This document shows positions 1 to 64,000 of a stretch of 64,000 nt of DNA, in pieces. Below the pieces are notes generated by a model, which did not search any database, was not told where the DNA came from, and saw only the letters and a list, made by a program, of their open reading frames with translations. Source of the DNA: Luteolibacter rhizosphaerae (GTDB lineage Bacteria; Verrucomicrobiota; Verrucomicrobiia; Verrucomicrobiales; Akkermansiaceae). Position numbers and translations under genes: made by a program. Within the stretch, counting starts at the first letter, position 1; each line of letters opens with the position of its first letter. Location: the NCBI RefSeq assembly GCF_025950095.1, contig NZ_JAPDDR010000001.1, positions 434,001 to 498,000 on the forward strand, read 5' to 3'.

Positions 1-1
1 G

Positions 2-1159
2 GAGAGCCTGCGCGAGAGCGGGGCCATGCCGGCGGAGGTTTTCCGGGTGGCGGAGTCCGAGGGGCCCTTGGCTCTCACGCTGAAGCGTCACGAGATCGCG
101 GACACTCTCAAACTGAGGGTGGAGCGGGGGACGCTCACGACCTTGGTTTCGGCGGAAGAGGCGGCGCTGACCGCGGTGGATCTGGCCGTGCGGGTGGTCG
201 AGAAGGGGACGCTGAAGCTGACCTTGCCGAAGGGTGCTTCGCTCTACAGCGTGCTGGTGAATGAAGACGGCGTGCCGCTGGTGCGGGATGGAGACCAGTG
301 GTTGTTCCATGTCTATCCGGCTCCGGAGGGCGATCGCCCGGCTTCGGTGCGCTTCGTCTACGCCATGGCCGGGGGAGCGACGACGCTGGACGGTCCGATG
401 CTGGATATCCCGTTGGAGAACTTGTCTTGGCGGGTGATCCTGCCGAAGGGCTGGCATCTGGCAGATCATTCGGGCGACTTCGACCTGCAGCAACAGAAGG
501 CGGCGGCGAAGGCGGAGGACTACAGCAGTTTCGTGGGACGGAAGCGGGCCGCGGGCAAGCAGGAGGCGGTGGCACTGCTCGACCAGGCGAATCAATGGCT
601 GCAGGCGGGAGAACAGGAGAAGGCGGGACAGGCCTTGAGCAAGGCGGCGCGGAACGGCTTGCTGGACGAAGCTTCGAACGAGGATGCACGGGTACAGCTC
701 CGCAATCTCAAGACCCAGCAAGCAACGCTGGCGCTGAACACGCGCAGACAGCGCATGTATCTGGAAAATGTCTCCGAAGTTCAGGTGGGGAACAAGCAAC
801 TGGAGCAGGCGGCGCAGGAGAACCCGCTGCTGCAAGGCCAGACAAAGTATGATCCGAAGCAGTTCGACCGTCTGTTAGAGGGCAACACGGTGGATGAGAA
901 CACCGCGATGAAGGCGATCGCGAACCGGATCGTGAACCAGCAACTGGCCGCGGATCCGGCACCGCCGGCGCTTGACGTGACCCTGCGCGAGGCCGGAACC
1001 GTGCTCGACTTCAAGCGCAGCGTGCAGGTGGACGGCGGCAAGGCGATGCAACTCAAGCTGGAAATCCAGAGGGACTACCGCGGCGGCTGGATCTATGCGG
1101 TCCTGCTCTCCGTGCTGGGTGCCGTGGTGGTGGGCAGGATTGCCCGACCTGGTGTGTAA
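2..1159 (+). CDS. hypothetical membrane-anchored protein (5' truncated)
   Basis: The reading frame is open from the first bases of the window with no stop, so the gene almost certainly begins upstream; the internal ATG at 26 is only the first one visible. The visible part has a beta-rich N-terminal region, a long charged helical stretch in the middle (rich in Gln, Lys and Ala, roughly residues 185-330 counted from the ATG) and one hydrophobic segment at the extreme C-terminus (WIYAVLLSVLGAVVVG) followed by a short basic tail. That arrangement suggests a large protein facing the periplasm or outside and held by a C-terminal membrane anchor. I do not recognise the family. It ends 10 bases before a convergent gene. 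Confidence 0.6.
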   Translation, partial: ESLRESGAMPAEVFRVAESEGPLALTLKRHEIADTLKLRVERGTLTTLVSAEEAALTAVDLAVRVVEKGTLKLTLPKGASLYSVLVNEDGVPLVRDGDQWLFHVYPAPEGDRPASVRFVYAMAGGATTLDGPMLDIPLENLSWRVILPKGWHLADHSGDFDLQQQKAAAKAEDYSSFVGRKRAAGKQEAVALLDQANQWLQAGEQEKAGQALSKAARNGLLDEASNEDARVQLRNLKTQQATLALNTRRQRMYLENVSEVQVGNKQLEQAAQENPLLQGQTKYDPKQFDRLLEGNTVDENTAMKAIANRIVNQQLAADPAPPALDVTLREAGTVLDFKRSVQVDGGKAMQLKLEIQRDYRGGWIYAVLLSVLGAVVVGRIARPGV

Positions 1160-1168
1160 GAAGAGGTC

Positions 1169-1903
1169 TTACTCGTTCTTCATCGTCTCCAGATCCTTGT
1201 TCAGGAGTTCGTCAGGCTTGAGATCGATGAGGCGCTTGGCCTTCGAGAGATCTTTCTCGATGGCCGAGCGGAGGCTGCCATCGGTGGATTTGGTGCCGAT
1301 CACCTTGCCTTCGGGATCGGTGAGGACGAGGACGTAGGACTCGTATTGATAGCCACCGATATTGCCGTAGCCCTTGTTGTCGCTGTCGTAGCTGGTCTTG
1401 AAGCCGAGGACGTCGGTCTCGAAGGTTTTGTTGGCAGGCACGGAGAACTCGAAATTGTGATTCGCCATCACCTTGAAGAAACCGTCGTTGCGGCGGTTCT
1501 GGCCGAAGTAGACCACGTAGCCCTTCGAGGCGGGATAGTTGATCCGGGTGCTGAGATTGCGGATCTTCACCTTTGAGGAGACGGTCTGGTTGACCATGTA
1601 GTAGCCCTGCTTGTCGCGCTTGTTGGAGATCACGACTTCGATGTCGATCTTCGGCAGGCGCGCGGGGAGTCCTTGGCCTTCCTCGCGGATCTTCTCTTGG
1701 GACGAGGCGTCGAACTTTCCGATCGGAAGCGTGTGTTCCTTGGCCTCCTTGCCCGCGGCGATGAAGGTGACACTATCTCCTTCAACAGCGACGAGTTCGA
1801 TCTTCAGCGGCTTGCCCTCGGTATTGCGGACTTCGAGGGTCGGGCCGGCGATGGCCGGAAGCACGGAGAGCGTGGCAAGCGCGAGGAGGAGATTCGCTTT
1901 CAT
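1169..1903 (-). CDS. secreted hypothetical protein
   Basis: A 244-residue protein with a clear signal peptide (MKANLLLALATLSVLPAIAG). The first domain after it (GPTLEVRNTEGKPLKIELVAVEGDSVTF) resembles the short SLA1-homology-like beta module often seen at the N-terminus of PVC secreted proteins. A second beta-rich region follows (about residues 90-200), where aromatic and Asn residues alternate. The last 40 residues are helical and charged. No catalytic motif is visible. It is convergent with the preceding membrane protein and lies 58 bases beyond the argH stop on the same strand, with argH transcribed towards it. The function is unknown; an extracytoplasmic binding or structural role is the most that can be inferred. 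Confidence 0.6.
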   Translation of the reverse strand: MKANLLLALATLSVLPAIAGPTLEVRNTEGKPLKIELVAVEGDSVTFIAAGKEAKEHTLPIGKFDASSQEKIREEGQGLPARLPKIDIEVVISNKRDKQGYYMVNQTVSSKVKIRNLSTRINYPASKGYVVYFGQNRRNDGFFKVMANHNFEFSVPANKTFETDVLGFKTSYDSDNKGYGNIGGYQYESYVLVLTDPEGKVIGTKSTDGSLRSAIEKDLSKAKRLIDLKPDELLNKDLETMKNE

Positions 1904-1961
1904 CGCCGCCGCTTATATCTCGCGGTGATAGGGCGAAGAAGTGAAAAAGGCGTGAAGGATT

Positions 1962-3305
1962 CTACTTCCAGCGCGCGATCTCCGCTTTCACGTTTTCCAC
2001 GGAAGGTGAGCCGGGATTGGTGCGGGCGGCGAGGGCACGCTGAAGGTTGAAGACGGATTTCGCGTCTTCGGTGTAGACGGGATCGATCTGCGCGAGGTCG
2101 AGTTGATCCAAGGGCACACCGGTCTTCACGGCCTCTGCCACGGCCTTGCCGACGAGTTCGTGGGCGTGGCGGAAGGGCACGCCTTGCTTGACCAGCCAGT
2201 CGGCGAGATCGGTGGCGAGCAGCATCGGGTCGCTGGCGGCGGTCAGGCAGCGCTCTTCGCGGATCTCCATCGCGGCGATCATCTCGGTGTTCACCGCGAG
2301 GATCAGCTTGAGCGTGTCGATCGAGTCGAAGAGAGGCGGCTTGTCTTCCTGCAGGTCGCGATTGTAGGTGAGGGGGAGTCCCTTCACGGCGACGAGAAGG
2401 TTCATCAAATTGCCGACGAGGCGACCGGTCTTGCCGCGGGTAAGCTCGCAGACATCCGGGTTCTTCTTCTGCGGCATCAGCGAGGAGCCGGTGGTGTGGG
2501 CATCCGAAAATGCGACGAAACCGAACTCGGCGGTACACCAGAGGATCAGGTCTTCGCTCAGGCGGGAAAGGTGGACGCCGCAGAGACCCGTGGCGAAGAG
2601 CGTCTCGGCGATGTAGTCGCGATCCGCGATGGCGTCCATCGAGTTCGTGGTCACGCCATCGAAGCCGAGCTCGGCCGCGATGGCGCGGCGATCGAGATTG
2701 ATGGTCGATCCGGCGAGAGCACCGGAGCCCAGCGGGGAGACATTCAGGCGCTTGCGGGCATCGGCAAGGCGGCCTTTGTCGCGGTCCAGCATCTCGACAT
2801 AGGCCAGCAGATGGTGACCGACCGTGACCGGTTGTCCGCGCTGGAGGTGGGTGTAGCCGGGAAGAACCGTGGCGGCATACTTCTCCGCGCGGTCGAGCAG
2901 GGCGGCTTGCAGGCCCGAGAGATCGGCAATGAGGCCCTCGATCTCGGTGCGGCAGTAGAGACGCGTGTCGGTGGCGACCTGGTCATTCCGCGAACGGGCG
3001 GTGTGGAGCTTGGCCCCGGCCGCACCGATGCGCTTGGTCAGCTCCGCTTCCACATTCATGTGGATGTCCTCTAGCGAGGCCTTGAACTCGAAACGTCCGG
3101 CTTCGATGTCCTCCTTAATGACAAGCAGGCCAGTTTCGATTTGGGAGAATTCTTCTTCCGTCAGCAGACCCGCGTTCTTCTGGGCCCGGGCATGCGCGAT
3201 CGATCCCGCAATATCGTGCGGATAGAGACGCCAGTCATAGCTGATCGATTCACCGAACTGCTGGACGAGCGAGGAGGTATCCTGAGCGAAGCGGCCTTTC
3301 CACAT
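1962..3305 (-). CDS. argH: argininosuccinate lyase
   Basis: Catalyses the last step of arginine synthesis, splitting argininosuccinate into arginine and fumarate in the cytoplasm. The fumarase/aspartase signature GSSLMPQKKNPD is intact at about residues 273-284; it holds the catalytic Ser. The catalytic His lies in YTHLQRGQP (about 153), and the HTARSRNDQ block and the substrate loop TTNSMDAIADRD are also present. The ATG at 3305 gives the usual family start MWKGRF; the frame can be extended to a GTG at 3326, but this adds only Ala/Ser-rich residues. Length 447 is normal for the family. A fur-type gene lies upstream on the same strand with about 57 bases between them. No other arginine gene is nearby. 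Confidence 0.96.
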   Translation of the reverse strand: MWKGRFAQDTSSLVQQFGESISYDWRLYPHDIAGSIAHARAQKNAGLLTEEEFSQIETGLLVIKEDIEAGRFEFKASLEDIHMNVEAELTKRIGAAGAKLHTARSRNDQVATDTRLYCRTEIEGLIADLSGLQAALLDRAEKYAATVLPGYTHLQRGQPVTVGHHLLAYVEMLDRDKGRLADARKRLNVSPLGSGALAGSTINLDRRAIAAELGFDGVTTNSMDAIADRDYIAETLFATGLCGVHLSRLSEDLILWCTAEFGFVAFSDAHTTGSSLMPQKKNPDVCELTRGKTGRLVGNLMNLLVAVKGLPLTYNRDLQEDKPPLFDSIDTLKLILAVNTEMIAAMEIREERCLTAASDPMLLATDLADWLVKQGVPFRHAHELVGKAVAEAVKTGVPLDQLDLAQIDPVYTEDAKSVFNLQRALAARTNPGSPSVENVKAEIARWK

Positions 3306-3362
3306 GGCGGCGGAAGTAGCGGCCACGCCGGGGCGGCAAGCAAGGGAAAAGGAGGGGAGCGA

Positions 3363-3866
3363 TCAGCCGCGCTTTCTTGCCGGTAGGCGTTTCCCCGTCA
3401 CCCGGGCCTTGATCAGATTCGGGCAGACCCCCTTGGTGCGGAGTTGCTCGCAACAGGCTTCGATTTTGATCGATTGCTTCACCGGGCGGAAGCCCATGCG
3501 ACGGGTCAGGCAATCGTTGAGAAGCTCCAGATGTGAATCGGCGAATTCGACCACCTTGCCGCAATCGATGCAGACGAGGTGATTGTGGCTCGGCTTGTCG
3601 ACGAAGTTCGGGTCGTAGGTCTTCAGGTCCCCGCCCAAGTCGATTTCGTGGAGCAGCCCGGCCTCCACCAGGAGAGCGATGGTGCGATAGACGGTTGCCC
3701 GGGAGACCCCGGCATTGGCCTTGCGGGAACGGTCGAAGAGCTCTTCCGAGGTGAAATGTTCGTCGCTGGCGAAGGCGGTGCGTACGATCGCATCGCGCTG
3801 CGGGGTGCGCCGCAGCCCTTTCTTGCGAATGAAGGAGTCGAGTCGGTCGAGGATGGCCTGTTCCAC
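3363..3866 (-). CDS. Fur-family transcriptional regulator
   Basis: A 167-residue ferric-uptake-regulator family protein. The winged helix (TSEELFDRSRKANAGVSRAT, about residues 39-58, followed by VYRTIALLVEAGLL) is typical. The dimerisation half has the metal-site region HNHLVCIDCGKVVEF and a second Cys pair in CCEQLRTKGVCP, which would form a structural zinc site with CIDC. Such proteins repress iron, zinc or peroxide genes when metal is bound; the sequence alone does not tell which. The start is a GTG at 3866, followed by the family-like MEQAILDRLDSFIRKKGLRRTPQR. It is transcribed toward argH. The C-terminal tail is short and basic. Confidence 0.92.
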   Translation of the reverse strand: MEQAILDRLDSFIRKKGLRRTPQRDAIVRTAFASDEHFTSEELFDRSRKANAGVSRATVYRTIALLVEAGLLHEIDLGGDLKTYDPNFVDKPSHNHLVCIDCGKVVEFADSHLELLNDCLTRRMGFRPVKQSIKIEACCEQLRTKGVCPNLIKARVTGKRLPARKRG

Positions 3867-3969
3867 GGGGGAGAAGTTAAGGGTTCTTTAATGCGGCGGG
3901 AAAGAAGGAAGCGCGGATGCACCAATTTGCGGGTTGGCAAGGGCGGGGGGCTTGCTTGAATGCGGGGCA

Positions 3970-4440
3970 ATGAAGCTCTGGAAACCCCTCGCGGTCGCGC
4001 TACCAGCCCTCGTCCTCATGTCCTGCGGCACTCCGCAGGTCTTGGAAGTCCGGCCGCTGCACATCCGCGAGATCGGCGCTACGGACGAAGGGGATGACCC
4101 GATGATCCGGGGTGAATACCAGCGCCGCATGCATGGTGCCATCGGCGTTCAAGAGCAGGGGGAACGGCTCGGACAATACTACACCGTCCTTTGGAACGAC
4201 GATTCCACCACCGGTGCTGGCCAGATTGTCTTCGAATACCAGCAGGGGATCAGCGGTAGCCGGGTGAAGAAGATGGTCTCCTCGATCGAGGCCGGGAAGA
4301 CCTCCGGCAAGGCGGATTTCGCCATCATCGGGAAGGAATACCGGGTCGAGGGCCATCCGGCGCGGGTCTTGGCCTGGCGCTGCAAATTGATCCGCGACGG
4401 CCGGGAAGTGGCCTCCCGTCAGTCCTATTTGTGGCAATAA
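3970..4440 (+). CDS. small lipoprotein
   Basis: A 156-residue protein starting MKLWKPLAVALPALVLMSCG. The LVLMSC lipobox marks it as a lipoprotein, cut before Cys and lipidated. The frame extends upstream to a TTG at 3934, but this would place 12 extra residues before the signal peptide, so the ATG at 3970 is preferred. The mature part is soluble and mixed alpha/beta, with no catalytic motif and no family I recognise. A small lipoprotein of this kind could be an envelope assembly factor, but nothing here proves it. It is divergent from the Fur gene and followed by about 87 bases before the STAS gene. Confidence 0.7.
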   Translation: MKLWKPLAVALPALVLMSCGTPQVLEVRPLHIREIGATDEGDDPMIRGEYQRRMHGAIGVQEQGERLGQYYTVLWNDDSTTGAGQIVFEYQQGISGSRVKKMVSSIEAGKTSGKADFAIIGKEYRVEGHPARVLAWRCKLIRDGREVASRQSYLWQ

Positions 4441-4464
4441 GCTCGTTTTACCTACGATGCGCGG

Positions 4465-4493
4465 TTGACCGGAAGCCTAGGCGGAATTTAAGG
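4465..4493 (+). promoter_or_regulatory. weak candidate promoter for the STAS gene
   Basis: TTGACC at 4465-4470 is separated by 17 bases from TTAAGG at 4488-4493, placing a possible start of transcription about 30 bases before the GTG at 4528. The -35 is good, the -10 poor. This is a read of the sequence only. Confidence 0.25.
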
Positions 4494-4527
4494 TAACGCA
4501 GTCTCAAGTAGGTTCGGTCCCTCTCAC

Positions 4528-5064
4528 GTGAGCTTGGAAAACGCTATATTGGTAGGAGTTTTTGACGGGTTCACCTGGATCCGATGCGAAGGAAAAGGTT
4601 CCTTCGTGACCAGCCCGGTGATGAAGGAATGCGCGGAGGCGCGCATTGCCCAAGGCGAACGATGTCTGGTGATCGACCTCGAAGCCTGCACCGGGATGGA
4701 TTCGACCTTCATGGGGCAGCTCGCCAGTTTTTCAGCCCGCCTGTCGAAGCTCGGTGCGTCCGGCGGGGTGCAGATCGCCGGGGCCGGGGAGAGAAATCGT
4801 AACTCATTGGAAGACCTGGGCTTGGATTGCTTGCTTGAAATCGATCCGCCCGCCGCGGTCTGGAGAGGGCACGCGAGCGAAGTGCGGGCGAATCTGGAAC
4901 CCTATCAGCTCGGCCACCCGCCCGGAACGCTTGATCGGGCGAAGCACGTGCTGGAATCCCACAAGGTGCTGTCCGCCGCGAATGCGGAAAACGCGAAGAA
5001 GTTCGCGGGAGTTGTCGGAATCCTCGAAAAAGAGGTCGCAGAAGGCGAAAGAAAGTCCGATTAG
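4528..5064 (+). CDS. STAS-domain anti-sigma factor antagonist-like protein
   Basis: A 178-residue protein whose first ~110 residues form a STAS fold of the SpoIIAA/RsbV type: CLVIDLEACTGMDSTFMGQLASF holds the Asp-Ser-Thr at the site where these proteins are phosphorylated by an anti-sigma kinase. The C-terminal 60 residues are an added helical region (DRAKHVLESHKVLSAANAENAKKF and on). The start is GTG at 4528. The next gene, 17 bases downstream on the same strand, is a SpoIIE-type phosphatase, the expected enzyme for dephosphorylating a STAS partner. No RsbW-like kinase or sigma factor is in the window, so the rest of the switch must be elsewhere if it exists. Confidence 0.85.
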   Translation: MSLENAILVGVFDGFTWIRCEGKGSFVTSPVMKECAEARIAQGERCLVIDLEACTGMDSTFMGQLASFSARLSKLGASGGVQIAGAGERNRNSLEDLGLDCLLEIDPPAAVWRGHASEVRANLEPYQLGHPPGTLDRAKHVLESHKVLSAANAENAKKFAGVVGILEKEVAEGERKSD

Positions 5065-5081
5065 AGGGGCCGCGCCTTGCG

Positions 5082-6512
5082 ATGCCGCACCTCATCACCT
5101 ATGTCCTGCTGGCCATTGTCCTGATCGGACTGATTGTAGCCGCGCGCAAATTCAAGGTGCAGTTGCGCAGCAAGGCCGAGGAACTGCGGGCCTTTGAAGG
5201 CGAGGAGGAGCGGATGTTCGCTTTCCTCCATGACCTCGGGTCGGCCATCGGCAGCGATACCACGATGACCGGGCTTTATCGGCTGATCGTGGACGGGGTG
5301 ACCAAGGTGGTGGCGGCGAAGGGTGGGCAGCTTTATCTTTTGGATGAGGCGCGGCAGCATCTGAAGCCTCGCTATCTCTCCGCGGAGTGTCCGGCTTTGG
5401 TGACCATTCCGGCGGAGGTGCGGCAGAAAGCGGAGAAAGACACCCGCGCGCTGGATAGTCATCTTCGCCTGGCCCAGGTTCCTGCCGACGAGGGGATCTT
5501 CGGCACGGCCTTGTCCGCCGCTGAGGCGCTGAATATTCCCAACCTGAGAGCCCACGAGTCGGTTCGCGAGGTCCGCTACACCGCGAACGTCTCGGTGATG
5601 CTGGCGCCGCTGCGCCATGGTGGTAAGGATCTTGGTGTTTTGGCCGTGACCCGGAACTGGGATGACCCGGCTTTCACCGCGAATGACTTCGCCGTTTTCC
5701 GGACCGTGGCCGAGCAATCGGCTTTCGCGATCGGCAATGCCTTGGTCCATCGCGAGGCCAGCGAGAAGCGGCAGATGGAGGGCGAGCTTCGGAATGCCCG
5801 TGAAGTGCAGCGGGTGCTGCTGCCGCCGGGCGATCCGGTGGTCCCCGGCTACCGGGTGAGCGGCACGAACGTGCCGGCGCGGATCATCAGCGGCGACTAC
5901 TACGATCATCTCGACCTCGGTGAGGGGCGTCACGGCGTGGTGATTGCCGATGTTTCCGGGAAGGGCGTGGCCGCGGGACTGATCATGGCGATGTGCCGCA
6001 GCGTGTTGCGTTCGCTAGCCGGAGCCCATGCCGATCCGGCTGAGGCCCTCGGGCGGGTGAACCGGCAGATCTTCCCGGATATCAAGGAGGACATGTTCAT
6101 CAGCCTCTACTACGCGGTGATCGAGGGTGAGAACGGTGAGATAACCTTGGCACGGGCGGGTCATGATCCGGCGCTGCTCTACCGCTCGGACGAGAAAACC
6201 GTGATGTTGCTCAAGCCGCCGGGACTGGCCTTGGGGATCGATGGCGGGAATGTTTTCGAACGGGTGACCAAGGCGCACAAGATTCACATGAACCCGGGGG
6301 ATTGCTTGCTCTTCCATACCGACGGGGTGAAGGAAGCAACCAACGCCGCGGGCGAGGAATTCGGCATGGACCGACTGCGCGACGCCTTCCGGGAGAGCGC
6401 CTCGCTTGGGGCGGAGGCATCAATTCGCAGCATCGAACGCGAGCTGGCCAAGTTCGTGGGCGAGGCAAAACAGGCGGACGACATTACCTTGGTGGCGATG
6501 GAGAAGCGTTGA
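5082..6512 (+). CDS. GAF-domain SpoIIE/RsbU-type PP2C phosphatase
   Basis: A 476-residue protein with an N-terminal membrane segment (about residues 3-20, LITYVLLAIVLIGLIVAA), a short coiled stretch, a GAF sensor domain (about 45-215) and a C-terminal PP2C phosphatase of the SpoIIE class (about 240-475). Metal-binding and catalytic motifs are visible: ISGDYYDHL, VIADVSGKGVAAGLIMA, RAGHDPALLY, HTDGVKEATNAAGEEFG and QADDITLVAM. Family knowledge says such enzymes dephosphorylate a STAS antagonist in response to a signal sensed by GAF. It follows the STAS gene by 17 bases and precedes a small SRPBCC gene by 6 bases, so the three are probably co-transcribed. Confidence 0.92.
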   Translation: MPHLITYVLLAIVLIGLIVAARKFKVQLRSKAEELRAFEGEEERMFAFLHDLGSAIGSDTTMTGLYRLIVDGVTKVVAAKGGQLYLLDEARQHLKPRYLSAECPALVTIPAEVRQKAEKDTRALDSHLRLAQVPADEGIFGTALSAAEALNIPNLRAHESVREVRYTANVSVMLAPLRHGGKDLGVLAVTRNWDDPAFTANDFAVFRTVAEQSAFAIGNALVHREASEKRQMEGELRNAREVQRVLLPPGDPVVPGYRVSGTNVPARIISGDYYDHLDLGEGRHGVVIADVSGKGVAAGLIMAMCRSVLRSLAGAHADPAEALGRVNRQIFPDIKEDMFISLYYAVIEGENGEITLARAGHDPALLYRSDEKTVMLLKPPGLALGIDGGNVFERVTKAHKIHMNPGDCLLFHTDGVKEATNAAGEEFGMDRLRDAFRESASLGAEASIRSIERELAKFVGEAKQADDITLVAMEKR

Positions 6513-6518
6513 GAGAGG

Positions 6519-7007
6519 ATGGCGGTTATCGTGCTCTATACCCGGATCGCCGCGCCGCGGGAGCGGGTCTTCGATCTCTCGAGGAGTCTGGATCTTCATC
6601 AAGCTACGGTCGCACACACGGGCGAACGGATCGTGGCGGGAGTGAGGAGCGGCCTGCTAGAGCTCGGCCAAGAGGTAACCTGGAGTGCCTGGCATCTGGG
6701 CTGGCGCCGCCGCTTGCGGGTGACGATGAGCCGGTTGGAGTATCCGTCGTTTTTCGAAGACCGGATGGTGAAGGGGGCCTTCCGGATGATGCGGCACGAG
6801 CACCACTTCGAAGAGGATGGGGAGAACACGATGATGATGGATCGCTTCGAATTCGAGGCACCCTTCGGCCCCTTGGGTCGTCTCTTCGAGCGGCGGTTTC
6901 TCGAAGCCTACATGCGCCGCCTGCTGGTCCGGCGGAACGAGGGGATCAAGCGGATCGCGGAATCCGAAGAGTGGCGGAGGTATCTGGAGATCCCAAGGCG
7001 GGGTTGA
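6519..7007 (+). CDS. SRPBCC-superfamily protein
   Basis: A 162-residue protein that fits the START/Bet v1-like helix-grip fold: it opens with the typical strand and helix (YTRIAAPRERVFDLSRSLDLHQA), has a GLLELGQEVTWSAWHLGWRRRLRV central sheet, and a long C-terminal helix (RRFLEAYMRRLLVRRNEGIKRI). It is close to the cell-division-inhibitor-like SRPBCC group, which binds hydrophobic ligands. No enzyme motif is present. The 6-base spacing after the phosphatase suggests co-transcription. The real ligand is unknown. Confidence 0.75.
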   Translation: MAVIVLYTRIAAPRERVFDLSRSLDLHQATVAHTGERIVAGVRSGLLELGQEVTWSAWHLGWRRRLRVTMSRLEYPSFFEDRMVKGAFRMMRHEHHFEEDGENTMMMDRFEFEAPFGPLGRLFERRFLEAYMRRLLVRRNEGIKRIAESEEWRRYLEIPRRG

Positions 7008-7040
7008 CTCCCACCCTTCCCGGTGGCAGGAACGCCGCGC

Positions 7041-7580
7041 ATGACTCCCGAGGACGATAAAGAGATCGCGGACGCCGTGAATCCGACTTCCCCCGATGCC
7101 CCGGTGACCGACGCTGGCGACGGTGATCCGTATGCCGAGTTGGAAGCGGACGTGATGAAGTGGCGCGAGCTCGCGGTCAGGACGGCGGCGGATCTGGATA
7201 ATTTCCGGAAGCGTTCGGCGCGGGAGCGGGAGGATGCGATCCGGTACGCCAACCAAGGCCTGCTGGAGGACCTGCTGCCGGTGATCGACAATTTCGAGAT
7301 GGGGATGCTGGCGGCCTCCCAGGACAAGTCTTCCATGATCTACATAGGTATGGATATGGTCCGGCGGCAGCTGAACGATTTCCTGTCCAACAACGGGGTC
7401 ACCGAGATTCCGGCGGAGGGCAAGCCCTTCGACCCGAACATCCATGAGGCGGTCTCGCAGGAAGAGGCTGCCGGGGTAGAGGGTGGCACGGTCCTGCGGG
7501 TGCACCGCCGCGGCTTCATGCTGCGCGACCGCCTGCTGCGCCCGGCTACGGTGGTGGTGGCGAAGGCCAATGAGAACTAA
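7041..7580 (+). CDS. grpE: nucleotide exchange factor GrpE
   Basis: A 179-residue GrpE, the factor that releases ADP from DnaK during protein folding. The acidic N-terminus, the long helix ([27 protein letters not shown]), the [10 protein letters not shown] helix bundle and the C-terminal beta wing ([37 protein letters not shown]) all match the family. The frame extends to a GTG at 7023, but the ATG at 7041 gives the more usual acidic start MTPEDDKE. dnaJ follows after 8 bases on the same strand; dnaK is not in the window. Confidence 0.95.
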
Positions 7581-7588
7581 GACCGATC

Positions 7589-8719
7589 ATGGCCTCCAAG
7601 CGAGATTACTACGAGATCCTCGGGGTGGCGCGTGACGCCAGCGCGGAGGAGATCAAGAAGTCCTACCGCAAGCTGGCGGTGAAGTTCCACCCGGACAAGA
7701 ACCCGGGGGACCACGAGGCTGAGGACAAGTTCAAGGAACTCGGCGAGGCCTACGAGGCCTTGAGCGACCCGGACAAGCGGGCCGCCTATGACCGCTACGG
7801 CCACCAGGCATTCGCCGGCGGCGGCGGTGGTGGCGGCGGTTTCCACGACCCGATGGATCTGTTCTCGCAGGTCTTCGGCAGCGCCTTCGGTGGCGGATTC
7901 GAGGAATTCTTCGGCGGCGGTCGTCGCCAGCGTTCCGGCAAACAGCGCGGGAGCGACCTGCGCTATGACCTGGAGATCTCGCTGGAAGAAGCGGCGCGCG
8001 GTTCCGAGAAGGAACTGGAGATCGAGCATTTCGGTGCCTGCGCGACTTGTAACTCCAGCGGCTCGAAGAGCGGCGGCGGTACCAAGCCCTGCTCAAGCTG
8101 CGGCGGTCGTGGCGTGGTGGCCCGTCAGGCCGGGATTTTCATCCAGCAAACGACCTGTCCGGAATGCCGCGGTGCGGGTGAAACCGTGACCGATCCCTGC
8201 GGCGCTTGCGGCGGGGATGGCCGGAAGCACAAGACCAGCCGGATCAAGATCCGCATCCCGGCCGGGGTGGAGGATGGCACGCGCCTGCGCTCGACCGGCA
8301 ACGGCGACGCCGGGGTCCGCGGCGGAGCGGCGGGCGATCTCTACGTGTTCCTGCACGTGAAGGAGCACGATGTCTTCGAGCGCGAGGGCAACGACCTCTT
8401 CTGCGAAGTGCCGATGCCCTTCAGCACCGCCACTCTCGGCGGCGAACTGGAAGTGCCGACGCTGGATGGCAAGGCCTCGATCAAGATCCCGGCCGGTACG
8501 CAGGGCGGGACGCTGTTCCGCCTGCGCGAGCGCGGGGTGCCCTCGCTCTCCAGCCACAAGAAAGGCGATCTGCACGTGCGCGTGCAGGTGGAGGTGCCGA
8601 CCAAGCTCAACGGTGAACAGCAGGACAAGCTGCGCTCCTTCGCCGAATCGATCGGCGACCACAACTCACCGATGCAGGAATCCTTCTTCCAGAAGGCCCG
8701 GCGTTTCTTCGACCTCTAA
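7589..8719 (+). CDS. dnaJ: chaperone protein DnaJ
   Basis: A 376-residue type I DnaJ that delivers substrates to DnaK and stimulates its ATPase. The J domain (residues 1-70) holds HPD at 34-36. A Gly-rich linker (about 74-115) follows, then a zinc-binding domain with four Cys pairs: [24 protein letters not shown] and CGACGGDG. The first departs slightly from CxxCxGxG, having Ser where the first Gly is usual. The C-terminal client-binding domains are complete. The gene starts 8 bases after grpE, and rsmE starts 12 bases after its stop, so grpE-dnaJ-rsmE look like one transcript. Confidence 0.97.
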
Positions 8720-8731
8720 TCCTCCCGGAGA

Positions 8732-9454
8732 ATGGCGCGTTTCTTCCTGAGCCCTGATGCCTGGGGAGAGCACGCCGCCCTCACGGGGGACGAGGCAAAG
8801 CATGCGGCGCAGGTGATGCGCGTGCGCCGCGGCGAGCGGATCACGGTGTTCGACGGCGCGGGGCGCTCGGCTCCGGCCGAGGTGATGGATGTCGCCAAGA
8901 GCGAGGTCCGGCTCAAGTTGGGCGAGGTGGTCGCGAAGCCGCCATTGGTGCCAGCGATTCACCTGGTGCAAGCGGTCCCGAAAGGGAAGACGATAGACCT
9001 GATCGTCCAGAAAGCGGTCGAACTCGGCGTGACTTCGATCCAGCCGATCATCAGCCGCCGGACCGTGGTGCAGGTGGATGATGAGGATGCGGGCCGTAAG
9101 GCGGCCAAATGGCAGCGCGTGGCATTGGAGGCCTGCAAGCAGTGCGGACAGGATCTGATGCCGGTGGTGCATCCGCCGCTCTCCTTCGATGAATGGCTGC
9201 GGCAAGGAAGCGAAGGGCTGAAGGTGGTGGCCTCCCTTTATCCGGGTGCGAGGCCGTTGAAGGAGATTTTCCGCGAGGCGGGGAACCCGGGAGATATCGT
9301 CTTACTGGTGGGGCCGGAGGGAGATTTTACAGCGGAAGAGTTAAAATCGGTCACCATGTCCGGTTTTCACCCGGCCAGTCTGGGAAATATTATCCTTCGA
9401 GCCGAGACAGCGGCGTTTTTTGCAATTTCTGCCGCGAGGTACGAATATGCGTAG
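8732..9454 (+). CDS. rsmE: 16S rRNA (uracil(1498)-N(3))-methyltransferase RsmE
   Basis: A 240-residue SPOUT-family methyltransferase that modifies U1498 of 16S rRNA. Family landmarks are the start ARFFLSPDAWGEHAALTGDEAKHAAQVMRVR broken here into its N-terminal PUA-like domain, then VQAVPKGKTIDLIVQKAVELGV, and the SAM-binding knot LVGPEGDFTAEEL with LGNIILRAETAAFFAI near the end. Length is normal. It is the last gene of the grpE-dnaJ-rsmE run. Confidence 0.95.
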   Translation: MARFFLSPDAWGEHAALTGDEAKHAAQVMRVRRGERITVFDGAGRSAPAEVMDVAKSEVRLKLGEVVAKPPLVPAIHLVQAVPKGKTIDLIVQKAVELGVTSIQPIISRRTVVQVDDEDAGRKAAKWQRVALEACKQCGQDLMPVVHPPLSFDEWLRQGSEGLKVVASLYPGARPLKEIFREAGNPGDIVLLVGPEGDFTAEELKSVTMSGFHPASLGNIILRAETAAFFAISAARYEYA

Positions 9455-9509
9455 GGTGTTTACAGAAAATACCGTTTGATTGTCGGAATTTGTTTAGTAA
9501 AATCGCGCC

Positions 9510-12500
9510 GTGCTGTCCCTACGGTCTGGTTTTTTCAGGCCGGTCCCGTTCATTTCCACCTGCCTGAGCGTATGTACGCTGGCTGCCCAGACGCCCGCGC
9601 CGACGCGTGGCTTCGCCGTGGATACATCGGACCGGAGTGAAGTGGTGTCCTTCTATCATGCCATCTACATGGCATCGGAAGGCTACCACAAACGTATCGC
9701 GTGGACGGGGAACTATGCTTCCACCGCAGCCGGTGCCGAAGGAACGGTCTCCGAAGCTTTTAGCGGAGATGTCGAGCGGCGCCTGAATTACTTCCGGGCG
9801 ATGAGCGGTCTTCCCGCCGCGGTGCGCGTGAACACCGGTGGGACGGTGAGGGTCCTCAGCGAAGACGCCCACCAGCCTGCCACGAACACCACGAAGATGG
9901 CAGCCTCCCAGCGCTCGGCGCTGATGATCGCGCGGACCTATCCGGGCAATGGCGGACTGAGCCACAGCCCGGCGCAATCCTGCACGGCGTGGACGAGCGC
10001 CGCATGGAATGCCAACAAGAACGGGAACCTTTCGCTCGGCTTCTTCGGACCCGGGGCGGTGGACGCCTATGTGAAGGAGGATGTGATGGGCACCTCCGCA
10101 TGGAACCTGGATGCCGGCCACCGGCGCTGGCTGTTCCTCCAAGGAGCCACGGATTTTGCGACGGGAGACACGCCCGGGGTTTTCAATGCCAGCGCCAATA
10201 CGGTGCGACCGCCGACCAACGCGATGTATGTCGTGCCGAAGTCGAGCGAGCTCGAGGCGGTGTCGCCGGTATTCGTCAGCTATCCGCCGAAGGGCTACCT
10301 CCCCGCGAAGCTGAACACGCCTTTCTGGTCGCTCACCTATCCGGGGGCCGACTTCTCCGCGGCGACGGTGAGCATGACCGACACGGCTTCGAATCCGGTG
10401 GCGGTTTCGGTCGTGTCGCGGCGCAGCGGCTACGGCGACAACGGAATCGTGTGGCAGGTATCCGCCGGGGCGGCGACGAAAGAGGTGGTATCCGACATCT
10501 CGTGGAACGTGACCGTCTCGAACATCCAGGGTGCCGGTGTGCCGGCGCAGCATAGCTGGACGGTGACGCTGATCGATCCCGAGCGACTGAACCAGAGTCC
10601 CGTGATCAGCGGCGCTTCCAGCCCGATGACTTCCGGAGCGAGCTACAGCGTGAGCGCGGTAAGCGGCGCGGACGAGATTCAGGCGGGACTGGCACTGCGG
10701 AAGAATGCCAACTGGACCGAGGGTGCGGAAGACAGCCCGGCCGCGAAGATCATCGATCGCACGAGCGGGAGTTACCCGCTGCGAGCTACCACCGCGGGCT
10801 ATGTGAAGACGGGAGCGAAGGCATTCCGGCTGACTTTCCCTACGCGCTACGATCCCTTCCTCAACGGAGTGCCGGAGCAGATCATCGAACTGGATCGCGA
10901 CATGATCCCGGGTGTGTCCGGCAAGCTGAACTTCCAGTACCGCCGCGGTCTGATGACGGGGGCCTCGAAGCTGGCGGTGGAAACCTCCACGGACGGGCGA
11001 AACTGGACGCTGGCGGGCAACCTGATCTCCGGTCTCGGTGGCGCAGGTGACTCGCTTTTCCAATCCGCTGCGATCAATCTTCCGGAAGGTCTGCTGCGGG
11101 TCCGCCTGCGCTACTACCTCGCGGATCCGAGTTCCGCGTTGTATGCGCATGAGGACTATCCGAGCCAGCCGACGGGTATCTTCATCGACGATATCTCCAC
11201 CACGAACTGCACGTGGCTCGAGCATTCCGTTACTTTGGCGGGAGCGGGGATAAGTTCCTTCGCCTTCAACTCGAGCACCGCGGGAGTTCCGCTGCTGGCC
11301 GGACAAGAGTGGTGGCTGCGCGCCCGTGCGGTGCTGGGTGGCAAGGCTTTCCCGTGGGGGCCTGCCAAGGTGGTAACCCTGTCGGGTCCTCTGCAGCTCA
11401 GCGGTCCGGTCGTGCCTCCCTTGAGTGGTGCGGACTACAATTTCATCTCCGATCCTTCCGCGGATAGCTACCGCTTGGAAGTGGTCCGGCTGGCAGCGGC
11501 CAGTTGGACGGAGGGGGCGGAGACCAGCCCCGCACCGCAAGTGACGGCGGACATCTCGCCAAGCTACGGCCTTTATAGTAATTTGAAGGGCTATCGCCAA
11601 GGTGGTGCCTTGGCCTTCCGCCTCGGTCTGTCCACGGCGGCGGACGAGGTGGACAGCTTCACCATCGAGCGGCAGATCGTGCCCGGAGCGACCAGCGAGC
11701 TGGAGTTCTGGACGCGGCGCGGCGCGATGAGCAAAACCAACGCGTTGCATGCGGAGGTTTCGACCGACGAGGGTGCGACCTGGACTTCGGTCTTCGCGCT
11801 GCCGGGCTTGCAGAAGGCGGAGAAAAAGGTGCTGCGCCAGGCGGTGTCGCTGGCGCCGTGGGCGGACCGGAGCATCCGGATCCGCTTTGCGGTGAGGAAG
11901 GCGGCGGGGGGGGCGAACCTGAAGTGGAATGCGAAGTCCTCCGGCGTTTGGATCGACGACATCCGGGTGACGGATTCGGCCATGCTGGTTTCGACCCATG
12001 AGAGCGTGGTATCGGGATCCGCGGTCAAGGTGAGATTGAATGCTGCCAGCGTGGGTGAATCGCTGACAGACGGGATGACGCTGCGCTTGCGGATGAGGCC
12101 GGTGACGGGTGCCTCGATGGGTGGCTGGGGACCGGCTCTTATCGTGAATCCCTCGTCTTCGTCGGCAGAACCGGCCTTGCCGGCCGGTTTCGAGGGGTGG
12201 GCTGAATCAAATCACGCGGGGCTCGGCTTGAGCTTCGATGGAGACTCGGATCGTGACGGGATCGCGGACGGGATCGAATATGCGTTCTCATTGGATCCGA
12301 CGATGGCCCAAGCATCTCCGGATGCGTTGGCGGTGGGTGAGGAATGGCTTACGATCTCGCGGCCTTTGCCGGAGGTGAAAGAAGGTATCCGCTATGGCGC
12401 GGAGTGGGCGGATGATCTGACGAGTTGGTCGGATGAGGGGGTGGAGATCGAGATTCTCGATGGCGTGATCCGGGCGAGTGTTCCGAAAGGAGAGAGCAGC

Positions 12501-12533
12501 CGGTTCTTGAGATGGAGGATTGAGGCGGAGTGA
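9510..12533 (+). CDS. large secreted protein with CAP-like domain and tandem beta modules
   Basis: A 1007-residue secreted protein, start GTG at 9510, signal peptide of about 26 residues ending TLAAQ. Residues ~45-240 resemble a divergent CAP/SCP domain: ERRLNYFRAMSGLPAAVRVN, then LSHSPAQSCTAW and an NLDAGHRRWLF block, where the His residues could form the CAP cleft. After it come two copies of a jelly-roll-like module, each opening with WTEGAE(D/T)SP (residues ~401 and ~665) and containing an EVSTDxGxTW-type strand, each closing on a FIDDI or WIDDI strand. The C-terminus has a calcium-loop motif (DGDSDRDGIADGIEYAF) and a final PVC-style beta region. The CAP call is by pattern only. Its substrate is unknown. 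Confidence 0.7.
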   Translation: MLSLRSGFFRPVPFISTCLSVCTLAAQTPAPTRGFAVDTSDRSEVVSFYHAIYMASEGYHKRIAWTGNYASTAAGAEGTVSEAFSGDVERRLNYFRAMSGLPAAVRVNTGGTVRVLSEDAHQPATNTTKMAASQRSALMIARTYPGNGGLSHSPAQSCTAWTSAAWNANKNGNLSLGFFGPGAVDAYVKEDVMGTSAWNLDAGHRRWLFLQGATDFATGDTPGVFNASANTVRPPTNAMYVVPKSSELEAVSPVFVSYPPKGYLPAKLNTPFWSLTYPGADFSAATVSMTDTASNPVAVSVVSRRSGYGDNGIVWQVSAGAATKEVVSDISWNVTVSNIQGAGVPAQHSWTVTLIDPERLNQSPVISGASSPMTSGASYSVSAVSGADEIQAGLALRKNANWTEGAEDSPAAKIIDRTSGSYPLRATTAGYVKTGAKAFRLTFPTRYDPFLNGVPEQIIELDRDMIPGVSGKLNFQYRRGLMTGASKLAVETSTDGRNWTLAGNLISGLGGAGDSLFQSAAINLPEGLLRVRLRYYLADPSSALYAHEDYPSQPTGIFIDDISTTNCTWLEHSVTLAGAGISSFAFNSSTAGVPLLAGQEWWLRARAVLGGKAFPWGPAKVVTLSGPLQLSGPVVPPLSGADYNFISDPSADSYRLEVVRLAAASWTEGAETSPAPQVTADISPSYGLYSNLKGYRQGGALAFRLGLSTAADEVDSFTIERQIVPGATSELEFWTRRGAMSKTNALHAEVSTDEGATWTSVFALPGLQKAEKKVLRQAVSLAPWADRSIRIRFAVRKAAGGANLKWNAKSSGVWIDDIRVTDSAMLVSTHESVVSGSAVKVRLNAASVGESLTDGMTLRLRMRPVTGASMGGWGPALIVNPSSSSAEPALPAGFEGWAESNHAGLGLSFDGDSDRDGIADGIEYAFSLDPTMAQASPDALAVGEEWLTISRPLPEVKEGIRYGAEWADDLTSWSDEGVEIEILDGVIRASVPKGESSRFLRWRIEAE

Positions 12534-12560
12534 GAGTGATCCGTGGGGAGAGGGATCGAA

Positions 12561-12589
12561 CCACGGATGAACACGGCTTCACACGGATA
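12561..12589. repeat. degenerate ACACGGAT-type short tandem repeat
   Basis: Three CACGG units spaced about 10 bases apart (CCACGGATGAACACGGCTTC and on) sit between the CAP-like gene and the synthetase. From memory, longer versions of this CCACGGATGAACACGGAT pattern are scattered in intergenic regions of several bacterial groups, including PVC genomes. This copy looks decayed. Confidence 0.45.
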
Positions 12590-12702
12590 GAGATTGGATG
12601 ACGGCGTGGGTCTAAGCGCAGATGGGAAGTGGGGGCGGGTGAGGCTTGAGGGCGGAATGAAGCCGTCCTTCTAGTCCGCGACCTCCTTGTTCCCCATGCG
12701 CT

Positions 12703-15700
12703 CTACCGGGCGAGGATCTGCTTCATCACCTTGGCGACATCTTGGGCGGAGTGCTGGCGGAGGAACTCCTCGTGACGACCGGGGACGGTGTGAACTTCGA
12801 TGGGTTGGGTGCTGGTCCAGCCGAGGGTGGGATGACGCGGGATCCAGCCTTCGTCCGCAGCTTTTACCAGAACCAAGCGGCCGACCTTAGGCAAGCGCGG
12901 GACGTGGACGTGAAGCGCTTCCCAGTGGCGGGTGGCGCGGGCTTGGGATGCCGCGTCGAGCAGATCGAGATCGAGGATGCTGCGGATGTCCGGGATGCTA
13001 TCGCCGTCCTTGTTGATCATGCGATCCATGCCTGAGGCGGCGGCACGCTGCTTCATGCGGAGGCGGCGCAAGGCCGTGGCGCGATCGCGGGAAAGGAGGC
13101 TCTTGAGGCGGGACGGCAGGCGGGAAAGGATGCGCCACCAGACCGAGGGGCGGAACCAGTGGCTGCCATCGGGATCCTGATTCGGAGGCGTCGATTCAAG
13201 GAGGACGAGCAGCTCGACCTGATGGTCCGCGCCGACGAGTTGCGCGGCGATCTCCGCGGCCAGATTGCCGCCGAAGCAGAAGCCGGCGATGCGATAAGGG
13301 CCGACCGGTTGCACCGCGCGGATCTTGTCGACATGGCAGCGGGCCATCTCGCGGATGAAGCCGAAGGTGCGGGTGCCCTCGGCGATGCCGTAGGAGGTGG
13401 CGACGCCATCTAACAGACGTGCCGTCTCGCGGTATGGCAGGAGGCCCATGCCGCCATCGACGAGCGTGTGGATCCAGAATAACGGACGAGCACCCTGGCT
13501 CTGGCTGAGGCGGATAGCGCGCGGTTGCACGAGATCGGGCGCGGCATTCTCGCGGATCTGTGCGGCCATGCCAGCCGGAGTGGGGCGATCGAAGAGCCAA
13601 TCGAGCGGGACGACGATGCCGAGACGGCGGGAAGCTTCCGAGACGAGCCGGGCCGCAAGAATCGAGTGGCCGCCCATGGCGAAGAAGTCGTCATCCGGCC
13701 CGACACCGCGGCAGTCGAGGACATCGCCCCAGATATCGGCGAGTTCGTCCTCCAAGGGACTGCCCTTGCCGCGGGGTGGTTCGGTGGCGGCTTGCGGAAG
13801 TTCGCGGGCGGCCAAGGCCTTGCGGTCGATCTTACCACTGGAGGTGAGCGGCATGCGATCGATCGCGAGCAGGCGCGAAGGAACCATGTAGTCCGGCAGG
13901 CGCTCGCGGAGATGGGCGGCGAGTTCCGTGGAGTCGAGTGCGGTGGAGATCGGGCGAAACCACGCGACAAGCTTCTGGTCCGGGACGGTGAGAACCGCGG
14001 CCGCTTCCGCCACGCCGAGGTGGGAGAGCAGCGCGGAATCAATCTCGCCGAGTTCGACGCGGAAGCCGCGGATCTTCACCTGGCCATCGGAGCGGCCGAG
14101 ACACTCCACGGTGCCATCGGGATTCCAGCGTGCGAGATCCCCGGTGCGGTAAAGCCGAGAGCCGAGAGCGGAGATTTTGGGTTTCGAGATGAAACGCTCC
14201 GCGGTGAGTTCGGGGCGCTGCCAATAGCCATCGGCCAGACCGGCACCGGAAATGAGAAGTTCGCCGGGCACGCCGGGTGGCATAGGGGTGCCGTCCTCCG
14301 CAGTGATATGGATGCCGGTATTGGCTATCGGGTGGCCGATGCTGATGCGGTCCGGATTTTCGGGAAGCTTCCAGATGGTGGACCAGACGGTGGTTTCGGT
14401 GGGGCCGTACAGGTTCCATGCCTCGCGACCCAGCTTGACCAAGCGCTTGGCCAGGGGGAGGTCCATGGCTTCCCCACCGCAGAGGATTTTGAGGTCGGGT
14501 GAACCCTGCCAGCCCGCGTCCATGAGCATCTTCCACGTGGCGGGAGTGGCCTGCATCACGTCCGGCTTGGTCTCCGTGATGCGGGCGATGAGGGCGGCGG
14601 GATCGCGCGAGGTCTTACCCGGTACGAGATCCACCGTACCTCCTGCGACGAGGGGCAGGAAGATCTCCAATGCGGAGATGTCGAAGGAAACGGTGGTGAT
14701 CGCGAGCAGGGACTGGCCTTCCTTGAAGCCGGGCTGCTCCGCCATGGAGAGAAGGAAATTCGCGAGGGCACCATGCGAGACGACCACGCCCTTCGGTTTC
14801 CCGGTGGAGCCGGAAGTGTAGATGATGTAGGCGGCATCCCGCGGCTGCGGCAGCATCCGGCGGGTGGTGGCCTTCTGGGTGGTCATACCGGGGTCGAAGA
14901 CCATGTGGTGGGTGCCATCCGGCAGGCGCTCCCGGAGACCGGCGGAGACCAGCACATGCAGCGGTGCCTGATCCTCGAGGACAAGGGCGAGACGTTCCGG
15001 AGGGTTTGCGGCATCCAGGGGCACGTAGGCGGCACCGGCCTTCCATACGGCGAGCAATGCCACGGGGAGCATCAGGTTCCGCTCTAACAGGAGGGCGACC
15101 CGGTCGCCCGGGTTCACGCCGCGCTCCGCCATGCTGCCGGCTAGGGCGGCGGCTTTTTGATCAAGCTCCGTGTAGGTGAGCGACTGATCCCCGCAACGGA
15201 TGGCGACGCGTTCGCGCAGCCGCGAGGTGGTGCCCGCGATCAAGGCGGGAGCCGTCTTGGTGGGGAAGCTGGGGCGGAGCGGGCCTTGGCCGGAGAGCAG
15301 CAGCTTGCGGCGGTCCCGATCGGAGAGGCTATCGATGTGGGCGACCTTGCGCTCGGGATCGCGGCAGATTTCCTCCAGCGTGGCGAGGTAGCGATCGAGC
15401 ATGAGCGCGGCGGTCTCGTGGCGGAAGAGATCGCTGCGATACTCCAGCACCGCCTGGTGGCGATCCGAGAGCACGAACATCATCAGGCTGAGGTCGAACT
15501 GGACCGCACCGCGATGGGCGAGGAAAGGCCGGCAGCGCAGGCCGCCGTGCCATGTCTCGCTCAAGGGCAGCTCTTGGTGATCGAACATCACCTGGGCGAG
15601 CGGCGAACGGTCGCGGGCGCGCTCCGGCCGGACGGCCTCGATGATCCTCTCGAAGGGGGCATCCTGACCCGCCTGCATGTCGAAGGAGGCTTCCCGCACG

Positions 15701-18543
15701 CGGTCTAACAGAGCGGTGAAGCTTTCCTCCGGATCCAGCGGCATGCGGAAGGGCAGGGTATTGACCAAGGTGCCGACCAGATCACCCGCTGCGGCGTGGT
15801 TGCGATTGGCCACGGGCACCGCGACGACCGGGTCGTCATCGCTACCGTGGCGGCGCAGCATCAGGAGGAAAGCCGCGAGCTGGATCATGAAGGGCGTCGA
15901 GCGCCGGGTCTTGGCCAGCTCCGCGATCCGCAGGACGAGGGCGGCAGGGACGGTGCGCTCGACGGCGCCGCCGGTGGAGGACGGCTTGGCCGGGCGCGGG
16001 AAATCGGTGGCGAGCTCCATGACCCCGGGGTGACCGGCGAGTCGCTCCTTCCAGTAGGCGATGCGGGCATTGGCCGCGCCGCCATCGATCCATGAGCGAT
16101 GCCATGCCGCGTAGTCGAGGTAGTCGGGCCCGTGCGGGGGCGGGGTGGGTTGCTTGCCCTGGGCGTAGGCGGAGTAACAGGCGGCGAGATCCCGGACGAG
16201 AACGCGCACCGACCAACCATCCGCGGCGATGTGATGGGCGCAGAGGGCGAAGACGTGGCGATCCTTGCCGGACTCGACCAGCAAGGCGCGGATCGGCGGA
16301 CTGTTAACGAGATCGAAGGGACGCAGCGCGAAGGTTTTCAGGCTGCCGTCCATGGCTTCCTTTCCGAAGGCCTTGGCATGCTCAATGGGAGGTGGCGTTG
16401 AGTCATCGATCCAGACGACGGGCTGACCATCCACGGAGCGATGCCGGCTGCGCAGGATACTGTGATGCTGAAGGACGCGCTGGTAGGCTTGCTCCAGCGC
16501 CATGAGATCGAGCGGGCCTGACATCTCCAAGGCTCCGAAGACGTGATAGGCGGCACTCTGGGGCTCCAGCTCATGCAGGAACCACATGCGCTCCTGCGAA
16601 TGGGTAAGCAGCCCGGCATCCCGACCGGAGCCAGGTAGGATCTCCGGCGGTGGCGAGGCTGCCGTAGCCTTGCTCTCCACCGCAGCCGCCAGGTGGGCGA
16701 AAGAGGGTGAGGAGAAGAGCTCGGCATGGCTGAGCTCGACACCGGTGGCGGCGCGGAGCAATGCGCCGAGGCGGGTCGCCTCGATCGAGCTCATGCCGAA
16801 GGCGATCAGATCGTCTTCCGCGCGGGCACCATCGCGGCCGGAGGCATCGCGAACGGCATCCAGCACGCACTCGAGGATGGGGCCGGTGGGGAGGCGAGGA
16901 ATCGAGGACGCGGCGTTCTCGTCGAAGATCAAGGCGAGCTTGCCGGCAGCGAGGGCCTCGCGCGTGGCGCCGCGGCGGATCTTACCGCTGGTGGTGCGGG
17001 GCAGGGTGCCGCTGCGGACGAGAACGATGCGGTGGATGGAGATCTCCACCAGATCCGCAACACGGCGGCGGATGGCGGAGCAGAGGATAGCGGACTTCTC
17101 CTGCGAGAGGCGCGAGCACTCGAGGACGAGGGCGACGCTTTCCCCGAGTGCGGATTCATCGGCCACGGCCGCGGCGGCGGTGACTTCCGGAAAGGCGATG
17201 AGCGCGGACTCGATGTCTTCCGGGGCGACGTTCGTGCCATCAAGGATGATGAGGTCCTTGATCCGCCCGACAACATGAAGCTCGTTGTTCTCAAGATAGC
17301 CACGGTCGCCGGTGTGAAGCTCGCCATCCGGCCCGAAGGTGGAGGCATTCAGCTCGGGGCGATTCCAGTATCCCGGGGAGACGCTGGCACCCTTCACGCG
17401 GATCTCACCAATTTGGCCGGGGGGCAAGGTGGCCCCTGTCTCGGGATCGGCGATGCGGAGCGAGAGTCCATCGAGCACCGGCCCGCAGGAGACATGGCGG
17501 CCCGCGGTCGGGTGATTCGAGATGTGCTGGAGCTGCCCGGTGCGACAGGCGGTGACGGTGAGGGTGGCCTCTGCCAGACCGTAGCCGGGAAGGAAGACCT
17601 CGGGCCGGAATCCGTAGGGGGCGAAGCGGCTGGTGAAGCGCTGGAGGGTCTCCACCTGGATGCGCTCGGCTCCGCAAGGGGCGGCTTTCCAGCAAGAGAG
17701 GTCGATGCCTTCCAGCTCCTCATCGCGGATCGAGCGGAGGCACATCTCGAAAGCGAAATTCGGGCCGCCGCTGAATTCGGCGCGGTAGCGGCTGATGGCG
17801 CGGAGCCAGCGGACCGGGCGCTGGATGAAGTGATCCGGCGTGAAGAAGGTGAGGGAGAAGCCGACCTCGATGGCGAAGAGGATCTTCAGCACCAGCCCCA
17901 TGTCGTGGTAAGGGGGAAGCCAGCTCAGACCGTGCTTCAGGTGGAGGGGCTCGATATTCGCGACTAGCGGCGTGAGATGGTGGCGCAGGTTGCGGTGATG
18001 GATCATCACCCCCTTCGGGTCCGCGGTGGAGCCGGAGGTGTATTGCAGCAGGCAGGGCTGGTGGCTTTCGCGGGGCGGGCCCTCCAGCGGATTGTGATCC
18101 AAGGCGAGCTCCGCGGTATCAAGGACGCGGAGGTCGGGCAGCGGATTCCGAGGGATCTCGCCGAGTGCGAGCTTGGCCCCGGAATCGCGGAGGATGGCAT
18201 CGAGGCGCTGGCGGTGGCGATTGCCGCGCGGCGGGTAGGCGGGGACGGCGATGGCACCGGCATACCAGCAGGCGAAGAGCCCGGTGATGAAACCCAAGCC
18301 CGGTGGCTCCATCAGCAGGACCGGCTTGCCGATAGCACCTTGCTTGATGAGGCCGTTAGCGGCGGCACGGGCGTCGCGAGCGAGTTGTGCGAAAGTCAGT
18401 GTGAGTTCACGCTCCTCGGCATCGGGGAGGAAACGGTAGGCGAGCTCGTCGGCCTGGTGAAGCGCCCGATGGTCCAGTACGCCGGTCAGCGCGGAGCCGA
18501 GCGGGATGGCTGGTAGGTCCAAGGGGGCGACGGGAGGGGTCAT
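12703..18543 (-). CDS. single-gene lipopeptide synthetase: FAAL-ACP-C-A-PCP-TE
   Basis: A nonribosomal peptide synthetase of about 1946 residues. Positions here count from an alternative ATG at 18579; the ATG at 18543 (MTPPVAPLD) is equally plausible. Order: fatty acyl-AMP ligase (1-~560, core LQYTSGSTADPKGVMIHH), acyl carrier (GMSSIEATRL, Ser ~598), condensation domain (active HHIAADG at ~782), adenylation domain (YTSGSTGKPKG, NLYGPTETT, YRTGDLARW), peptidyl carrier (GGHSI, Ser ~1639) and thioesterase (GFCFGG, Cys ~1768; His in VPGRHEEFL). Aligning the A domain by eye to GrsA gives pocket residues D-I-L-Q-L-G-L-V-W-K, close to the glycine code I remember. The predicted product is therefore an N-acylglycine or a derivative. 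No phosphopantetheinyl transferase, MbtH or exporter is nearby. Confidence 0.9.
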   Translation of the reverse strand: MTPPVAPLDLPAIPLGSALTGVLDHRALHQADELAYRFLPDAEERELTLTFAQLARDARAAANGLIKQGAIGKPVLLMEPPGLGFITGLFACWYAGAIAVPAYPPRGNRHRQRLDAILRDSGAKLALGEIPRNPLPDLRVLDTAELALDHNPLEGPPRESHQPCLLQYTSGSTADPKGVMIHHRNLRHHLTPLVANIEPLHLKHGLSWLPPYHDMGLVLKILFAIEVGFSLTFFTPDHFIQRPVRWLRAISRYRAEFSGGPNFAFEMCLRSIRDEELEGIDLSCWKAAPCGAERIQVETLQRFTSRFAPYGFRPEVFLPGYGLAEATLTVTACRTGQLQHISNHPTAGRHVSCGPVLDGLSLRIADPETGATLPPGQIGEIRVKGASVSPGYWNRPELNASTFGPDGELHTGDRGYLENNELHVVGRIKDLIILDGTNVAPEDIESALIAFPEVTAAAAVADESALGESVALVLECSRLSQEKSAILCSAIRRRVADLVEISIHRIVLVRSGTLPRTTSGKIRRGATREALAAGKLALIFDENAASSIPRLPTGPILECVLDAVRDASGRDGARAEDDLIAFGMSSIEATRLGALLRAATGVELSHAELFSSPSFAHLAAAVESKATAASPPPEILPGSGRDAGLLTHSQERMWFLHELEPQSAAYHVFGALEMSGPLDLMALEQAYQRVLQHHSILRSRHRSVDGQPVVWIDDSTPPPIEHAKAFGKEAMDGSLKTFALRPFDLVNSPPIRALLVESGKDRHVFALCAHHIAADGWSVRVLVRDLAACYSAYAQGKQPTPPPHGPDYLDYAAWHRSWIDGGAANARIAYWKERLAGHPGVMELATDFPRPAKPSSTGGAVERTVPAALVLRIAELAKTRRSTPFMIQLAAFLLMLRRHGSDDDPVVAVPVANRNHAAAGDLVGTLVNTLPFRMPLDPEESFTALLDRVREASFDMQAGQDAPFERIIEAVRPERARDRSPLAQVMFDHQELPLSETWHGGLRCRPFLAHRGAVQFDLSLMMFVLSDRHQAVLEYRSDLFRHETAALMLDRYLATLEEICRDPERKVAHIDSLSDRDRRKLLLSGQGPLRPSFPTKTAPALIAGTTSRLRERVAIRCGDQSLTYTELDQKAAALAGSMAERGVNPGDRVALLLERNLMLPVALLAVWKAGAAYVPLDAANPPERLALVLEDQAPLHVLVSAGLRERLPDGTHHMVFDPGMTTQKATTRRMLPQPRDAAYIIYTSGSTGKPKGVVVSHGALANFLLSMAEQPGFKEGQSLLAITTVSFDISALEIFLPLVAGGTVDLVPGKTSRDPAALIARITETKPDVMQATPATWKMLMDAGWQGSPDLKILCGGEAMDLPLAKRLVKLGREAWNLYGPTETTVWSTIWKLPENPDRISIGHPIANTGIHITAEDGTPMPPGVPGELLISGAGLADGYWQRPELTAERFISKPKISALGSRLYRTGDLARWNPDGTVECLGRSDGQVKIRGFRVELGEIDSALLSHLGVAEAAAVLTVPDQKLVAWFRPISTALDSTELAAHLRERLPDYMVPSRLLAIDRMPLTSSGKIDRKALAARELPQAATEPPRGKGSPLEDELADIWGDVLDCRGVGPDDDFFAMGGHSILAARLVSEASRRLGIVVPLDWLFDRPTPAGMAAQIRENAAPDLVQPRAIRLSQSQGARPLFWIHTLVDGGMGLLPYRETARLLDGVATSYGIAEGTRTFGFIREMARCHVDKIRAVQPVGPYRIAGFCFGGNLAAEIAAQLVGADHQVELLVLLESTPPNQDPDGSHWFRPSVWWRILSRLPSRLKSLLSRDRATALRRLRMKQRAAASGMDRMINKDGDSIPDIRSILDLDLLDAASQARATRHWEALHVHVPRLPKVGRLVLVKAADEGWIPRHPTLGWTSTQPIEVHTVPGRHEEFLRQHSAQDVAKVMKQILAR

Positions 18544-18579
18544 CGGAGGGGGGAGTCCGTGGTGCCGGTGCCAAACCAT

Positions 18580-18877
18580 AGGGAAATTTAGCGGGAAAGA
18601 ACAACTTTCCCGTATCTACGCGATCACGTGGCGGCGGGAACACCGGGGGAAGCGGGTTCCAAGCCAGTCGAAGGCGGCAGCTTTCGGGTCTGAAATTGAG
18701 GTTCCGGACGAAATGTGTCCGGTGGAAAATGTTCGGCCAGTGAACTTTGCTTGGAATGCGAAACAAATGTTGTAAGACAGGGTTCAAGCTCAGCGTAGGC
18801 CCGGATGAAGTGTCATCCACCCTTGGTGGTTTGACTCTGCGTACCCCAGCGCCTAGTCTTCTCAGTACCCCAAACCC
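18580..18877. other. divergent intergenic region between the synthetase and the DUF1549 operon
   Basis: About 300 bases without a gene. It holds the promoter of the DUF1549 operon near its right end and an inverted repeat, CCGGAC (18704-18709) and GTCCGG (18717-18722) around a 7-base loop, which may be an operator or RNA hairpin. No convincing promoter for the synthetase was seen. Confidence 0.5.
18831..18859 (+). promoter_or_regulatory. promoter of the DUF1549-DUF1501 operon
   Basis: TTGACT at 18831-18836 and TAGTCT at 18854-18859 with an ideal 17-base spacer. Transcription would begin near 18866, only about 12 bases before the ATG at 18878, so the messenger would have an almost leaderless 5' end with no room for a Shine-Dalgarno site. 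Confidence 0.5.
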
Positions 18878-20794
18878 ATGAAACCACCCACTTGCATCGT
18901 AGCCGCCTGCATGGTTGCAGGAATGTCCTCCGGCTTCGCGGCAGAAAAGCTCGCGAAGGCGGATGATCCCGCCTTCATCGCGAAGGCTGCCCGGGACATT
19001 GATGTCCACATCGCCTCTTGGTATAAAAAGCAAAAGCTGGAGGTGCCGCAGGTCACGGATGACGCGACCTTCCTGCGTCGCGTGTTCCTTGTGGCGATCG
19101 GCCGGATCCCGACGGGCGAAGAGGCCCGTGCATTCCTCGAGATTGATGATCCGGCGAAGCGGGTGCAGGTGATCGACTACTTGATGCAGTCGAAGGGTTA
19201 CTCGAGCAACATGACCAACTGGGTCTTCGACTTGCTGCGGGTGACCGATGGCCGGCCGGGTTTCCAAGGGAATTTCGAGCCCTACCGGAACTGGGTGCGC
19301 ACGGCGATGGAGAACAACATGCCGTGGGATGATTTCACCAACTCGCTGTTGGCCTCTGCGGGCGATGGCTGGGATCCGCAGACTGCGGCGGTGGGCTATT
19401 ACACCCGCGACCGTGGCATGCCGCTCGATAACCTGGCGAACTCGATGCGGGTGTTCCTCGGTTCGCGGATGGAGTGTGCGCAGTGCCACGATGATCCCTT
19501 CGGCTCCACCGAGCGACATGAGTTTTATGAGTTGGCCGCCTTCACGGAAGGCCAGGGCTCGGTCCGCCAGAACCACATGCGCAAGCTGTGGGACGAGGTG
19601 GGCGAGGCCGAGCGCCGCAACACCGTGGACTACGAGGTCGCGCAGGTGATGTGGGACGGCGTTTACGGCCTGAGCTTGGCTGGCGGTGGCGCGGGCAAGA
19701 TCGAGCTGCCTTCCGACTATCAGTATCGCGATGGCGAGCCGGGCGAGATGATCGGAGCCAAGACTCCCTTCGGCAAGACGGTGCGCATTTCCGACAAGCA
19801 GGAGAAGGCGGATGGTCGCAAGCAGCTGGCCGAGTGGGTGACCACGAAGACCGGCGAGCAATATGCTTCCGTAGCCGCGAACCGGATGTGGAAGCGCGTG
19901 ATGGGCCGCGGTGTGTATGAGCCCGTGGATGAATACAAGGAGACCAAGGCGCTCCATCATCCCGAGCTGATGCGCACGCTGGTCGAGCTGATGGTCGAGC
20001 TGGATTACGATCTGCGCGCTTTCCAGAAGGTGCTGCTGAATACGAAGACCTTCCAGTTCGTGCCGAACCCGCAGCCTTCCAAGGTGCCGGGGGGAGATGA
20101 CTTCCACGGTCGCCAGTTGACGCGCCTTTCGGCCGAGCAGCTTTGGGATTCGCTGATCACGCTGGCTGCCGGTGATCCGGACAAGATTCCGCGGCGCTCG
20201 CTGGATGACCGGATCTACGTGAACGGAAAGCCGGTTCTCGTCGGGAAGAAAACCATGGTTCAGGTCTCCAAGGAGGTGCTGGCTCTGGATTCCGAGCAGG
20301 GCGTGCGCGACTACTTCAACAAGCTCCTGTCCGAGGTGAAGTCCGGTGGCGGCGCGAGCGCGAGCTCCAGCGACGGCATGATGTCGATGAACGCGAAGAT
20401 CAACCGCTATGGCAAGGATTCGGCCGTGCGTGCCTCGGAGCTTCCGAGCCCGGCACCGCGCGAGCACCTGCTCTACCTCTTCGGTCAATCGGACCGCGTG
20501 GTGGTCGACGGTTCAAGCCGCGAGCCGAACGTGGGCCAGGTGCTCTCGCTCATGAACGGCTACGTTCAGACCCAACTCGTGAACAACACCGGTGCGGCGC
20601 TCTACAAGAGCCTCGAAGGTGCGACCACGGATGAGGAGAAGATCCGCCGCCTCTACGTCACCATCCTGAATCGTCCGCCCAGCACCGAAGAGATGGGCTG
20701 GATGAAAGAAGAAATGGTCAAGTCGAAGGACAATGGCCTCCGCAATATCGTTTCCGCGCTCGTGATGTCTTCCGAGTTCCTGTTCCTGCAATAA
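18878..20794 (+). CDS. DUF1549/DUF1553 domain protein
   Basis: A 638-residue secreted protein with signal peptide MKPPTCIVAACMVAGMSSGF. DUF1549 occupies roughly residues 40-245 (FLRRVFLVAIGRIPTGEEARAF, with MECAQCHDDPF carrying a CxxCH at 200-204), and DUF1553 the C-terminal half (VAANRMWKRVMGRG, SSEQLWDSL-like and LYVTILNRPPSTEEM). This pair of domains is abundant in Planctomycetes and Verrucomicrobia, usually beside a DUF1501 gene, as here 21 bases downstream. Larger relatives carry a cytochrome c domain at the N-terminus; this one lacks it but keeps one CxxCH. The molecular role is unsettled; links to polysaccharide or sulfated-compound use are proposed from context. Confidence 0.9.
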   Translation: MKPPTCIVAACMVAGMSSGFAAEKLAKADDPAFIAKAARDIDVHIASWYKKQKLEVPQVTDDATFLRRVFLVAIGRIPTGEEARAFLEIDDPAKRVQVIDYLMQSKGYSSNMTNWVFDLLRVTDGRPGFQGNFEPYRNWVRTAMENNMPWDDFTNSLLASAGDGWDPQTAAVGYYTRDRGMPLDNLANSMRVFLGSRMECAQCHDDPFGSTERHEFYELAAFTEGQGSVRQNHMRKLWDEVGEAERRNTVDYEVAQVMWDGVYGLSLAGGGAGKIELPSDYQYRDGEPGEMIGAKTPFGKTVRISDKQEKADGRKQLAEWVTTKTGEQYASVAANRMWKRVMGRGVYEPVDEYKETKALHHPELMRTLVELMVELDYDLRAFQKVLLNTKTFQFVPNPQPSKVPGGDDFHGRQLTRLSAEQLWDSLITLAAGDPDKIPRRSLDDRIYVNGKPVLVGKKTMVQVSKEVLALDSEQGVRDYFNKLLSEVKSGGGASASSSDGMMSMNAKINRYGKDSAVRASELPSPAPREHLLYLFGQSDRVVVDGSSREPNVGQVLSLMNGYVQTQLVNNTGAALYKSLEGATTDEEKIRRLYVTILNRPPSTEEMGWMKEEMVKSKDNGLRNIVSALVMSSEFLFLQ

Positions 20795-20815
20795 ACCCAG
20801 AACCCCTCCGCAATC

Positions 20816-22114
20816 ATGAATTCATCGGATTTCAACCGCTACGACGAGCTGACCCGCCGTCGGTTCATCTCGAACGCCGCGAAGATGTATCTCGGCGTGA
20901 ACCTGCTGCCCATGCTGGGCTCCAGCGTGGCGAGTGCCGCGCCTACCACTCCGGGCACGCCGAAGGCGAAGAACGTGATCTACCTCTACATGTCGGGCGG
21001 CATGAGCCACCTCGACACCTTCGACCCGAAGAAGAAGAAGGACGTGATGGGACCCACGGAAGCGATCGCGACCAAGGCGACCGACATCATGGTCGGCAAG
21101 TGGTTGCCCAAGACCGCGGACGTGATGGACAAGGTCTGCGTGGTCAACTCGATGACCTCGCGCCAGGGCGCTCACGAGCAGGGCACCTACATCATGCACA
21201 CCAGCTATGACATGCGTGGCACGGTGAAGCATCCCTCGCTGGGCGCCTGGGTGATGAAGCTGGGTGGCCGCCACAATCCGGAGATCCCGGGCTACGTGGC
21301 GATCGACTCCTCGCAGGAATACTCCGGCGGCGGTTTCTTCGGCGCCAAGTATGCGGCAGCCCCGATCGGCAGCCCGAACGACGGTCTGCAGGACTCGCGC
21401 AAGCCGGGCGGTGTTTCCCAAGAGGACTTCGACCGTCGTCTCTCCCTCGCGGACCGCCTCAACAAGCAATTCCACGGCCGCTATGACAATGCCGACGTGA
21501 AGGCTTACGAGGAGCTGTATCTGGAAGCCATCAAGCTGATGAACAGCAAGGATCTGAAGGCTTTCAACATCAAGGACGAGCAAGCCGCGACCCGCCAGCT
21601 CTACGGCAACGGTCGCTTCGCCCAAGGCTGCATGCTGGCCCGCCGCTTGGTGGAGCACGGTGTGCGCTTCGTGGAAGTGCAGCTCGGTGGCTGGGATACC
21701 CACTACGACAACTTTGCCGCCGTGGAAGGCCGTTGCAAGGAGCTCGATCAAGCCTATGCCGGTTTGCTCACCGACCTTGAGAAGCGTGGCATGCTGAAGG
21801 ATACGCTGGTCGTCGTGGCCACGGAATTCGGCCGCACGCCGGAGATCAAGACCGAGCACAACGATGGTCGCGACCACCACCCCGCAGCGTTCACCTGCTT
21901 GCTTGCAGGCGGTGGCGTGAAGGGCGGCTTCAAGTATGGCGAGACCGACGCAAGCGGTGACCGTGTGAAGGACAAGCCGGTGACCCCGCAGGACTTCAAT
22001 GCGACGATCGCTTATGCGCTCGGTGTGCCGCACGACCTCACGGTCATGTCGCCTTCCGGACGTCCCTTCCAGTTTGCCGACAAGGGCAAGCCGGTCATGG
22101 AGGTCTTCGCCTGA
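20816..22114 (+). CDS. DUF1501 domain protein with Tat signal
   Basis: A 432-residue protein of the DUF1501 family, part of the alkaline-phosphatase/sulfatase-like superfamily. The N-terminus has a twin-arginine motif (LTRRRFISNAAKMYLGVNLL), so it should be exported folded. Family blocks include NVIYLYMSGGMSHLDTFDPK, then VEVQLGGWDTHYDNF, VVVATEFGRTPEI and NDGRDHHPAAFTCLLAGGGVKGG. The conserved Asp and His residues suggest a metal site, but activity has not been established for the family. It pairs with the DUF1549 gene 21 bases upstream and is followed by a strong terminator, so the two form a complete transcription unit. Confidence 0.93.
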   Translation: MNSSDFNRYDELTRRRFISNAAKMYLGVNLLPMLGSSVASAAPTTPGTPKAKNVIYLYMSGGMSHLDTFDPKKKKDVMGPTEAIATKATDIMVGKWLPKTADVMDKVCVVNSMTSRQGAHEQGTYIMHTSYDMRGTVKHPSLGAWVMKLGGRHNPEIPGYVAIDSSQEYSGGGFFGAKYAAAPIGSPNDGLQDSRKPGGVSQEDFDRRLSLADRLNKQFHGRYDNADVKAYEELYLEAIKLMNSKDLKAFNIKDEQAATRQLYGNGRFAQGCMLARRLVEHGVRFVEVQLGGWDTHYDNFAAVEGRCKELDQAYAGLLTDLEKRGMLKDTLVVVATEFGRTPEIKTEHNDGRDHHPAAFTCLLAGGGVKGGFKYGETDASGDRVKDKPVTPQDFNATIAYALGVPHDLTVMSPSGRPFQFADKGKPVMEVFA

Positions 22115-22137
22115 TCCGGTTCAGGGTTTCAATCTCA

Positions 22138-22170
22138 AGCGCGCTTCCGGAAACGGAGGCGCGCTTTTTT
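22138..22170 (+). terminator. intrinsic terminator of the DUF1549-DUF1501 operon
   Basis: A 12-pair stem (AGCGCGCTTCCG with CGGAGGCGCGCT, including one G-T pair) is closed by a GAAA tetraloop and followed by six T. It lies 23 bases after the DUF1501 stop and may also serve the convergent esterase. Confidence 0.9.
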
Positions 22171-22205
22171 GTGCTGCGAGGAAGCCACGGTCGGCAGGCG
22201 AAAGC

Positions 22206-23804
22206 CTAGGGCTTTGACGAAGCTTCCTCGCGCTTACCGGCGAAGAAGGAATCCCAAGCCCTCATCCGCTTCGCGTAGGGCAAGCTTCCCATTCCGGTCT
22301 CCGTGCCGAAGAGCATGGCTCTCGGTGCTGACTTGGTGAAGGGAAACCATTCCGGCAATCCATCGCCATTCGGGTTTCCGTGTTTCGCAAAATTGACCCA
22401 GTAGCTGCTCAGGGTCTCGGCCGTCGCCTGGTCTTCCGACTGCGGAGTCTTGCTAAAGATTCCGGAGGCGGGCGGGTTGGCGAAGACGTAGGCGATCTCG
22501 GCCGCGTGGTTAGCGCCGTCAGACTCCGGATCGGGACGGTGGTCGAAGTAGTAAACGTAGGCATCGTTCTTGCCCTTCGTAGCCTGGAGTCCGGCCCAAG
22601 TCCACGTGTGCCAGGAGAAGGCGGCATCGGCAACCAACTGCTTGCGAGAGAGGGTAGCCTCCGCGCGCGAGGAATGGGGATACAGGGCGACAATTCCGTC
22701 GGCTGAATCCCCGAGTCTCTCACGTGCCTGCTTCACGAAATCCGCGGGGCTGACGCTGCCGAAGATGAACATCGCGGCCTCGTCCGAATTGTTGCCGATC
22801 AAGATCGGGGTGTCGTTGAAGCGGCCTCGCTGATAGAGTCCGTGGAGATCTCCGGGCAGGATCTTGCCGTCGAACACGGGCGCCGTTCCCGGTCCTCCAC
22901 TTGATGAAGTCGCGACAATCTTCTTCGCCGGGAGCGAGCGGGCTTCGGCGATGCTTCCGACACCGAGCTTTTTGAGAAACGCTTGGCCCTCGGCTTCTGC
23001 CGCTTGAAGGGTTTTGCTCATCGTGCCGGATTCCCCGAGCTTGCCCCCCGGAGCGAAGGATCCGCCGCTCTGGGCAATCGCGCGATGAAACAAGCCCTTC
23101 GCGAGCGGAGAGGAGGCGAGGTAAGCCACCGAGAAGGCACCTGCCGATTCGCCGAAGATCGTGATACAGCCGGGGTCACCTCCGAAGGAGGCGATGTTCT
23201 CTTTGACCCAGCGGAGTGCCGCGATCTGATCCAAGATACCGTAGTTGCCGGAAACTCCACCGGCTTCCTTGCCGAGTTCCGGGTGGGCGAGGAAGCCAAG
23301 CGGCCCGATCCGATAGTTGATCGTCACGATGACCGCCCCCTTGGATGCGAGCCGGGTGCCATCGTAGAGCGGCGTGGAGGAGGAGCCATTCATGAAGGCC
23401 CCGCCGTAGATCCAGACCATGACCGGGAGCTTGTCCGAGGCGGCACTCGCCTTGGTCCAGACATTCAGATGCAGGCAGTCCTCATTGAAGCGGTTGGGCA
23501 CACCCAAGAGAGCGGCGAGCGCCCTCCCTTGTTCGGGGGCAGGCCCGAAGTCCTTCGCTTGGCGAATGCCTTCCCACGGAAGGACGGCTTGGGGAGCTTT
23601 CCAGCGAAGCTCGCCTGTAGGCGGAGCGGCGAAGGGGATACCCTTGAACACCCGCATGCCATCTTCCATGACCTTGCCCTCGATGATCCCGCCGGTGACA
23701 CGAAGCTGGCCATCAGTAGCCGCATCCGCTTCCCATGCGATTGCACCAAAGGCGAGGAGCGCCAAAAGGCCGGATTGGAAAGCGGTGGAAGAATCGGATT
23801 TCAT
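22206..23804 (-). CDS. secreted type-B carboxylesterase
   Basis: A 532-residue alpha/beta hydrolase of the carboxylesterase/cholinesterase family, with a signal peptide (about 29 residues, ending EADAA). Landmarks are FKGIPFAAPPTGELRWKAP, the EDCLHLNVW box, the oxyanion loop YGGAFMNGSS, and the nucleophile elbow IFGESAGAFS with Ser ~220. The catalytic acid lies in NNSDEAAMF and the His in DGANHAAEIAYVF. It hydrolyses carboxylic esters outside the cytoplasm; the natural substrate is unknown. It is convergent with the DUF1501 operon. The GntR/LacI-type regulator starts about 1.2 kb upstream and is transcribed toward it, with 117 bases between them, so co-transcription is possible. Confidence 0.93.
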   Translation of the reverse strand: MKSDSSTAFQSGLLALLAFGAIAWEADAATDGQLRVTGGIIEGKVMEDGMRVFKGIPFAAPPTGELRWKAPQAVLPWEGIRQAKDFGPAPEQGRALAALLGVPNRFNEDCLHLNVWTKASAASDKLPVMVWIYGGAFMNGSSSTPLYDGTRLASKGAVIVTINYRIGPLGFLAHPELGKEAGGVSGNYGILDQIAALRWVKENIASFGGDPGCITIFGESAGAFSVAYLASSPLAKGLFHRAIAQSGGSFAPGGKLGESGTMSKTLQAAEAEGQAFLKKLGVGSIAEARSLPAKKIVATSSSGGPGTAPVFDGKILPGDLHGLYQRGRFNDTPILIGNNSDEAAMFIFGSVSPADFVKQARERLGDSADGIVALYPHSSRAEATLSRKQLVADAAFSWHTWTWAGLQATKGKNDAYVYYFDHRPDPESDGANHAAEIAYVFANPPASGIFSKTPQSEDQATAETLSSYWVNFAKHGNPNGDGLPEWFPFTKSAPRAMLFGTETGMGSLPYAKRMRAWDSFFAGKREEASSKP

Positions 23805-23921
23805 GTCGGCTGAGGTCTGCAGGGTGCTTGGATGATGCTCCCCGCAGGGGTACGATCGTCCCAGCCCTTCAGGTTACACGTTTCCCGCTTTTCCCGAAAC
23901 CGGCAAATCGTGGAGAGTGCC

Positions 23922-24998
23922 CTACCCTTTGAAGGTTCCGATGCTTCCTGCGGAGACATACTCCGGCATGATCGGGACCGAGCGGGTCTTACCCGGACCG
24001 TGACGAATCAGATCAAGCATGATGCGACCAAGCTGGCGACCGAAGGTCGCACCATCGGTGTGGTAGCGCGTGATCGAGGGGAAAGTGTAGTCGAAGTGGT
24101 CGTGATCCCAGGTCGCGATCACCGCGGCTTGGCCCGGCACGCGGATTCCTGCCGCCTGAAGATGACAGAGAACCGTGACGGCCACCTCCGAGGCGCTGAT
24201 CACGAAGCCGGTGGGACGGGGCTTCGCGGCGATCAATTGACGAACCGCTTTGGCAGCGGCTTGGGGCGGGGCATCATAGTTGACGATGCGAGCTCGAGAT
24301 CCGAGCCGACGGGCTTCCGTGACGAAAGCTTCGGACGACATGCGGTCGCCGAGGCTGGTGAGGTTCGCGATCAGGTAGACCATATCGCGGTAGCCCTTCG
24401 AGTGCAGCAAGCCAGCGGCATGGCGCGCCAAGGCGACCGAATCGGGATAGACACTGGCAAGCGGTAGCGAACCGTGGACCCGTCCCGCGATGGCGACGGG
24501 CCGGCGCCGCGCGGCGAACCATTGCTGAATCTGTTCGGTGGCATAGAAGAGAAGCCATCCCGCTGTGTCTGGCAAGGCGTCGAGCTGGGCGAGCCGCGAT
24601 GCAGAGAACGATTCGTAGATGCGGGGGTGATGTTCCTGCACCAAGCGCATGCCCGCAGCCCCGAAGATCTCGTTGAGGGTTTCATGCAGCACTTGCTCCG
24701 TGGTGCCGAAGACCGTGTCGAAAGGAGTAAGGATGCGGATGGTGCTCGCCGCGGCGACTTCGCGTTTTACCGGTTTCCTTCGTAGCCGGTGACGTTTGCC
24801 GTGCCCGCCCGGAACGATCCAGTTCTCCGCCGCGAGCTGGGCGAGTGCCTTGCGGAGAGTCATGCGGCTGACTTGGAAATCGCGGCAAAGATCCGCTTCG
24901 GTCGGCAGGATTTTCTCCCACCTCGAACCCAGGATGCCTTCCCGCAGCAGGGCGACGAGCTGATCGTGAACCGATATTCTGCGCGGCGTGGAGTGCAT
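23922..24998 (-). CDS. GntR-HTH/LacI-type ligand-binding transcriptional regulator
   Basis: A 358-residue regulator. Residues ~5-75 form a GntR winged helix (HDQLVALLREGILGSRWEKILPTEADLCRDFQVSRMTLRKALAQLAAENWIV), here given in words as the classic pattern with the LPTEADLCRDFQVSRMTLRK core. The rest (~85-358) is a periplasmic-binding-protein fold as in LacI/AraR proteins that sense sugars (VVAI-like strands, GYRDMVYLIANL, PTGFVISASEVAVTVLCHL, AVIATWDHDHFDYTFPSITRYHTD). The open frame runs further upstream to 25271, but the ATG at 24998 starts directly before the DNA-binding domain and just after a plausible promoter, so it is preferred. The target may be itself, the esterase downstream, or the protease genes it diverges from. 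Confidence 0.9.
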   Translation of the reverse strand: MHSTPRRISVHDQLVALLREGILGSRWEKILPTEADLCRDFQVSRMTLRKALAQLAAENWIVPGGHGKRHRLRRKPVKREVAAASTIRILTPFDTVFGTTEQVLHETLNEIFGAAGMRLVQEHHPRIYESFSASRLAQLDALPDTAGWLLFYATEQIQQWFAARRRPVAIAGRVHGSLPLASVYPDSVALARHAAGLLHSKGYRDMVYLIANLTSLGDRMSSEAFVTEARRLGSRARIVNYDAPPQAAAKAVRQLIAAKPRPTGFVISASEVAVTVLCHLQAAGIRVPGQAAVIATWDHDHFDYTFPSITRYHTDGATFGRQLGRIMLDLIRHGPGKTRSVPIMPEYVSAGSIGTFKG

Positions 24999-25010
24999 GC
25001 TAACGGATAG

Positions 25011-25039
25011 AATGTATAGCAAGTAGACAATTGAATCAA
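25011..25039 (-). promoter_or_regulatory. candidate promoter and operator of the GntR/LacI regulator
   Basis: Reading the minus strand, TTGATT (25039-25034) is 17 bases from TACATT (25016-25011), about 12 bases before the ATG. The spacer region overlaps an imperfect palindrome spanning 25011-25032 (halves AATGTATAG and, on the other strand, AATTGTCTAC), which could be an autoregulatory site. Confidence 0.35.
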
Positions 25040-25181
25040 CCCGATTCCCTATTGAGAGACGGCGGAATCGTGCAAAAGTGATCTTAACCCAAGTCCTGTC
25101 CTCCCCGATATGACTCGCCGCTTTTTGGTGCGGTATGTCGATATCGTCCTTTTGCGGAGAACCGTGCCTTTGCCCAAACCC

Positions 25182-28043
25182 ATGAAACCCTCCAAGCCTG
25201 CCGCTTACGGCATTCTTTGCGCCCTCGGGGTATCGGTCGCCGCGTATCTGCTGTGGCCTGCCAAGCCGCAATCGCTAGCCGGGATCGATGCGGCGGGAGA
25301 GAAGCTTTCCTCCCCGCTGAGCGGGCTTCCCTCTGAGGACTCGTCCGGTTCTGGTCCGGTCTTGTCCCAAGGGGAAGCCGCGAAGCATGTGCCGGATCGC
25401 GAACTCTTCGGCAGCGCTTGGAACACTTCGCCGCGCGAGACGCTCGCCGCTTTCGCCGCATGGGCGCAGCGTTACCGTGAGGCGAAGCCGGAAGCGCGGT
25501 CTGCGCTGCGGGAGGAGGGAATCGCGCTGGCAAAGGTCCGTCGCGAGGTGATGTCGGATCTCATCAGGAAAGATCCGCGGGAGGCGATCGCCAACACGCT
25601 GCCGGTGATCGTGCGCCAGCAGCTGCCGCAGGCCGTGCAGGATCTGTTGGAAGAGCGGGTGTCGGATCGCGGCGATATCTATCGCGTGATGGGCATCGCG
25701 GGCCCGGGAGAGAAAAAGGTGATCCCGACGGTAGAGCAAGCCCATGTCGGCAGCCGGGTTTTCCAAGCGCATCGTTATGGTGACCGGGCACTGACCCCCT
25801 CGCTGAAGGATGTCTCGGTGCACGGGATCACTCTCGATGGGCACCTGGCGATTCTCGACAGTCCGGTGCGGAAGATGGAAGAGGGCGAGACTGCCGCCGA
25901 GACGACCGAGGAATGCGTGGTGACCGGAGGCGTGACGGTGGTGCCGGAAGATCCGGCGACCCGGGAGACTCCGCCGGCGGAGGTGACGACGATGCTGGTG
26001 GGCAACCATGGTTACGAGCTGTGCTGCCCCTTCTGCGCGGAAGATTTCGAAACGCGGATGGAGCGCTTGGAGCGTCAGCACATGTCCGCGCTACAGGCGG
26101 TGGATGCGATTGCTGGCGATGCGGATACGCCGCGATCGCTTTCCTCCAGCGGGGTGAATGGCAGTGCCGACTATCCGGGCAAGCCGCCGAGCTGGCTGAC
26201 GCAGGGGACGAACACGATGATCGTCATGCGGGTCGATTTCCCGGATCATCCTTACTGCAACTTCAGCGAGCAGTATCTCACCGATCAGGTGAACTCGGTC
26301 GGCTGGATGATCAACCGCTTCTCCCACGGGAAATCGCAGCTTGCTGCGCCCACGGTAACGCCGGTGCTGCGGATGCCGAGAAACCGAGGGAGCTACGACA
26401 ACGGTGCCTACTGGGGCGACATCTTGAACGACGCGCGCAACGCGGCCTTCGCGCTGGGCTACAATCCCGACAGCTTCTCCTGCCGGACGATCGTGCACGA
26501 TGGATTCGTCAGCGGCGGTGCAGCCGGGTGGGGCGGTGGCGGTGCGATCTGGTGCAACGGCAACGCCTCCGATCGCCTGCTGGTGCATGAATACGGGCAC
26601 GTCTTCTGGTTGCCTCACGCCAATTCATGGCAGGCGAACGACGGCAACCCGCTTTCCGGCGGACGCTGGCATGTGGAGTATGGGGATGATAGCGACCCGA
26701 TGGGGAATGCCTGGGGAACCAGCGGCTTCAGCGACTACAATGCCTACTACAAGAATCTGCTCGGCTGGCTGCCCGATAGCGCGGTGGTGCCGGTGACGCA
26801 CTCGGGCACTTACCGGATCAACCAGTTCGACGGCTGGGGCGATTGGACCAAGCCGGTGGCGCTGAAGATCACGCGGGATAACGACTTGGACCTGTGGGTG
26901 ATGTTTCGCGGGGACGGAGTTCCGCAGGGCAACTACAATACGGGGGCTTACATCGTGGGCGTGAATGGCGAGCGCTTCGGGGATTCCCATGTGCTGGATT
27001 TCAATAGCCAGAACGACGGAACCTGGAACGCACCGCTGGCCCAAGGGCAGACCTGGACGGATGCGGCCTCCGGCATCTCGATCACCACCGCGGGGCGGAT
27101 GATGACCGACTGGCCACACCACATGTACGTGAAGGTGAACTTCGGTCCGGGCTACGTGCATGGCTACCGGGCGCTGGTGAACGGCGGGATCTACGGTCTG
27201 CGGAACAAGAGCTTCAACCAGTATCTCACCTCGCCGAACTTGAACGAAGGTGCCGAGCCCGTGGTGGCGGCCTACAGCGGAGCGACCAACCAGCAGTGGG
27301 TCGCCCAGCGCAACAGTGACGGCACTTACAGCCTGAAGCGGAACGGCTCGACCAATCTCTTTCTCGACGTGATGAACAACGGCGGGGGCAACTACACCGA
27401 GATCATCCAGTGGACCTGGAACGGTGGGGATGCCCAGCGCTGGGATGTGCTGAACTCCTGGGACGGCTATCTAAAGCTGCGGCACAAGGGCACCAACCAA
27501 CTGCTCTGTGCGGACACCGCGGGCGGCAACTATGGCGATGTGATCCAGTACGACGATTTCTCCGGCGACGAGCAGAAGTGGGAGCCTACCCTGATCGGCT
27601 TGAACAACGGGAACTACCGGCTGGTGCCGCGGCATGCGCAGACCCTGGGGCTGTCTTTACGAGCCCGAAGCAGTGCCTCTGGCACGCAGCTCGAGCAGCA
27701 GTTCTGGGCGGCGGGTGAATGGCAGCGCTGGACGATGCTGAACTTGGGAGGCGGGCAATTCCGGATCCATCCCCAAGGCAAACCCGAGGTTACGCTCGGG
27801 ATCCAAGGCGGCAGCACCGCGGAGGGGGCCAAGGCAGTGCTGGAGCCCTATACGGGTGCGAACTCGCAGAAGTTCACCTTCGTCTCCACGGGCATGGGCT
27901 TCGTGCGGCTGACGCCGGTGCACGCGCCGGCGATGTGTCTCGACGTCTCCGGCGGCAGTTCGTCGGCAGGCACGGACATCCAGCAGTGGACCTATCTCGG
28001 CGGAAACAACCAACAATGGCGCTTCATCGACTCCGACCTCTGA
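25182..28043 (+). CDS. secreted gametolysin-like (M11) metalloprotease with ricin-type lectin tail
   Basis: A 953-residue protein. The ATG at 25182 (MKPSKPAAYGILCALGVSVAAYLLW) begins a signal or anchor segment; the frame extends to 25110 but adds a basic stretch before it. Residues ~30-330 are a pro-region. The zinc protease core has HEYGHVFWLPH (first His ~469; pattern HExxHxxxxxH) and downstream EYGDDSDPMGNAWG, which matches the EYGDxxDxMG Met-turn of M11-like enzymes. From ~660 to the end there are two or more beta-trefoil units with QxW-type signatures (NQQWVAQ, AQRWDVL, EQKWEP, NQQWRF), expected to bind carbohydrate. A pair CCPFC occurs in the pro-region. The next gene starts 5 bases after its stop, and a paralogue lies 2.8 kb downstream. 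Confidence 0.88.
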   Translation: MKPSKPAAYGILCALGVSVAAYLLWPAKPQSLAGIDAAGEKLSSPLSGLPSEDSSGSGPVLSQGEAAKHVPDRELFGSAWNTSPRETLAAFAAWAQRYREAKPEARSALREEGIALAKVRREVMSDLIRKDPREAIANTLPVIVRQQLPQAVQDLLEERVSDRGDIYRVMGIAGPGEKKVIPTVEQAHVGSRVFQAHRYGDRALTPSLKDVSVHGITLDGHLAILDSPVRKMEEGETAAETTEECVVTGGVTVVPEDPATRETPPAEVTTMLVGNHGYELCCPFCAEDFETRMERLERQHMSALQAVDAIAGDADTPRSLSSSGVNGSADYPGKPPSWLTQGTNTMIVMRVDFPDHPYCNFSEQYLTDQVNSVGWMINRFSHGKSQLAAPTVTPVLRMPRNRGSYDNGAYWGDILNDARNAAFALGYNPDSFSCRTIVHDGFVSGGAAGWGGGGAIWCNGNASDRLLVHEYGHVFWLPHANSWQANDGNPLSGGRWHVEYGDDSDPMGNAWGTSGFSDYNAYYKNLLGWLPDSAVVPVTHSGTYRINQFDGWGDWTKPVALKITRDNDLDLWVMFRGDGVPQGNYNTGAYIVGVNGERFGDSHVLDFNSQNDGTWNAPLAQGQTWTDAASGISITTAGRMMTDWPHHMYVKVNFGPGYVHGYRALVNGGIYGLRNKSFNQYLTSPNLNEGAEPVVAAYSGATNQQWVAQRNSDGTYSLKRNGSTNLFLDVMNNGGGNYTEIIQWTWNGGDAQRWDVLNSWDGYLKLRHKGTNQLLCADTAGGNYGDVIQYDDFSGDEQKWEPTLIGLNNGNYRLVPRHAQTLGLSLRARSSASGTQLEQQFWAAGEWQRWTMLNLGGGQFRIHPQGKPEVTLGIQGGSTAEGAKAVLEPYTGANSQKFTFVSTGMGFVRLTPVHAPAMCLDVSGGSSSAGTDIQQWTYLGGNNQQWRFIDSDL

Positions 28044-28048
28044 AACCC

Positions 28049-30631
28049 ATGAAGGCCCTATTCTCCCTTCTTACCACGGCCGTCGTGCTGACGGTGCCGG
28101 TGCAGGCCCAGCAAGCTTTGAGCCACGGCCCGAAGCACCGCTATCGCTTCGACAATACCAGCGGTGCCTTGACCGCAGGCACGCAGATCCTTGACTCGAT
28201 GGGCACCGCTCACGGGGTGATCCGCGGGAGCGGGGCCTCCGGAAACGGCAGCGGGGTGCGCCTGGCGGGCGGCGCCTCGGCAAGCGCGGCCTACATCGAT
28301 CTCCCGAATGCCTCGATGTCCGGCTCCGCGGAGATGTATCCCGGTCTGGCAGAGGCGAGCTATGAGGTCTGGGTAACGGTGCACAGCAACCGGAACTGGT
28401 CGCGCATCCTCGACTTCGGGAACAACTCGATCGACGAGGTGGCGGACGTTGGCGGGAGCTTCAACGGGGCGGACTACCTGACCGTGACCGCAAACGTGGG
28501 CACGGCGAACGACATCATGCTGGAGCGCGGAGGGCAATTCCTCACGGGCGGCGGGAATCAGTTCATCACCGGAGCCACCACGGTGGGTACACGGATGCAC
28601 TTGGTGACGACCTACGACACCACTTCCTCGGCGTGGAAACTTTACAAGAATGGCGTGCAGATCGCCTCGGTGCCGACGCTGCTGGGTCCGAGCACGATCG
28701 ACGACCTGAACGTTTGGCTGGGACGCTCGAATTGGGCCGCGGATAGCAATGCCGATGCGACCTACGATGAGTTCCGTAGCTACGACTACGCCCTGAGCGC
28801 GCAACAGGTGCTGGGGAACTATCAGGCGGGTCCGGAGACGATCACCGCGGGAAACCTGGCACCGGTCTTCACCGCGAATCCCTTCAGCAAGCCGGCGGCG
28901 ACGCTGGGTGTGGCATACTCGGGCAGCATCGCGGGCGACGCGAGCGATCCGAACGCTGGAGATACCCTCAGCTTCAGCAAGACCGGCGGGCCGGCTTGGC
29001 TTACGGTGTCGGGTAGCGGGGCTCTCTCCGGAACGCCGCCGGGCGGAAGTGCGGCTAGCAATGCCTTCACCGTAAGGGTGACGGACCAAGGAGGCTTCTT
29101 CGCCGAGGCGACCATGAACATCACGGTCACGACCTCACTGCCATCGGGCTGGACCGCCACGGACATCGGTTCGCCCGGTGTGGCCGGCGGCTCCTCGGAG
29201 AGCGCGGGGACATTCACGTTGAGCGGCTCGGGATCCGACATCAGCGGCACGGCCGACGGGATGCACTATGCGTGGCAGACGCTGGCGGGTGATGGGGAGA
29301 TCCGGGCACGGGTCACTTCCCAGACGAATACCCATGCCCAGGCGAAGGCCGGGGTGATGATCCGCGGCAGCAATATCTCGACCGCGGTGAACGCGCTGAT
29401 GGCGGTGACGCCGGGCAGCGGCTTCCAATTCCAGCGGCGTACGACGGCATCCGGTAGCACCAACTCCGTGGCAGGGCCGACCCTGAACGCGGTGCCGAAC
29501 AATTGGGTGAGGCTGACCCGCAGCGGCACGCTGATCACCGGCTACGTCTCCGCGAACGGGACCGCGTGGACCCAGGTGGGGACGGCAACGATCGCGATGC
29601 CCGCGAGCGTCTCGATCGGCTTGGCGGTGAGTAGCCACAACAACGCGGTGCTGGGAACGGCTACCTTCGACAATGTCTCCATCACGCCCTATCCGGTGCC
29701 ATGGCTCACGGCGGATATCGGAAGTCCCGGGTTGCAGGGAAGCGCCGAGTTCTTCGGCGGGGCTCACACGGTGAAGGGAGCGGGCAGCTTCGGCGGACTG
29801 TCGGATGGCTTCCGCTACGTCTATCAGACCTTGGGTGCGAACGGATCGATCGTTGCGCGGGTGAGCACGCTGAACAACACCGGAAGCAATGCGCGGGTGG
29901 GTGTCATGATGCGCGATACCCTGGACGCGGGCTCGCGGATGGCGGCGCTGACGGTCACCGGCTCCGGTGGATGGCGCTGGCAACGGCGCACTCTCATGGG
30001 TGGCACGGTGACGACGACGAACAGCAGCACGGGCACCGCGCCCAACCTGTGGGTACGTCTCGCTCGTAGCGGTAGCACGGTGACGGCCTCCCGCAGCACC
30101 GATGGCAGCACCTGGACGACCATCGGTAGCGTGAGCGTGACGATGGGCACGAACTATTACGTGGGTCTGGCGGTCGCCAGCGGATCGACCTCCGTGCTGA
30201 ATACTTCTGTGATGGATAATGTGGCGGTGGCTCTGACTCCGCCTCCGGTAGGCTCGCAGGCGGATAGCGATGGTGACGGCATGCCGGATGCATGGGAGGC
30301 GCTCTACGGCACGACAACCTCGCTGGCTGCCGATGCGGATGCGGATGGCGACGGACAAACGAACCGCGACGAATATGTGGCCGGAACGAACCCCCTCGGC
30401 GGCACGGATGTCACGCGTTTGAAGGTGGTGTCGGTATCGCCGGCCATGCTCGAGTTCAACGGCAAGGCTGGACGCTCCTACACGCTGGAACGCATGGTGG
30501 GCGGGCTCGGCAGCGAGTGGCAGGAAGTGCAAGCGATCGGGCCGGTGAGCGCCGATGGTGCGGTGCAGATCACGGATCCGGCTGCGCCAACGAGCAGGGG
30601 CATCTATCGCCTGCAGATCATGCACCCTTAG
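28049..30631 (+). CDS. secreted LamG / DUF1349-like multidomain protein
   Basis: An 860-residue protein with signal peptide MKALFSLLTTAVVLTVPVQA. The frame is open for 330 bases further upstream, but that part lies inside the protease gene; the ATG at 28049 is right. Order: a LamG-type concanavalin-like domain (~25-265, HRYRFDNTSGALTAG to TYDEFRSYDYALS), a cadherin-like putative-Ig unit (~270-360, GAVYSG-like and LSGTPPGG), two tandem ~180-residue beta-jelly-roll repeats of the DUF1349 kind (WTATDIGSPGVAGGSSESAG and WLTADIGSPGLQGSAEFFGG), and a C-terminal calcium-loop segment (DSDGDGMPDAWEALYG). All are binding modules; no catalytic site is seen. It is translated from the same message as the upstream protease, with 5 bases between them. 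Confidence 0.85.
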   Translation: MKALFSLLTTAVVLTVPVQAQQALSHGPKHRYRFDNTSGALTAGTQILDSMGTAHGVIRGSGASGNGSGVRLAGGASASAAYIDLPNASMSGSAEMYPGLAEASYEVWVTVHSNRNWSRILDFGNNSIDEVADVGGSFNGADYLTVTANVGTANDIMLERGGQFLTGGGNQFITGATTVGTRMHLVTTYDTTSSAWKLYKNGVQIASVPTLLGPSTIDDLNVWLGRSNWAADSNADATYDEFRSYDYALSAQQVLGNYQAGPETITAGNLAPVFTANPFSKPAATLGVAYSGSIAGDASDPNAGDTLSFSKTGGPAWLTVSGSGALSGTPPGGSAASNAFTVRVTDQGGFFAEATMNITVTTSLPSGWTATDIGSPGVAGGSSESAGTFTLSGSGSDISGTADGMHYAWQTLAGDGEIRARVTSQTNTHAQAKAGVMIRGSNISTAVNALMAVTPGSGFQFQRRTTASGSTNSVAGPTLNAVPNNWVRLTRSGTLITGYVSANGTAWTQVGTATIAMPASVSIGLAVSSHNNAVLGTATFDNVSITPYPVPWLTADIGSPGLQGSAEFFGGAHTVKGAGSFGGLSDGFRYVYQTLGANGSIVARVSTLNNTGSNARVGVMMRDTLDAGSRMAALTVTGSGGWRWQRRTLMGGTVTTTNSSTGTAPNLWVRLARSGSTVTASRSTDGSTWTTIGSVSVTMGTNYYVGLAVASGSTSVLNTSVMDNVAVALTPPPVGSQADSDGDGMPDAWEALYGTTTSLAADADADGDGQTNRDEYVAGTNPLGGTDVTRLKVVSVSPAMLEFNGKAGRSYTLERMVGGLGSEWQEVQAIGPVSADGAVQITDPAAPTSRGIYRLQIMHP

Positions 30632-30855
30632 CGGAACTTGATCCACGGTAGATTATAATAGGCATCGCTTCATATGGAAGCTCCGGTATAGCTATGCAAT
30701 TTGCATGAAGTTGCATATATACATGTAAATTACTGTTAGTGACATGCCGATAGTTGGGAATTTCCTGAAAAGTTTGCAGGAGTCGCTGTTAGGGGTAGCC
30801 ATAATCGTGAATTTTCGTTTGGGATGGTAGATCCCCATAAGGGGATAAAACCCTA
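30632..30855 (+). promoter_or_regulatory. AT-rich intergenic region with palindromes before the second protease
   Basis: This 224-base stretch is much richer in A+T than its surroundings. It holds a TATAAT (30654-30659) without a clear -35, a perfect inverted repeat ATGCAATTTGCAT (30694-30706) with a third TTGCAT copy at 30711-30716, and a hairpin ATCCCCATAAGGGGAT (30831-30846). The AAGGGG inside that hairpin could pair with 16S rRNA, 11 bases before the ATG at 30856, so the hairpin could hide the ribosome site. Confidence 0.4.
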
Positions 30856-33840
30856 ATGAGAATACCCGAAAACAAATCGAGAACCCAAAGTCCGCCTCCT
30901 CCCCGGCGGTTTGTGATCGCCTCCGCCACGCTTCTAGGAGTGTGCGGTATCGCGCTGCTCTGGAATCAGTTTCCGGCAGCGGACTCGGCAAACGCTGCGG
31001 AGAAGCATCGGCAAGATGCTTCAAGCGAGCGACATGCGTCAGGACAAGATGCGGAATCCCGGCGTCTGGAGAAGCTGGCGCAACTCGGCGAGAAAGCCGT
31101 GTCGACCATGGATGGCGCCGCCGGAGGGCCGCCTGTCGCCGCGATCGTGCCCGAGAGGGAGTTGATCGGCTCCGGTTGGAAGTCCGATCCGGAGCCTGCA
31201 GTGGCGAACTTCGCGGAGTGGGCGAATCGTTACTTGGCGGCACCCGCGAGCGAGCGTGAAAAGATGGAGGAGCAAGGAGCCGAGCTCGCTTCCGAGCGAC
31301 GGAATTTCCTAAAAGTGCAGATCTGCGATGATCCGAGGCGGGCGCTTGCAGATGCGGTTCCGCTTGCGGTGCGGCAGCAGTTGCCGGAAGCCGTGGAGGA
31401 TTTGTTAGAAGACCGCGTCAACGGCTATGGCGATCTCTACTCGCTGCATACCACACCTCTGCCGGATGGAGAAGGGGCTCCCACCTTCGACTATGCGCGA
31501 ATCGACGGGCAGAGCTACGAAGCCTTCCGTTATGGTGGCCGCACCGCGACGCCTTATGTGAACGGGGCCTCGCTGCATGGCGTGTCGATCGATGGGAAGC
31601 TGGCGGTGCTGGATAGCCCGGTGCGCACCTTGGAGCCGGGGGAGAGCTTGGAGCGGGGTAGCGTGAACGAGTATTGCCCGGTGTCCGAGGAGACGGTGGC
31701 GACTCCCGTCGCGGGGGTCGTGGCGGAAGACAACAAGACGGTCTTCCAGGTCGGAACCGATCTCTACGGGACTTGCGAGCCGGCCCACGTGACCAATGTG
31801 GAATCCGCGATCCTTGCCGGAGAGAAGGGCGCGGAGAATACCCAGCGGACTCTGACGAACCACGATCTGCAGGCGCTCTATAAGAGGAGTGCCGCAGGTA
31901 GCGCGGTGATGGGTCTTGGTGACAGCAGCGTCTCGGGATCGACCGGCTACATCGGCAAGCCGCCAACGAGCCTCACGCACGGCGGGAAGAACATCCTGAT
32001 CATGCGAGTGCAGCCGACAGATAAGCCTTTCCCGGCTTGGGCGACTCCGGCAACCTTCACGGATACGGTCACCCGCTCGGATGGATGGGATGTGCGGATG
32101 CGCCGCATCTCCTACCAGAAGGGCTGGATCAACCGCGCCGACGTGACGCCGGTGATGAACCTGCCTCAGAACTCCGCCTACTATACCGGCAACGGCTACG
32201 ACTGGGGACGCTGGGCGGATGATTCGAAAGCGGCTGCCGCGGCCAACGGGTACAACCTGGCCGACTACTCCTGCTTCGTTATCGCGCACGAGGGCTACGG
32301 CCAGTTCGGTGCGGCGGGCTGGGGTGGCGGTGGCAACATCTGGTGCAACGGCAACTTCGACGTGCGGCTCTTCGTCCACGAATACGGTCACGTCTTCTGG
32401 CTGCCGCACGCGAACTCCTGGTACAGCACCGACGGCAACCCCATCTCGCCGGCCCGTCAGCACCGCGAGTATGGCGATGCCAACGATCCCATGGGCAATG
32501 CCTGGGGAGCGAACCAGTATAATAGCTTCAATGCCTACTTTAAGAACTTCTGCGGCTGGCTTCCGGACTCCGCGGTGCAGACGATCACTCGCAGCGGCAC
32601 TTACCGCGTCTATCAGGATGACGGGAACACGGCGCTGAACCGCACCCTCGCCCTGAAGCTGGGCCGGGATTACGAGTTCAACTACTGGATCTCGGTCCGG
32701 GGTGATGCGATCGCGCAGCCGAACTTCAACAACGGCGCGGCGGTGATGGCGGTATCCTCATGGCGGGCCTCGGACAGCAAGGTGCTCGACATGAATAATC
32801 CGGGTGATGACAACCGGGACAATGCACCGCTGGCGGTGAACCAAACCTGGTATGACGCTGCCGCCGATCTGACGATCAAGACGGTGGCCGTGGGCGGATC
32901 GAATCCGAACCGCTATGCCGACGTGCAGATCACCTTCGGCCCGCGCAACCAGGGCGGCTATCGCCCGCTGGTGAGCGGCGGGGTGTATCGCTTCAAGAAC
33001 CGCCACAACGGCAAGTACCTCGATGTCCCCGGCAATAGTTCGGCGGACAACGTGTCGGTCCAAGCGGCGAATGCCTCCGGCACCGCGTCGCAGAACTGGG
33101 TGGCGTGGCGCAATGGCGATGGCAGCTACAGCTTCAACCACCAAGGCACGAACAAGTGGCTGGATGTGGTGAACAATGGCGGCGGCGATGGCGTGGACAT
33201 CGTCCAATACACCGGCAACGGCAGCGATGCCCAGAAATGGTGGGTGGCGCAGAATTCCGCCGCGCACCTGTTCCTCGTTCACAAGGGGACGGAAGCTAAG
33301 GTGTTGGATATGGATCCGAACGGAGTGAACAACATCAACCAGTGGGGCCATAACGACGGCAACTGGCAGCAGTGGTATCCCGAACTGGTGGCGATCACCC
33401 CGGGGACCTACCGGCTCCTGCCGAAGCACGCACACTACGAGTGTCTGGACATCGCAGGGGTTTCGACCTCCGACGGTGCGCAGGCTCACCTGTGGGAGTA
33501 TGTGGGCGGAGCGAACCAGAAGTGGGAGGTCAGCAACCCGGTGGGGAGCTGGCTGCGCCTCACGCCTACCCACGCGGTCTCGAAGGCGCTCGACGTGAAT
33601 GCGGCGAGCAGCGCGAACGGCACCAAGATCCAGCAATGGGCGTGGTACAACAACAACGCGCAGCACTGGGGCATCAGCCGCACCGATGGCAACTGGCTGC
33701 GCTTCACGCCGGAGTGCGCCAGCGGCAGTTGCATGGAGGTCACGGGTGACGACAACCAGTTTGGCAACGGCAGCATTGTGCAGCTCTGGCAGTTCACCGG
33801 GGCTCAGGATCAGCAGTGGCGCTTTGCCGATGCGGATTGA
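30856..33840 (+). CDS. secreted gametolysin-like (M11) metalloprotease with ricin-type lectin tail (paralogue)
   Basis: A 994-residue paralogue of the protease at 25182, same layout throughout. N-terminal anchor or signal (RFVIASATLLGVCGIALLW, after a basic start), pro-region with the shared block PERELIGSGWKSDPE and VRQQLPEAVEDLLEDRV, then the zinc site HEYGHVFWLPHANSW (first His ~508) and EYGDANDPMGNAWG Met-turn. The C-terminal ~290 residues carry ricin-type trefoil units (SQNWVAW, AQKWWVAQ, NQKWEV, AQHWGIS, DQQWRF). Compared with its partner the N-terminal half has drifted while the catalytic region is nearly unchanged, so both are probably active with differing activation or target. It has its own AT-rich upstream region and a strong terminator. 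Confidence 0.88.
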   Translation: MRIPENKSRTQSPPPPRRFVIASATLLGVCGIALLWNQFPAADSANAAEKHRQDASSERHASGQDAESRRLEKLAQLGEKAVSTMDGAAGGPPVAAIVPERELIGSGWKSDPEPAVANFAEWANRYLAAPASEREKMEEQGAELASERRNFLKVQICDDPRRALADAVPLAVRQQLPEAVEDLLEDRVNGYGDLYSLHTTPLPDGEGAPTFDYARIDGQSYEAFRYGGRTATPYVNGASLHGVSIDGKLAVLDSPVRTLEPGESLERGSVNEYCPVSEETVATPVAGVVAEDNKTVFQVGTDLYGTCEPAHVTNVESAILAGEKGAENTQRTLTNHDLQALYKRSAAGSAVMGLGDSSVSGSTGYIGKPPTSLTHGGKNILIMRVQPTDKPFPAWATPATFTDTVTRSDGWDVRMRRISYQKGWINRADVTPVMNLPQNSAYYTGNGYDWGRWADDSKAAAAANGYNLADYSCFVIAHEGYGQFGAAGWGGGGNIWCNGNFDVRLFVHEYGHVFWLPHANSWYSTDGNPISPARQHREYGDANDPMGNAWGANQYNSFNAYFKNFCGWLPDSAVQTITRSGTYRVYQDDGNTALNRTLALKLGRDYEFNYWISVRGDAIAQPNFNNGAAVMAVSSWRASDSKVLDMNNPGDDNRDNAPLAVNQTWYDAAADLTIKTVAVGGSNPNRYADVQITFGPRNQGGYRPLVSGGVYRFKNRHNGKYLDVPGNSSADNVSVQAANASGTASQNWVAWRNGDGSYSFNHQGTNKWLDVVNNGGGDGVDIVQYTGNGSDAQKWWVAQNSAAHLFLVHKGTEAKVLDMDPNGVNNINQWGHNDGNWQQWYPELVAITPGTYRLLPKHAHYECLDIAGVSTSDGAQAHLWEYVGGANQKWEVSNPVGSWLRLTPTHAVSKALDVNAASSANGTKIQQWAWYNNNAQHWGISRTDGNWLRFTPECASGSCMEVTGDDNQFGNGSIVQLWQFTGAQDQQWRFADAD

Positions 33841-33860
33841 AATGGTTCGGCTAGATCGTC

Positions 33861-33896
33861 GGCCCCGGGGTGCGAGCGCCCCGGGGCCTTTGAATT
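33861..33896 (+). terminator. intrinsic terminator after the second M11 protease
   Basis: A perfect 10-pair stem, GGCCCCGGGG (33861-33870) with CCCCGGGGCC (33879-33888), loop of 8, followed by TTTGAATTTT. It begins 20 bases after the stop codon. Confidence 0.8.
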
Positions 33897-34010
33897 TTGC
33901 GGAGGGAGCAGCAACGGAGATAGGCAAAAAGCCTTGGCGGGATATCCCCCTTTCCGGATAATGCGGGTCGGGATAGCGCCCCGATGTCCCTCTTTTAACC
34001 GCTCCTTCCC

Positions 34011-35537
34011 ATGCAGCTTCAGTTCAATTGCCCGCATTGCGGGGTCGCGATGCAGGCATCCATCCAAGGTGCCGGTGCGAATGTCGAGTGCCCGAGCTGC
34101 GGCCAGCAGTTCAAGGTGGAATCGGAGACGCCGGTGGTGAAGGCGCAGGCAGTTCCGGTTTCTCAGGGGCGGCCGGTACAGCGGCAGGTTCCGCAGGGCC
34201 GTGCCGCCCAGCCAGCCCCGGTCAGGAAGAAGGCGGGGGCGAGTGAGAGCCAGAAGCTGTTTGCCGGGTTGGGGGTCGCGGCCGTTTTACTGGTTGGGGT
34301 TGTTGTCTGGATTCAGGTGGAAGGTCGCAAGCGGGTTGAGCCGCCGCCACCGCGCGTCGCCGAGGAGGTCAGCGCCCTCTCGAAGTCCGTGCCTGCTCCG
34401 AAACCGGTGGAGCCGGAGGAGACCGATCCGGCGAAGGTCCGGATGAACGAGGAGCTTGAGAAGATCAAGGAGGCCTTGGTCGCCAGCGAAAAGCGGGAGA
34501 AACAGCGCATCGAGGAAGCGGCCAACCGTTCCGGTGCCGCCCGCGACGCGGTGCTTTCCGAAAGGCAGGCGGAGCATGAAGCGCTGCGCGATCACCTCGC
34601 CGAGAATGTCTTCGGCGGGGACACGGCAGTGGCAGAGGAATTCCTGAGCGTGCAGAACGACGTGATGTGGGGTGCGTCGAACCGGATGAACGACGGCGAT
34701 TCGAGCAACGACTTCAAGAACCGCGAAGACTTCGAGGCCTTCGTGATGGAGCGGCTTTTGGTCTGGTTCGAGAAAAAGCCCTTGTTGAGCGAGTGGTTGA
34801 AGACAAGTCAGCGGGATCCTCGCAAGGTGATCCAAGAGATTCTCCAGACGCGGCCTCAGAAGTCTTCCAAGCCGGAGAAGAGCTTCGATTTCTCCAAATA
34901 TGCCTCGGTGGGATCCGGCTTTTGGATTTCCTCGGATGGCTGGCTCGTGAGCAATGATCACGTCGTCTCCGATTCCAAGACAGTCGAGCTGCGCTTGCGG
35001 GATGGCACCGTGGTTCCGGCCCAGGTGGTGAAGACCGACGAGGAGAGCGACCTCGCCTTGATCAAGGCGGACCACGCGCCGAAATCCTGGTTGGCGGTGT
35101 CGAAGGGCGAGAAGGATCTGCAACTGGGCCGGACCGTTTTCACCGTGGGCTATCCGAATCCAATGATCCAAGGCGTGGAGGCCAAGTTCACGGACGGTCG
35201 GGTCAGCGCGGCATCCGGCTTCGAGGACAGCAAGGATAGCTACCAGATCACGGTGCCGATCCAGCAGGGCAACTCCGGCGGGGCGCTGGTGGATTTCGAG
35301 ACCGGCTGGGTGGTGGGCGTGATCAACGCCAAACTGCTGAACCGGGCCGGAGCCTCTGCGGACAACGTGAGCTATGCCATCAAGGGCAAGCTTCTGAGCG
35401 GCCTGATCGAGTCCGTGTCCGAGGCCAAGACTGCAGTCGCCAAGGTGCCGGCCAAGCCCATCACCAAAGGCAGCGAAAGCGAGGTCATCAGCCGCGCGAC
35501 CGAAGCCTCCGTGCTGATCCTGCGACCGAAGAAGTAG
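34011..35537 (+). CDS. zinc-ribbon, membrane-anchored trypsin-like serine protease
   Basis: A 508-residue protein. A cytoplasmic MJ0042-like zinc ribbon opens it (Cys 7, 10, 27 and 30: CPHC and CPSC), then a Pro/Gln-rich linker, one membrane segment (~84-102, LFAGLGVAAVLLVGVVVWI), a charged coiled region (~135-200), and an S1C/HtrA-like protease domain (~300-470). The catalytic triad is visible: His317 in VSNDHVV, Asp347 in ESDLALIK and Ser422 in QGNSGGAL. There is no PDZ domain, unlike DegP/HtrA. The zinc ribbon at the inside end of a transmembrane protease suggests a signal crossing the membrane, but this is inference. It is convergent with the AraC-VHL gene (13 bases between stops). Confidence 0.88.
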   Translation: MQLQFNCPHCGVAMQASIQGAGANVECPSCGQQFKVESETPVVKAQAVPVSQGRPVQRQVPQGRAAQPAPVRKKAGASESQKLFAGLGVAAVLLVGVVVWIQVEGRKRVEPPPPRVAEEVSALSKSVPAPKPVEPEETDPAKVRMNEELEKIKEALVASEKREKQRIEEAANRSGAARDAVLSERQAEHEALRDHLAENVFGGDTAVAEEFLSVQNDVMWGASNRMNDGDSSNDFKNREDFEAFVMERLLVWFEKKPLLSEWLKTSQRDPRKVIQEILQTRPQKSSKPEKSFDFSKYASVGSGFWISSDGWLVSNDHVVSDSKTVELRLRDGTVVPAQVVKTDEESDLALIKADHAPKSWLAVSKGEKDLQLGRTVFTVGYPNPMIQGVEAKFTDGRVSAASGFEDSKDSYQITVPIQQGNSGGALVDFETGWVVGVINAKLLNRAGASADNVSYAIKGKLLSGLIESVSEAKTAVAKVPAKPITKGSESEVISRATEASVLILRPKK

Positions 35538-35550
35538 ATGGGGACGAGCT

Positions 35551-36720
35551 TCAGCTCTCCATGGTCGCGGCGGTGATCACTGCCAAGGCGTGGTCGTCCG
35601 GCGTGCGGAAGTAGCGTTCACGGCCGGAGCCGGGCGAGCGGACGATCCAGCAGGAGCCGCCGTTGTCGCGGTTGACGAAGACCATTCCACCGCGCTCAAG
35701 GACGTCGATGCGGGCACGCTTGCCTTGGGGCGTGACCCAGAAGAGTTCGACGATCTCGTGAAGGGCATTTGCGACCACGACAGTGTGGGGCTCGCCTTCG
35801 TGATCCTCGTCCGGACTTGCGGCGACCGCACCGACCGCCAGCCACTCGACGGGAGAACGCTCGGAAACCTGGCAGAGTTGGGCGAGCTCGGCATCGCTGA
35901 GCGCGGCTTGGTTCCATGCCTTGCGGAACTGGAGCGGGGTCCAGCCGAAAGCCTTGTTGAAGGAGCGGATGAACTGCTCGCGGCTGTTGAAGCCGGAGGC
36001 GCGTGCCACATCCATCACCGACTGGCCGCTGCGCATGAGCAGGGCGCGGGCGAGGGTGAGCCGATGCATCGTAAGATGCTCGGCAAAGCCAGCCCCGGTG
36101 GTCTCCTTGAGAATGCGAATGAGCTGGCGCGGGCTCTTGCCGAAGCGCTTGGCGGCGTCACCGAGCTTGACCGACTTCTCCAGATTAGGCCGCAGCCATT
36201 CGTGGAGTTGGGTGACCAGCTGGTCCTTGCGCGGGGAGCGCTTGGTGCCACGGTCCGGGCCGGCCGCTGCTGCTGCTGCTTCCCGGGTGAGAGCGGCCAA
36301 GCGCATGGCAGCGGCCACGATCACCAAGTCGCGCGACCAGCGTTCTCCCGACTGGCCTTGGAAGGCGGACTGGGCCTCCCCCGTGAGCTCGCCGATCTGC
36401 TGGTAAATCACCGGGTCCACCGCGCCCACCACCATCGGCTCGCGACCGGGCAGCTTCAGGCGGATGGTGCCCAGACCGGGCTCGATCGCCAGCAGGTGCC
36501 CCGGGCCATTCGGGATGCGGCCCTCCTGATCGGGCCAGAAGGAAATCTTCACCGGGCCGAGCCCGTTTTCCCATCGGTAGACGAAGGCCGGGCCGTTCAG
36601 GGTGATCGCGCCGTTGGCGGCGGGCTCCACCGGAACTGCCTTCCACGCCTGAAGCTCCGCCCACTGGGGGCCGGCGGCATCTAGGACGGTCAGGATATCG
36701 TGATCGGCACTATTGGACAT
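35551..36720 (-). CDS. AraC-family regulator with C-terminal VHL-beta-like domain
   Basis: A 389-residue protein. Residues ~170-270 form an AraC DNA-binding domain with both helix-turn-helix units (KLGDAAKRFGKSPRQLIRIL and SVMDVARASGFNSREQFIRS). The N-terminal 160 residues are unlike the usual AraC cupin. After the HTH, residues 311-372 match the pattern of the von Hippel-Lindau beta domain: TVVVANALHEIVELFWV, PQGKRARIDVL, RGGMVFVNR and CWIVRSPGSG fit the human pVHL order (strand VIFCN, VWLNFDGE, LPPG, LWLFRD). In pVHL this domain binds hydroxyproline. AraC domains usually end the protein, so the fusion is unusual. Hydroxyproline-catabolic genes lie 1.4 kb away. The start ATG at 36720 is the only good one. 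Confidence 0.8.
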   Translation of the reverse strand: MSNSADHDILTVLDAAGPQWAELQAWKAVPVEPAANGAITLNGPAFVYRWENGLGPVKISFWPDQEGRIPNGPGHLLAIEPGLGTIRLKLPGREPMVVGAVDPVIYQQIGELTGEAQSAFQGQSGERWSRDLVIVAAAMRLAALTREAAAAAAGPDRGTKRSPRKDQLVTQLHEWLRPNLEKSVKLGDAAKRFGKSPRQLIRILKETTGAGFAEHLTMHRLTLARALLMRSGQSVMDVARASGFNSREQFIRSFNKAFGWTPLQFRKAWNQAALSDAELAQLCQVSERSPVEWLAVGAVAASPDEDHEGEPHTVVVANALHEIVELFWVTPQGKRARIDVLERGGMVFVNRDNGGSCWIVRSPGSGRERYFRTPDDHALAVITAATMES

Positions 36721-36848
36721 GTTTTGACTCCGCAGTTGGGGGCTGGCGATGGAATGACCCTATGAAAGTCAACAATTCCCCCACCCGATGGCAACCGCCA
36801 CGCGAGACATTTTCGCATCTTTCCTCCTACAGCCGCTACTTTGGTCGA

Positions 36849-37361
36849 TCAGGAATCGGCGTCGGAAGCGCCATTTCCGGACGTCGTGCCGGTCGCTCCC
36901 ATCCCGATTCCGGGGATCACCCGTCGAACGAGTTTCTTCAATCCGCTCTCGCCCGCCTCTACTTCGGACTCGGCTTGGCGCATCGCCTTCTCCCATGCCG
37001 GAGCGAATCCGGGGGCCTGCTCGCGCATGAGGCGGACGGCGCTTTCGGTGACTTGGGCATGGCGGAGTTCCGCCTTGCCCGGCTTGGCTTGGAGCCCGGC
37101 GAGGCTGACGCGCAGGTTCTCGTTTTGTCGCTTCAACTCCTCAAGTTCCTTTTGCAGCGAATCATTGCCTTGGGCATTGATCTTCAGCTGGGTATTCAGG
37201 TGGCCCTGAAGCTCGCGGAGCTCGTTTTCCAGCTTGCGGATGTCCTTGCCGAGGCGGCGGCGTGCGGAGAAGCCGGACTTCCATGCCACCGCGGCGGCGG
37301 CGAGGCCGAGCGAGAGGCCGCCGATGAAATACCAGGTATTGGGGTTCTGCCAGATGTCCAT
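36849..37361 (-). CDS. membrane-anchored coiled-coil protein
   Basis: A 170-residue protein: a short N-terminus (MDIWQNPNTW), one membrane segment (YFIGGLSLGLAAAAVAW, about residues 11-27), then a predicted coiled coil (LGKDIRKLENELRELQGHL and on, ~37-85) and a low-complexity Gly/Ser/Thr-rich tail. The frame is open upstream to 37502, but that portion overlaps the Skp-like gene; the ATG at 37361 is 14 bases after that gene's stop. It resembles LapA/DUF-type envelope proteins in layout. Pairing with a Skp-like chaperone suggests an envelope role. I do not recognise the family. Confidence 0.6.
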   Translation of the reverse strand: MDIWQNPNTWYFIGGLSLGLAAAAVAWKSGFSARRRLGKDIRKLENELRELQGHLNTQLKINAQGNDSLQKELEELKRQNENLRVSLAGLQAKPGKAELRHAQVTESAVRLMREQAPGFAPAWEKAMRQAESEVEAGESGLKKLVRRVIPGIGMGATGTTSGNGASDADS

Positions 37362-37374
37362 GTTGTGAAAGGGT

Positions 37375-37983
37375 TCAGCGTTGTTTCGGCTTGATGACCG
37401 GGCTTGCCGGAGCCGGGCCGGGTGCAGGAGGCGGCTGGAGCGCGGTGAGCACCCGTTCGGTGAGATCGTTCGGCGTCTTGGCGTAAAGCATGAGCGGGAC
37501 ACCGGTATTCGAGATTCCGGAACTGTCGAATACCCAATCGTAGCCCTCTTCCTTCGCGATTTTTTCCGCCGTGCCGTGAATCAGGGTCAGGCGCTGGCGG
37601 ATGCTGGCCACCAGTTCGGCATTCAGCGCCTGCTGTTTCTCCGAAGTGAAGTTCTGGAACTCCTCTTGGAGGGAACGGGCTTCCTGCTGCTTCACCGTAT
37701 ACTCGCGGAGGAGCTTCTTGCGCGTTTCCTCGTCGAGGCCCGCGTTGTCAGCCAACTTGCCACGCCGAATTTCGAGGTCGGCCAGCACCTCGTCGAGGGC
37801 GATCTTGCGACCGTCTTTTGCTAGCGCCTCACGCTTCGCCTTGAATTCCTCGTTCGCCTTCGCGGTGCTATCGAGCTTGCGCAGGATGTCATCCACCTTG
37901 ACGGTGGCGACCCGCGGCGGAGCGGCCATGGCGACCGTGCAAGCGGCCGAGGCGGTCAGGATGGCAAGCAGGCGTCTCTTCAT
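37375..37983 (-). CDS. OmpH/Skp-family periplasmic chaperone
   Basis: A 202-residue secreted protein with signal peptide MKRRLLAILTASAACTVAMA. The mature part starts with the OmpH/Skp strand (PPRVATVKVDDILRKLDS) and continues as two long antiparallel helices rich in Lys, Glu and Gln (~40-140), ending in a strand (YDWVFDSSGISNTGVPLMLYAK) and DLTERVLTAL, all typical of the family. A Pro-rich tail follows. Skp binds unfolded outer-membrane proteins in the periplasm. It is the first gene of a two-gene unit with the coiled-coil protein downstream, and diverges from the dehydrogenase gene at 38090. Confidence 0.88.
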   Translation of the reverse strand: MKRRLLAILTASAACTVAMAAPPRVATVKVDDILRKLDSTAKANEEFKAKREALAKDGRKIALDEVLADLEIRRGKLADNAGLDEETRKKLLREYTVKQQEARSLQEEFQNFTSEKQQALNAELVASIRQRLTLIHGTAEKIAKEEGYDWVFDSSGISNTGVPLMLYAKTPNDLTERVLTALQPPPAPGPAPASPVIKPKQR

Positions 37984-38089
37984 CTCCCGGACCGATCATG
38001 CATGGGCTTCCCGGCGGTGTCCAGCGCCCGGGAGAATGCCGTGTTTTCCAAGGATTTCCTGAAGACTCCGGCAAGACCGCGGCGCTAGC

Positions 38090-39352
38090 ATGCCGGATGT
38101 GAACCCTCGCAAGAACCGGGTGGTCATCCTAGGCGGCGGGGTGATCGGATTGTGCTCCGCCTACTACGCGCTCCAGCGCGGATTCCAAGTCACGGTGATC
38201 GAGCGCGAGGCTGCGGGCGGGGACAATTGCTCGATGGGCAATGCGGGCATGATCGTGCCGAGCCACTTCATCCCGCTGGCGGCGCCGGGGATGATCTCGA
38301 AGGGTCTGCGCTGGATGATCAACCCGGAGAGCCCTTTCTATGTCCGCCCGCGGGTGGACCTCGCTTTGGCGAGATGGGGCTGGCTGTTCTACCGGCATTC
38401 CACGGCCCGGCATGTGGAGCAGACCAAGGAGCTGCTGCGCGACCTGAATCTCGAAAGCCGCCGCCTCTTTGCCGAACTCTCGGCGGAGGAGGACTTCGGC
38501 CTGCAAAAGCGCGGCATGCTGATGCTGTGCAAGACGGCGAAGGGGCTCGACGAGGAAGCGGAAGTCGGAGCCGCTGCGCGCGAGATCGGTCTGGAAGCGG
38601 AGGTGCTTGATGCCGCCGCGGCCGCGAAGCTCGATCCAGGAATCACCATGGACATCGCGGGTGCGGTCTACTTCCCGCAGGATTGCCATCTCGACCCGGC
38701 GCGCTTCATGGCCTCGCTGCGCAAGCGGGTGATCGCGCTCGGAGGGCAAATCCAGAGTGGCGTGGAGATCGGCAACTTCGAGCTCAAGGGTGGCAGCGTC
38801 ACTGCGATCACGGGGAAGGGGCATCGCTTTGAAGGCGATGAGTTCGTGCTCGCGGGTGGTTCCTGGACGCCGGAGCTGATGAAGAAGCTCGGGATTCACC
38901 TGCCGCTCCAAGCGGGGAAGGGCTATTCGCTAACTCTCCCGAATCCGCCGGAACTGCCGCAGGTGTGCTCGATCTTCGTCGAGGCTAAGGTGGCGATCAC
39001 GCCGATGGACGGGAAGCTGCGCTTTGCCGGGACCATGGAAGTCGGCGGCTTGGACCTCTCGATCAACCCGGCACGGGTGAGGGGCATCGTGAAGTCGGTG
39101 CACTCGTATTTCCCCAAGTTCAGCGAAGCCGACTTTGAAGGGGTGAAGCCATGGGCAGGGCTGCGGCCGGTCTCTCCGGACGGGATTCCCTATCTCGGTC
39201 GACCGGACGGCATCCCGAATCTGGTCGTCGCCAGCGGGCACGCGATGATGGGTCTGAGCCTAGGGCCGGTCAGTGGCCGGCTGGTGGCAGATCTGTTAGA
39301 CGATGCGGAGCCTTTCCGTCCGATCGAGCAGATGGCGGTGGGGAGATTCTAA
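38090..39352 (+). CDS. FAD-dependent D-amino-acid dehydrogenase, probably D-hydroxyproline dehydrogenase
   Basis: A 420-residue DadA-type flavoprotein. The N-terminal FAD-binding fold has VVILGGGVIGLCSAYYAL with Glu at the strand end (VIERE); the C-terminal glycine-rich return (PDGIPYLGRPDGIPNLVVASGHAMMGLSLGPVSGRL, described here by its core GHAMMGLSLGPVSGRL) is typical. DadA-like enzymes oxidise D-amino acids. With 4-hydroxyproline epimerase, a DapA-family deaminase and a ketoglutarate-semialdehyde dehydrogenase 1.4-5 kb downstream, the best guess is oxidation of cis-4-hydroxy-D-proline to pyrroline-4-hydroxy-2-carboxylate. D-alanine dehydrogenase is the alternative. Two minus-strand genes interrupt the cluster. 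Confidence 0.85.
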   Translation: MPDVNPRKNRVVILGGGVIGLCSAYYALQRGFQVTVIEREAAGGDNCSMGNAGMIVPSHFIPLAAPGMISKGLRWMINPESPFYVRPRVDLALARWGWLFYRHSTARHVEQTKELLRDLNLESRRLFAELSAEEDFGLQKRGMLMLCKTAKGLDEEAEVGAAAREIGLEAEVLDAAAAAKLDPGITMDIAGAVYFPQDCHLDPARFMASLRKRVIALGGQIQSGVEIGNFELKGGSVTAITGKGHRFEGDEFVLAGGSWTPELMKKLGIHLPLQAGKGYSLTLPNPPELPQVCSIFVEAKVAITPMDGKLRFAGTMEVGGLDLSINPARVRGIVKSVHSYFPKFSEADFEGVKPWAGLRPVSPDGIPYLGRPDGIPNLVVASGHAMMGLSLGPVSGRLVADLLDDAEPFRPIEQMAVGRF

Positions 39353-39370
39353 GCTCCGGAGAGATGGAGG

Positions 39371-39862
39371 CTACTTCCGCCGCAGCTTCGGATTCGACTC
39401 AAGCTCCTTGGCGAAGAGCTCGGCGAAGGTGTCGCCAACGCGCTCGAATCCCCAGTGTCCATCGCCCTCGATCTTTAACCGCCCGTTCGCAAGGCCGGTG
39501 GTCTCGTTGTCGCTAAAGAAAAGCGTTCGCAGCTCGCCTTCCACTGTGGAGCGGAAGTTATCGAAGAGTTTCGGAGATTCCTCTACGAAGTAGGTGAACT
39601 CCACGCGCGTGCCGAGCGGGATCTTGCCCGTGTGGACATGGGTGACGATTCCCCGACGGATCAAGCGGCCCTTCCATGAGGCGGCATCCGGCTTGACCCA
39701 CTCCTGCTCGTAGATGCTGATGTCGACGATGTTCGCGGCCTCTTCGATGCGGGCCTGAAGCGTCTCCAGCATGCTCTCGATCGCGAGTTGCCCGCGTTCG
39801 GGATCCGCCATCGCTGTTAACGTGGTGGAGAAAAGAAGCAGGAGGCCGAGGACGGGTTTCAT
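39371..39862 (-). CDS. secreted hypothetical protein
   Basis: A 163-residue protein starting MKPVLGLLLLFSTTLTAMADP, a clear signal peptide. The frame reaches a TTG at 39880, which would overlap the stop of the upstream regulator; the ATG at 39862 is preferred since it begins the signal. The mature part is soluble with no recognised motif (QARIEEAANIVDISIYEQEW, then a beta-rich region). It sits between the dehydrogenase and the PAS-AraC regulator in the hydroxyproline locus, transcribed with the regulator. Its role is unknown. Confidence 0.55.
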   Translation of the reverse strand: MKPVLGLLLLFSTTLTAMADPERGQLAIESMLETLQARIEEAANIVDISIYEQEWVKPDAASWKGRLIRRGIVTHVHTGKIPLGTRVEFTYFVEESPKLFDNFRSTVEGELRTLFFSDNETTGLANGRLKIEGDGHWGFERVGDTFAELFAKELESNPKLRRK

Positions 39863-39876
39863 GCTGTAGGGATACG

Positions 39877-40626
39877 TCAATTGCCCTGCATCTTCTTCCG
39901 ATACGCCAGCGGGCTGATGCCCACCGCTTGCTTGAACTGTCGCGAGAAGGCCGACTGATCCGAGTAGCCGCAGCTCAAGGCGATCTGGGCGATCACCTCC
40001 TGCGTTTGGGCGAGGCGGTCGCAGGCGGCATCGATTCGGACCTTCACGAGATACTGTCCCGCGGTGACATGGAAGAGGGAGCGGATGCGCTGGTCAAATT
40101 GGTAGACAGAGAGCCCGGCCATCTCGGCGAGCTGAGGCAGGCGCAAGGGTTCCTCGAAATGCTTGTGGATGTGGTCGATGGCCTTCGACATTGCCTCGAA
40201 ATCTTCCTGGCGATCATGCGGGCCGTGGAGGTCGCGTGAGATGCCACAGACGCCGACCACGCTGCCGTCCTTTGCTCTAACAGGTTCCTTGAAGGTGAGG
40301 CACCAGCCGCGGCGGCCGCCCGCGTAGAGGTGGAGCTCCAAGTGATCGCGGATGCCCTGTCCGGTCTTCAGGATCTCCTTGTCCTGCGAGGCAAAGCCCT
40401 CGCCCAAGGGGGGCGGGAAAAGCTGCTCGGCAGTGAGGCCGATGGCCGATTCCTTGTCGGGCAGGCCACAGCGCTCGGCGAGTGTTCCATTCACCGCCAT
40501 GTAGCGGCCGTGGGCGTCCTTCACGAAGAAGACGATATCCGGGACGGCGTCGAAGAGACTATCCACCGGAGGCATCCCATCGAGGGATTCGAAGAAGCTT
40601 TTGCGGAGTCGGGCAGCCGGGGTCAT
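39877..40626 (-). CDS. PAS-domain AraC-family transcriptional regulator
   Basis: A 249-residue regulator: an N-terminal PAS domain (~25-130, DAVPDIVFFVKDAHGRYMAVN and VGVCGISRDLHG), and a C-terminal AraC domain (LPQLAEMAGLSVYQFDQRIR and VIAQIALSCGYSDQSAFSRQF). The ATG at 40626 has GGAG eight bases upstream; an alternative ATG is at 40641. It is divergent from the 4-hydroxyproline epimerase gene with about 98 bases between them, the usual position for a pathway activator. The PAS domain may sense a pathway compound. A candidate operator lies between the two genes. Confidence 0.9.
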   Translation of the reverse strand: MTPAARLRKSFFESLDGMPPVDSLFDAVPDIVFFVKDAHGRYMAVNGTLAERCGLPDKESAIGLTAEQLFPPPLGEGFASQDKEILKTGQGIRDHLELHLYAGGRRGWCLTFKEPVRAKDGSVVGVCGISRDLHGPHDRQEDFEAMSKAIDHIHKHFEEPLRLPQLAEMAGLSVYQFDQRIRSLFHVTAGQYLVKVRIDAACDRLAQTQEVIAQIALSCGYSDQSAFSRQFKQAVGISPLAYRKKMQGN

Positions 40627-40645
40627 TTTGTCTCCACGCATCTTA

Positions 40646-40673
40646 GCCCGGGAGGCTATACGGATTACCGGGC
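40646..40673. promoter_or_regulatory. candidate operator between the PAS-AraC gene and the epimerase
   Basis: GCCCGG (40646-40651) and its complement CCGGGC (40668-40673) flank 16 bases, in the middle of the 98-base divergent gap. The half-site spacing suits an AraC-type dimer. The assignment is inference. Confidence 0.3.
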
Positions 40674-40724
40674 GGCTGCTAGTGCATTCGCCAAGACCCT
40701 GAAGCTAATCTGCTTCCGTAAACC

Positions 40725-41681
40725 ATGAGTTCATCGCGACTGCGCGTCATAGATTCCCACACCGAAGGCGAGCCGACCCGCGTCGTCATCGAAGGTGGAC
40801 CCTCCCTCGGCACCGGCACGGTGGCGGAGATGGCCCGGCGGCTGCGCGAGGAACACGACTGGCTGCGCAGTGCCGTGTGCAATGAACCCCGCGGTCACGA
40901 AGCGATGGTCGGCGCGCTCCTGGTGGAGCCGCACGAACCCGGTTGCTGCTGCGGCGTGATCTTCTTCAACAACGTCTCCACGCTGAACATGTGCATTCAC
41001 GGCACGATCGGTCTGGCCGTGACGCTGGCGCACCTCGGCCGGATTGGCCCGGGCGAACATCGCATCGACACGCCGGTGGGCGTGGTCGTAGCGCACCTGC
41101 ACACGGATGGCTCGGTGACAGTGGCGAACGTGCCAAGCTACCGGCTGGCCACGGAGGTGCCGGTGGAGGTTCCCGGCTGGGGCACCGTGCGGGGTGATAT
41201 CTCGTGGGGCGGGAATTGGTTCTTCCTGATCGAAGGTCAGGGTCCTGCGGTGGAGTTCGCGAACCTGGAAGCGCTCACCGCTTTCACCTGGTCCGTGCGG
41301 CAGTCGCTCGAAGCGCAGGGGATCACCGGTGCGAACGGGATGGAGATCGATCATATCGAAAGCTTTGGTCCGCCGTCCGATCCCAAACTGGCGGATAGCC
41401 GGAACTTCGTGCTCTGCCCGGGCAAGGCCTATGATCGCTCGCCCTGCGGCACCGGCACCAGTGCGAAGCTCGCCAGCCTGCACGCGGCGGGAAAACTGAA
41501 GCCGGGGGAGATCTGGCGGCAGGCCAGCATTCTCGATACCGTCTTCGAAGGCAGCGTGGAGGAGCTGCCGGATGGCAAGGTGCTGCCGCGCGTGAAGGGC
41601 TGCGCCTGGGTGAACGGCGAGTCCGTGTACTTCTTCGATCCCTCCGATCCTTTCCGCCACGGCATTCCCGCCAATATCTGA
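40725..41681 (+). CDS. 4-hydroxyproline epimerase (proline racemase family)
   Basis: A 318-residue member of the proline racemase family. It turns trans-4-hydroxy-L-proline into cis-4-hydroxy-D-proline. Both catalytic Cys are present: one in NMCIHGTIG and one in DRSPCGTGTSA. Having both points to an epimerase or racemase, since the related 3-hydroxyproline dehydratases have Thr at the second Cys position. The first motif reads MCIHG rather than the usual MCGHG, an odd substitution beside the active Cys. The gene begins the run epimerase, DapA-like, aldehyde dehydrogenase, with short gaps of 25 and 57 bases. Confidence 0.93.
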   Translation: MSSSRLRVIDSHTEGEPTRVVIEGGPSLGTGTVAEMARRLREEHDWLRSAVCNEPRGHEAMVGALLVEPHEPGCCCGVIFFNNVSTLNMCIHGTIGLAVTLAHLGRIGPGEHRIDTPVGVVVAHLHTDGSVTVANVPSYRLATEVPVEVPGWGTVRGDISWGGNWFFLIEGQGPAVEFANLEALTAFTWSVRQSLEAQGITGANGMEIDHIESFGPPSDPKLADSRNFVLCPGKAYDRSPCGTGTSAKLASLHAAGKLKPGEIWRQASILDTVFEGSVEELPDGKVLPRVKGCAWVNGESVYFFDPSDPFRHGIPANI

Positions 41682-41706
41682 TTCCCACCCGTAAACGACC
41701 GATAAC

Positions 41707-42612
41707 ATGAGCATCGAATGGAAGGGCGTGATGCCCGCGACCCTGACGCAATTCAACTCCGACCTTAGCATCGACCACGGCGTGATGGCCGAGCATGGCA
41801 AGTGGCTGGTCGAGAACGGCTGCACCGCCATCGTGGCGCACGGCTCGCTCGGCGAGGGTGCCACGCTGTCCTACGCGGAAAAGGTGGGGCTGCAAAAGAT
41901 GTATGTGGAGGCGCTGCCGGACACGCCGATCATCCCCGGGATCGCCTCGCTCTCCACCAAGGAAGCGGTCGATCTCGCCAAAGCGGCGAAGGACAACGGC
42001 TGCCGCGGCCTGATGGTGCTGCCGCCCTACCTCTATGCTTCCGATTGGCGCGAGATGAAGGCGCACATGTCCGCGGTGATCTCCGCTACGGACTTGCCCT
42101 GCATCATTTACAACAACCCGGTGGCGTACAAGACGGACTTCACGCCGAAGCACATCAAGGAGCTGGCCGACGAGCACGCGAACGTGGAATCCGTGAAGGA
42201 ATCTTCCACCGACGCGCGTCGCATCGCCGGTATCCGCGAGCTCTGTGGCGATCGTCTCGCGCTGGGCGTGGGGGTGGATGACTGTGCGCTCGAGGGCGCG
42301 GCGATGGGAGCGAAGTTCTGGATTACCGGAGTCGGCGGCGCTTTTCCGAAGCACAACGTGAAGCTCTGGGAGCTCGGCACCAGCGGCAAGGTGGAGGAAG
42401 CGATGCCGATCTACACCTGGATGCTTGAGATGCTGCGGATGGACACAGTGGTGAAGTTCGTGCAACTCATCAAGCTACAGCAGAACCTCGCAACCGCTGG
42501 CAAGCTGGGTAACAATCTCGTCCGCCCGCCGCGCCTCCAACTGGAGGGCAAGGAACTTGCTGACGCCACAGCCATCATCGAAAAGGCCATCGCCACCGCA
42601 CCGGTGGTTTGA
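41707..42612 (+). CDS. DapA-family lyase, probably pyrroline-4-hydroxy-2-carboxylate deaminase
   Basis: A 301-residue class I Schiff-base lyase of the dihydrodipicolinate synthase family. The fold's usual landmarks are present: GSLGEGATLSYAEK, the Tyr in CIIYNNPVAY and the Schiff-base Lys in VESVKESSTDARR. Its place between the hydroxyproline epimerase and the semialdehyde dehydrogenase suggests the deaminase of the hydroxyproline pathway, which turns pyrroline-4-hydroxy-2-carboxylate into ketoglutarate semialdehyde. DapA itself is unlikely because no lysine-pathway genes are near. Confidence 0.9.
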   Translation: MSIEWKGVMPATLTQFNSDLSIDHGVMAEHGKWLVENGCTAIVAHGSLGEGATLSYAEKVGLQKMYVEALPDTPIIPGIASLSTKEAVDLAKAAKDNGCRGLMVLPPYLYASDWREMKAHMSAVISATDLPCIIYNNPVAYKTDFTPKHIKELADEHANVESVKESSTDARRIAGIRELCGDRLALGVGVDDCALEGAAMGAKFWITGVGGAFPKHNVKLWELGTSGKVEEAMPIYTWMLEMLRMDTVVKFVQLIKLQQNLATAGKLGNNLVRPPRLQLEGKELADATAIIEKAIATAPVV

Positions 42613-42669
42613 AACTCCAATCACATAAGAGGCGTTGCTTCGTCCGCCTTTCTGTCTTCTGTCTCCGTC

Positions 42670-44250
42670 ATGAAATCGCAACTCTCCGGGACCTCAGTGA
42701 TCGGCTACGCCCGCGGCGCGGGTGAAACACCCGCCGGCCAAGCGGTGCATGCCGCCAGCGGTGCCAAGCTGGAGCCCGTTTATACAGCGGCGACTCCGGA
42801 AGAAACGAATCTGGCGGTGGAATTGGCAGAGGCCGCCTTTCCAATTTACTCAGCTTTGTCCGGCAGGGAGCGTGGCGCTTTCCTGCGTGCCATCGCCGCG
42901 GAGATCGAGGGCGTGGCGGACGATCTTGCCGAGCGTGGTGTTTTGGAAACGGGGCTGCCCGATGGACGACTGCGTGGGGAGACTGCCCGCACTACCGGAC
43001 AGCTTCGTCTCTTTGCCGCACTGATCGAAGAAGGTTCGTGGGTCGATGCCCGGATCGAACGTGCGCAGCCGGATCGTGCGCCGTTGCCGAAGCCGGATAT
43101 CCGTTCGATGTTGCGTCCGCTGGGTCCCGTGGCGGTATTCTGCGCCAGCAATTTCCCGCTCGCGTTCTCCGTGGCGGGTGGTGACACCGCGGCAGCCCTC
43201 GCTGCGGGTTGTCCGGTGGTCGTGATCGCGCATCATGCTCATCCCGGGACGGCGGAGATCGTGGGTCAGGCGGTGCTGCGTGCAGCGCTGGCGACGGGGA
43301 TGCCGGAAGGTGTTTTCTCGCTCCTTTATGGCGGCGGCAGGTCGGTCGGCGTGCCAGTAGTCCAGCACCCGGCGATCCAAGCCGTGAGTTTCACAGGTTC
43401 CCGTGCCGGTGGCACCGCGCTGATGGAGGTAGCGGCGAATCGTCCGCAGCCGATTCCGGTGTATGCGGAGATGAGCTCGGTGAATCCGGTGGTGCTTCTC
43501 CCGGGGGCTTTGGACCGCGGTGAAGCGGCATTGGCGGAGGCATTCTTCAATTCTCTAACGCTCGGTGTCGGGCAGTTCTGCACGAATCCGGGGCTGGTCT
43601 TCCTGCCGGAAGGCAAGGGGCTGGTTTTCCTCGACAGGCTCAAGCAACTGGTGGGCACCTCGATGCCCGGGACCATGCTGACCGAGGGCATTGGCAAGAC
43701 TTACGTGGAGTCCGTCGAGGCCTTTGCAGGGACAGCAGGAGTAGAGACTCTCTCTCGCTGCGCTGCCCCGGAAGTCGGCAAGGGCCCGGGAGCGCCGGCG
43801 GTATTCACGGTGTCCGTGAGACGCTTCTTGGAAGAGGATCTGCTGCAGGGCGAGATGTTCGGGCCCGCGGCGCTCATCGTTCAGGGAAGCTTGGCCGAGA
43901 TCGAAGCGACGATTCCGGAACTGGAGGGCCAGCTCACGGCAACCATTCACGGCACCGATGAGGAACTGGGCCACCATGCGCCTCTCGTCGCCGCGCTGGC
44001 GCGGAAAGCAGGGCGCGTGATTTTCAATGGTTTCCCGACCGGTGTGGAGGTCTGTCACTCGATGGTCCACGGCGGGCCCTTCCCGTCTACCTCCGATGGA
44101 CGTAGTACATCCGTCGGTAGCATGTCGATTCAGCGCTTCGTTCGAGCGGTGGCCTATCAGGCATTCCCGCAGGCTGCCTTGGCGCCGGAGTTGCAGGATG
44201 AGAATCCGCTGGGGATCTGGCGGATGGTGAATGGGGAGCGTGTGAGGTAG
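42670..44250 (+). CDS. alpha-ketoglutarate semialdehyde dehydrogenase (aldehyde dehydrogenase family)
   Basis: A 526-residue NAD(P)-dependent aldehyde dehydrogenase of the ketoglutarate-semialdehyde type. It oxidises ketoglutarate semialdehyde to 2-oxoglutarate, the last step of hydroxyproline breakdown (also used in sugar-acid pathways). Landmarks: FCASNFPLAFSVAGGDTAAAL, VSFTGSRAGGTALM, the acid in PVYAEMSSVNPVVL and the catalytic Cys in GQFCTNPGLVF. The length of about 525 is normal for this subgroup, longer than the typical 480-500. It ends the operon; the next gene (methyltransferase) begins 40 bases later. Confidence 0.93.
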   Translation: MKSQLSGTSVIGYARGAGETPAGQAVHAASGAKLEPVYTAATPEETNLAVELAEAAFPIYSALSGRERGAFLRAIAAEIEGVADDLAERGVLETGLPDGRLRGETARTTGQLRLFAALIEEGSWVDARIERAQPDRAPLPKPDIRSMLRPLGPVAVFCASNFPLAFSVAGGDTAAALAAGCPVVVIAHHAHPGTAEIVGQAVLRAALATGMPEGVFSLLYGGGRSVGVPVVQHPAIQAVSFTGSRAGGTALMEVAANRPQPIPVYAEMSSVNPVVLLPGALDRGEAALAEAFFNSLTLGVGQFCTNPGLVFLPEGKGLVFLDRLKQLVGTSMPGTMLTEGIGKTYVESVEAFAGTAGVETLSRCAAPEVGKGPGAPAVFTVSVRRFLEEDLLQGEMFGPAALIVQGSLAEIEATIPELEGQLTATIHGTDEELGHHAPLVAALARKAGRVIFNGFPTGVEVCHSMVHGGPFPSTSDGRSTSVGSMSIQRFVRAVAYQAFPQAALAPELQDENPLGIWRMVNGERVR

Positions 44251-44289
44251 TGGCGCCCCTTCCACTTGATGCTTCACGGAGCCCGGGGG

Positions 44290-44856
44290 ATGAGCGACAA
44301 GCGCGGCATGCCCGCAAGCGAACGTCCCACCGTCCGTGCCCACCGCGAACTCGCTTCGGTTTTGCGCCCGGGTGATCTGGCGGTGGACGCTACTGCGGGC
44401 AATGGTCACGACACGGTCTTCCTGGCGGAGCGGGTGGGGGAGCGTGGACGGGTGATCGCCTTCGATATCCAAGCCGCGGCGATCGAGTCTTCGCGTGTGC
44501 GTGTGGTCGCGCAGGGTTTGGAGGGCCGGGTGAGCTTCATCCATGGCTCGCATGGCACCCTGCTGGATCATGTCGCCGCCGGTTCGGTGGCGGCTGTGGT
44601 TTTCAATCTTGGCTATCTTCCCGGTGGTGATCATTCCTTGATCACTCAGGAGAGCGAGACCCTCCTCGCTTTGGATCGGGCTTGGGAATCGTTGAAAGCG
44701 GGTGGGCTTCTCGCGATCGTGTGCTATCCCGGACATCCGGGAGGGGATCGCGAGAGCGAGGCAGTGGTAAGATGGAGTTCAGGTTTCGGCGGCGAGGTCA
44801 TCCGCCGCGAAGACACCCTGCGGCCTGCGCCCTTTCTGGTGCTCCTGCGCAAATAG
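44290..44856 (+). CDS. YtqB/MnmM-type class I SAM methyltransferase
   Basis: A protein of 188 residues with a Rossmann SAM-binding motif (LAVDATAGNGHDTVFLAE, residue ~27 on) and the conserved NLGYLPGGDHSLIT block, typical of the YtqB family, once called rRNA methylases. Members have been characterised as MnmM, which methylates the nm5 group on tRNA wobble uridine. The ATG at 44269 or TTG at 44266 would add a few residues; 44290 (MSDKRGMPASERP) is the simpler start. It is convergent with ndk, and both share a terminator hairpin. Confidence 0.85.
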   Translation: MSDKRGMPASERPTVRAHRELASVLRPGDLAVDATAGNGHDTVFLAERVGERGRVIAFDIQAAAIESSRVRVVAQGLEGRVSFIHGSHGTLLDHVAAGSVAAVVFNLGYLPGGDHSLITQESETLLALDRAWESLKAGGLLAIVCYPGHPGGDRESEAVVRWSSGFGGEVIRREDTLRPAPFLVLLRK

Positions 44857-44859
44857 AAA

Positions 44860-44889
44860 GGCCCGGCGCTTCACAGGGAAGGCCGGGCC
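44860..44889. terminator. hairpin shared by the convergent methyltransferase and ndk genes
   Basis: GGCCCGGC (44860-44867) pairs with GCCGGGCC (44882-44889), with an inner CTTC/GAAG pairing. The stem starts 3 bases after the methyltransferase stop. Neither side has a long T-run, so it is a weaker terminator than those above. Confidence 0.55.
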
Positions 44890-44910
44890 GGAAAAGAGTC
44901 AGGAGCTCGA

Positions 44911-45342
44911 TCAGAACACCTCGCCGTCCTTGAAGAAGCGCTTGATTTCGGCTGCTGCTGCTTCGGTGCTGTCGGAAGCGTGGCAGACATTGCGCATCTT
45001 GGCATCGCCCTCCTTGTCGCCGAAGTCACCGCGGATGGTTCCCGGAGCGGCAGCCTTCGAGTCCGTGGGGCCGAGCAGGTCACGCACGCGGGAGATCACG
45101 TCTTCGCCTTCCAGGGCGAGGGCGATCACCGGGGTTTCCTGCATGAAATCACGCACGGAGGGGAAGAAGGGCTTGTCCGCGATGTGCGAGTAGTGGTCGG
45201 CCAGCAGCTCGTCGGTCAGGAAGAGCTTCTTGATGCCGTTGATCTTGAAGCCTTCGTTCTCGAACCGGGAAAGAACGGTGCCGACGAGGCGCTTGGCCAC
45301 GGCGTCGGGCTTGAAAAGGATGAGAGTGGTCTCCAGGGCCAT
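44911..45342 (-). CDS. ndk: nucleoside diphosphate kinase
   Basis: A 143-residue enzyme that moves phosphate from ATP to other nucleoside diphosphates through a phospho-His. The start ALETTLILFKPDAVAKRLVG and the active-site segment MRNVCHASDSTEAAAAEI with catalytic His are family-perfect. Length is standard. It lies alone, between the methyltransferase (convergent) and the RHS gene (same strand, 81 bases upstream). Confidence 0.97.
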   Translation of the reverse strand: MALETTLILFKPDAVAKRLVGTVLSRFENEGFKINGIKKLFLTDELLADHYSHIADKPFFPSVRDFMQETPVIALALEGEDVISRVRDLLGPTDSKAAAPGTIRGDFGDKEGDAKMRNVCHASDSTEAAAAEIKRFFKDGEVF

Positions 45343-45423
45343 GCGCGGGAGGTAGGCGGGCCGGGCCGGGCTGGCAAGCCCTTTCGGATAGAGGGAGCCG
45401 GGTGGCCGGGCCCGCCGGAAGAA

Positions 45424-48400
45424 TCAGTGCCGTTTGTCCATCTTGATCTGACCGAAGTCCTGCCGGTGTTTGAACTTGTCGGCGGTGACCCGGCAGCCGA
45501 GTTCGGGGCTGTAGGCACCATCCGCTCCCAAGAGGATCCGGACCTCCGGCTCCCATAGGGTCTCCGGAGAAATCCAGCGCAGGCCGCTGGAGGAAAAGCT
45601 CACCGAGGAGGGCAGGCCATTGGGGAGCAGGAAGATGGGGGTGCCGGCCTCGTCGCAATCGAAGCGTTCCAGCACCACACCGCTGGCATCGGCAATCAAG
45701 GTTGTATGGCGCTGCTTGCCCTCCCAGTCCTTGATGTGCTTGCCGTTGAGATTTTCGTGGGGATCGCCCCAGTGCTGGACCTTTTGTTTGCCATTCAGAA
45801 TTTCATGGGGATCACCCCAGTGATGTAGTCCCGACTGGGCGCCGCTCACACGCCAGCCGATCGGGCAGGTGCAGATCCGCGGGCCGCCTGAGGCCGCGGC
45901 GCTGACCGGGTAGAGTGTTCCGCCGCCTCCGATCACCGCGTAGGGGACCCCGCCGCGGTTCACGAAGCTCTTGCTCGCGGTGAAGGTGCCGCTGCCATCC
46001 GCTTCCAGTTCCTGGATGCAGGTGTCACCGTCGTAGACGAATTTCATGCCTTTGCCGGTCTGGGGATTCCGTCCGGTACGGCGGCCAATCGCATCGTATT
46101 CGTAGCTCAGGATTCCGGTGCCGGTGCCTGCATCGCTGAATGAGATGAGCTCGTAGCCGGAATTGCAGCTGATCTGGCAGGTAGCTCCGCCCTTCTGGAT
46201 GGAGCTCAGGTTGCCATTGTCATCCCATGTGAGCGAACCGCCGGGCCATGCGCTGTACTGGTGCATCTGCAAGTCCCCCGGCGGGAGGGTGTCATTCTGC
46301 GTGTAGCTACCGGGGTTCGACCCGCCGGTGGCGGAGATGCGGCGGCCTTCGAGATCGAGCGTGTAGCTCACGCTGCTTTCCAGCAAGGCGGGTGCTCCAG
46401 CGGCTTCGCGGCGGCGGGTCTCGCAGCCGGTCATGCGACCGAGATGGTCGTAGCTGAAGGTCTTCGAACGACCCGGTGGCTGTTGAGGCGCGGGGGAGAA
46501 TACGGTGTCTTCCCGCGATGTCGATTGGTCCGGGTTGCGGCGGGTGGTCGTTTGCGAGAGAAGCATGCCGCTGCCATTCGATACCGTGGTGCGCACGCAG
46601 GCATCGAAGGAGGAGTCCGGGGCACCGGGATGCGGGACCTCGCCATCGGCTCGATAGTCGAAGCTCGTTGTCACGCCATTCGCTTGCGTGATGCTCAGGA
46701 CACGGGCACCGGCATAGGTGAACTGCACCAGCGGGGGTGATGAAGGCGTGCCGCTGGCATCGAGCGCCGCGATGGAAAGCAGTTGGCCGAGAGCGTTGCG
46801 GGACTCGCTGAACTGCTGGCCATCCGGATAGATGATGCTGGAGCGACCGCGGTGAGAGAAGGTCCGGGTGATGGTCCGGCCATCCGCCGTCTCAGCGATC
46901 GGATTGTCGCAGGAGTCGTAACTGAAGCTTACCAGCGAGCTGCCTTGCTCCGCGCTGACACAGCGGCTCATCCCGTCGTGGCTGAAGAAACGGTCGGCGG
47001 AGGGGATCACCGGTGATGGCTCGTTCGTCCATTCTTGTTTGATCACCCGCTGCATCAAGTCGCAGGTCGGGGTGCACACGGTGCCATCCGGACCGCGAGT
47101 GGCGGCGAGCGCTCCCACGCTATTGTAGTCGAGGCTTTCGAAGGTGCCGTCCGGGTGGTTGCAGCGGATCAGGCGGCCGCAGGCATCGCGCAGGAAGCCC
47201 GTCGAATAGCCGCGTGAATCGGTGCGGCTGACCAAGCCACCACAGCGGCTAAAGCTGCTGGAGATCACTTCGGCGAGTCCGTCGCCATCCGCATCCGCGG
47301 AAACCCGGACGCTGAAGGGGGAGGCGGGTGTGCCGCCATCGTAGGCGTAGAAGGTCGTGCGACCGGCGGCATCGGTATGGCTCACGCAGCGGTCCAGCGA
47401 ATCGAAGGCCTGTGAGGAGGTGTTTCCGGAGCCATCGGTCGTTTCGATGCAACGGTTCAGGGCGTCATACTCCTGCGTGAGGCCGAAGGTCTCGCTACCC
47501 GGAGTGCCAGCCACGAAGAAGTGAGTGGTCGTGCCGCAGAGCGTGGTGTTGCCATTGCGATCGCGAGTGTAGCTGCGGGTGGAGCTTCCATCCGAGTGCG
47601 TAGCAACGCGACCGGCGCTATCGTAGGTGCAGCTCAGCAGAAGGTCCCCATTGGTGGTGACCGAGAGCGGCAGGCCTGCGGGCGAGCGATCGACGAGCGT
47701 AGTTTCCCGCTGCGGTGCTCCGGGCTGTCCCGGGCTGAAGCGTTCAATCGTGCAGAGATCGTCCTCGCGCTCGACATCGAGGAAAGGATTCAGGACACGG
47801 AGCATGATACCGCCGCGTTGCTGCACCACGTGGGCGGCTTCGTGCGCGGCCATCCGGCCCACGTTCGCACCCGCTCCCTTGGTGTTGATCGCATGCTTGC
47901 TACTGGAACTCGGATTGATGGTGCTGCGGGAGAGCAGGATGTTTCCCGCCGAGCCTGGCGCATCCAGCAGTTCCCCATAGACCGAGCACATCACCGTGCC
48001 GTCGTTGGCGTAGCCGAACTCGGTAACATTGCCCATGGCGTCCGTGACCGAACTGCAACGCTGGAAGCCGTCGTAGGTGAAGCTCGTTTGCGGACTGGTG
48101 CCAGCCGACGAGAGGGTGGTGATGTGGAGCGGGCATCCCGCGGCGTTATAGTCGAACTCGGTGGTGACGGAAGACAGGGTGCCGAGCCCGCCTTGGATAT
48201 AGCGGTGAAGCAGGCCGCGCTCATCGTAGCGGAAGTCATAGGCGAGATCGGTCGCTTGCGCGCGGCAGGCGGCGGGAGTGCTGATGCGGACGCACTGGCC
48301 CGCGGCATCGTAGGCGAAATCCTGAACCGCGAAGTTCGAGATGCCCAGCAGGTCGGGATCTGTCGAAGTCGAACCATCGATTGGGCGCTCTTCATCCGCG

Positions 48401-51400
48401 GTGCGCACGCGCCGGCCTCGGCTGTCGTGAACGAAGAAGGTAGAGTAGGTAGGATTAACCGCATCGAGCGATCCGTCCGGCCCGCGGTTCTCGACATCGC
48501 ATCGGACCGGGAGGCCGCCAGCGTCCACGGTGAGATTCATCGAGATGCGGTTCGGCATGCCGGAGCTCTGGACCTGCACGCACAGGTGGAGAGGATTGTA
48601 GTCGAAGAGCCAGTCGTTCCCGCGCGGATCGACGACGCGGGTGATGCGGCCCTGCAGATCACGATCGAAGGCGGTAACGAGTTTGAGGCCGTCGCCCGAC
48701 TCGCTCTTGTCCCGGATCACCTTGCTGGCGAAGCGGGTGGCCGGATCATATTCGATCTCGTCCCGGAACGAGGATTCCGCACCGTTCAAGGTGATGCAGG
48801 CGGTCGTTTGGCCGAGGGTATTGTATTCCCACTCCGCTCCGGTGCCGGGTAGCGGCGAGGTGAAGCTGACGCAGTTACCATGATCATCGTAGCTCCATGT
48901 GGAGGTCTGCCCGTGGGCATTCGTCATCGAGCTGCGGAAGTTCGAGCACAGCCATGCTTTCTGCTTCTGGCCCAGTTTCGCGGAAACCTTCTCGCCGAAG
49001 CTCTGGCCCTGCGTCTGTCTGGGCGTAGTCACGTTCATCGAGATCCGTGCCCAACCTTCACCGAAGCCACCCGAGGCGGAGCGGGCGGAACCGGCGGCGT
49101 GCAGCCCCGCGTTGACCTTCTCCCCGAAGGTGCTGCCTTGGGTTTGCTTCGGGGTGGTCACGTTCATTGAGATCCGTGCCCAGCCCTCGCCGAAGCTGGT
49201 GAGGGCGGCGACTTCCCAGAGATCGGGCAGCATGTCGTTGTCGGAGTCCAGATCACCACGGATGCCGATGGCTCCGGGCGCGTCGGAAAGATAGCTGCTG
49301 CCAAAGCCGGGCAAGTAGCTCATGCGCACGGTGCGCTTCTCGCCGCCGCTGGACACCATGGTGGCCTCGCGGGGATTTCCACGCTCGCGCACCGGGCAGC
49401 CCTTGCGGAAGTCCCGGTCGTAGGTGATGAAGTCCATGCTGCCGTCCGGGTAAGTCACCCGCGTGCAGAGGCCGTCCAAATTGTAAGCGAAGTCGGTTTG
49501 GAAGTAATCGGGATCGCTGGCGCGGAGCTTGCCGGTCGGCAGATTGGAACTTGAAGTCACCGCTTGCCCGGGCGTGGAAAAGCCGGTGTGGATGCGGCTG
49601 CGGGTCATGCGATGCAATTTGTTAAAGGCGCGGATGACCACGCGGCCCAGTTCATCGTTTTCCGTCATCTGGTAACCTCCGCCCGGCAGCATTTCGAAGC
49701 TGGAGACCATCACTTCCCCCAAGCCTCCGACGCGGTTGCGGTCCTGCGTTGAGCAGGTGTCATAGGAAACATCGAGCGGATCGGTGACCGGGGAGTAAGT
49801 GAAGCCAGCTAGCAGACGTCCCGCGCCATCGGTCACGCTCAGGAGATTTCCATTGAGGCGGGGATCGGGTGATCCCGAGCTATAGCTGTAGCTGGTCGGA
49901 CCCGCCACGGGAGCTTGGCCGGGAACGAAAGGGCAGGAGACATTCTGAAGGAGTTCGCCCGAGGCATCGTAGCTGAAGCTCACCTTCGACACCGTAGTCC
50001 CGCCGACGACGCAGGAGAGTTCCTCGATCACCCGGTGGGTGGATGCCCAAACCGGAACAATTTGGCGTCCGAAGGAATCGGCCACGCTGGAGAGCAGGCC
50101 TTGGGGATCATAGGTGCAGGTGAGCGAGAGGCCGTTGCGATCCGTGATGCTGGAGATCTTCCCCTGTTGAAGCGAGCGATCAAAAGGGAGGAATGTCCAG
50201 ATGCCCTTGTCCTCGAAGGTGAGGATGAAGGTGTTCCCCTCGAAGCGGCCCTCGCGGAATATGCCGTCGCAGCGGAATGTCCCGTCCGCTTGGCGGTGGA
50301 AGACATCGGCGCGGCCGCCGCCATCGTGGATTACCACGCGCGAGGCTGCAGGGCCCGCTTGAGCGGGGATGGTCTCCACCCGGATGTTGTAGGAGAAATC
50401 CCAGCCGGTGCCGTGACCGGAGCTGACCGGCTTCTTGGAGCGGTAAGTACGCGTCCACTTCAGCGGTGGCCCGGCGGGACAGGGAAGGGAAAGATCTACG
50501 GTGCCGAAGCTCACCTCGCCCGGTAGGGCGCTGCGCGGCGGCATGGTCCTGCCCACGTTTGCTCCAGCACCCTTGGTATTGATCGCGTGGTTGTTCACAA
50601 GCGGTCCTGGCGAGAGGCGAAGGTCCGTCTTGGCTTCGAAAAGAGGATTCTCTCCCTTGCTGCCCTGTTCCTTGTGCAGCGGGTTCGTGCCCGAGAGCCC
50701 TTTATCTTTGTAAAGAGGGTTTACCTGGCTCTTCGCTCCACCCTCGAACAAGGGATTATCGCCCGAGAGCCCGCTGGCTTCGTAGAGAGGATTCGAGACC
50801 ACACCTTCATCCGAGCTGCTCTCCCAGGGAGAATAGCTTTCCTCGGCCTTCTTGTTGAACTTGCGGGCCGTGGACGAGCCGCCCTTCTTTACCACGATAC
50901 CCACGCCCGGAATCGGATTGCTCGATTCCAGAATCACCGGTGCGGCGGGTGGTAGCGAGGCGGGCGCATCGGGTGCGAGGCCGGTGGAGGTCACGGCAAT
51001 CGCTTGGTTCAACTCCACGAGCGTGATGCCAGAGCCATCTTGGATGCGGGCGGCAATGACATTGGATCCCAGGGCGAAGGCTCCGGACACCAAGGCTCTC
51101 CACTCGCCATTCCCCAGCGCCTCGAGTGGAATGAGCAAGGGCGCTTGGCCTTCGATCTCCAGGACCAGGAAGCTTGCCGGCGGGATCAACTGCCCCATGA
51201 TCCGCAGATCACCGCCCACCGAAGTGAGGACGGGGAGGGTGATGCCGAATACTTCCGTCTGCGGTTGAAGAATCCTGTAGAAGGCGCGGGTCCTCGTGGG
51301 CTCGGTATCCAGCCAAGCTCCCTCCGCACCGCTGGCCTCGACCATGGCCACCTGCTCCCAGAGCGGAGCGGTGAGCTCGGCGGAACGCTCGATCCGGTAG

Positions 51401-51537
51401 CGCACGCCGCTCTCCGCCGGCCAAGTGAGGCGGACCTGCTTACCCGGCAGGCCCGATGAGAACTGGAGAAGGGGCGGAGTCACTTCCGCAAGGAGCGACG
51501 CGGGCAGCAGGAGAGCCGCCAAGGCGATGGGCTTCAT
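45424..51537 (-). CDS. large secreted RHS/YD-repeat protein with duplicated inserted motifs
   Basis: About 2037 residues from the ATG at 51537 (MKPIALAALLLPASLLAEV signal peptide; an earlier ATG is at 51555). Residues ~25-220 are beta-domains, then a DUF6531-like start (VNNHAINTKG, then VDLSLPCPAGPPLKWTRTYRS) leads into many YD repeats (ITDRNGLSLTCTYD, YDSAGRVATHSDG, YDALNRCIETTDGSGN and others). The shell is interrupted by several repeats: a 12-residue NPL unit four and a half times, HAINTKGAGANVGR twice, FGEGWARISMNVTTP twice and HWGDPHE(I/N)LNGK twice. The second HAINTKG copy runs into HEAAHVVQQRGG, an HExxH of DUF4157 style. The usual RHS-core end motif (YDPxxGRFxxxDP) is absent and no toxin domain is recognised at the C-terminus. 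The function is unknown; an exported filament-like shell is the family guess. Confidence 0.85.
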   Translation of the reverse strand: MKPIALAALLLPASLLAEVTPPLLQFSSGLPGKQVRLTWPAESGVRYRIERSAELTAPLWEQVAMVEASGAEGAWLDTEPTRTRAFYRILQPQTEVFGITLPVLTSVGGDLRIMGQLIPPASFLVLEIEGQAPLLIPLEALGNGEWRALVSGAFALGSNVIAARIQDGSGITLVELNQAIAVTSTGLAPDAPASLPPAAPVILESSNPIPGVGIVVKKGGSSTARKFNKKAEESYSPWESSSDEGVVSNPLYEASGLSGDNPLFEGGAKSQVNPLYKDKGLSGTNPLHKEQGSKGENPLFEAKTDLRLSPGPLVNNHAINTKGAGANVGRTMPPRSALPGEVSFGTVDLSLPCPAGPPLKWTRTYRSKKPVSSGHGTGWDFSYNIRVETIPAQAGPAASRVVIHDGGGRADVFHRQADGTFRCDGIFREGRFEGNTFILTFEDKGIWTFLPFDRSLQQGKISSITDRNGLSLTCTYDPQGLLSSVADSFGRQIVPVWASTHRVIEELSCVVGGTTVSKVSFSYDASGELLQNVSCPFVPGQAPVAGPTSYSYSSGSPDPRLNGNLLSVTDGAGRLLAGFTYSPVTDPLDVSYDTCSTQDRNRVGGLGEVMVSSFEMLPGGGYQMTENDELGRVVIRAFNKLHRMTRSRIHTGFSTPGQAVTSSSNLPTGKLRASDPDYFQTDFAYNLDGLCTRVTYPDGSMDFITYDRDFRKGCPVRERGNPREATMVSSGGEKRTVRMSYLPGFGSSYLSDAPGAIGIRGDLDSDNDMLPDLWEVAALTSFGEGWARISMNVTTPKQTQGSTFGEKVNAGLHAAGSARSASGGFGEGWARISMNVTTPRQTQGQSFGEKVSAKLGQKQKAWLCSNFRSSMTNAHGQTSTWSYDDHGNCVSFTSPLPGTGAEWEYNTLGQTTACITLNGAESSFRDEIEYDPATRFASKVIRDKSESGDGLKLVTAFDRDLQGRITRVVDPRGNDWLFDYNPLHLCVQVQSSGMPNRISMNLTVDAGGLPVRCDVENRGPDGSLDAVNPTYSTFFVHDSRGRRVRTADEERPIDGSTSTDPDLLGISNFAVQDFAYDAAGQCVRISTPAACRAQATDLAYDFRYDERGLLHRYIQGGLGTLSSVTTEFDYNAAGCPLHITTLSSAGTSPQTSFTYDGFQRCSSVTDAMGNVTEFGYANDGTVMCSVYGELLDAPGSAGNILLSRSTINPSSSSKHAINTKGAGANVGRMAAHEAAHVVQQRGGIMLRVLNPFLDVEREDDLCTIERFSPGQPGAPQRETTLVDRSPAGLPLSVTTNGDLLLSCTYDSAGRVATHSDGSSTRSYTRDRNGNTTLCGTTTHFFVAGTPGSETFGLTQEYDALNRCIETTDGSGNTSSQAFDSLDRCVSHTDAAGRTTFYAYDGGTPASPFSVRVSADADGDGLAEVISSSFSRCGGLVSRTDSRGYSTGFLRDACGRLIRCNHPDGTFESLDYNSVGALAATRGPDGTVCTPTCDLMQRVIKQEWTNEPSPVIPSADRFFSHDGMSRCVSAEQGSSLVSFSYDSCDNPIAETADGRTITRTFSHRGRSSIIYPDGQQFSESRNALGQLLSIAALDASGTPSSPPLVQFTYAGARVLSITQANGVTTSFDYRADGEVPHPGAPDSSFDACVRTTVSNGSGMLLSQTTTRRNPDQSTSREDTVFSPAPQQPPGRSKTFSYDHLGRMTGCETRRREAAGAPALLESSVSYTLDLEGRRISATGGSNPGSYTQNDTLPPGDLQMHQYSAWPGGSLTWDDNGNLSSIQKGGATCQISCNSGYELISFSDAGTGTGILSYEYDAIGRRTGRNPQTGKGMKFVYDGDTCIQELEADGSGTFTASKSFVNRGGVPYAVIGGGGTLYPVSAAASGGPRICTCPIGWRVSGAQSGLHHWGDPHEILNGKQKVQHWGDPHENLNGKHIKDWEGKQRHTTLIADASGVVLERFDCDEAGTPIFLLPNGLPSSVSFSSSGLRWISPETLWEPEVRILLGADGAYSPELGCRVTADKFKHRQDFGQIKMDKRH
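45739..45822 (-). repeat. tandem HWGDPHE(I/N)LNGK motif in the RHS gene
   Basis: Two 12-codon copies at 45739-45774 and 45787-45822, 12 bases apart. The DNA copies differ mostly at silent positions, while the peptide differs only at Ile/Asn, so the peptide is being kept. Confidence 0.8.
47854..47895 (-). repeat. HAINTKGAGANVGR motif, second copy, joined to HExxH segment
   Basis: A 14-codon copy of the motif at 50548-50589, identical in peptide though silent bases differ. It is followed on the minus strand by MAAHEAAHVVQQRGGIML (47800-47853), which has an HExxH and the HVVQQ of DUF4157-like domains. Confidence 0.75.
48979..49194 (-). repeat. duplicated FGEGWARISMNVTTP-QTQG-FGEKV segment in the RHS gene
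   Basis: Copies at 48979-49065 and 49108-49194, each 29 codons (FGEGWARISMNVTTP then (R/K)QTQG(Q/S)(S/T)FGEKV(S/N)A), separated by 14 codons. A related RISMNLTVDAGG occurs again nearer the RHS core. Confidence 0.8.
50548..50589 (-). repeat. HAINTKGAGANVGR motif, first copy
   Basis: The 14-codon peptide precedes TMPPRSALPGEVSFG, just before the RHS opening domain. See the second copy at 47854-47895. Confidence 0.75.
50629..50793 (-). repeat. 12-residue NPL(Y/F/H) repeat, four and a half copies
   Basis: A 55-codon stretch made of units NPLYEASGLSGD, NPLFEGGAKSQV, NPLYKDKGLSGT, NPLHKEQGSKGE and a partial NPLFEAK. The spacing is exactly 36 bases. The unit pattern NPL-aromatic-charged recurs in a region before the RHS core. 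Confidence 0.85.
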
Positions 51538-51601
51538 GGCTAAGGGAGGGAACAAGGGTTGGGAGACCGGAGCCCCGCCGCGCCCGGCGACGGGGCACGA
51601 A

Positions 51602-51641
51602 CTTAAAGGTCCGAATTTATAATAACCCCTTAGCCTTTAAG
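51602..51641. promoter_or_regulatory. inverted repeat upstream of the RHS gene
   Basis: CTTAAAGG (51602-51609) and CCTTTAAG (51634-51641) surround an AT-rich 24-base core (GTCCGAATTTATAATAACCC and on). It lies 65 bases before the RHS start. It could be an operator or the arms of an RNA stem; it has no run of T on the pilin side. Confidence 0.3.
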
Positions 51642-51755
51642 AGTTCTGTTTATTCGGGTCAATGTTTAAAATGGCTGGGAATAGCCCTCGCGGACAGAAT
51701 GAACCCGCTCCGCGTGGATACGCGGGCGGGTAGCGGAGAACTTGGGGCAGCCGCT

Positions 51756-52154
51756 TTACCAGTCGGAGGTATTGGCGGGGACGTGTTCGTCGGAAGCGGC
51801 CAAGCTGCACCACATGGCCATCTCGCCCTGCTCGGGAATGTAGCCGATGTGGTCGTAGTCGCCGCCGGCAGGACAAATCACGTCATGTTCGATGAAGTTG
51901 CCCGGGCCGAGGATGTCCGTGAACATGTTGATCGGCGTGTAAGTGGGAAGCGCCTTGAGATTCTGATAGGAGCGCACCGCCTGCTGGGCGTTGCGGATAT
52001 TGATCACGCAGCCGGAGCGATCCGAGCCTTTCTTCCAAGCTCGTGCTCCCACGAAGATGATCGAGATCAAGGAAAGGAGAACGATGATCACGACGGTGAG
52101 TTCCAGAAGGGTAAGACCTCTGGCCGTGCGGGGGGAAGAAGGGGAGGACTTCAT
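51756..52154 (-). CDS. type II pseudopilin-like protein
   Basis: A 132-residue prepilin: a short basic leader, the cleavage/methylation motif ARGLTLLELTVVIIVLL (Gly before Leu, Glu at +5; Leu replaces the usual Phe), a hydrophobic helix and a soluble domain with two Cys (VICPAGGDYDHIGY, and MAMWCSLA). Such proteins are processed by a prepilin peptidase and form pseudopili of type II secretion systems. Many lone pseudopilins exist in Verrucomicrobia. It precedes the RHS gene on the same strand with about 218 bases between them, so a link with RHS export is possible but unproven. Confidence 0.85.
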   Translation of the reverse strand: MKSSPSSPRTARGLTLLELTVVIIVLLSLISIIFVGARAWKKGSDRSGCVINIRNAQQAVRSYQNLKALPTYTPINMFTDILGPGNFIEHDVICPAGGDYDHIGYIPEQGEMAMWCSLAASDEHVPANTSDW

Positions 52155-52290
52155 CGCGTTGATGGGGAGGGAGGTGTCGAGTGACCCGGAGAGTTCACAC
52201 CAAGGAAGCGATCGACGGAACTACGTCTTCGCGTCGTCTCACCCTACGGGATCGCGGTAGGCAGCCGATATCCTGCTGCGGCCGTGATGT

Positions 52291-52839
52291 TTAGCGGAGG
52301 CCCGCCGCGATCTCGCCCGCCAAGCGTGCCAGCAGGCGGCTTTCCGCCGCAGCCAGGGCATCGTAACCATCGGCCCCCATCTCCTCGCTGCCGGACCAGG
52401 AGCGGGAAGCGATCATGCGGCGGTCGGGAAGGGAATAGACGCGCCATGCCGCATCAATCACGGCCTCGCCGTTGTCGGTGCCGTGGAGTTGGCGGATATC
52501 CAGCGAGATCTGATAGCGCAGCTCGCCGTCGCTGCCCCAAGGGTAGACGCGGACATTGCCGGTATTGAGGCGGCGTCCGAGATTGGTGGCGGTCACGCGC
52601 GCGATGTTCTCCTCCAGATCTCCGGCCCAGCGGTGGGACTCCGCGACAGCCATGCGGTTTCCGGTTTCCTGGAAGATCAGGTTCGGGCGATCGATGTAGC
52701 CGGCGATGGAAACCGGGCCGACGCCGACGCCCACGCCCCCGCCGGAGGGTGCCGGGCCCTCCGCGCTGAGCACGTAGAAAGATTTGGGATCCGCGCAGGA
52801 AGCAAGGAGAAGGAAGGGGAGCAGGAGGAAGGCGCGCAT
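52291..52839 (-). CDS. pqiC: PqiC-like ABC-type transport auxiliary lipoprotein
   Basis: A 182-residue lipoprotein. The start at 52839 (MRAFLLLPFLLLASC) gives a lipobox, though the frame extends to 52872. The DUF330/PqiC features are the strand opening SFYVLSAEGPAPS, the VGPVSIAGYIDRPNLIFQ block, and the W-rich end. PqiC anchors the PqiB tunnel to the outer membrane. It is the last gene of the pqi operon; the PqiB stop lies 34 bases before its start. Confidence 0.85.
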   Translation of the reverse strand: MRAFLLLPFLLLASCADPKSFYVLSAEGPAPSGGGVGVGVGPVSIAGYIDRPNLIFQETGNRMAVAESHRWAGDLEENIARVTATNLGRRLNTGNVRVYPWGSDGELRYQISLDIRQLHGTDNGEAVIDAAWRVYSLPDRRMIASRSWSGSEEMGADGYDALAAAESRLLARLAGEIAAGLR

Positions 52840-52873
52840 GGGAACTTCTAAGCTGGAACTTCTAACCGGCAAC

Positions 52874-54529
52874 TCACCTCTTCTTGGCCTTCGGCTCCTT
52901 ATTGCCGGAGCTTTCGCGACCGAAGAGCAGGGAATTCGGCTTTTCCTCGATGGAGTCGGAAAGGGTCTTGAAGGCGCGCAAGGCGGCGCGGAGCTCGTCG
53001 AGAGTGCGGCTCAGATCCCCTTGTACCGCGCCCTCCGGTCCGAGACTGGAAACCGAGCTGCGCACTTCCTTGAGCGTGGCTTCCAGCTCCGCGGTGATGT
53101 TCTGGGTCTCGTCCCGGGCGAGCAACTTCTTCGCCTCGGCGAGAGCAGCCTCCGCTTCGTCCAAGGTGCTGCGGACATCCTTTACCGTGATGGCGATCTC
53201 GTCGGCGGCATTGCCGAACTTGCCGAGGGTTTCATCCAGCGGGAGCGCCTCGATCTTGGAGAGGATCGAGTTGAGCTTGTCCTGAAGTTGGGCGAATCCG
53301 GAGGACTCGGTGGGAATGATCTCGTATTCGCCGCTGCGGGCGAGTTCCGCCGGAGCGGCTCCGGGAACGAAGTCCAGATCGACGTAAAGAGCCCCGGTGA
53401 GAAGGGATCCCGTACTGAGCGTGGCGCGCAGGCCGCGACGGACGCACTCCTCCAGCACATTCTTCGAATTGTCGATGTTCTCCACCGCCTTGGCCAAGGT
53501 GTCGGAATCGATCTCGATCACAACCGGCACCCGGGAATCGCCGGAGGGCGAGTGCTTGAAGCTGATCTCCACCACGCGCCCGATCGGGATGCCGCGGAAC
53601 TCGACCGGAGCTCCGGTCGAGAGACCGCGTACCGATTGATCGAAGAACAAAAGACAGAGATGGTCGGGCACGAAGATCGACTTCTTGGCCGCGTCTTCAT
53701 CGGTGAAGAGGGTGAAGACCGTGCCGTCGGTCACGGGGCCGCCGGACACGCCACCCTTTGGCACCGAGAAGGAGGCTCCGCCGGTGACCATTGCTTGGAG
53801 CGAGGGGGTGCTCAGCTTGAAGCCATCCGCACCGGCGGTCACATCGATGCCGCTGGTGTTCCAGAAGCAGGTGCCCTGCCGCACGAGGTCGGAGTAGTCA
53901 TCGTCGATGAAGACATCGAAGCGCACACGGCGGTTCTCGATATCAAGCGTGCGGCGCTCGACCCGGCCGACCTCGAAGCCGCGGTAGTAGATGGGTGAAT
54001 TGGCCGTGAGCGAGCCGGCATCTTCCGCCACGAGGGTCAGGCGGAGGCCGGGAACATTCGCGCTGGTGACCGGCGGCTGCTCCAGCCCGTCGAAGTGATT
54101 GACCGGGGCGGGGCCATCGCCGGGTTCCAACTCGATGTAGGCACCGGTGATGAGGGTGCTGAGTCCGGAGATGGTGGAGGCGGAGACGCGCGGGCGGACG
54201 ACCCAGAGGCGGCTGCCACCGCGCAGCAGGTCCGCGGAATCCGGGTCGATACGGATTTCCGTCACTACCGAGAGCAAATCGTCGGCGAGCTCGATCTTTT
54301 CGACGACGCCCACCTTGACGGAGCGGCAGCGTACCTCGGTCTTGCCGGCTTCGATGCTATCGGCGGTTAGAAAGCGCACGTAGGCCAGTTCGCCCTTGTC
54401 GTGATAATGCTTCCAAACCAGCCAACCGGCGAGAACCAGCGCGACGAGAGGTACTACCCACACGCTGCTCCAGCGGCGGCGGTGGCGCACTACCGCGCGT
54501 GGTTCCTGGGACTGTTCCTCTTCGCTCAT
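52874..54529 (-). CDS. pqiB: PqiB-like MCE (MlaD) domain protein
   Basis: A 551-residue protein with one N-terminal membrane segment (WSSVWVVPLVALVLAGWLVW) and three MCE (MlaD) domains in series, followed by a long coiled region (~430-540, LDEAEAALAEAKKLLARDET and SRTLDELRAALRAFKTL). The FVPGAAP and GIPIGRVVEI stretches are typical of MCE strands. In Escherichia coli PqiB forms a tunnel carrying lipids between the inner and outer membrane. It overlaps the upstream PqiA gene by four bases (ATGA). Confidence 0.92.
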   Translation of the reverse strand: MSEEEQSQEPRAVVRHRRRWSSVWVVPLVALVLAGWLVWKHYHDKGELAYVRFLTADSIEAGKTEVRCRSVKVGVVEKIELADDLLSVVTEIRIDPDSADLLRGGSRLWVVRPRVSASTISGLSTLITGAYIELEPGDGPAPVNHFDGLEQPPVTSANVPGLRLTLVAEDAGSLTANSPIYYRGFEVGRVERRTLDIENRRVRFDVFIDDDYSDLVRQGTCFWNTSGIDVTAGADGFKLSTPSLQAMVTGGASFSVPKGGVSGGPVTDGTVFTLFTDEDAAKKSIFVPDHLCLLFFDQSVRGLSTGAPVEFRGIPIGRVVEISFKHSPSGDSRVPVVIEIDSDTLAKAVENIDNSKNVLEECVRRGLRATLSTGSLLTGALYVDLDFVPGAAPAELARSGEYEIIPTESSGFAQLQDKLNSILSKIEALPLDETLGKFGNAADEIAITVKDVRSTLDEAEAALAEAKKLLARDETQNITAELEATLKEVRSSVSSLGPEGAVQGDLSRTLDELRAALRAFKTLSDSIEEKPNSLLFGRESSGNKEPKAKKR

Positions 54530-55164
54530 GGGGTGGCAGGTGATCCTCCGGCGGCATCCTTCTCATGGCGATCCCAGAAGAGCCGGGGGTCGAAACTCAT
54601 CGCGGAAAACATGGTCAGAACGACCACCAATGCAAAAGAAAGGATCGCGGGGCCGGGCGTCACCGTGGAGATGATGCCCATCTGCACAAGGCAAACCAAT
54701 ACTGCCACCACGAAAACATCGACCATCGACCAGCGGCCGACCAATTCGGTGACGTGATAGAGCCGGGCCAGATTCTTGGGCGAGGCGGTAGCGAAGCCCT
54801 TCGCGGCGAGGCAGAGCCAGATCAGCGCGATCATCTTCAGGATCGGGATCATGATGCTGGCGGAGAAAATGATCCCGGCGACGAGGAAGTCCCCTTTCTT
54901 CCAGAAGTTGATCACGCCGGACATGATCGTGTCCCGGCTATTCCCGCCGAGGCCGGCGACATTCATGATTGGGAGCAGATTCGCCGGCAGATAGAAGGCC
55001 ATCGCGGCGATCAGGAAACTCCAGGTCCGCTCCAGGCTGTGAGGCTTGCGCAGGTGCAGGCGGCTGCCGCAGCGCGGGCAGTGTTCGTCCGCGACCGGGC
55101 TCACCTTCCCGCACAAGTGGCAGGAGGCCAGGCCTTCATCGGCAGCGCTGCGGATCTCGCTCAC
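54526..55164 (-). CDS. pqiA: PqiA-family membrane protein (second half)
   Basis: A 212-residue PqiA-family protein. A zinc ribbon opens it (CHLCGKVS and CPRCGSRLH), followed by four predicted membrane segments. The conserved motifs LPANLLPIMNV and VVAVLVCLVQMG are present. In many bacteria the PqiA protein is about 420 residues with two such halves; here the halves are separate genes that overlap by four bases. This gene corresponds to the second half, and its stop overlaps the pqiB start. Confidence 0.9.
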   Translation of the reverse strand: MSEIRSAADEGLASCHLCGKVSPVADEHCPRCGSRLHLRKPHSLERTWSFLIAAMAFYLPANLLPIMNVAGLGGNSRDTIMSGVINFWKKGDFLVAGIIFSASIMIPILKMIALIWLCLAAKGFATASPKNLARLYHVTELVGRWSMVDVFVVAVLVCLVQMGIISTVTPGPAILSFALVVVLTMFSAMSFDPRLFWDRHEKDAAGGSPATP

Positions 55165-55823
55165 TTGTTCTTGTTCTGGAGTGCGATTTCAAGCCGGTCC
55201 CAAAGCTCCAGCCTGTCGATGCCGGACATGGCGAAAGCGGTGCAGAAGACCAAGCCGATGAGAGCCCAGAAGCCGGCGCCGAGGTGGACGTGGCCCACGG
55301 CTCCCAACTTCAGCAGGCTCACGAGGATGCCGACGAGGAAGACCTCCAGCATGCTCCATGGCTCGGAGAGCTGGAAAATGCGAGTGGTGGTCAGAGCGCC
55401 CGGTAAGGCGATGCCGAAGCGCAGGGGTGCCGCGACATAGAGGAGCCCGCCCATCAGTGTGAGCGGTGCCACCATGGTGAAGAGAAAGATCACCACACCC
55501 ATCAGCGCGCTGGATTCTTGGAATAGGGCGTCCGCGGCCTGGAGCAGGGTCAGCTCGCGACGGATGCTGCCCGAGTCCACCGTGATGGAGGGGAAGACAT
55601 GGGCGAGCACCATGAAGATGAGCGCGGCCGAGGAAAAGGCCGTGGCGCGCGCCAGCGAGCGCGGGCGGTTCTGATAGAGCATCTCCCCGCAACGGCAGCA
55701 GTAGGCGGCATCGCCTTCAAGCAGGCGCGGTGCTTCCTGTAGCGCGTCGCAGAAGTGACAGCTCACCCGGATTGGCCCGTCGCTGATGCGGGGCCAAGAG
55801 AGTCCGGGGAGGTCGCGCTTCAT
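55161..55823 (-). CDS. pqiA: PqiA-family membrane protein (first half)
   Basis: A 220-residue PqiA-family protein with its own zinc ribbon (CHFCDALQ and CCRCGEML) and four predicted membrane segments (AFSSAALIFMVLAHVFPSI, VIFLFTMVAPLTLMGGLLY and two more). It is the first gene of the pqi operon and overlaps the second PqiA gene by four bases. Together with pqiB and pqiC it should form a lipid transport system between the membranes. No redox-regulated promoter motif was recognised upstream. Confidence 0.9.
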   Translation of the reverse strand: MKRDLPGLSWPRISDGPIRVSCHFCDALQEAPRLLEGDAAYCCRCGEMLYQNRPRSLARATAFSSAALIFMVLAHVFPSITVDSGSIRRELTLLQAADALFQESSALMGVVIFLFTMVAPLTLMGGLLYVAAPLRFGIALPGALTTTRIFQLSEPWSMLEVFLVGILVSLLKLGAVGHVHLGAGFWALIGLVFCTAFAMSGIDRLELWDRLEIALQNKNK

Positions 55824-55829
55824 GGGCTG

Positions 55830-56648
55830 TTAGAGCGGGCGGGCGTAGGTATCGCAGCGGTTGAGCCAGCCGGCGCGCCACTTCGCCTCGTTGCGGGCGG
55901 GCGGCGAGTTGTCGATCCGGCGGTTCAGCATGCGCTTGGCGCTGGCGGAGAATTCGGCGGCGGCGGCTTGGCCGGAGGGGACCTCTTTCATGCTGCCGAG
56001 CACGTGGAGCAGGCCCCAGCCCTTACCCTGGTAGGTTTCGGAGGCTTGGGTGCCATCGCCCTTGAAGTTCACGTAGTCGATCAGCGCATACATCCCGTTC
56101 GGGGTGGAGGCCACCTTGTTGTAGTTCGTCTGCAGTCGGCCGCGATCGCTGGCCGGAGCGGCGGCTAGCACCTTGGGCAAGGCGGCGCGGGAGCGGGCGA
56201 TGATGAAATCGGTCTGTAGCGAGACATTTGCGGCCAGCCACTGGCGCAGCGCATTCGTGCGCGGGCTGCGGAAGTCCTTTTGGAAGGCGGCCTTGTTCCG
56301 CCATGGGGCATGGCGCTCGCTGGCGATGGCCGGAGGCTGCGCCCCGCGCTGGCGGGCGAAGGCGATGAACTGCGGCCAGCTTTCCTCGAAGCGGCCGTTG
56401 AAGCCCGCCGGATACCAGATGAAGTGCCCGATCCCGAGGGAAGGGAATTCCTCGCCGCCGTTCCATGCGGTCAGGCCGTCCACGCTGCCGCCGGATTCAT
56501 TCTGCCAGATCTTCCGCCCGATCGCGGCCTTCTGGGCACCGGTCAGGTTCGCCGCCGCAGGATTAGCAGCGGCTTGCGAGGACATGGTGGCCGGGCCGCA
56601 GGCGGCGAGCGCCAGGCACAGGGGCAGGAGAAGGCGGAAGGCTTGCAC
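55830..56648 (-). CDS. lipoprotein with possible lysozyme-like domain
   Basis: A 272-residue lipoprotein. The GTG at 56648 begins the signal peptide VQAFRLLLPLCLALAACG with lipobox LAAC; the frame is open upstream to 56984, which lies inside the alkaline phosphatase gene. The core GRKIWQNESGGSVDGLTAWN and FPSLGIGHFIWYPAGF resembles the lysozyme-like fold, with a Glu followed by a GIGHF loop, but the family is uncertain. It is 6 bases from the first pqiA gene on the same strand, so it may be transcribed with the pqi operon. Confidence 0.65.
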   Translation of the reverse strand: MQAFRLLLPLCLALAACGPATMSSQAAANPAAANLTGAQKAAIGRKIWQNESGGSVDGLTAWNGGEEFPSLGIGHFIWYPAGFNGRFEESWPQFIAFARQRGAQPPAIASERHAPWRNKAAFQKDFRSPRTNALRQWLAANVSLQTDFIIARSRAALPKVLAAAPASDRGRLQTNYNKVASTPNGMYALIDYVNFKGDGTQASETYQGKGWGLLHVLGSMKEVPSGQAAAAEFSASAKRMLNRRIDNSPPARNEAKWRAGWLNRCDTYARPL

Positions 56649-56692
56649 GCGAGGTATTTCCGCGAGTTTCGCCTTCTTCGCAAGCAGGACTA

Positions 56693-58084
56693 TCAAGCAG
56701 CGCCAAGCGCCGTCAGGAGCCGCTGGCGCACTTCCTCGTTCTTCATGAAGGCGGGGAAGAGGTGGCTGCCCGGGCCATAGGCGCAGAATTCCACCAGCTC
56801 GCCGGTGTGGTTCCCGCTGGTCCAGGCGATGCCGTGGCGCTTGGCGAAAAGCCGTGCCAGTTCGCCGGTTTTCAGGCCTTGGGCACGCTTGAGTTCCTCC
56901 TTGTCCAGCTCGATGCCGGTGCGGTCGCGGATGTAGTCGCCCAGTTTCGGGCCGCTCAGCCCGGCACCGGAGTTGCCCATCCACTCGAAGGAGCGCTTGA
57001 AGCCAGCGATCTTCTCGAAGGCGGCGGTCGTGCCGTTGTAGATCCCCGGGGCCATGCCTTGGTTGGGGTCGGCATTTACGCCATTGAGCTGGATGCCGCC
57101 ACAGCCGTGGTCGGTGGTGATGACCAGTAGCACGTCGTCATGGGCGGCGACGTAAGCGAGCATGGAGCCGATGGCATCGTCGAATGCGAGTTGCTCGCGG
57201 ATGCTGCCGGCGGCGTCATTTGCGTGGCCGCAGTGGTCGATGCGAGCGCCCTCCACCATCAGGAACCAGCGGTCCTTGGCCAAGGAGTCGAGGCGTTTGA
57301 CGGCGAGCTCCGCCATCTCGGCCAAGGTCGGCAAAGTTTCCTGCAGTTCCTTCTTCGATTCACGGTCGATCGTGAGCGGCACGTAGCCGGAGGAGAAAAG
57401 TCCAAGCACGGGCTTCTTGTCGTCGGCCTTGAGGGCGAGCAGTTCCTTGCGGTCCTTTAGGAGGTCATAGCCGCTGTCGGAGAACTTCTTGAGCAGCTCG
57501 TCCGGGAAGAACTTCCGGCCGCCGCCGAGGAGGACTTCCACGCCGCGCTCGTGATACTGGTTGGCGATCGCACCCTCGTCCCCGCGGCTATCCACGTTGG
57601 CGGCGAAGCCGGCAGGGGTGGCGTGGGTGATGGTGGCGGTGGAGACCAAGCCGAGCGGGACCGACTGCTTCTTGAGAAGGGATTGGATCGCTTCGATCGG
57701 GCGGCCGTTACCGGGATCCACGTTGATTGCGCCGTTGTTTACGCGCTTGCCGCCGCCCCAGGCGCTGGCTGCAGCGGCGGAATCGGTGACCACGCTATTG
57801 GCGGAGAAGGTTTCCACGAGCGAGCGCACGATCGGCATCTCGCGATACATTTTCACCCAGTTCGTGGTTTTGCCCTCGAAGACCGAGCGGCTGTGCTGGG
57901 CCAAGGAGAGCGCGCCGTGGTTCATGCCGTCGCTGACCATGAAGATGATCTTCTTGGGCAGGCCGCGGTTGCCGGAGGATTTCCGGGTTTCTTGGGCGAG
58001 CAGGGAAGCGGAGCCGGTGCCGAAAAGGGCGGAACCGATCGAGGCTGCCTTGAGGAAATCGCGGCGGGATGAAGAGGCTTTCAT
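56693..58084 (-). CDS. alkaline phosphatase (PhoA family) with Tat signal
   Basis: A 463-residue alkaline phosphatase. The start SSSRRDFLKAASIGSALF is a twin-arginine signal. The nucleophile block VVTDSAAAASAWGGG gives Ser102; metal ligands lie in IFMVSDGMNHGA, VEGARIDHCGHAND, and VITTDHGCGG, and a final His in WTSGNHTGELVEF. It releases phosphate from organic esters in the periplasm or outside. It is divergent from the DUF3147 gene; no Pho-box was recognised. Confidence 0.93.
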   Translation of the reverse strand: MKASSSRRDFLKAASIGSALFGTGSASLLAQETRKSSGNRGLPKKIIFMVSDGMNHGALSLAQHSRSVFEGKTTNWVKMYREMPIVRSLVETFSANSVVTDSAAAASAWGGGKRVNNGAINVDPGNGRPIEAIQSLLKKQSVPLGLVSTATITHATPAGFAANVDSRGDEGAIANQYHERGVEVLLGGGRKFFPDELLKKFSDSGYDLLKDRKELLALKADDKKPVLGLFSSGYVPLTIDRESKKELQETLPTLAEMAELAVKRLDSLAKDRWFLMVEGARIDHCGHANDAAGSIREQLAFDDAIGSMLAYVAAHDDVLLVITTDHGCGGIQLNGVNADPNQGMAPGIYNGTTAAFEKIAGFKRSFEWMGNSGAGLSGPKLGDYIRDRTGIELDKEELKRAQGLKTGELARLFAKRHGIAWTSGNHTGELVEFCAYGPGSHLFPAFMKNEEVRQRLLTALGAA

Positions 58085-58234
58085 GGGCTGACAGGCGGGT
58101 TGATACGCTTCCTAGGCGCCGATTTCCATCGCGAAGGCAACAGAGATTGTGGTTACGGATTTGTCTCGAAACTTTTTGACGGGATCGGGCATCCGCGGGC
58201 TTGCCCCTTCCTCCTGTTCCGCGAAACTCCGCCC

Positions 58235-58624
58235 ATGGCTCAGATCCCTTGGGACAAGGTCTTCAAGTTTACCGGCTACGACATCGCCAAGCTGCTCATT
58301 ACCGCCGGCATCATCGTGGTGGTGACCAAGATCCAGCTCTTCAACGACAAGCTTTCCGCCTTGCTGATCGCGCTGCCTTTCACCTCGCTGGTGGCGATGA
58401 TGTGGATGCAGGCGGAGAAGCAGGGTACCGGGCGAATTGCCAACCATGCCGAAGGAACTTTCTGGTTCGTGCTGCCCACCTTGCCGATGTTCCTGATCCT
58501 GCCGTGGATGCTGCGGCATGGCTGGGGATTCTGGGCGGCGCTGGGGGTGAACTGCCTGCTGACCGCGGGGCTCTTCTGGGCCACGGTCTTCATTCTGAAG
58601 CGTTTTGGGTACAATTTGATGTGA
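58235..58624 (+). CDS. DUF3147 family membrane protein
   Basis: A 129-residue protein with four predicted membrane segments (IAKLLITAGIIVVVTKI, LSALLIALPFTSLVAMMW, LPTLPMFLILPWML, AALGVNCLLTAGLFWATV). It matches the DUF3147 pattern, including the central EGTFWFVLPTL. The ATG at 58235 is preferred; the frame begins at 58100 but the extra residues include a low-complexity stretch. Its function is unknown. Confidence 0.8.
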   Translation: MAQIPWDKVFKFTGYDIAKLLITAGIIVVVTKIQLFNDKLSALLIALPFTSLVAMMWMQAEKQGTGRIANHAEGTFWFVLPTLPMFLILPWMLRHGWGFWAALGVNCLLTAGLFWATVFILKRFGYNLM

Positions 58625-58790
58625 AAATGCGGATCTGGCGGATTTTGCCCTTGTCATTCGGGGGGTGATTTGATCTTTCCCGCCTTCCGGTCGCAGTTAG
58701 GCCGGTTCGGAATTACGACACGGCATGTCTCCAGACAACATCGTCCCCTTTGAGCAGCCGAAGTCCCATTCCCGGTTTCCAGGTACACCC

Positions 58791-59006
58791 ATGAAAAGTG
58801 ATCTTGTCGAGAAGGCGTCGGAGATTGTCAGCGATCCGCTGGTCCTTATCAACATGGTCTCGAAGCGCGTCCGCCAGCTGAACAGCGGCCGCTCGCCGTT
58901 GATCCCGACCCGCCCGAGCATGGGTGCGGCGGACATCGCGCTGACCGAAATCATCGAGGGCAAGATCAAGCTCGTCGAGGCTCCGGCCGCTCAGACCGAG
59001 TCCTGA
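58791..59006 (+). CDS. rpoZ: DNA-directed RNA polymerase omega subunit
   Basis: A 71-residue omega subunit that helps assemble RNA polymerase. The start MKSDLVEKASEIVSDPLVLI and the helix VLINMVSKRVRQLNSG, with GAADIALTEIIEGKI near the end, are typical. The upstream ATG at 58725 would give a 93-residue form with an unrelated N-terminus. It lies 50 bases before smpB. Confidence 0.85.
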   Translation: MKSDLVEKASEIVSDPLVLINMVSKRVRQLNSGRSPLIPTRPSMGAADIALTEIIEGKIKLVEAPAAQTES

Positions 59007-59056
59007 GCTGCCGCTTGCGGGATACAGAGTCGCGTCCATAGTGGGCGCGAATTGTC

Positions 59057-59515
59057 ATGAGTGCGGAAATCTCCAGCAACCGCAAGGCGCTCCGTGATTT
59101 CCACATCTCGGACAAGTACGAGGCGGGCCTAGAGCTGAAAGGCACGGAGGTGAAATCCATCCGTGCCGGGAAGGTGAACATTTCCGACGCCTTCGCGCGG
59201 GTGGAGAAGGGCCAGCTTTTCCTCTACGGCTGCGACATCCAGCCTTGGGAGACCGCGTCCACGTGGTTCCAGCACGAGTCGAAGCGCCCGCGCCGGCTGC
59301 TGCTCCACAAAAAGGAGATTCTCAAGCTGGAGAATGCCAGCGCGGTGAAGGGGGCCACCTTGCCGTGCCTGAAGATGTACTGGAAGAACAAGCGGGTGAA
59401 GGTCGAGATCGGCATCGGCAAGGGCAAGACCCACTCCGACCAGCGTCACGACCTGAAGGAAAAGGTCGAGCTGCGCGAAGCCCAGCGGGAAGTGGCGCGG
59501 TTCAACCGTCAGTGA
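59057..59515 (+). CDS. smpB: SsrA-binding protein SmpB
   Basis: A 152-residue SmpB. It brings tmRNA to stalled ribosomes. The start SNRKALRDFHISDKYEAGLE, the LKGTEVKSIRAGKVN core, GCDIQPWE and RRLLLHKKEI blocks and the Lys/Arg-rich tail are family-perfect. The tmRNA gene was not seen in the window. Confidence 0.97.
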   Translation: MSAEISSNRKALRDFHISDKYEAGLELKGTEVKSIRAGKVNISDAFARVEKGQLFLYGCDIQPWETASTWFQHESKRPRRLLLHKKEILKLENASAVKGATLPCLKMYWKNKRVKVEIGIGKGKTHSDQRHDLKEKVELREAQREVARFNRQ

Positions 59516-59581
59516 GGGCCGGGTTTTCCTTGGCGAGCCTTGGAACTTGGCACTTCTTGCTTGGAAGCTCAGTTTCCCTAG

Positions 59582-60778
59582 GTGCGTCGCCTCCGCAACG
59601 ATCTGCCCTATACCTTCACGCCGCCGAAGCCGCGCGGCTGGTTCCGTCCTCTCGGCCTCTGGGCGAACAATGCGGTCTTCCTGCGTAGGAAATACAATGT
59701 GCCGCTGCTGGAGGACAGCGGCTTCGAGAAGGTGAAGGAGCTTTCCGCAGCGGGACATTCCGTCCTGCTCGCTCCGAACCATGCCGATCACTCGGACCCG
59801 CATGTGATGTCCGCGCTGATTGCCCGGCATGAGATGCGCTCGCATTTCATGGCGGCGCGGGAGGTCTTCGAAGTGAGCAAGGCGGGAGCGTGGGCACTGC
59901 AGAGCATGGGGGTTTTCTCGGTGGATCGGGACGGCCCGGACCTCTCGGCGATCAAGACCGCGATCACCCTGCTGGAGACCAGTAGCGATCCGTTGGTGAT
60001 CTATCCGGAAGGGGAGATTTATCATCATCATGAGCGTCTCGATCCCTTGCACGAGGGTGTGGCGTCGATCCTTCTGAAGGCCGCCGCCCGTCTGAAAGAG
60101 CGCAAGGAGGCATGGCTGGTGCCGGTCGGCATCCGCTTCCATCATGATCCGGCGGTACAGGATACCTTCGACGAACGGCTTTCGCGTCTGGAAGACCGCA
60201 TCGGGTGGACGCCCAAGCCCTCGATGGCGGTGGACGAGCGAATCGTGAGGCTCGGTACCGGCCTGTTAGGCCTGAAGGAAATGGAATTCCTCGGTGAAGC
60301 GGGGCGCGGGAAGATCCAAGATCGCTTGGCGGCGATGTGTGAGAGCCTCCTTTCCGAGGTCGAATCCCGCCAAGGCCGGGACCCCAAGGCGACGACGGCT
60401 CCGGAGCGGGTGCGCGGCCAGCGCTACCGCATCCGCAAGCGCTTGCTCGATGCTGAGAAGCCGCCGACCTACCTGGAGAAGACCGCGCTGCTGGATGATT
60501 TGGACCGGGTCTTCACCGCGCTGCAGGCCCATAGCTATATCGGCGATTACTTCCTGGCAGAGCAGACGCTCGACCGCCGTGCTGAAACGATCATGAAGCT
60601 GGAAGAGGATCTGCTCGGCTTCCCGAATTATCCGGTGCCGCGCACGGCCAAGGTGAGGGCGGGAGAACCGATCCCGGTAAGCAAGATGCTGGCAGCCGGG
60701 GAACTGCCGCCGAAGGGCGGGGCGGGGGAGCTAACGGCCTTGCTGGAAAGGCGGCTTGGCGAGTTACTTCTGCGCTGA
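59582..60778 (+). CDS. PlsC-family acyltransferase
   Basis: A 398-residue acyltransferase of the 1-acylglycerol-3-phosphate (PlsC) family. The HxxxxD motif is NHADHSDPHV, with IYPEGEIYHHH as the second block. The C-terminal ~180 residues form a helical, charged region beyond the catalytic domain. It starts at a GTG; no upstream ATG is present in the frame. It overlaps the convergent gene at 60764 by 15 bases. Confidence 0.85.
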   Translation: MRRLRNDLPYTFTPPKPRGWFRPLGLWANNAVFLRRKYNVPLLEDSGFEKVKELSAAGHSVLLAPNHADHSDPHVMSALIARHEMRSHFMAAREVFEVSKAGAWALQSMGVFSVDRDGPDLSAIKTAITLLETSSDPLVIYPEGEIYHHHERLDPLHEGVASILLKAAARLKERKEAWLVPVGIRFHHDPAVQDTFDERLSRLEDRIGWTPKPSMAVDERIVRLGTGLLGLKEMEFLGEAGRGKIQDRLAAMCESLLSEVESRQGRDPKATTAPERVRGQRYRIRKRLLDAEKPPTYLEKTALLDDLDRVFTALQAHSYIGDYFLAEQTLDRRAETIMKLEEDLLGFPNYPVPRTAKVRAGEPIPVSKMLAAGELPPKGGAGELTALLERRLGELLLR

Positions 60779-61624
60779 TGCCGGGGGTGTCCTGACTTCT
60801 CTCAGGACGATGTCATCCACGCTCAAACCTGTCCCGAGGTCATCTCCCGCGATCGCGATGCCCACCGCCTCGGGCTCTTTGGGCCACGGGATCTGAGTGG
60901 ATAAGGATTTCCATTCGCCGGAGGTAGGGAGCGCGCTCGAGTAGACGATCTGTTCGGTGCCATCCGGCATCCGCATCGAGACCTTGAGCGGGGCGTATTG
61001 CCCCTCGGAGGAGAATCGGACGCGCAAGCTGAGCTTCAGGTTTCGGGTGGCCGGGCTCCGCTGGAGATCTTGGCTCAAGTGGAAGCTGCCATTCTTCGGA
61101 GTGATCTGCAGGAAGGGGTTCCCTTCGTCCTGAATCACTTGGCCTCCCTCGCAGATCCAAGGGGCGAGATATTGATCGAAGCCGCCGTTCTTCAGTAGCG
61201 ACTCCCCTTTGCTCTCTGCCTGTGCCGCACTCAGTTGGACGATTTCCACGGTGGTTTCCTCTACCGGCGCGAAGTCGTCTGGGGCCTTCTCCTGTTTGCT
61301 GATGGTGGTATCACCGCCTGTCGCCTCGGTTTCGCGGGAAATTGGTGAATCCACAGGCGCGGTCTCGTTCAATCGCCTAGGACGCTGAATCGGCTGGAAA
61401 GGTTGGCTCGGCTTGGTTGCTTCCGCCTGTTCCGGAGCACGCCTAGAAGCCCCCGGTGAGCGGCCCGGCTCATCGTCCCCCGGGCTGATGCTATCGGTTG
61501 TGGCCGCCTTTTCTGCCCGCTCGGCCAAGCGCCCTTTGAGTTCGCGGTTTTCCCCCCAGAGAAACACGGCAGCCCCCAAGCAAAGCAAGGTTCCTCCTGC
61601 CCAATAAAAGCGATTGCCAGCCAT
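60764..61624 (-). CDS. membrane-anchored beta-sandwich (CBM-like) protein
   Basis: A 286-residue protein: N-terminal membrane anchor (FYWAGGTLLCLGAAVFLW), a disordered Pro/Ser/Thr-rich linker (~45-125), then a jelly-roll domain (~140-280) that starts LLKNGGFDQYLAPWICEGG and ends with the strand LSVDDIVLREV. The pattern LLKNxGFDxxLAPW and VDDI are those of CBM4/9-like carbohydrate-binding modules. A paralogue lies just upstream at 61678-62151. The ends of this gene and the convergent acyltransferase overlap by 15 bases. Its ligand is unknown. Confidence 0.75.
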   Translation of the reverse strand: MAGNRFYWAGGTLLCLGAAVFLWGENRELKGRLAERAEKAATTDSISPGDDEPGRSPGASRRAPEQAEATKPSQPFQPIQRPRRLNETAPVDSPISRETEATGGDTTISKQEKAPDDFAPVEETTVEIVQLSAAQAESKGESLLKNGGFDQYLAPWICEGGQVIQDEGNPFLQITPKNGSFHLSQDLQRSPATRNLKLSLRVRFSSEGQYAPLKVSMRMPDGTEQIVYSSALPTSGEWKSLSTQIPWPKEPEAVGIAIAGDDLGTGLSVDDIVLREVRTPPASAQK

Positions 61625-61677
61625 AGACTTTGATAATCCGACAAAGGGTGCGGGAAGTCCAGCTTCCGGGTGCTTTC

Positions 61678-62151
61678 TTATCCCAGTTTCAGATCATCGA
61701 TCCACAGCTTCCCTTCACCACGATTGCTCTCCAGCATCATGGAAACCGGTGCGGACTCAGGCCGCTCGATGACCTGCTTCACGGTGATCCACTCGCCGGA
61801 TTTTTCGATCTTGGCCCCTGCGGCGAGGGCCGATGCCTCGTCCTTGTCGTAGATTCGCAGCCGCCACTGGATCGGTTCGTCCTTGGAGGCGGCAGATGCT
61901 TTGATCCGGAAGCTCAGAGTCAGCTCCTTTTTTCCCTCCGGCCACTTGAAGGCTTGGCTCAGCCCGAAGACCCCGCCGTCGAGTTCGATCTCCAGCAGGG
62001 AGTTGTCCTTGTTGTCCGGGTCTGGGACGATTTTACCTTCCTCGCATTCCCAAGGCGCGAGCTCTTTGTCGAAGCCGGTGTTCTTCAACAGCGGCTCCGC
62101 GGTTAAAGGAAGCGGGAGAAGCAGTAATAGGAACCCGAGTTTCTTTCCCAT
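61678..62151 (-). CDS. secreted beta-sandwich (CBM-like) protein
   Basis: A 157-residue protein with signal peptide MGKKLGFLLLLLPLPLTA, chosen over the longer frame starting at 62223. The mature part starts LLKNTGFDKELAPWECEEGK and ends LWIDDLKLG, the same jelly-roll pattern as the protein downstream at 60764, but without the anchor and linker. The pair probably arose by duplication. The ligand is unknown. Confidence 0.75.
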   Translation of the reverse strand: MGKKLGFLLLLLPLPLTAEPLLKNTGFDKELAPWECEEGKIVPDPDNKDNSLLEIELDGGVFGLSQAFKWPEGKKELTLSFRIKASAASKDEPIQWRLRIYDKDEASALAAGAKIEKSGEWITVKQVIERPESAPVSMMLESNRGEGKLWIDDLKLG

Positions 62152-62378
62152 TTCGGTAAAATGAGGGAGGGATGGGGGGAAGTCGATGAGGGACTGGATC
62201 ATCATGCCGCGGTGAGGCCCCACGCACGGCCCGAGAGATCGCGGAAGTGGTTAAGATAGGTAAGGAAAGGAGCTGCCGGGCTTCCATTGTACTTGCAATA
62301 CCCGCTGAATCCGCTTTCTTCCGCGGTCCCGACCAAGGGCGGACCGGCCAAGGTGGCTGGACTGAATCAAATACCTCA

Positions 62379-62636
62379 ATGAGCGAAAGCACCATCAATC
62401 TCGCGGATTACAAGATCCACGACACCGACACCGGCAGCGCAGATTACCAAGTCGCGCTTCTTACCCAGCGCATCGTCCACCTGACGGCGCACCTCACGCA
62501 GCACAAGAAGGACACCTCGTCCCGCCGCGGCCTCCTGAAACTGGTCGCCCAGCGCCGCAAGCTGCTCGACTACGTGAAGGCCAACTCCGAAGAGCGCTAC
62601 CAGAAGCTGCTCGCCGGCCTCAGCCTCCGCAAGTAA
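62379..62636 (+). CDS. rpsO: 30S ribosomal protein S15
   Basis: An 85-residue S15. The start at 62379 ([20 protein letters not shown]) matches the family; [16 protein letters not shown] and [19 protein letters not shown] are the typical helices. The frame runs further upstream to 62247, but the extra residues are not S15-like. It is followed by pnp, the same order as in many bacteria. Confidence 0.96.
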
Positions 62637-62648
62637 ACCCTTTCCTCG

Positions 62649-62675
62649 GACGGCCACGGTAACCCCGTGGCCGTC
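62649..62675 (+). terminator. stem-loop between rpsO and pnp
   Basis: A perfect 11-pair stem, GACGGCCACGG (62649-62659) with CCGTGGCCGTC (62665-62675), loop TAACC. No run of T follows, so it may slow rather than end transcription, or serve as an RNase III target. Confidence 0.6.
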
Positions 62676-62723
62676 TCGCATGAAACGGCGGGCCCTTTCC
62701 GGGAAACGTTTTCCCATCCGCCG

Positions 62724-62768
62724 TCGGACAGCCCTTTTATCCCTTTCCTACTTTTGGGGACTGTCCGA
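62724..62768 (+). promoter_or_regulatory. pnp leader stem-loop
   Basis: TCGGACAG (62724-62731) pairs with CTGTCCGA (62761-62768), with an inner CCC/GGG pairing across one bulged base. It lies about 56 bases before the pnp ATG at 62825. In Escherichia coli the pnp leader has a stem cut by RNase III for self-control; this may be the same device. Confidence 0.45.
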
Positions 62769-62824
62769 AATCCAAATACCGCCTGTGGCATGTCGCCACG
62801 TGCACACACTGAAAGACAGACAAG

Positions 62825-64000
62825 ATGAACATCCATAAAGTCACGAGCCAGGTCGGCTCGAACCCCATCTCCTTCGAGACGGGAAAAATCGCCAAGCTCG
62901 CCGACGGCGCCGTGATGGTGACCTGCGGCGAAACCGTGGTCCTCGTGACCGCCGTGTCCGCGACCAAGGTGAAGTCGGGCCAGACCTGGTTCCCGCTCTC
63001 CGTTGAATACAAGGAAAAGGCCTCCGCCGCCGGCCAATTCCCGGGTGGCTACTTCAAGCGTGAAGGCCGCCCGACCGAAAAGGAGATCCTGACCTGCCGC
63101 ATGACGGACCGCCCGCTGCGTCCGCTCTTCCCGAAGGGCTATCTCTACGAGACCCAGATCATTGCGCTGCTCCTCTCCGCGGACCAGATCAACGACTCCG
63201 ACATTCTCTCGATGAACGGCGCTTCCGCCGCGCTCGCCATCTCCGATATTCCCTTCGCCGGTCCGATCGGTGCCGTGCGTGTCGGTCGCGTGGATGGTGA
63301 ATTCGTCATCAACCCCACCTTCGAAGAGCGCGAAAGCAGCGATCTCGATCTCATCTACGTCGGCAACAAGACCGACGTGATCATGATCGAAGGCGCCGCC
63401 AACGAGCTGCCCGAGGAAGACTTCATCAAGGCCCTGCACTTCGCCCAAGTCGCCGTCCAGCAGCTTGTCGAAGCCCAGGAAGAGCTGGTCCGCCTCGCCG
63501 GCAAGCAGAAGCGCGAATACGCTCTGACCGTTGCCAAGGACGAGCTCCTGGAAGTCGGCTACGAGATCGCTGGCAGCCGCATCGAAGAAGCCATCTACGC
63601 CCCGACCAAGGTCGAGCGCGGCAAAAAGGTCGGCGTGCTCCGCGACGAAGTGGAGACCGCGATCAAGGCCCGCTACCCGGAGTCGACCGACTTCGATGTC
63701 GAGCAGGTCTTCGAATACATCCAGAAGAAGGCGTTCCGCATCTCCATCATGGAGAAGGGCCTGCGCGCCGATGGCCGCCAGGTGGGCGATCTCCGCCCGC
63801 TCTTCGCCGAGGCGAACAGCCTGCCGCGCGTTCACGGTTCCGCGATCTTCGCCCGCGGCGAAACGCAGGCCATGGGCATCTGTACGCTGGCTCCGGCCGA
63901 CGAGAAGCAGTTCTTCGACAACTACGCCGGTGGTGAGGACAGCAAGCGCTTTATCCTCCACTACAACTTCCCTCCGTTCTCGGTGGGTGAGTGCGGCCGC
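62825..64000 (+). CDS. pnp: polyribonucleotide nucleotidyltransferase (3' end beyond the window)
   Basis: The frame is open from the ATG at 62825 to the window edge, 392 codons. This is PNPase, which degrades RNA from the 3' end with phosphate. The first RNase PH domain has FPGGYFKREGRPTEKEIL and DRPLRPLFPKGY, a helical domain follows, and the second RNase PH domain begins GLRADGRQVGDLRPL with FARGETQAMGICTLAPADEKQ and LHYNFPPFSVGE at the edge. The remaining second core, KH and S1 domains must lie outside. A minus-strand open frame over it is a shadow. Confidence 0.96.
   Translation, partial: MNIHKVTSQVGSNPISFETGKIAKLADGAVMVTCGETVVLVTAVSATKVKSGQTWFPLSVEYKEKASAAGQFPGGYFKREGRPTEKEILTCRMTDRPLRPLFPKGYLYETQIIALLLSADQINDSDILSMNGASAALAISDIPFAGPIGAVRVGRVDGEFVINPTFEERESSDLDLIYVGNKTDVIMIEGAANELPEEDFIKALHFAQVAVQQLVEAQEELVRLAGKQKREYALTVAKDELLEVGYEIAGSRIEEAIYAPTKVERGKKVGVLRDEVETAIKARYPESTDFDVEQVFEYIQKKAFRISIMEKGLRADGRQVGDLRPLFAEANSLPRVHGSAIFARGETQAMGICTLAPADEKQFFDNYAGGEDSKRFILHYNFPPFSVGECGR

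Follow-up and report, generated by a model that had tools for sequence, protein, structure and literature searches.

The locus considered here raises the question of whether one gene can hold an entire lipopeptide pathway, from the activation of a fatty acid to the release of N-acylglycine, as the initial annotation of this DNA had proposed. The window, that is the whole stretch of 64,000 nucleotides that was analysed (G000:C1:434001-498000), comes from a genome of 6.23 Mb, and the gene in question encodes a synthetase of the lipo-NRPS kind. A route to an acyl amino acid that is complete in one gene would be testable in a single expression experiment and, to our knowledge, few metabolites have been characterised from the Verrucomicrobiota. 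Among the titles and abstract beginnings of the open-licence PMC literature, we found nothing on this gene or on NRPS-made N-acylglycine in Haloferula.

Gene and domain organisation

The gene occupies positions 12703-18543 of the minus strand and encodes 1946 aa followed by a stop codon, as delimited by ORF calling and by its orthologues; the uninterrupted open reading frame (12703-18579) extends beyond the ATG at 18543 to another at 18579, a possible alternative upstream start that would give a protein of 1958 aa. Pfam matches to Condensation, AMP-binding_C, Thioesterase and, in two stretches each, AMP-binding and PP-binding lie above their respective cut-offs and, together with the motifs, bear out the six domains in one chain that the initial annotation had described. 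The order read off the sequence is FAAL-ACP-C-A-PCP-TE, with the catalytic motifs intact, and as judged from these features the protein is a complete one-protein, one-module lipo-NRPS.

Distribution and conservation

Orthologues, collected by a protein search of 38 genomes, are present at 50-78% identity in 10 of the 17 other genomes of the genus, which answers in the affirmative the search of related genomes that had been suggested for this gene. Eight of the ten are encoded in one frame; the copy of G010 is split over two frames and that of G004 over two contig ends. As the architecture is kept at this level of identity in 10 other genomes, with eight one-frame copies, it goes far beyond chance, and the Nei-Gojobori dN/dS values of three pairs (0.16/1.21, 0.18/1.21 and 0.08/0.72, that is 0.13, 0.15 and 0.12) indicate that the synthetase is under purifying selection. 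No orthologue at that level was found in the 7 remaining genomes of the genus, in 6 genomes of other genera of the family or in 14 other genomes of the order, and the weaker matches in genomes lacking an orthologue are other NRPSs (30-39% identity where listed).

Across the phylum, the TE profile exceeded 400 bits in only four of 387 genomes, all of the same genus, and the next scores were 145 and 130 bits; the genomes concerned, G157 and G046, were considered as sources of one-module relatives and rejected, their loci (L078 and L079) lying within PKS/NRPS lines. Nor did the 6 plasmid loci examined, out of 30 listed matches and 997 further records, yield one-module relatives, each match being in a CDS longer than one module.

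Distant relatives of the synthetase were found at three loci (L040, L041 and L042) of two Verrucomicrobiota MAGs, the first two in the same MAG. L040 encodes FAAL-ACP-C-A in one frame and the remainder of the A domain, the PCP and the TE in a second; L041 carries part of a C domain followed by A-PCP-TE, as seen by eye and by query match, and L042 has ACP-C-A-PCP, preceded by the last part of a FAAL (by eye) and followed by the first part of a TE. Behind the distant one-module relative of L040 an ABC-transporter gene lies on the same strand (L040:8918-10441, with its first ATG at 8918 and the TE frame ending at 8765), which hints at export there. The synthetase copies that are split between two frames in MAG contigs, L026 and L040, may reflect assembly error or decay.

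Genomic context

The gene had also been described as standing alone. Flanking ORFs were clustered for 12 stretches from 11 genomes, most of them reaching about 7 kb either side and some less, and 17 stretches were searched for 11 other genes of the window (E 1e-15). Within the flanks covered, no partner pathway gene was co-conserved with the synthetase, in agreement with that description. Only a divergent PSD1/DUF1501 pair recurs widely beside it, PSD1 being found near the synthetase in 6 of the 10 other loci (within 0.7 kb in five, about 5 kb away in L021), and neighbours beyond this pair are common only to close pairs of loci. PSD1 is present in all 18 genomes of the genus and, in those without the synthetase, DUF1501 adjoins PSD1 in 7/7 stretches cut at PSD1. 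PSD1 and DUF1501, being also present in genomes of the genus without the synthetase, were rejected as pathway genes, and because the pair persists there we regard it as a core neighbour and not as a partner.

Other genes of the window include an ORF of 1007 aa convergent with the synthetase (9510-12533, plus strand), which has no Pfam match at 0.001, a protein of 977 aa in which several stretches are of the ricin-B lectin type (25110-28043, plus strand) and a 2043-aa RHS-repeat protein with DUF6531 (45424-51555, minus strand), in which whole phrases repeated within the chain and a HEAAHVVQQRG stretch were seen by eye.

The source genome carries a second NRPS locus (L032, G000:C4:445000-464900) at about 449-458 kb, the TE of which has Ser (L043), and match pairs like it were seen in several genomes of the genus. 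Its presence here and in several relatives would be compatible with the synthetase being one arm of a larger product, its N-acylglycine elongated or joined in trans with that locus; however, the synthetase chain ends in a TE of its own, the two loci are on different contigs, and G014 and G016 possess the synthetase with no match pair like G000:C4, and we consider such a product very improbable.

Fatty acid activation and condensation

The FAAL domain (residues 15-545; 16909-18501, minus strand) was delimited by Pfam and by matches to solved structures and family models. Among the family models, this N-terminal ligase scores 338-230 bits with families named as FAALs, 285 bits with PRK07768, which is named as a CoA ligase, and 169 bits with the next CoA-ligase family. 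Among solved structures, the top matches are 7r7g (354) and 3kxw (294), both with PKS/NRPS names and both presumably FAALs, followed by FadD23, FadD32, 3pbk and FadD28 entries (268-184 bits), compared with 224 for entries named as acyl-CoA synthases and 128 for a 4-coumarate ligase. By these scores the ligase is nearer to FAALs than to CoA ligases, PRK07768 excepted, and is classed with the former. The stretch from YGLAEAT on, which we take to be the place of the FAAL-specific insertion, comprises 51 aa in the window synthetase and 43-51 aa across the 11 copies; the corresponding stretches of 7r7g and 3kxw are longer and align to it with gaps, and the insertion of the synthetase seems short. 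FAAL function may nevertheless be retained, as PMC8460268 reports that other elements contribute more strongly than the insertion to the rejection of CoA; an ACP is fused directly behind. The starter unit of the synthetase is predicted to be a fatty acyl group.

This ACP domain (residues 560-630; 16654-16866, minus strand; Pfam) carries Ser586 (16786-16788), a serine present in 11/11 copies. Activation of the carrier domains is possible in the source genome, which encodes AcpS and a second protein of the PPTase superfamily; no MbtH protein was found in this one genome. The condensation domain follows (residues 645-1082; 15298-16611, minus strand; Pfam), with an HHxxxDG motif at residues 770-776 that is kept in 11/11 genus copies. 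Its nearest solved relatives are Txo1 (262 bits), Txo2 (261 bits) and 5u89 (247 bits), all of which we take to be elongation modules, compared with 130 bits for AB3403, 125 for PvdL and 80 for the surfactin synthetase entry 8f7h, and the type of the C domain therefore gives no sign of lipo-initiation.

Adenylation domain and amino acid substrate

The adenylation domain (residues 1109-1571; 13831-15219, minus strand; Pfam and pocket alignment) has a pocket formed by D1288, I1289, L1292, Q1331, L1354, G1356, L1378, V1386, W1387 and K1571, read directly from the minus strand, that is D I L Q L G L V W K. The same letters had been obtained in the initial annotation, and they were recovered on re-reading, with positions assigned via what we take to be the A4, A5 and A10 motifs, compared with solved A domains and checked against them. 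The pocket is conserved among the genus copies: D, I, L, G, W and K (235, 236, 239, 301, 331 and 517) are invariant in the 11 copies, Q is found in 10/10 copies that include that stretch, and the variable sites are 299 (L in ten, F in one), 322 (L in nine, M in two) and 330 (V in nine, I in two). The pocket code for glycine is DILQLGLIWK; a text search of the open-licence PMC literature with this code and five variants gave no match.

A search of PDB sequences with the A4-A5 core returned 4zxh/AB3403 (125.7 bits) and 5u89 (114.5 bits), then 8www (91 bits) and others below 60; the aligned pockets read D-I-L-Q-L-G-V-V-W in AB3403 and D-I-L-Q-L-G-L-I-W in 5u89, which is presumably the glycine module of DhbF. 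The whole A domain scores 430 bits against 5u89, the top score for a single domain, the LgrA rows above it being sums of two domains. In PMC5376624, 4ZXI is reported to hold bound glycine and AMP, and the A domain of that system to prefer glycine among 20 amino acids. As the A4-A5 core is closest to the glycine-binding AB3403 and to 5u89, glycine as substrate is well supported, which strengthens the original reading of the pocket, and the A domain is predicted to activate this amino acid. Pocket codes are no proof of specificity and sites 299, 322 and 330 are slightly variable between orthologues, so that Ala or Ser, leading to a different N-acyl amino acid, might be the true substrate; with a core nearest to AB3403 and 5u89, and bulky pocket residues that leave little space beyond glycine, we regard this as unlikely. 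The PCP domain that would receive the glycine (residues 1600-1662; 13558-13746, minus strand; Pfam) carries Ser1627 (13663-13665), present in 11/11 copies.

Thioesterase and release

The chain ends in a type I thioesterase domain (residues 1674-1946; 12706-13524, minus strand), delimited by Pfam, a predicted model and structure matches. Its match to Thioesterase (PF00975) scores 50.1 bits for a cut-off of 26.4 and covers only positions 40-107 of the 226 of the profile; the nucleophile, His and acid of an alpha/beta-hydrolase TE are all present. The nucleophile is Cys1756 (GFCFGG; 13276-13278, minus strand), a Cys in 11/11 genus copies and also in L040, L041 and L042, and the histidine is His1924 (12772-12774, minus strand), likewise kept in 11/11. 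At position I, which follows strand beta 6 and usually holds the catalytic Asp, the alignment has Glu1783 (13195-13197, minus strand) and a Glu in 11/11 genus copies, compared with Asp in the distant relatives L040 and L041; a second candidate, Asp1897 (12853-12855, minus strand), lies at position II behind strand beta 7 and is Asp in 10/11, and either Glu1783 or Asp1897 may be the catalytic acid. Four basic residues that lie between strands beta 6 and beta 7 (R153, R154, K158 and R160, in the numbering of the TE alignment) do not vary over 11 rows.

The TE profile search placed NocB, a Ser TE, first (90 bits) and AB3403 second (81 bits). Foldseek gave 4zxh (AB3403) as the first match of the predicted model (pLDDT 77, low over residues 113-144), and the Z-scores of this model against the TEs of NocB, human FAS, AB3403 and EntF are tied (19.5-20.1). 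Because NocB, human FAS and AB3403 are tied, the modelled fold would identify a type I TE and nothing finer, and AB3403, second to NocB in the profile ranking as well, was rejected as a special relative.

The idea that a Cys TE is a striking rarity was also rejected: 17 Cys and 9 Ser were counted among 26 readable non-orthologous TE loci of the phylum (1 unreadable and 5 orthologous rows left out, the acid residue unreadable in 14 of the 26), in a sample biased towards best matches and found in part with a profile built from Cys TEs. In PMC11298585, Cys is described as the less common TE nucleophile, the TEs of ObiF and SulM combine Cys with an Asp moved to position II and close rings, and the TE of AB3403, called uncharacterised, pairs Cys with an Asp in the standard position. 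Since Cys is common in the TEs of the phylum and the known Cys TEs are chemically varied, Cys points to no single chemistry, and hydrolysis cannot be assumed for a TE that has Cys as nucleophile and Glu where Asp is usual, when the Cys TEs of ObiF and SulM close rings. Alternatively, and as a tentative possibility, the TE could hold the N-acylglycine thioester on Cys1756 and transfer it to an acceptor with an amine, alcohol or thiol group, so that N-acylglycyl-X is formed. The Cys shared by the 11 genus copies and L040, L041 and L042 and the invariant R153, R154, K158 and R160 are consistent with such a transfer, as is the Cys-TE operon of A. baumannii, credited in PMC5376624 with a compound of an acyl chain, Gly and Cys-Gly; against it, Cys is common in the phylum (17/26 loci of the biased sample), no gene that would supply an acceptor accompanies the synthetase in the flanks, and AB3403 is called uncharacterised in PMC11298585. 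Capture of the thioester by the Cys(Glu) TE, followed either by transfer to a cellular acceptor or by closure to a 2-alkyl-oxazolone, seems to us rather doubtful; if true, a single gene would provide the genus with a lipid of wide occurrence, either a signal or a membrane component.

Proposed pathway

The best explanation as a whole is a one-protein lipo-NRPS with release by water as N-acylglycine, to which we attach a probability of roughly 0.55. The FAAL would convert a fatty acid to fatty acyl-AMP and load it onto the fused ACP, the A domain would activate glycine and load it onto the PCP, and the C domain would join the two as N-acylglycyl-S-PCP; the chain would then move to Cys1756 of the TE, from which water would, in the simplest case, release it as N-acylglycine. 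We are confident of the assembly up to N-acylglycyl-PCP, and the synthetase very probably builds an N-acylglycyl thioester; the amide bond and the release step are predicted, release above all. Free N-acylglycine, as the simplest released product, is put forward as a hypothesis with the TE as its weak point, and we would give about even odds to its being the main one. From the one-gene N-acylglycine pathway first proposed, the complete single module and its glycine are retained, and the release of a free product is the part called into question, by the Cys TE and by the larger conjugate reported for A. baumannii.

Comparison with known systems

The entry 5u89, listed as 'Amino acid adenylation domain protein', has the same glycine-type pocket letters as the synthetase; it is presumably part of a siderophore synthetase, and differs in having no FAAL. 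A single stretch aligns residues 15-1665 of the synthetase to positions 7-1707 of the NCBIfam profile NF004282 (PRK05691), which we take to represent PvdL-type synthetases starting FAAL-ACP-C-A-PCP; this profile of 4334 positions describes a multimodular line, and the score of 1105 is far below its cut-off of 4090. The TEs of ObiF and SulM resemble that of the synthetase in their Cys nucleophile and are reported to form a beta-lactone or beta-lactam with Asp at position II; in 10/11 copies of the synthetase Asp1897 occupies what is likely position II, yet all 11 have Glu1783 at position I. Glycine offers no side-chain nucleophile for a ring closure of the ObiF/SulM type. With a conserved Cys TE, in common with the solved, chemically uncharacterised AB3403, the synthetase would be a small system in which to study how Cys TEs act on a last residue whose side chain cannot form a ring. 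The glycine lipids of Bacteroides belong to the class of acylated glycine products too, but are made by a GlsB N-acyltransferase route with no NRPS, according to PMC11631085.

The A. baumannii operon A1S_0112-A1S_0118/0119 is credited in PMC5376624 with acinetin 505, a larger conjugate than a free acylglycine. Like the synthetase, it provides a FAAL-like ligase, an ACP and then C-A-PCP-TE (PMC5376624 and PMC11298585), and AB3403 (PDB 4zxh/4zxi), the orthologue of A1S_0115, has a glycine-binding A domain with a near-identical pocket and a TE with a Cys nucleophile. The two differ in that A. baumannii has separate genes, an acyl-CoA dehydrogenase and further genes, whereas the synthetase is one fused chain with partnerless flanks; in their C domains, that of the synthetase scoring 130 bits with AB3403 and 262 with Txo1; and at the acid place of the TE, which is Glu in the synthetase and Asp in AB3403. 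The separate ligase, dehydrogenase, ACP and NRPS genes of the acinetin operon are not seen as one operon here, and the synthetase, which shares the working plan of that operon, is neither a simple fused copy nor an operon member. It is a fused one-gene variant of the A. baumannii logic, and not a new kind of system.
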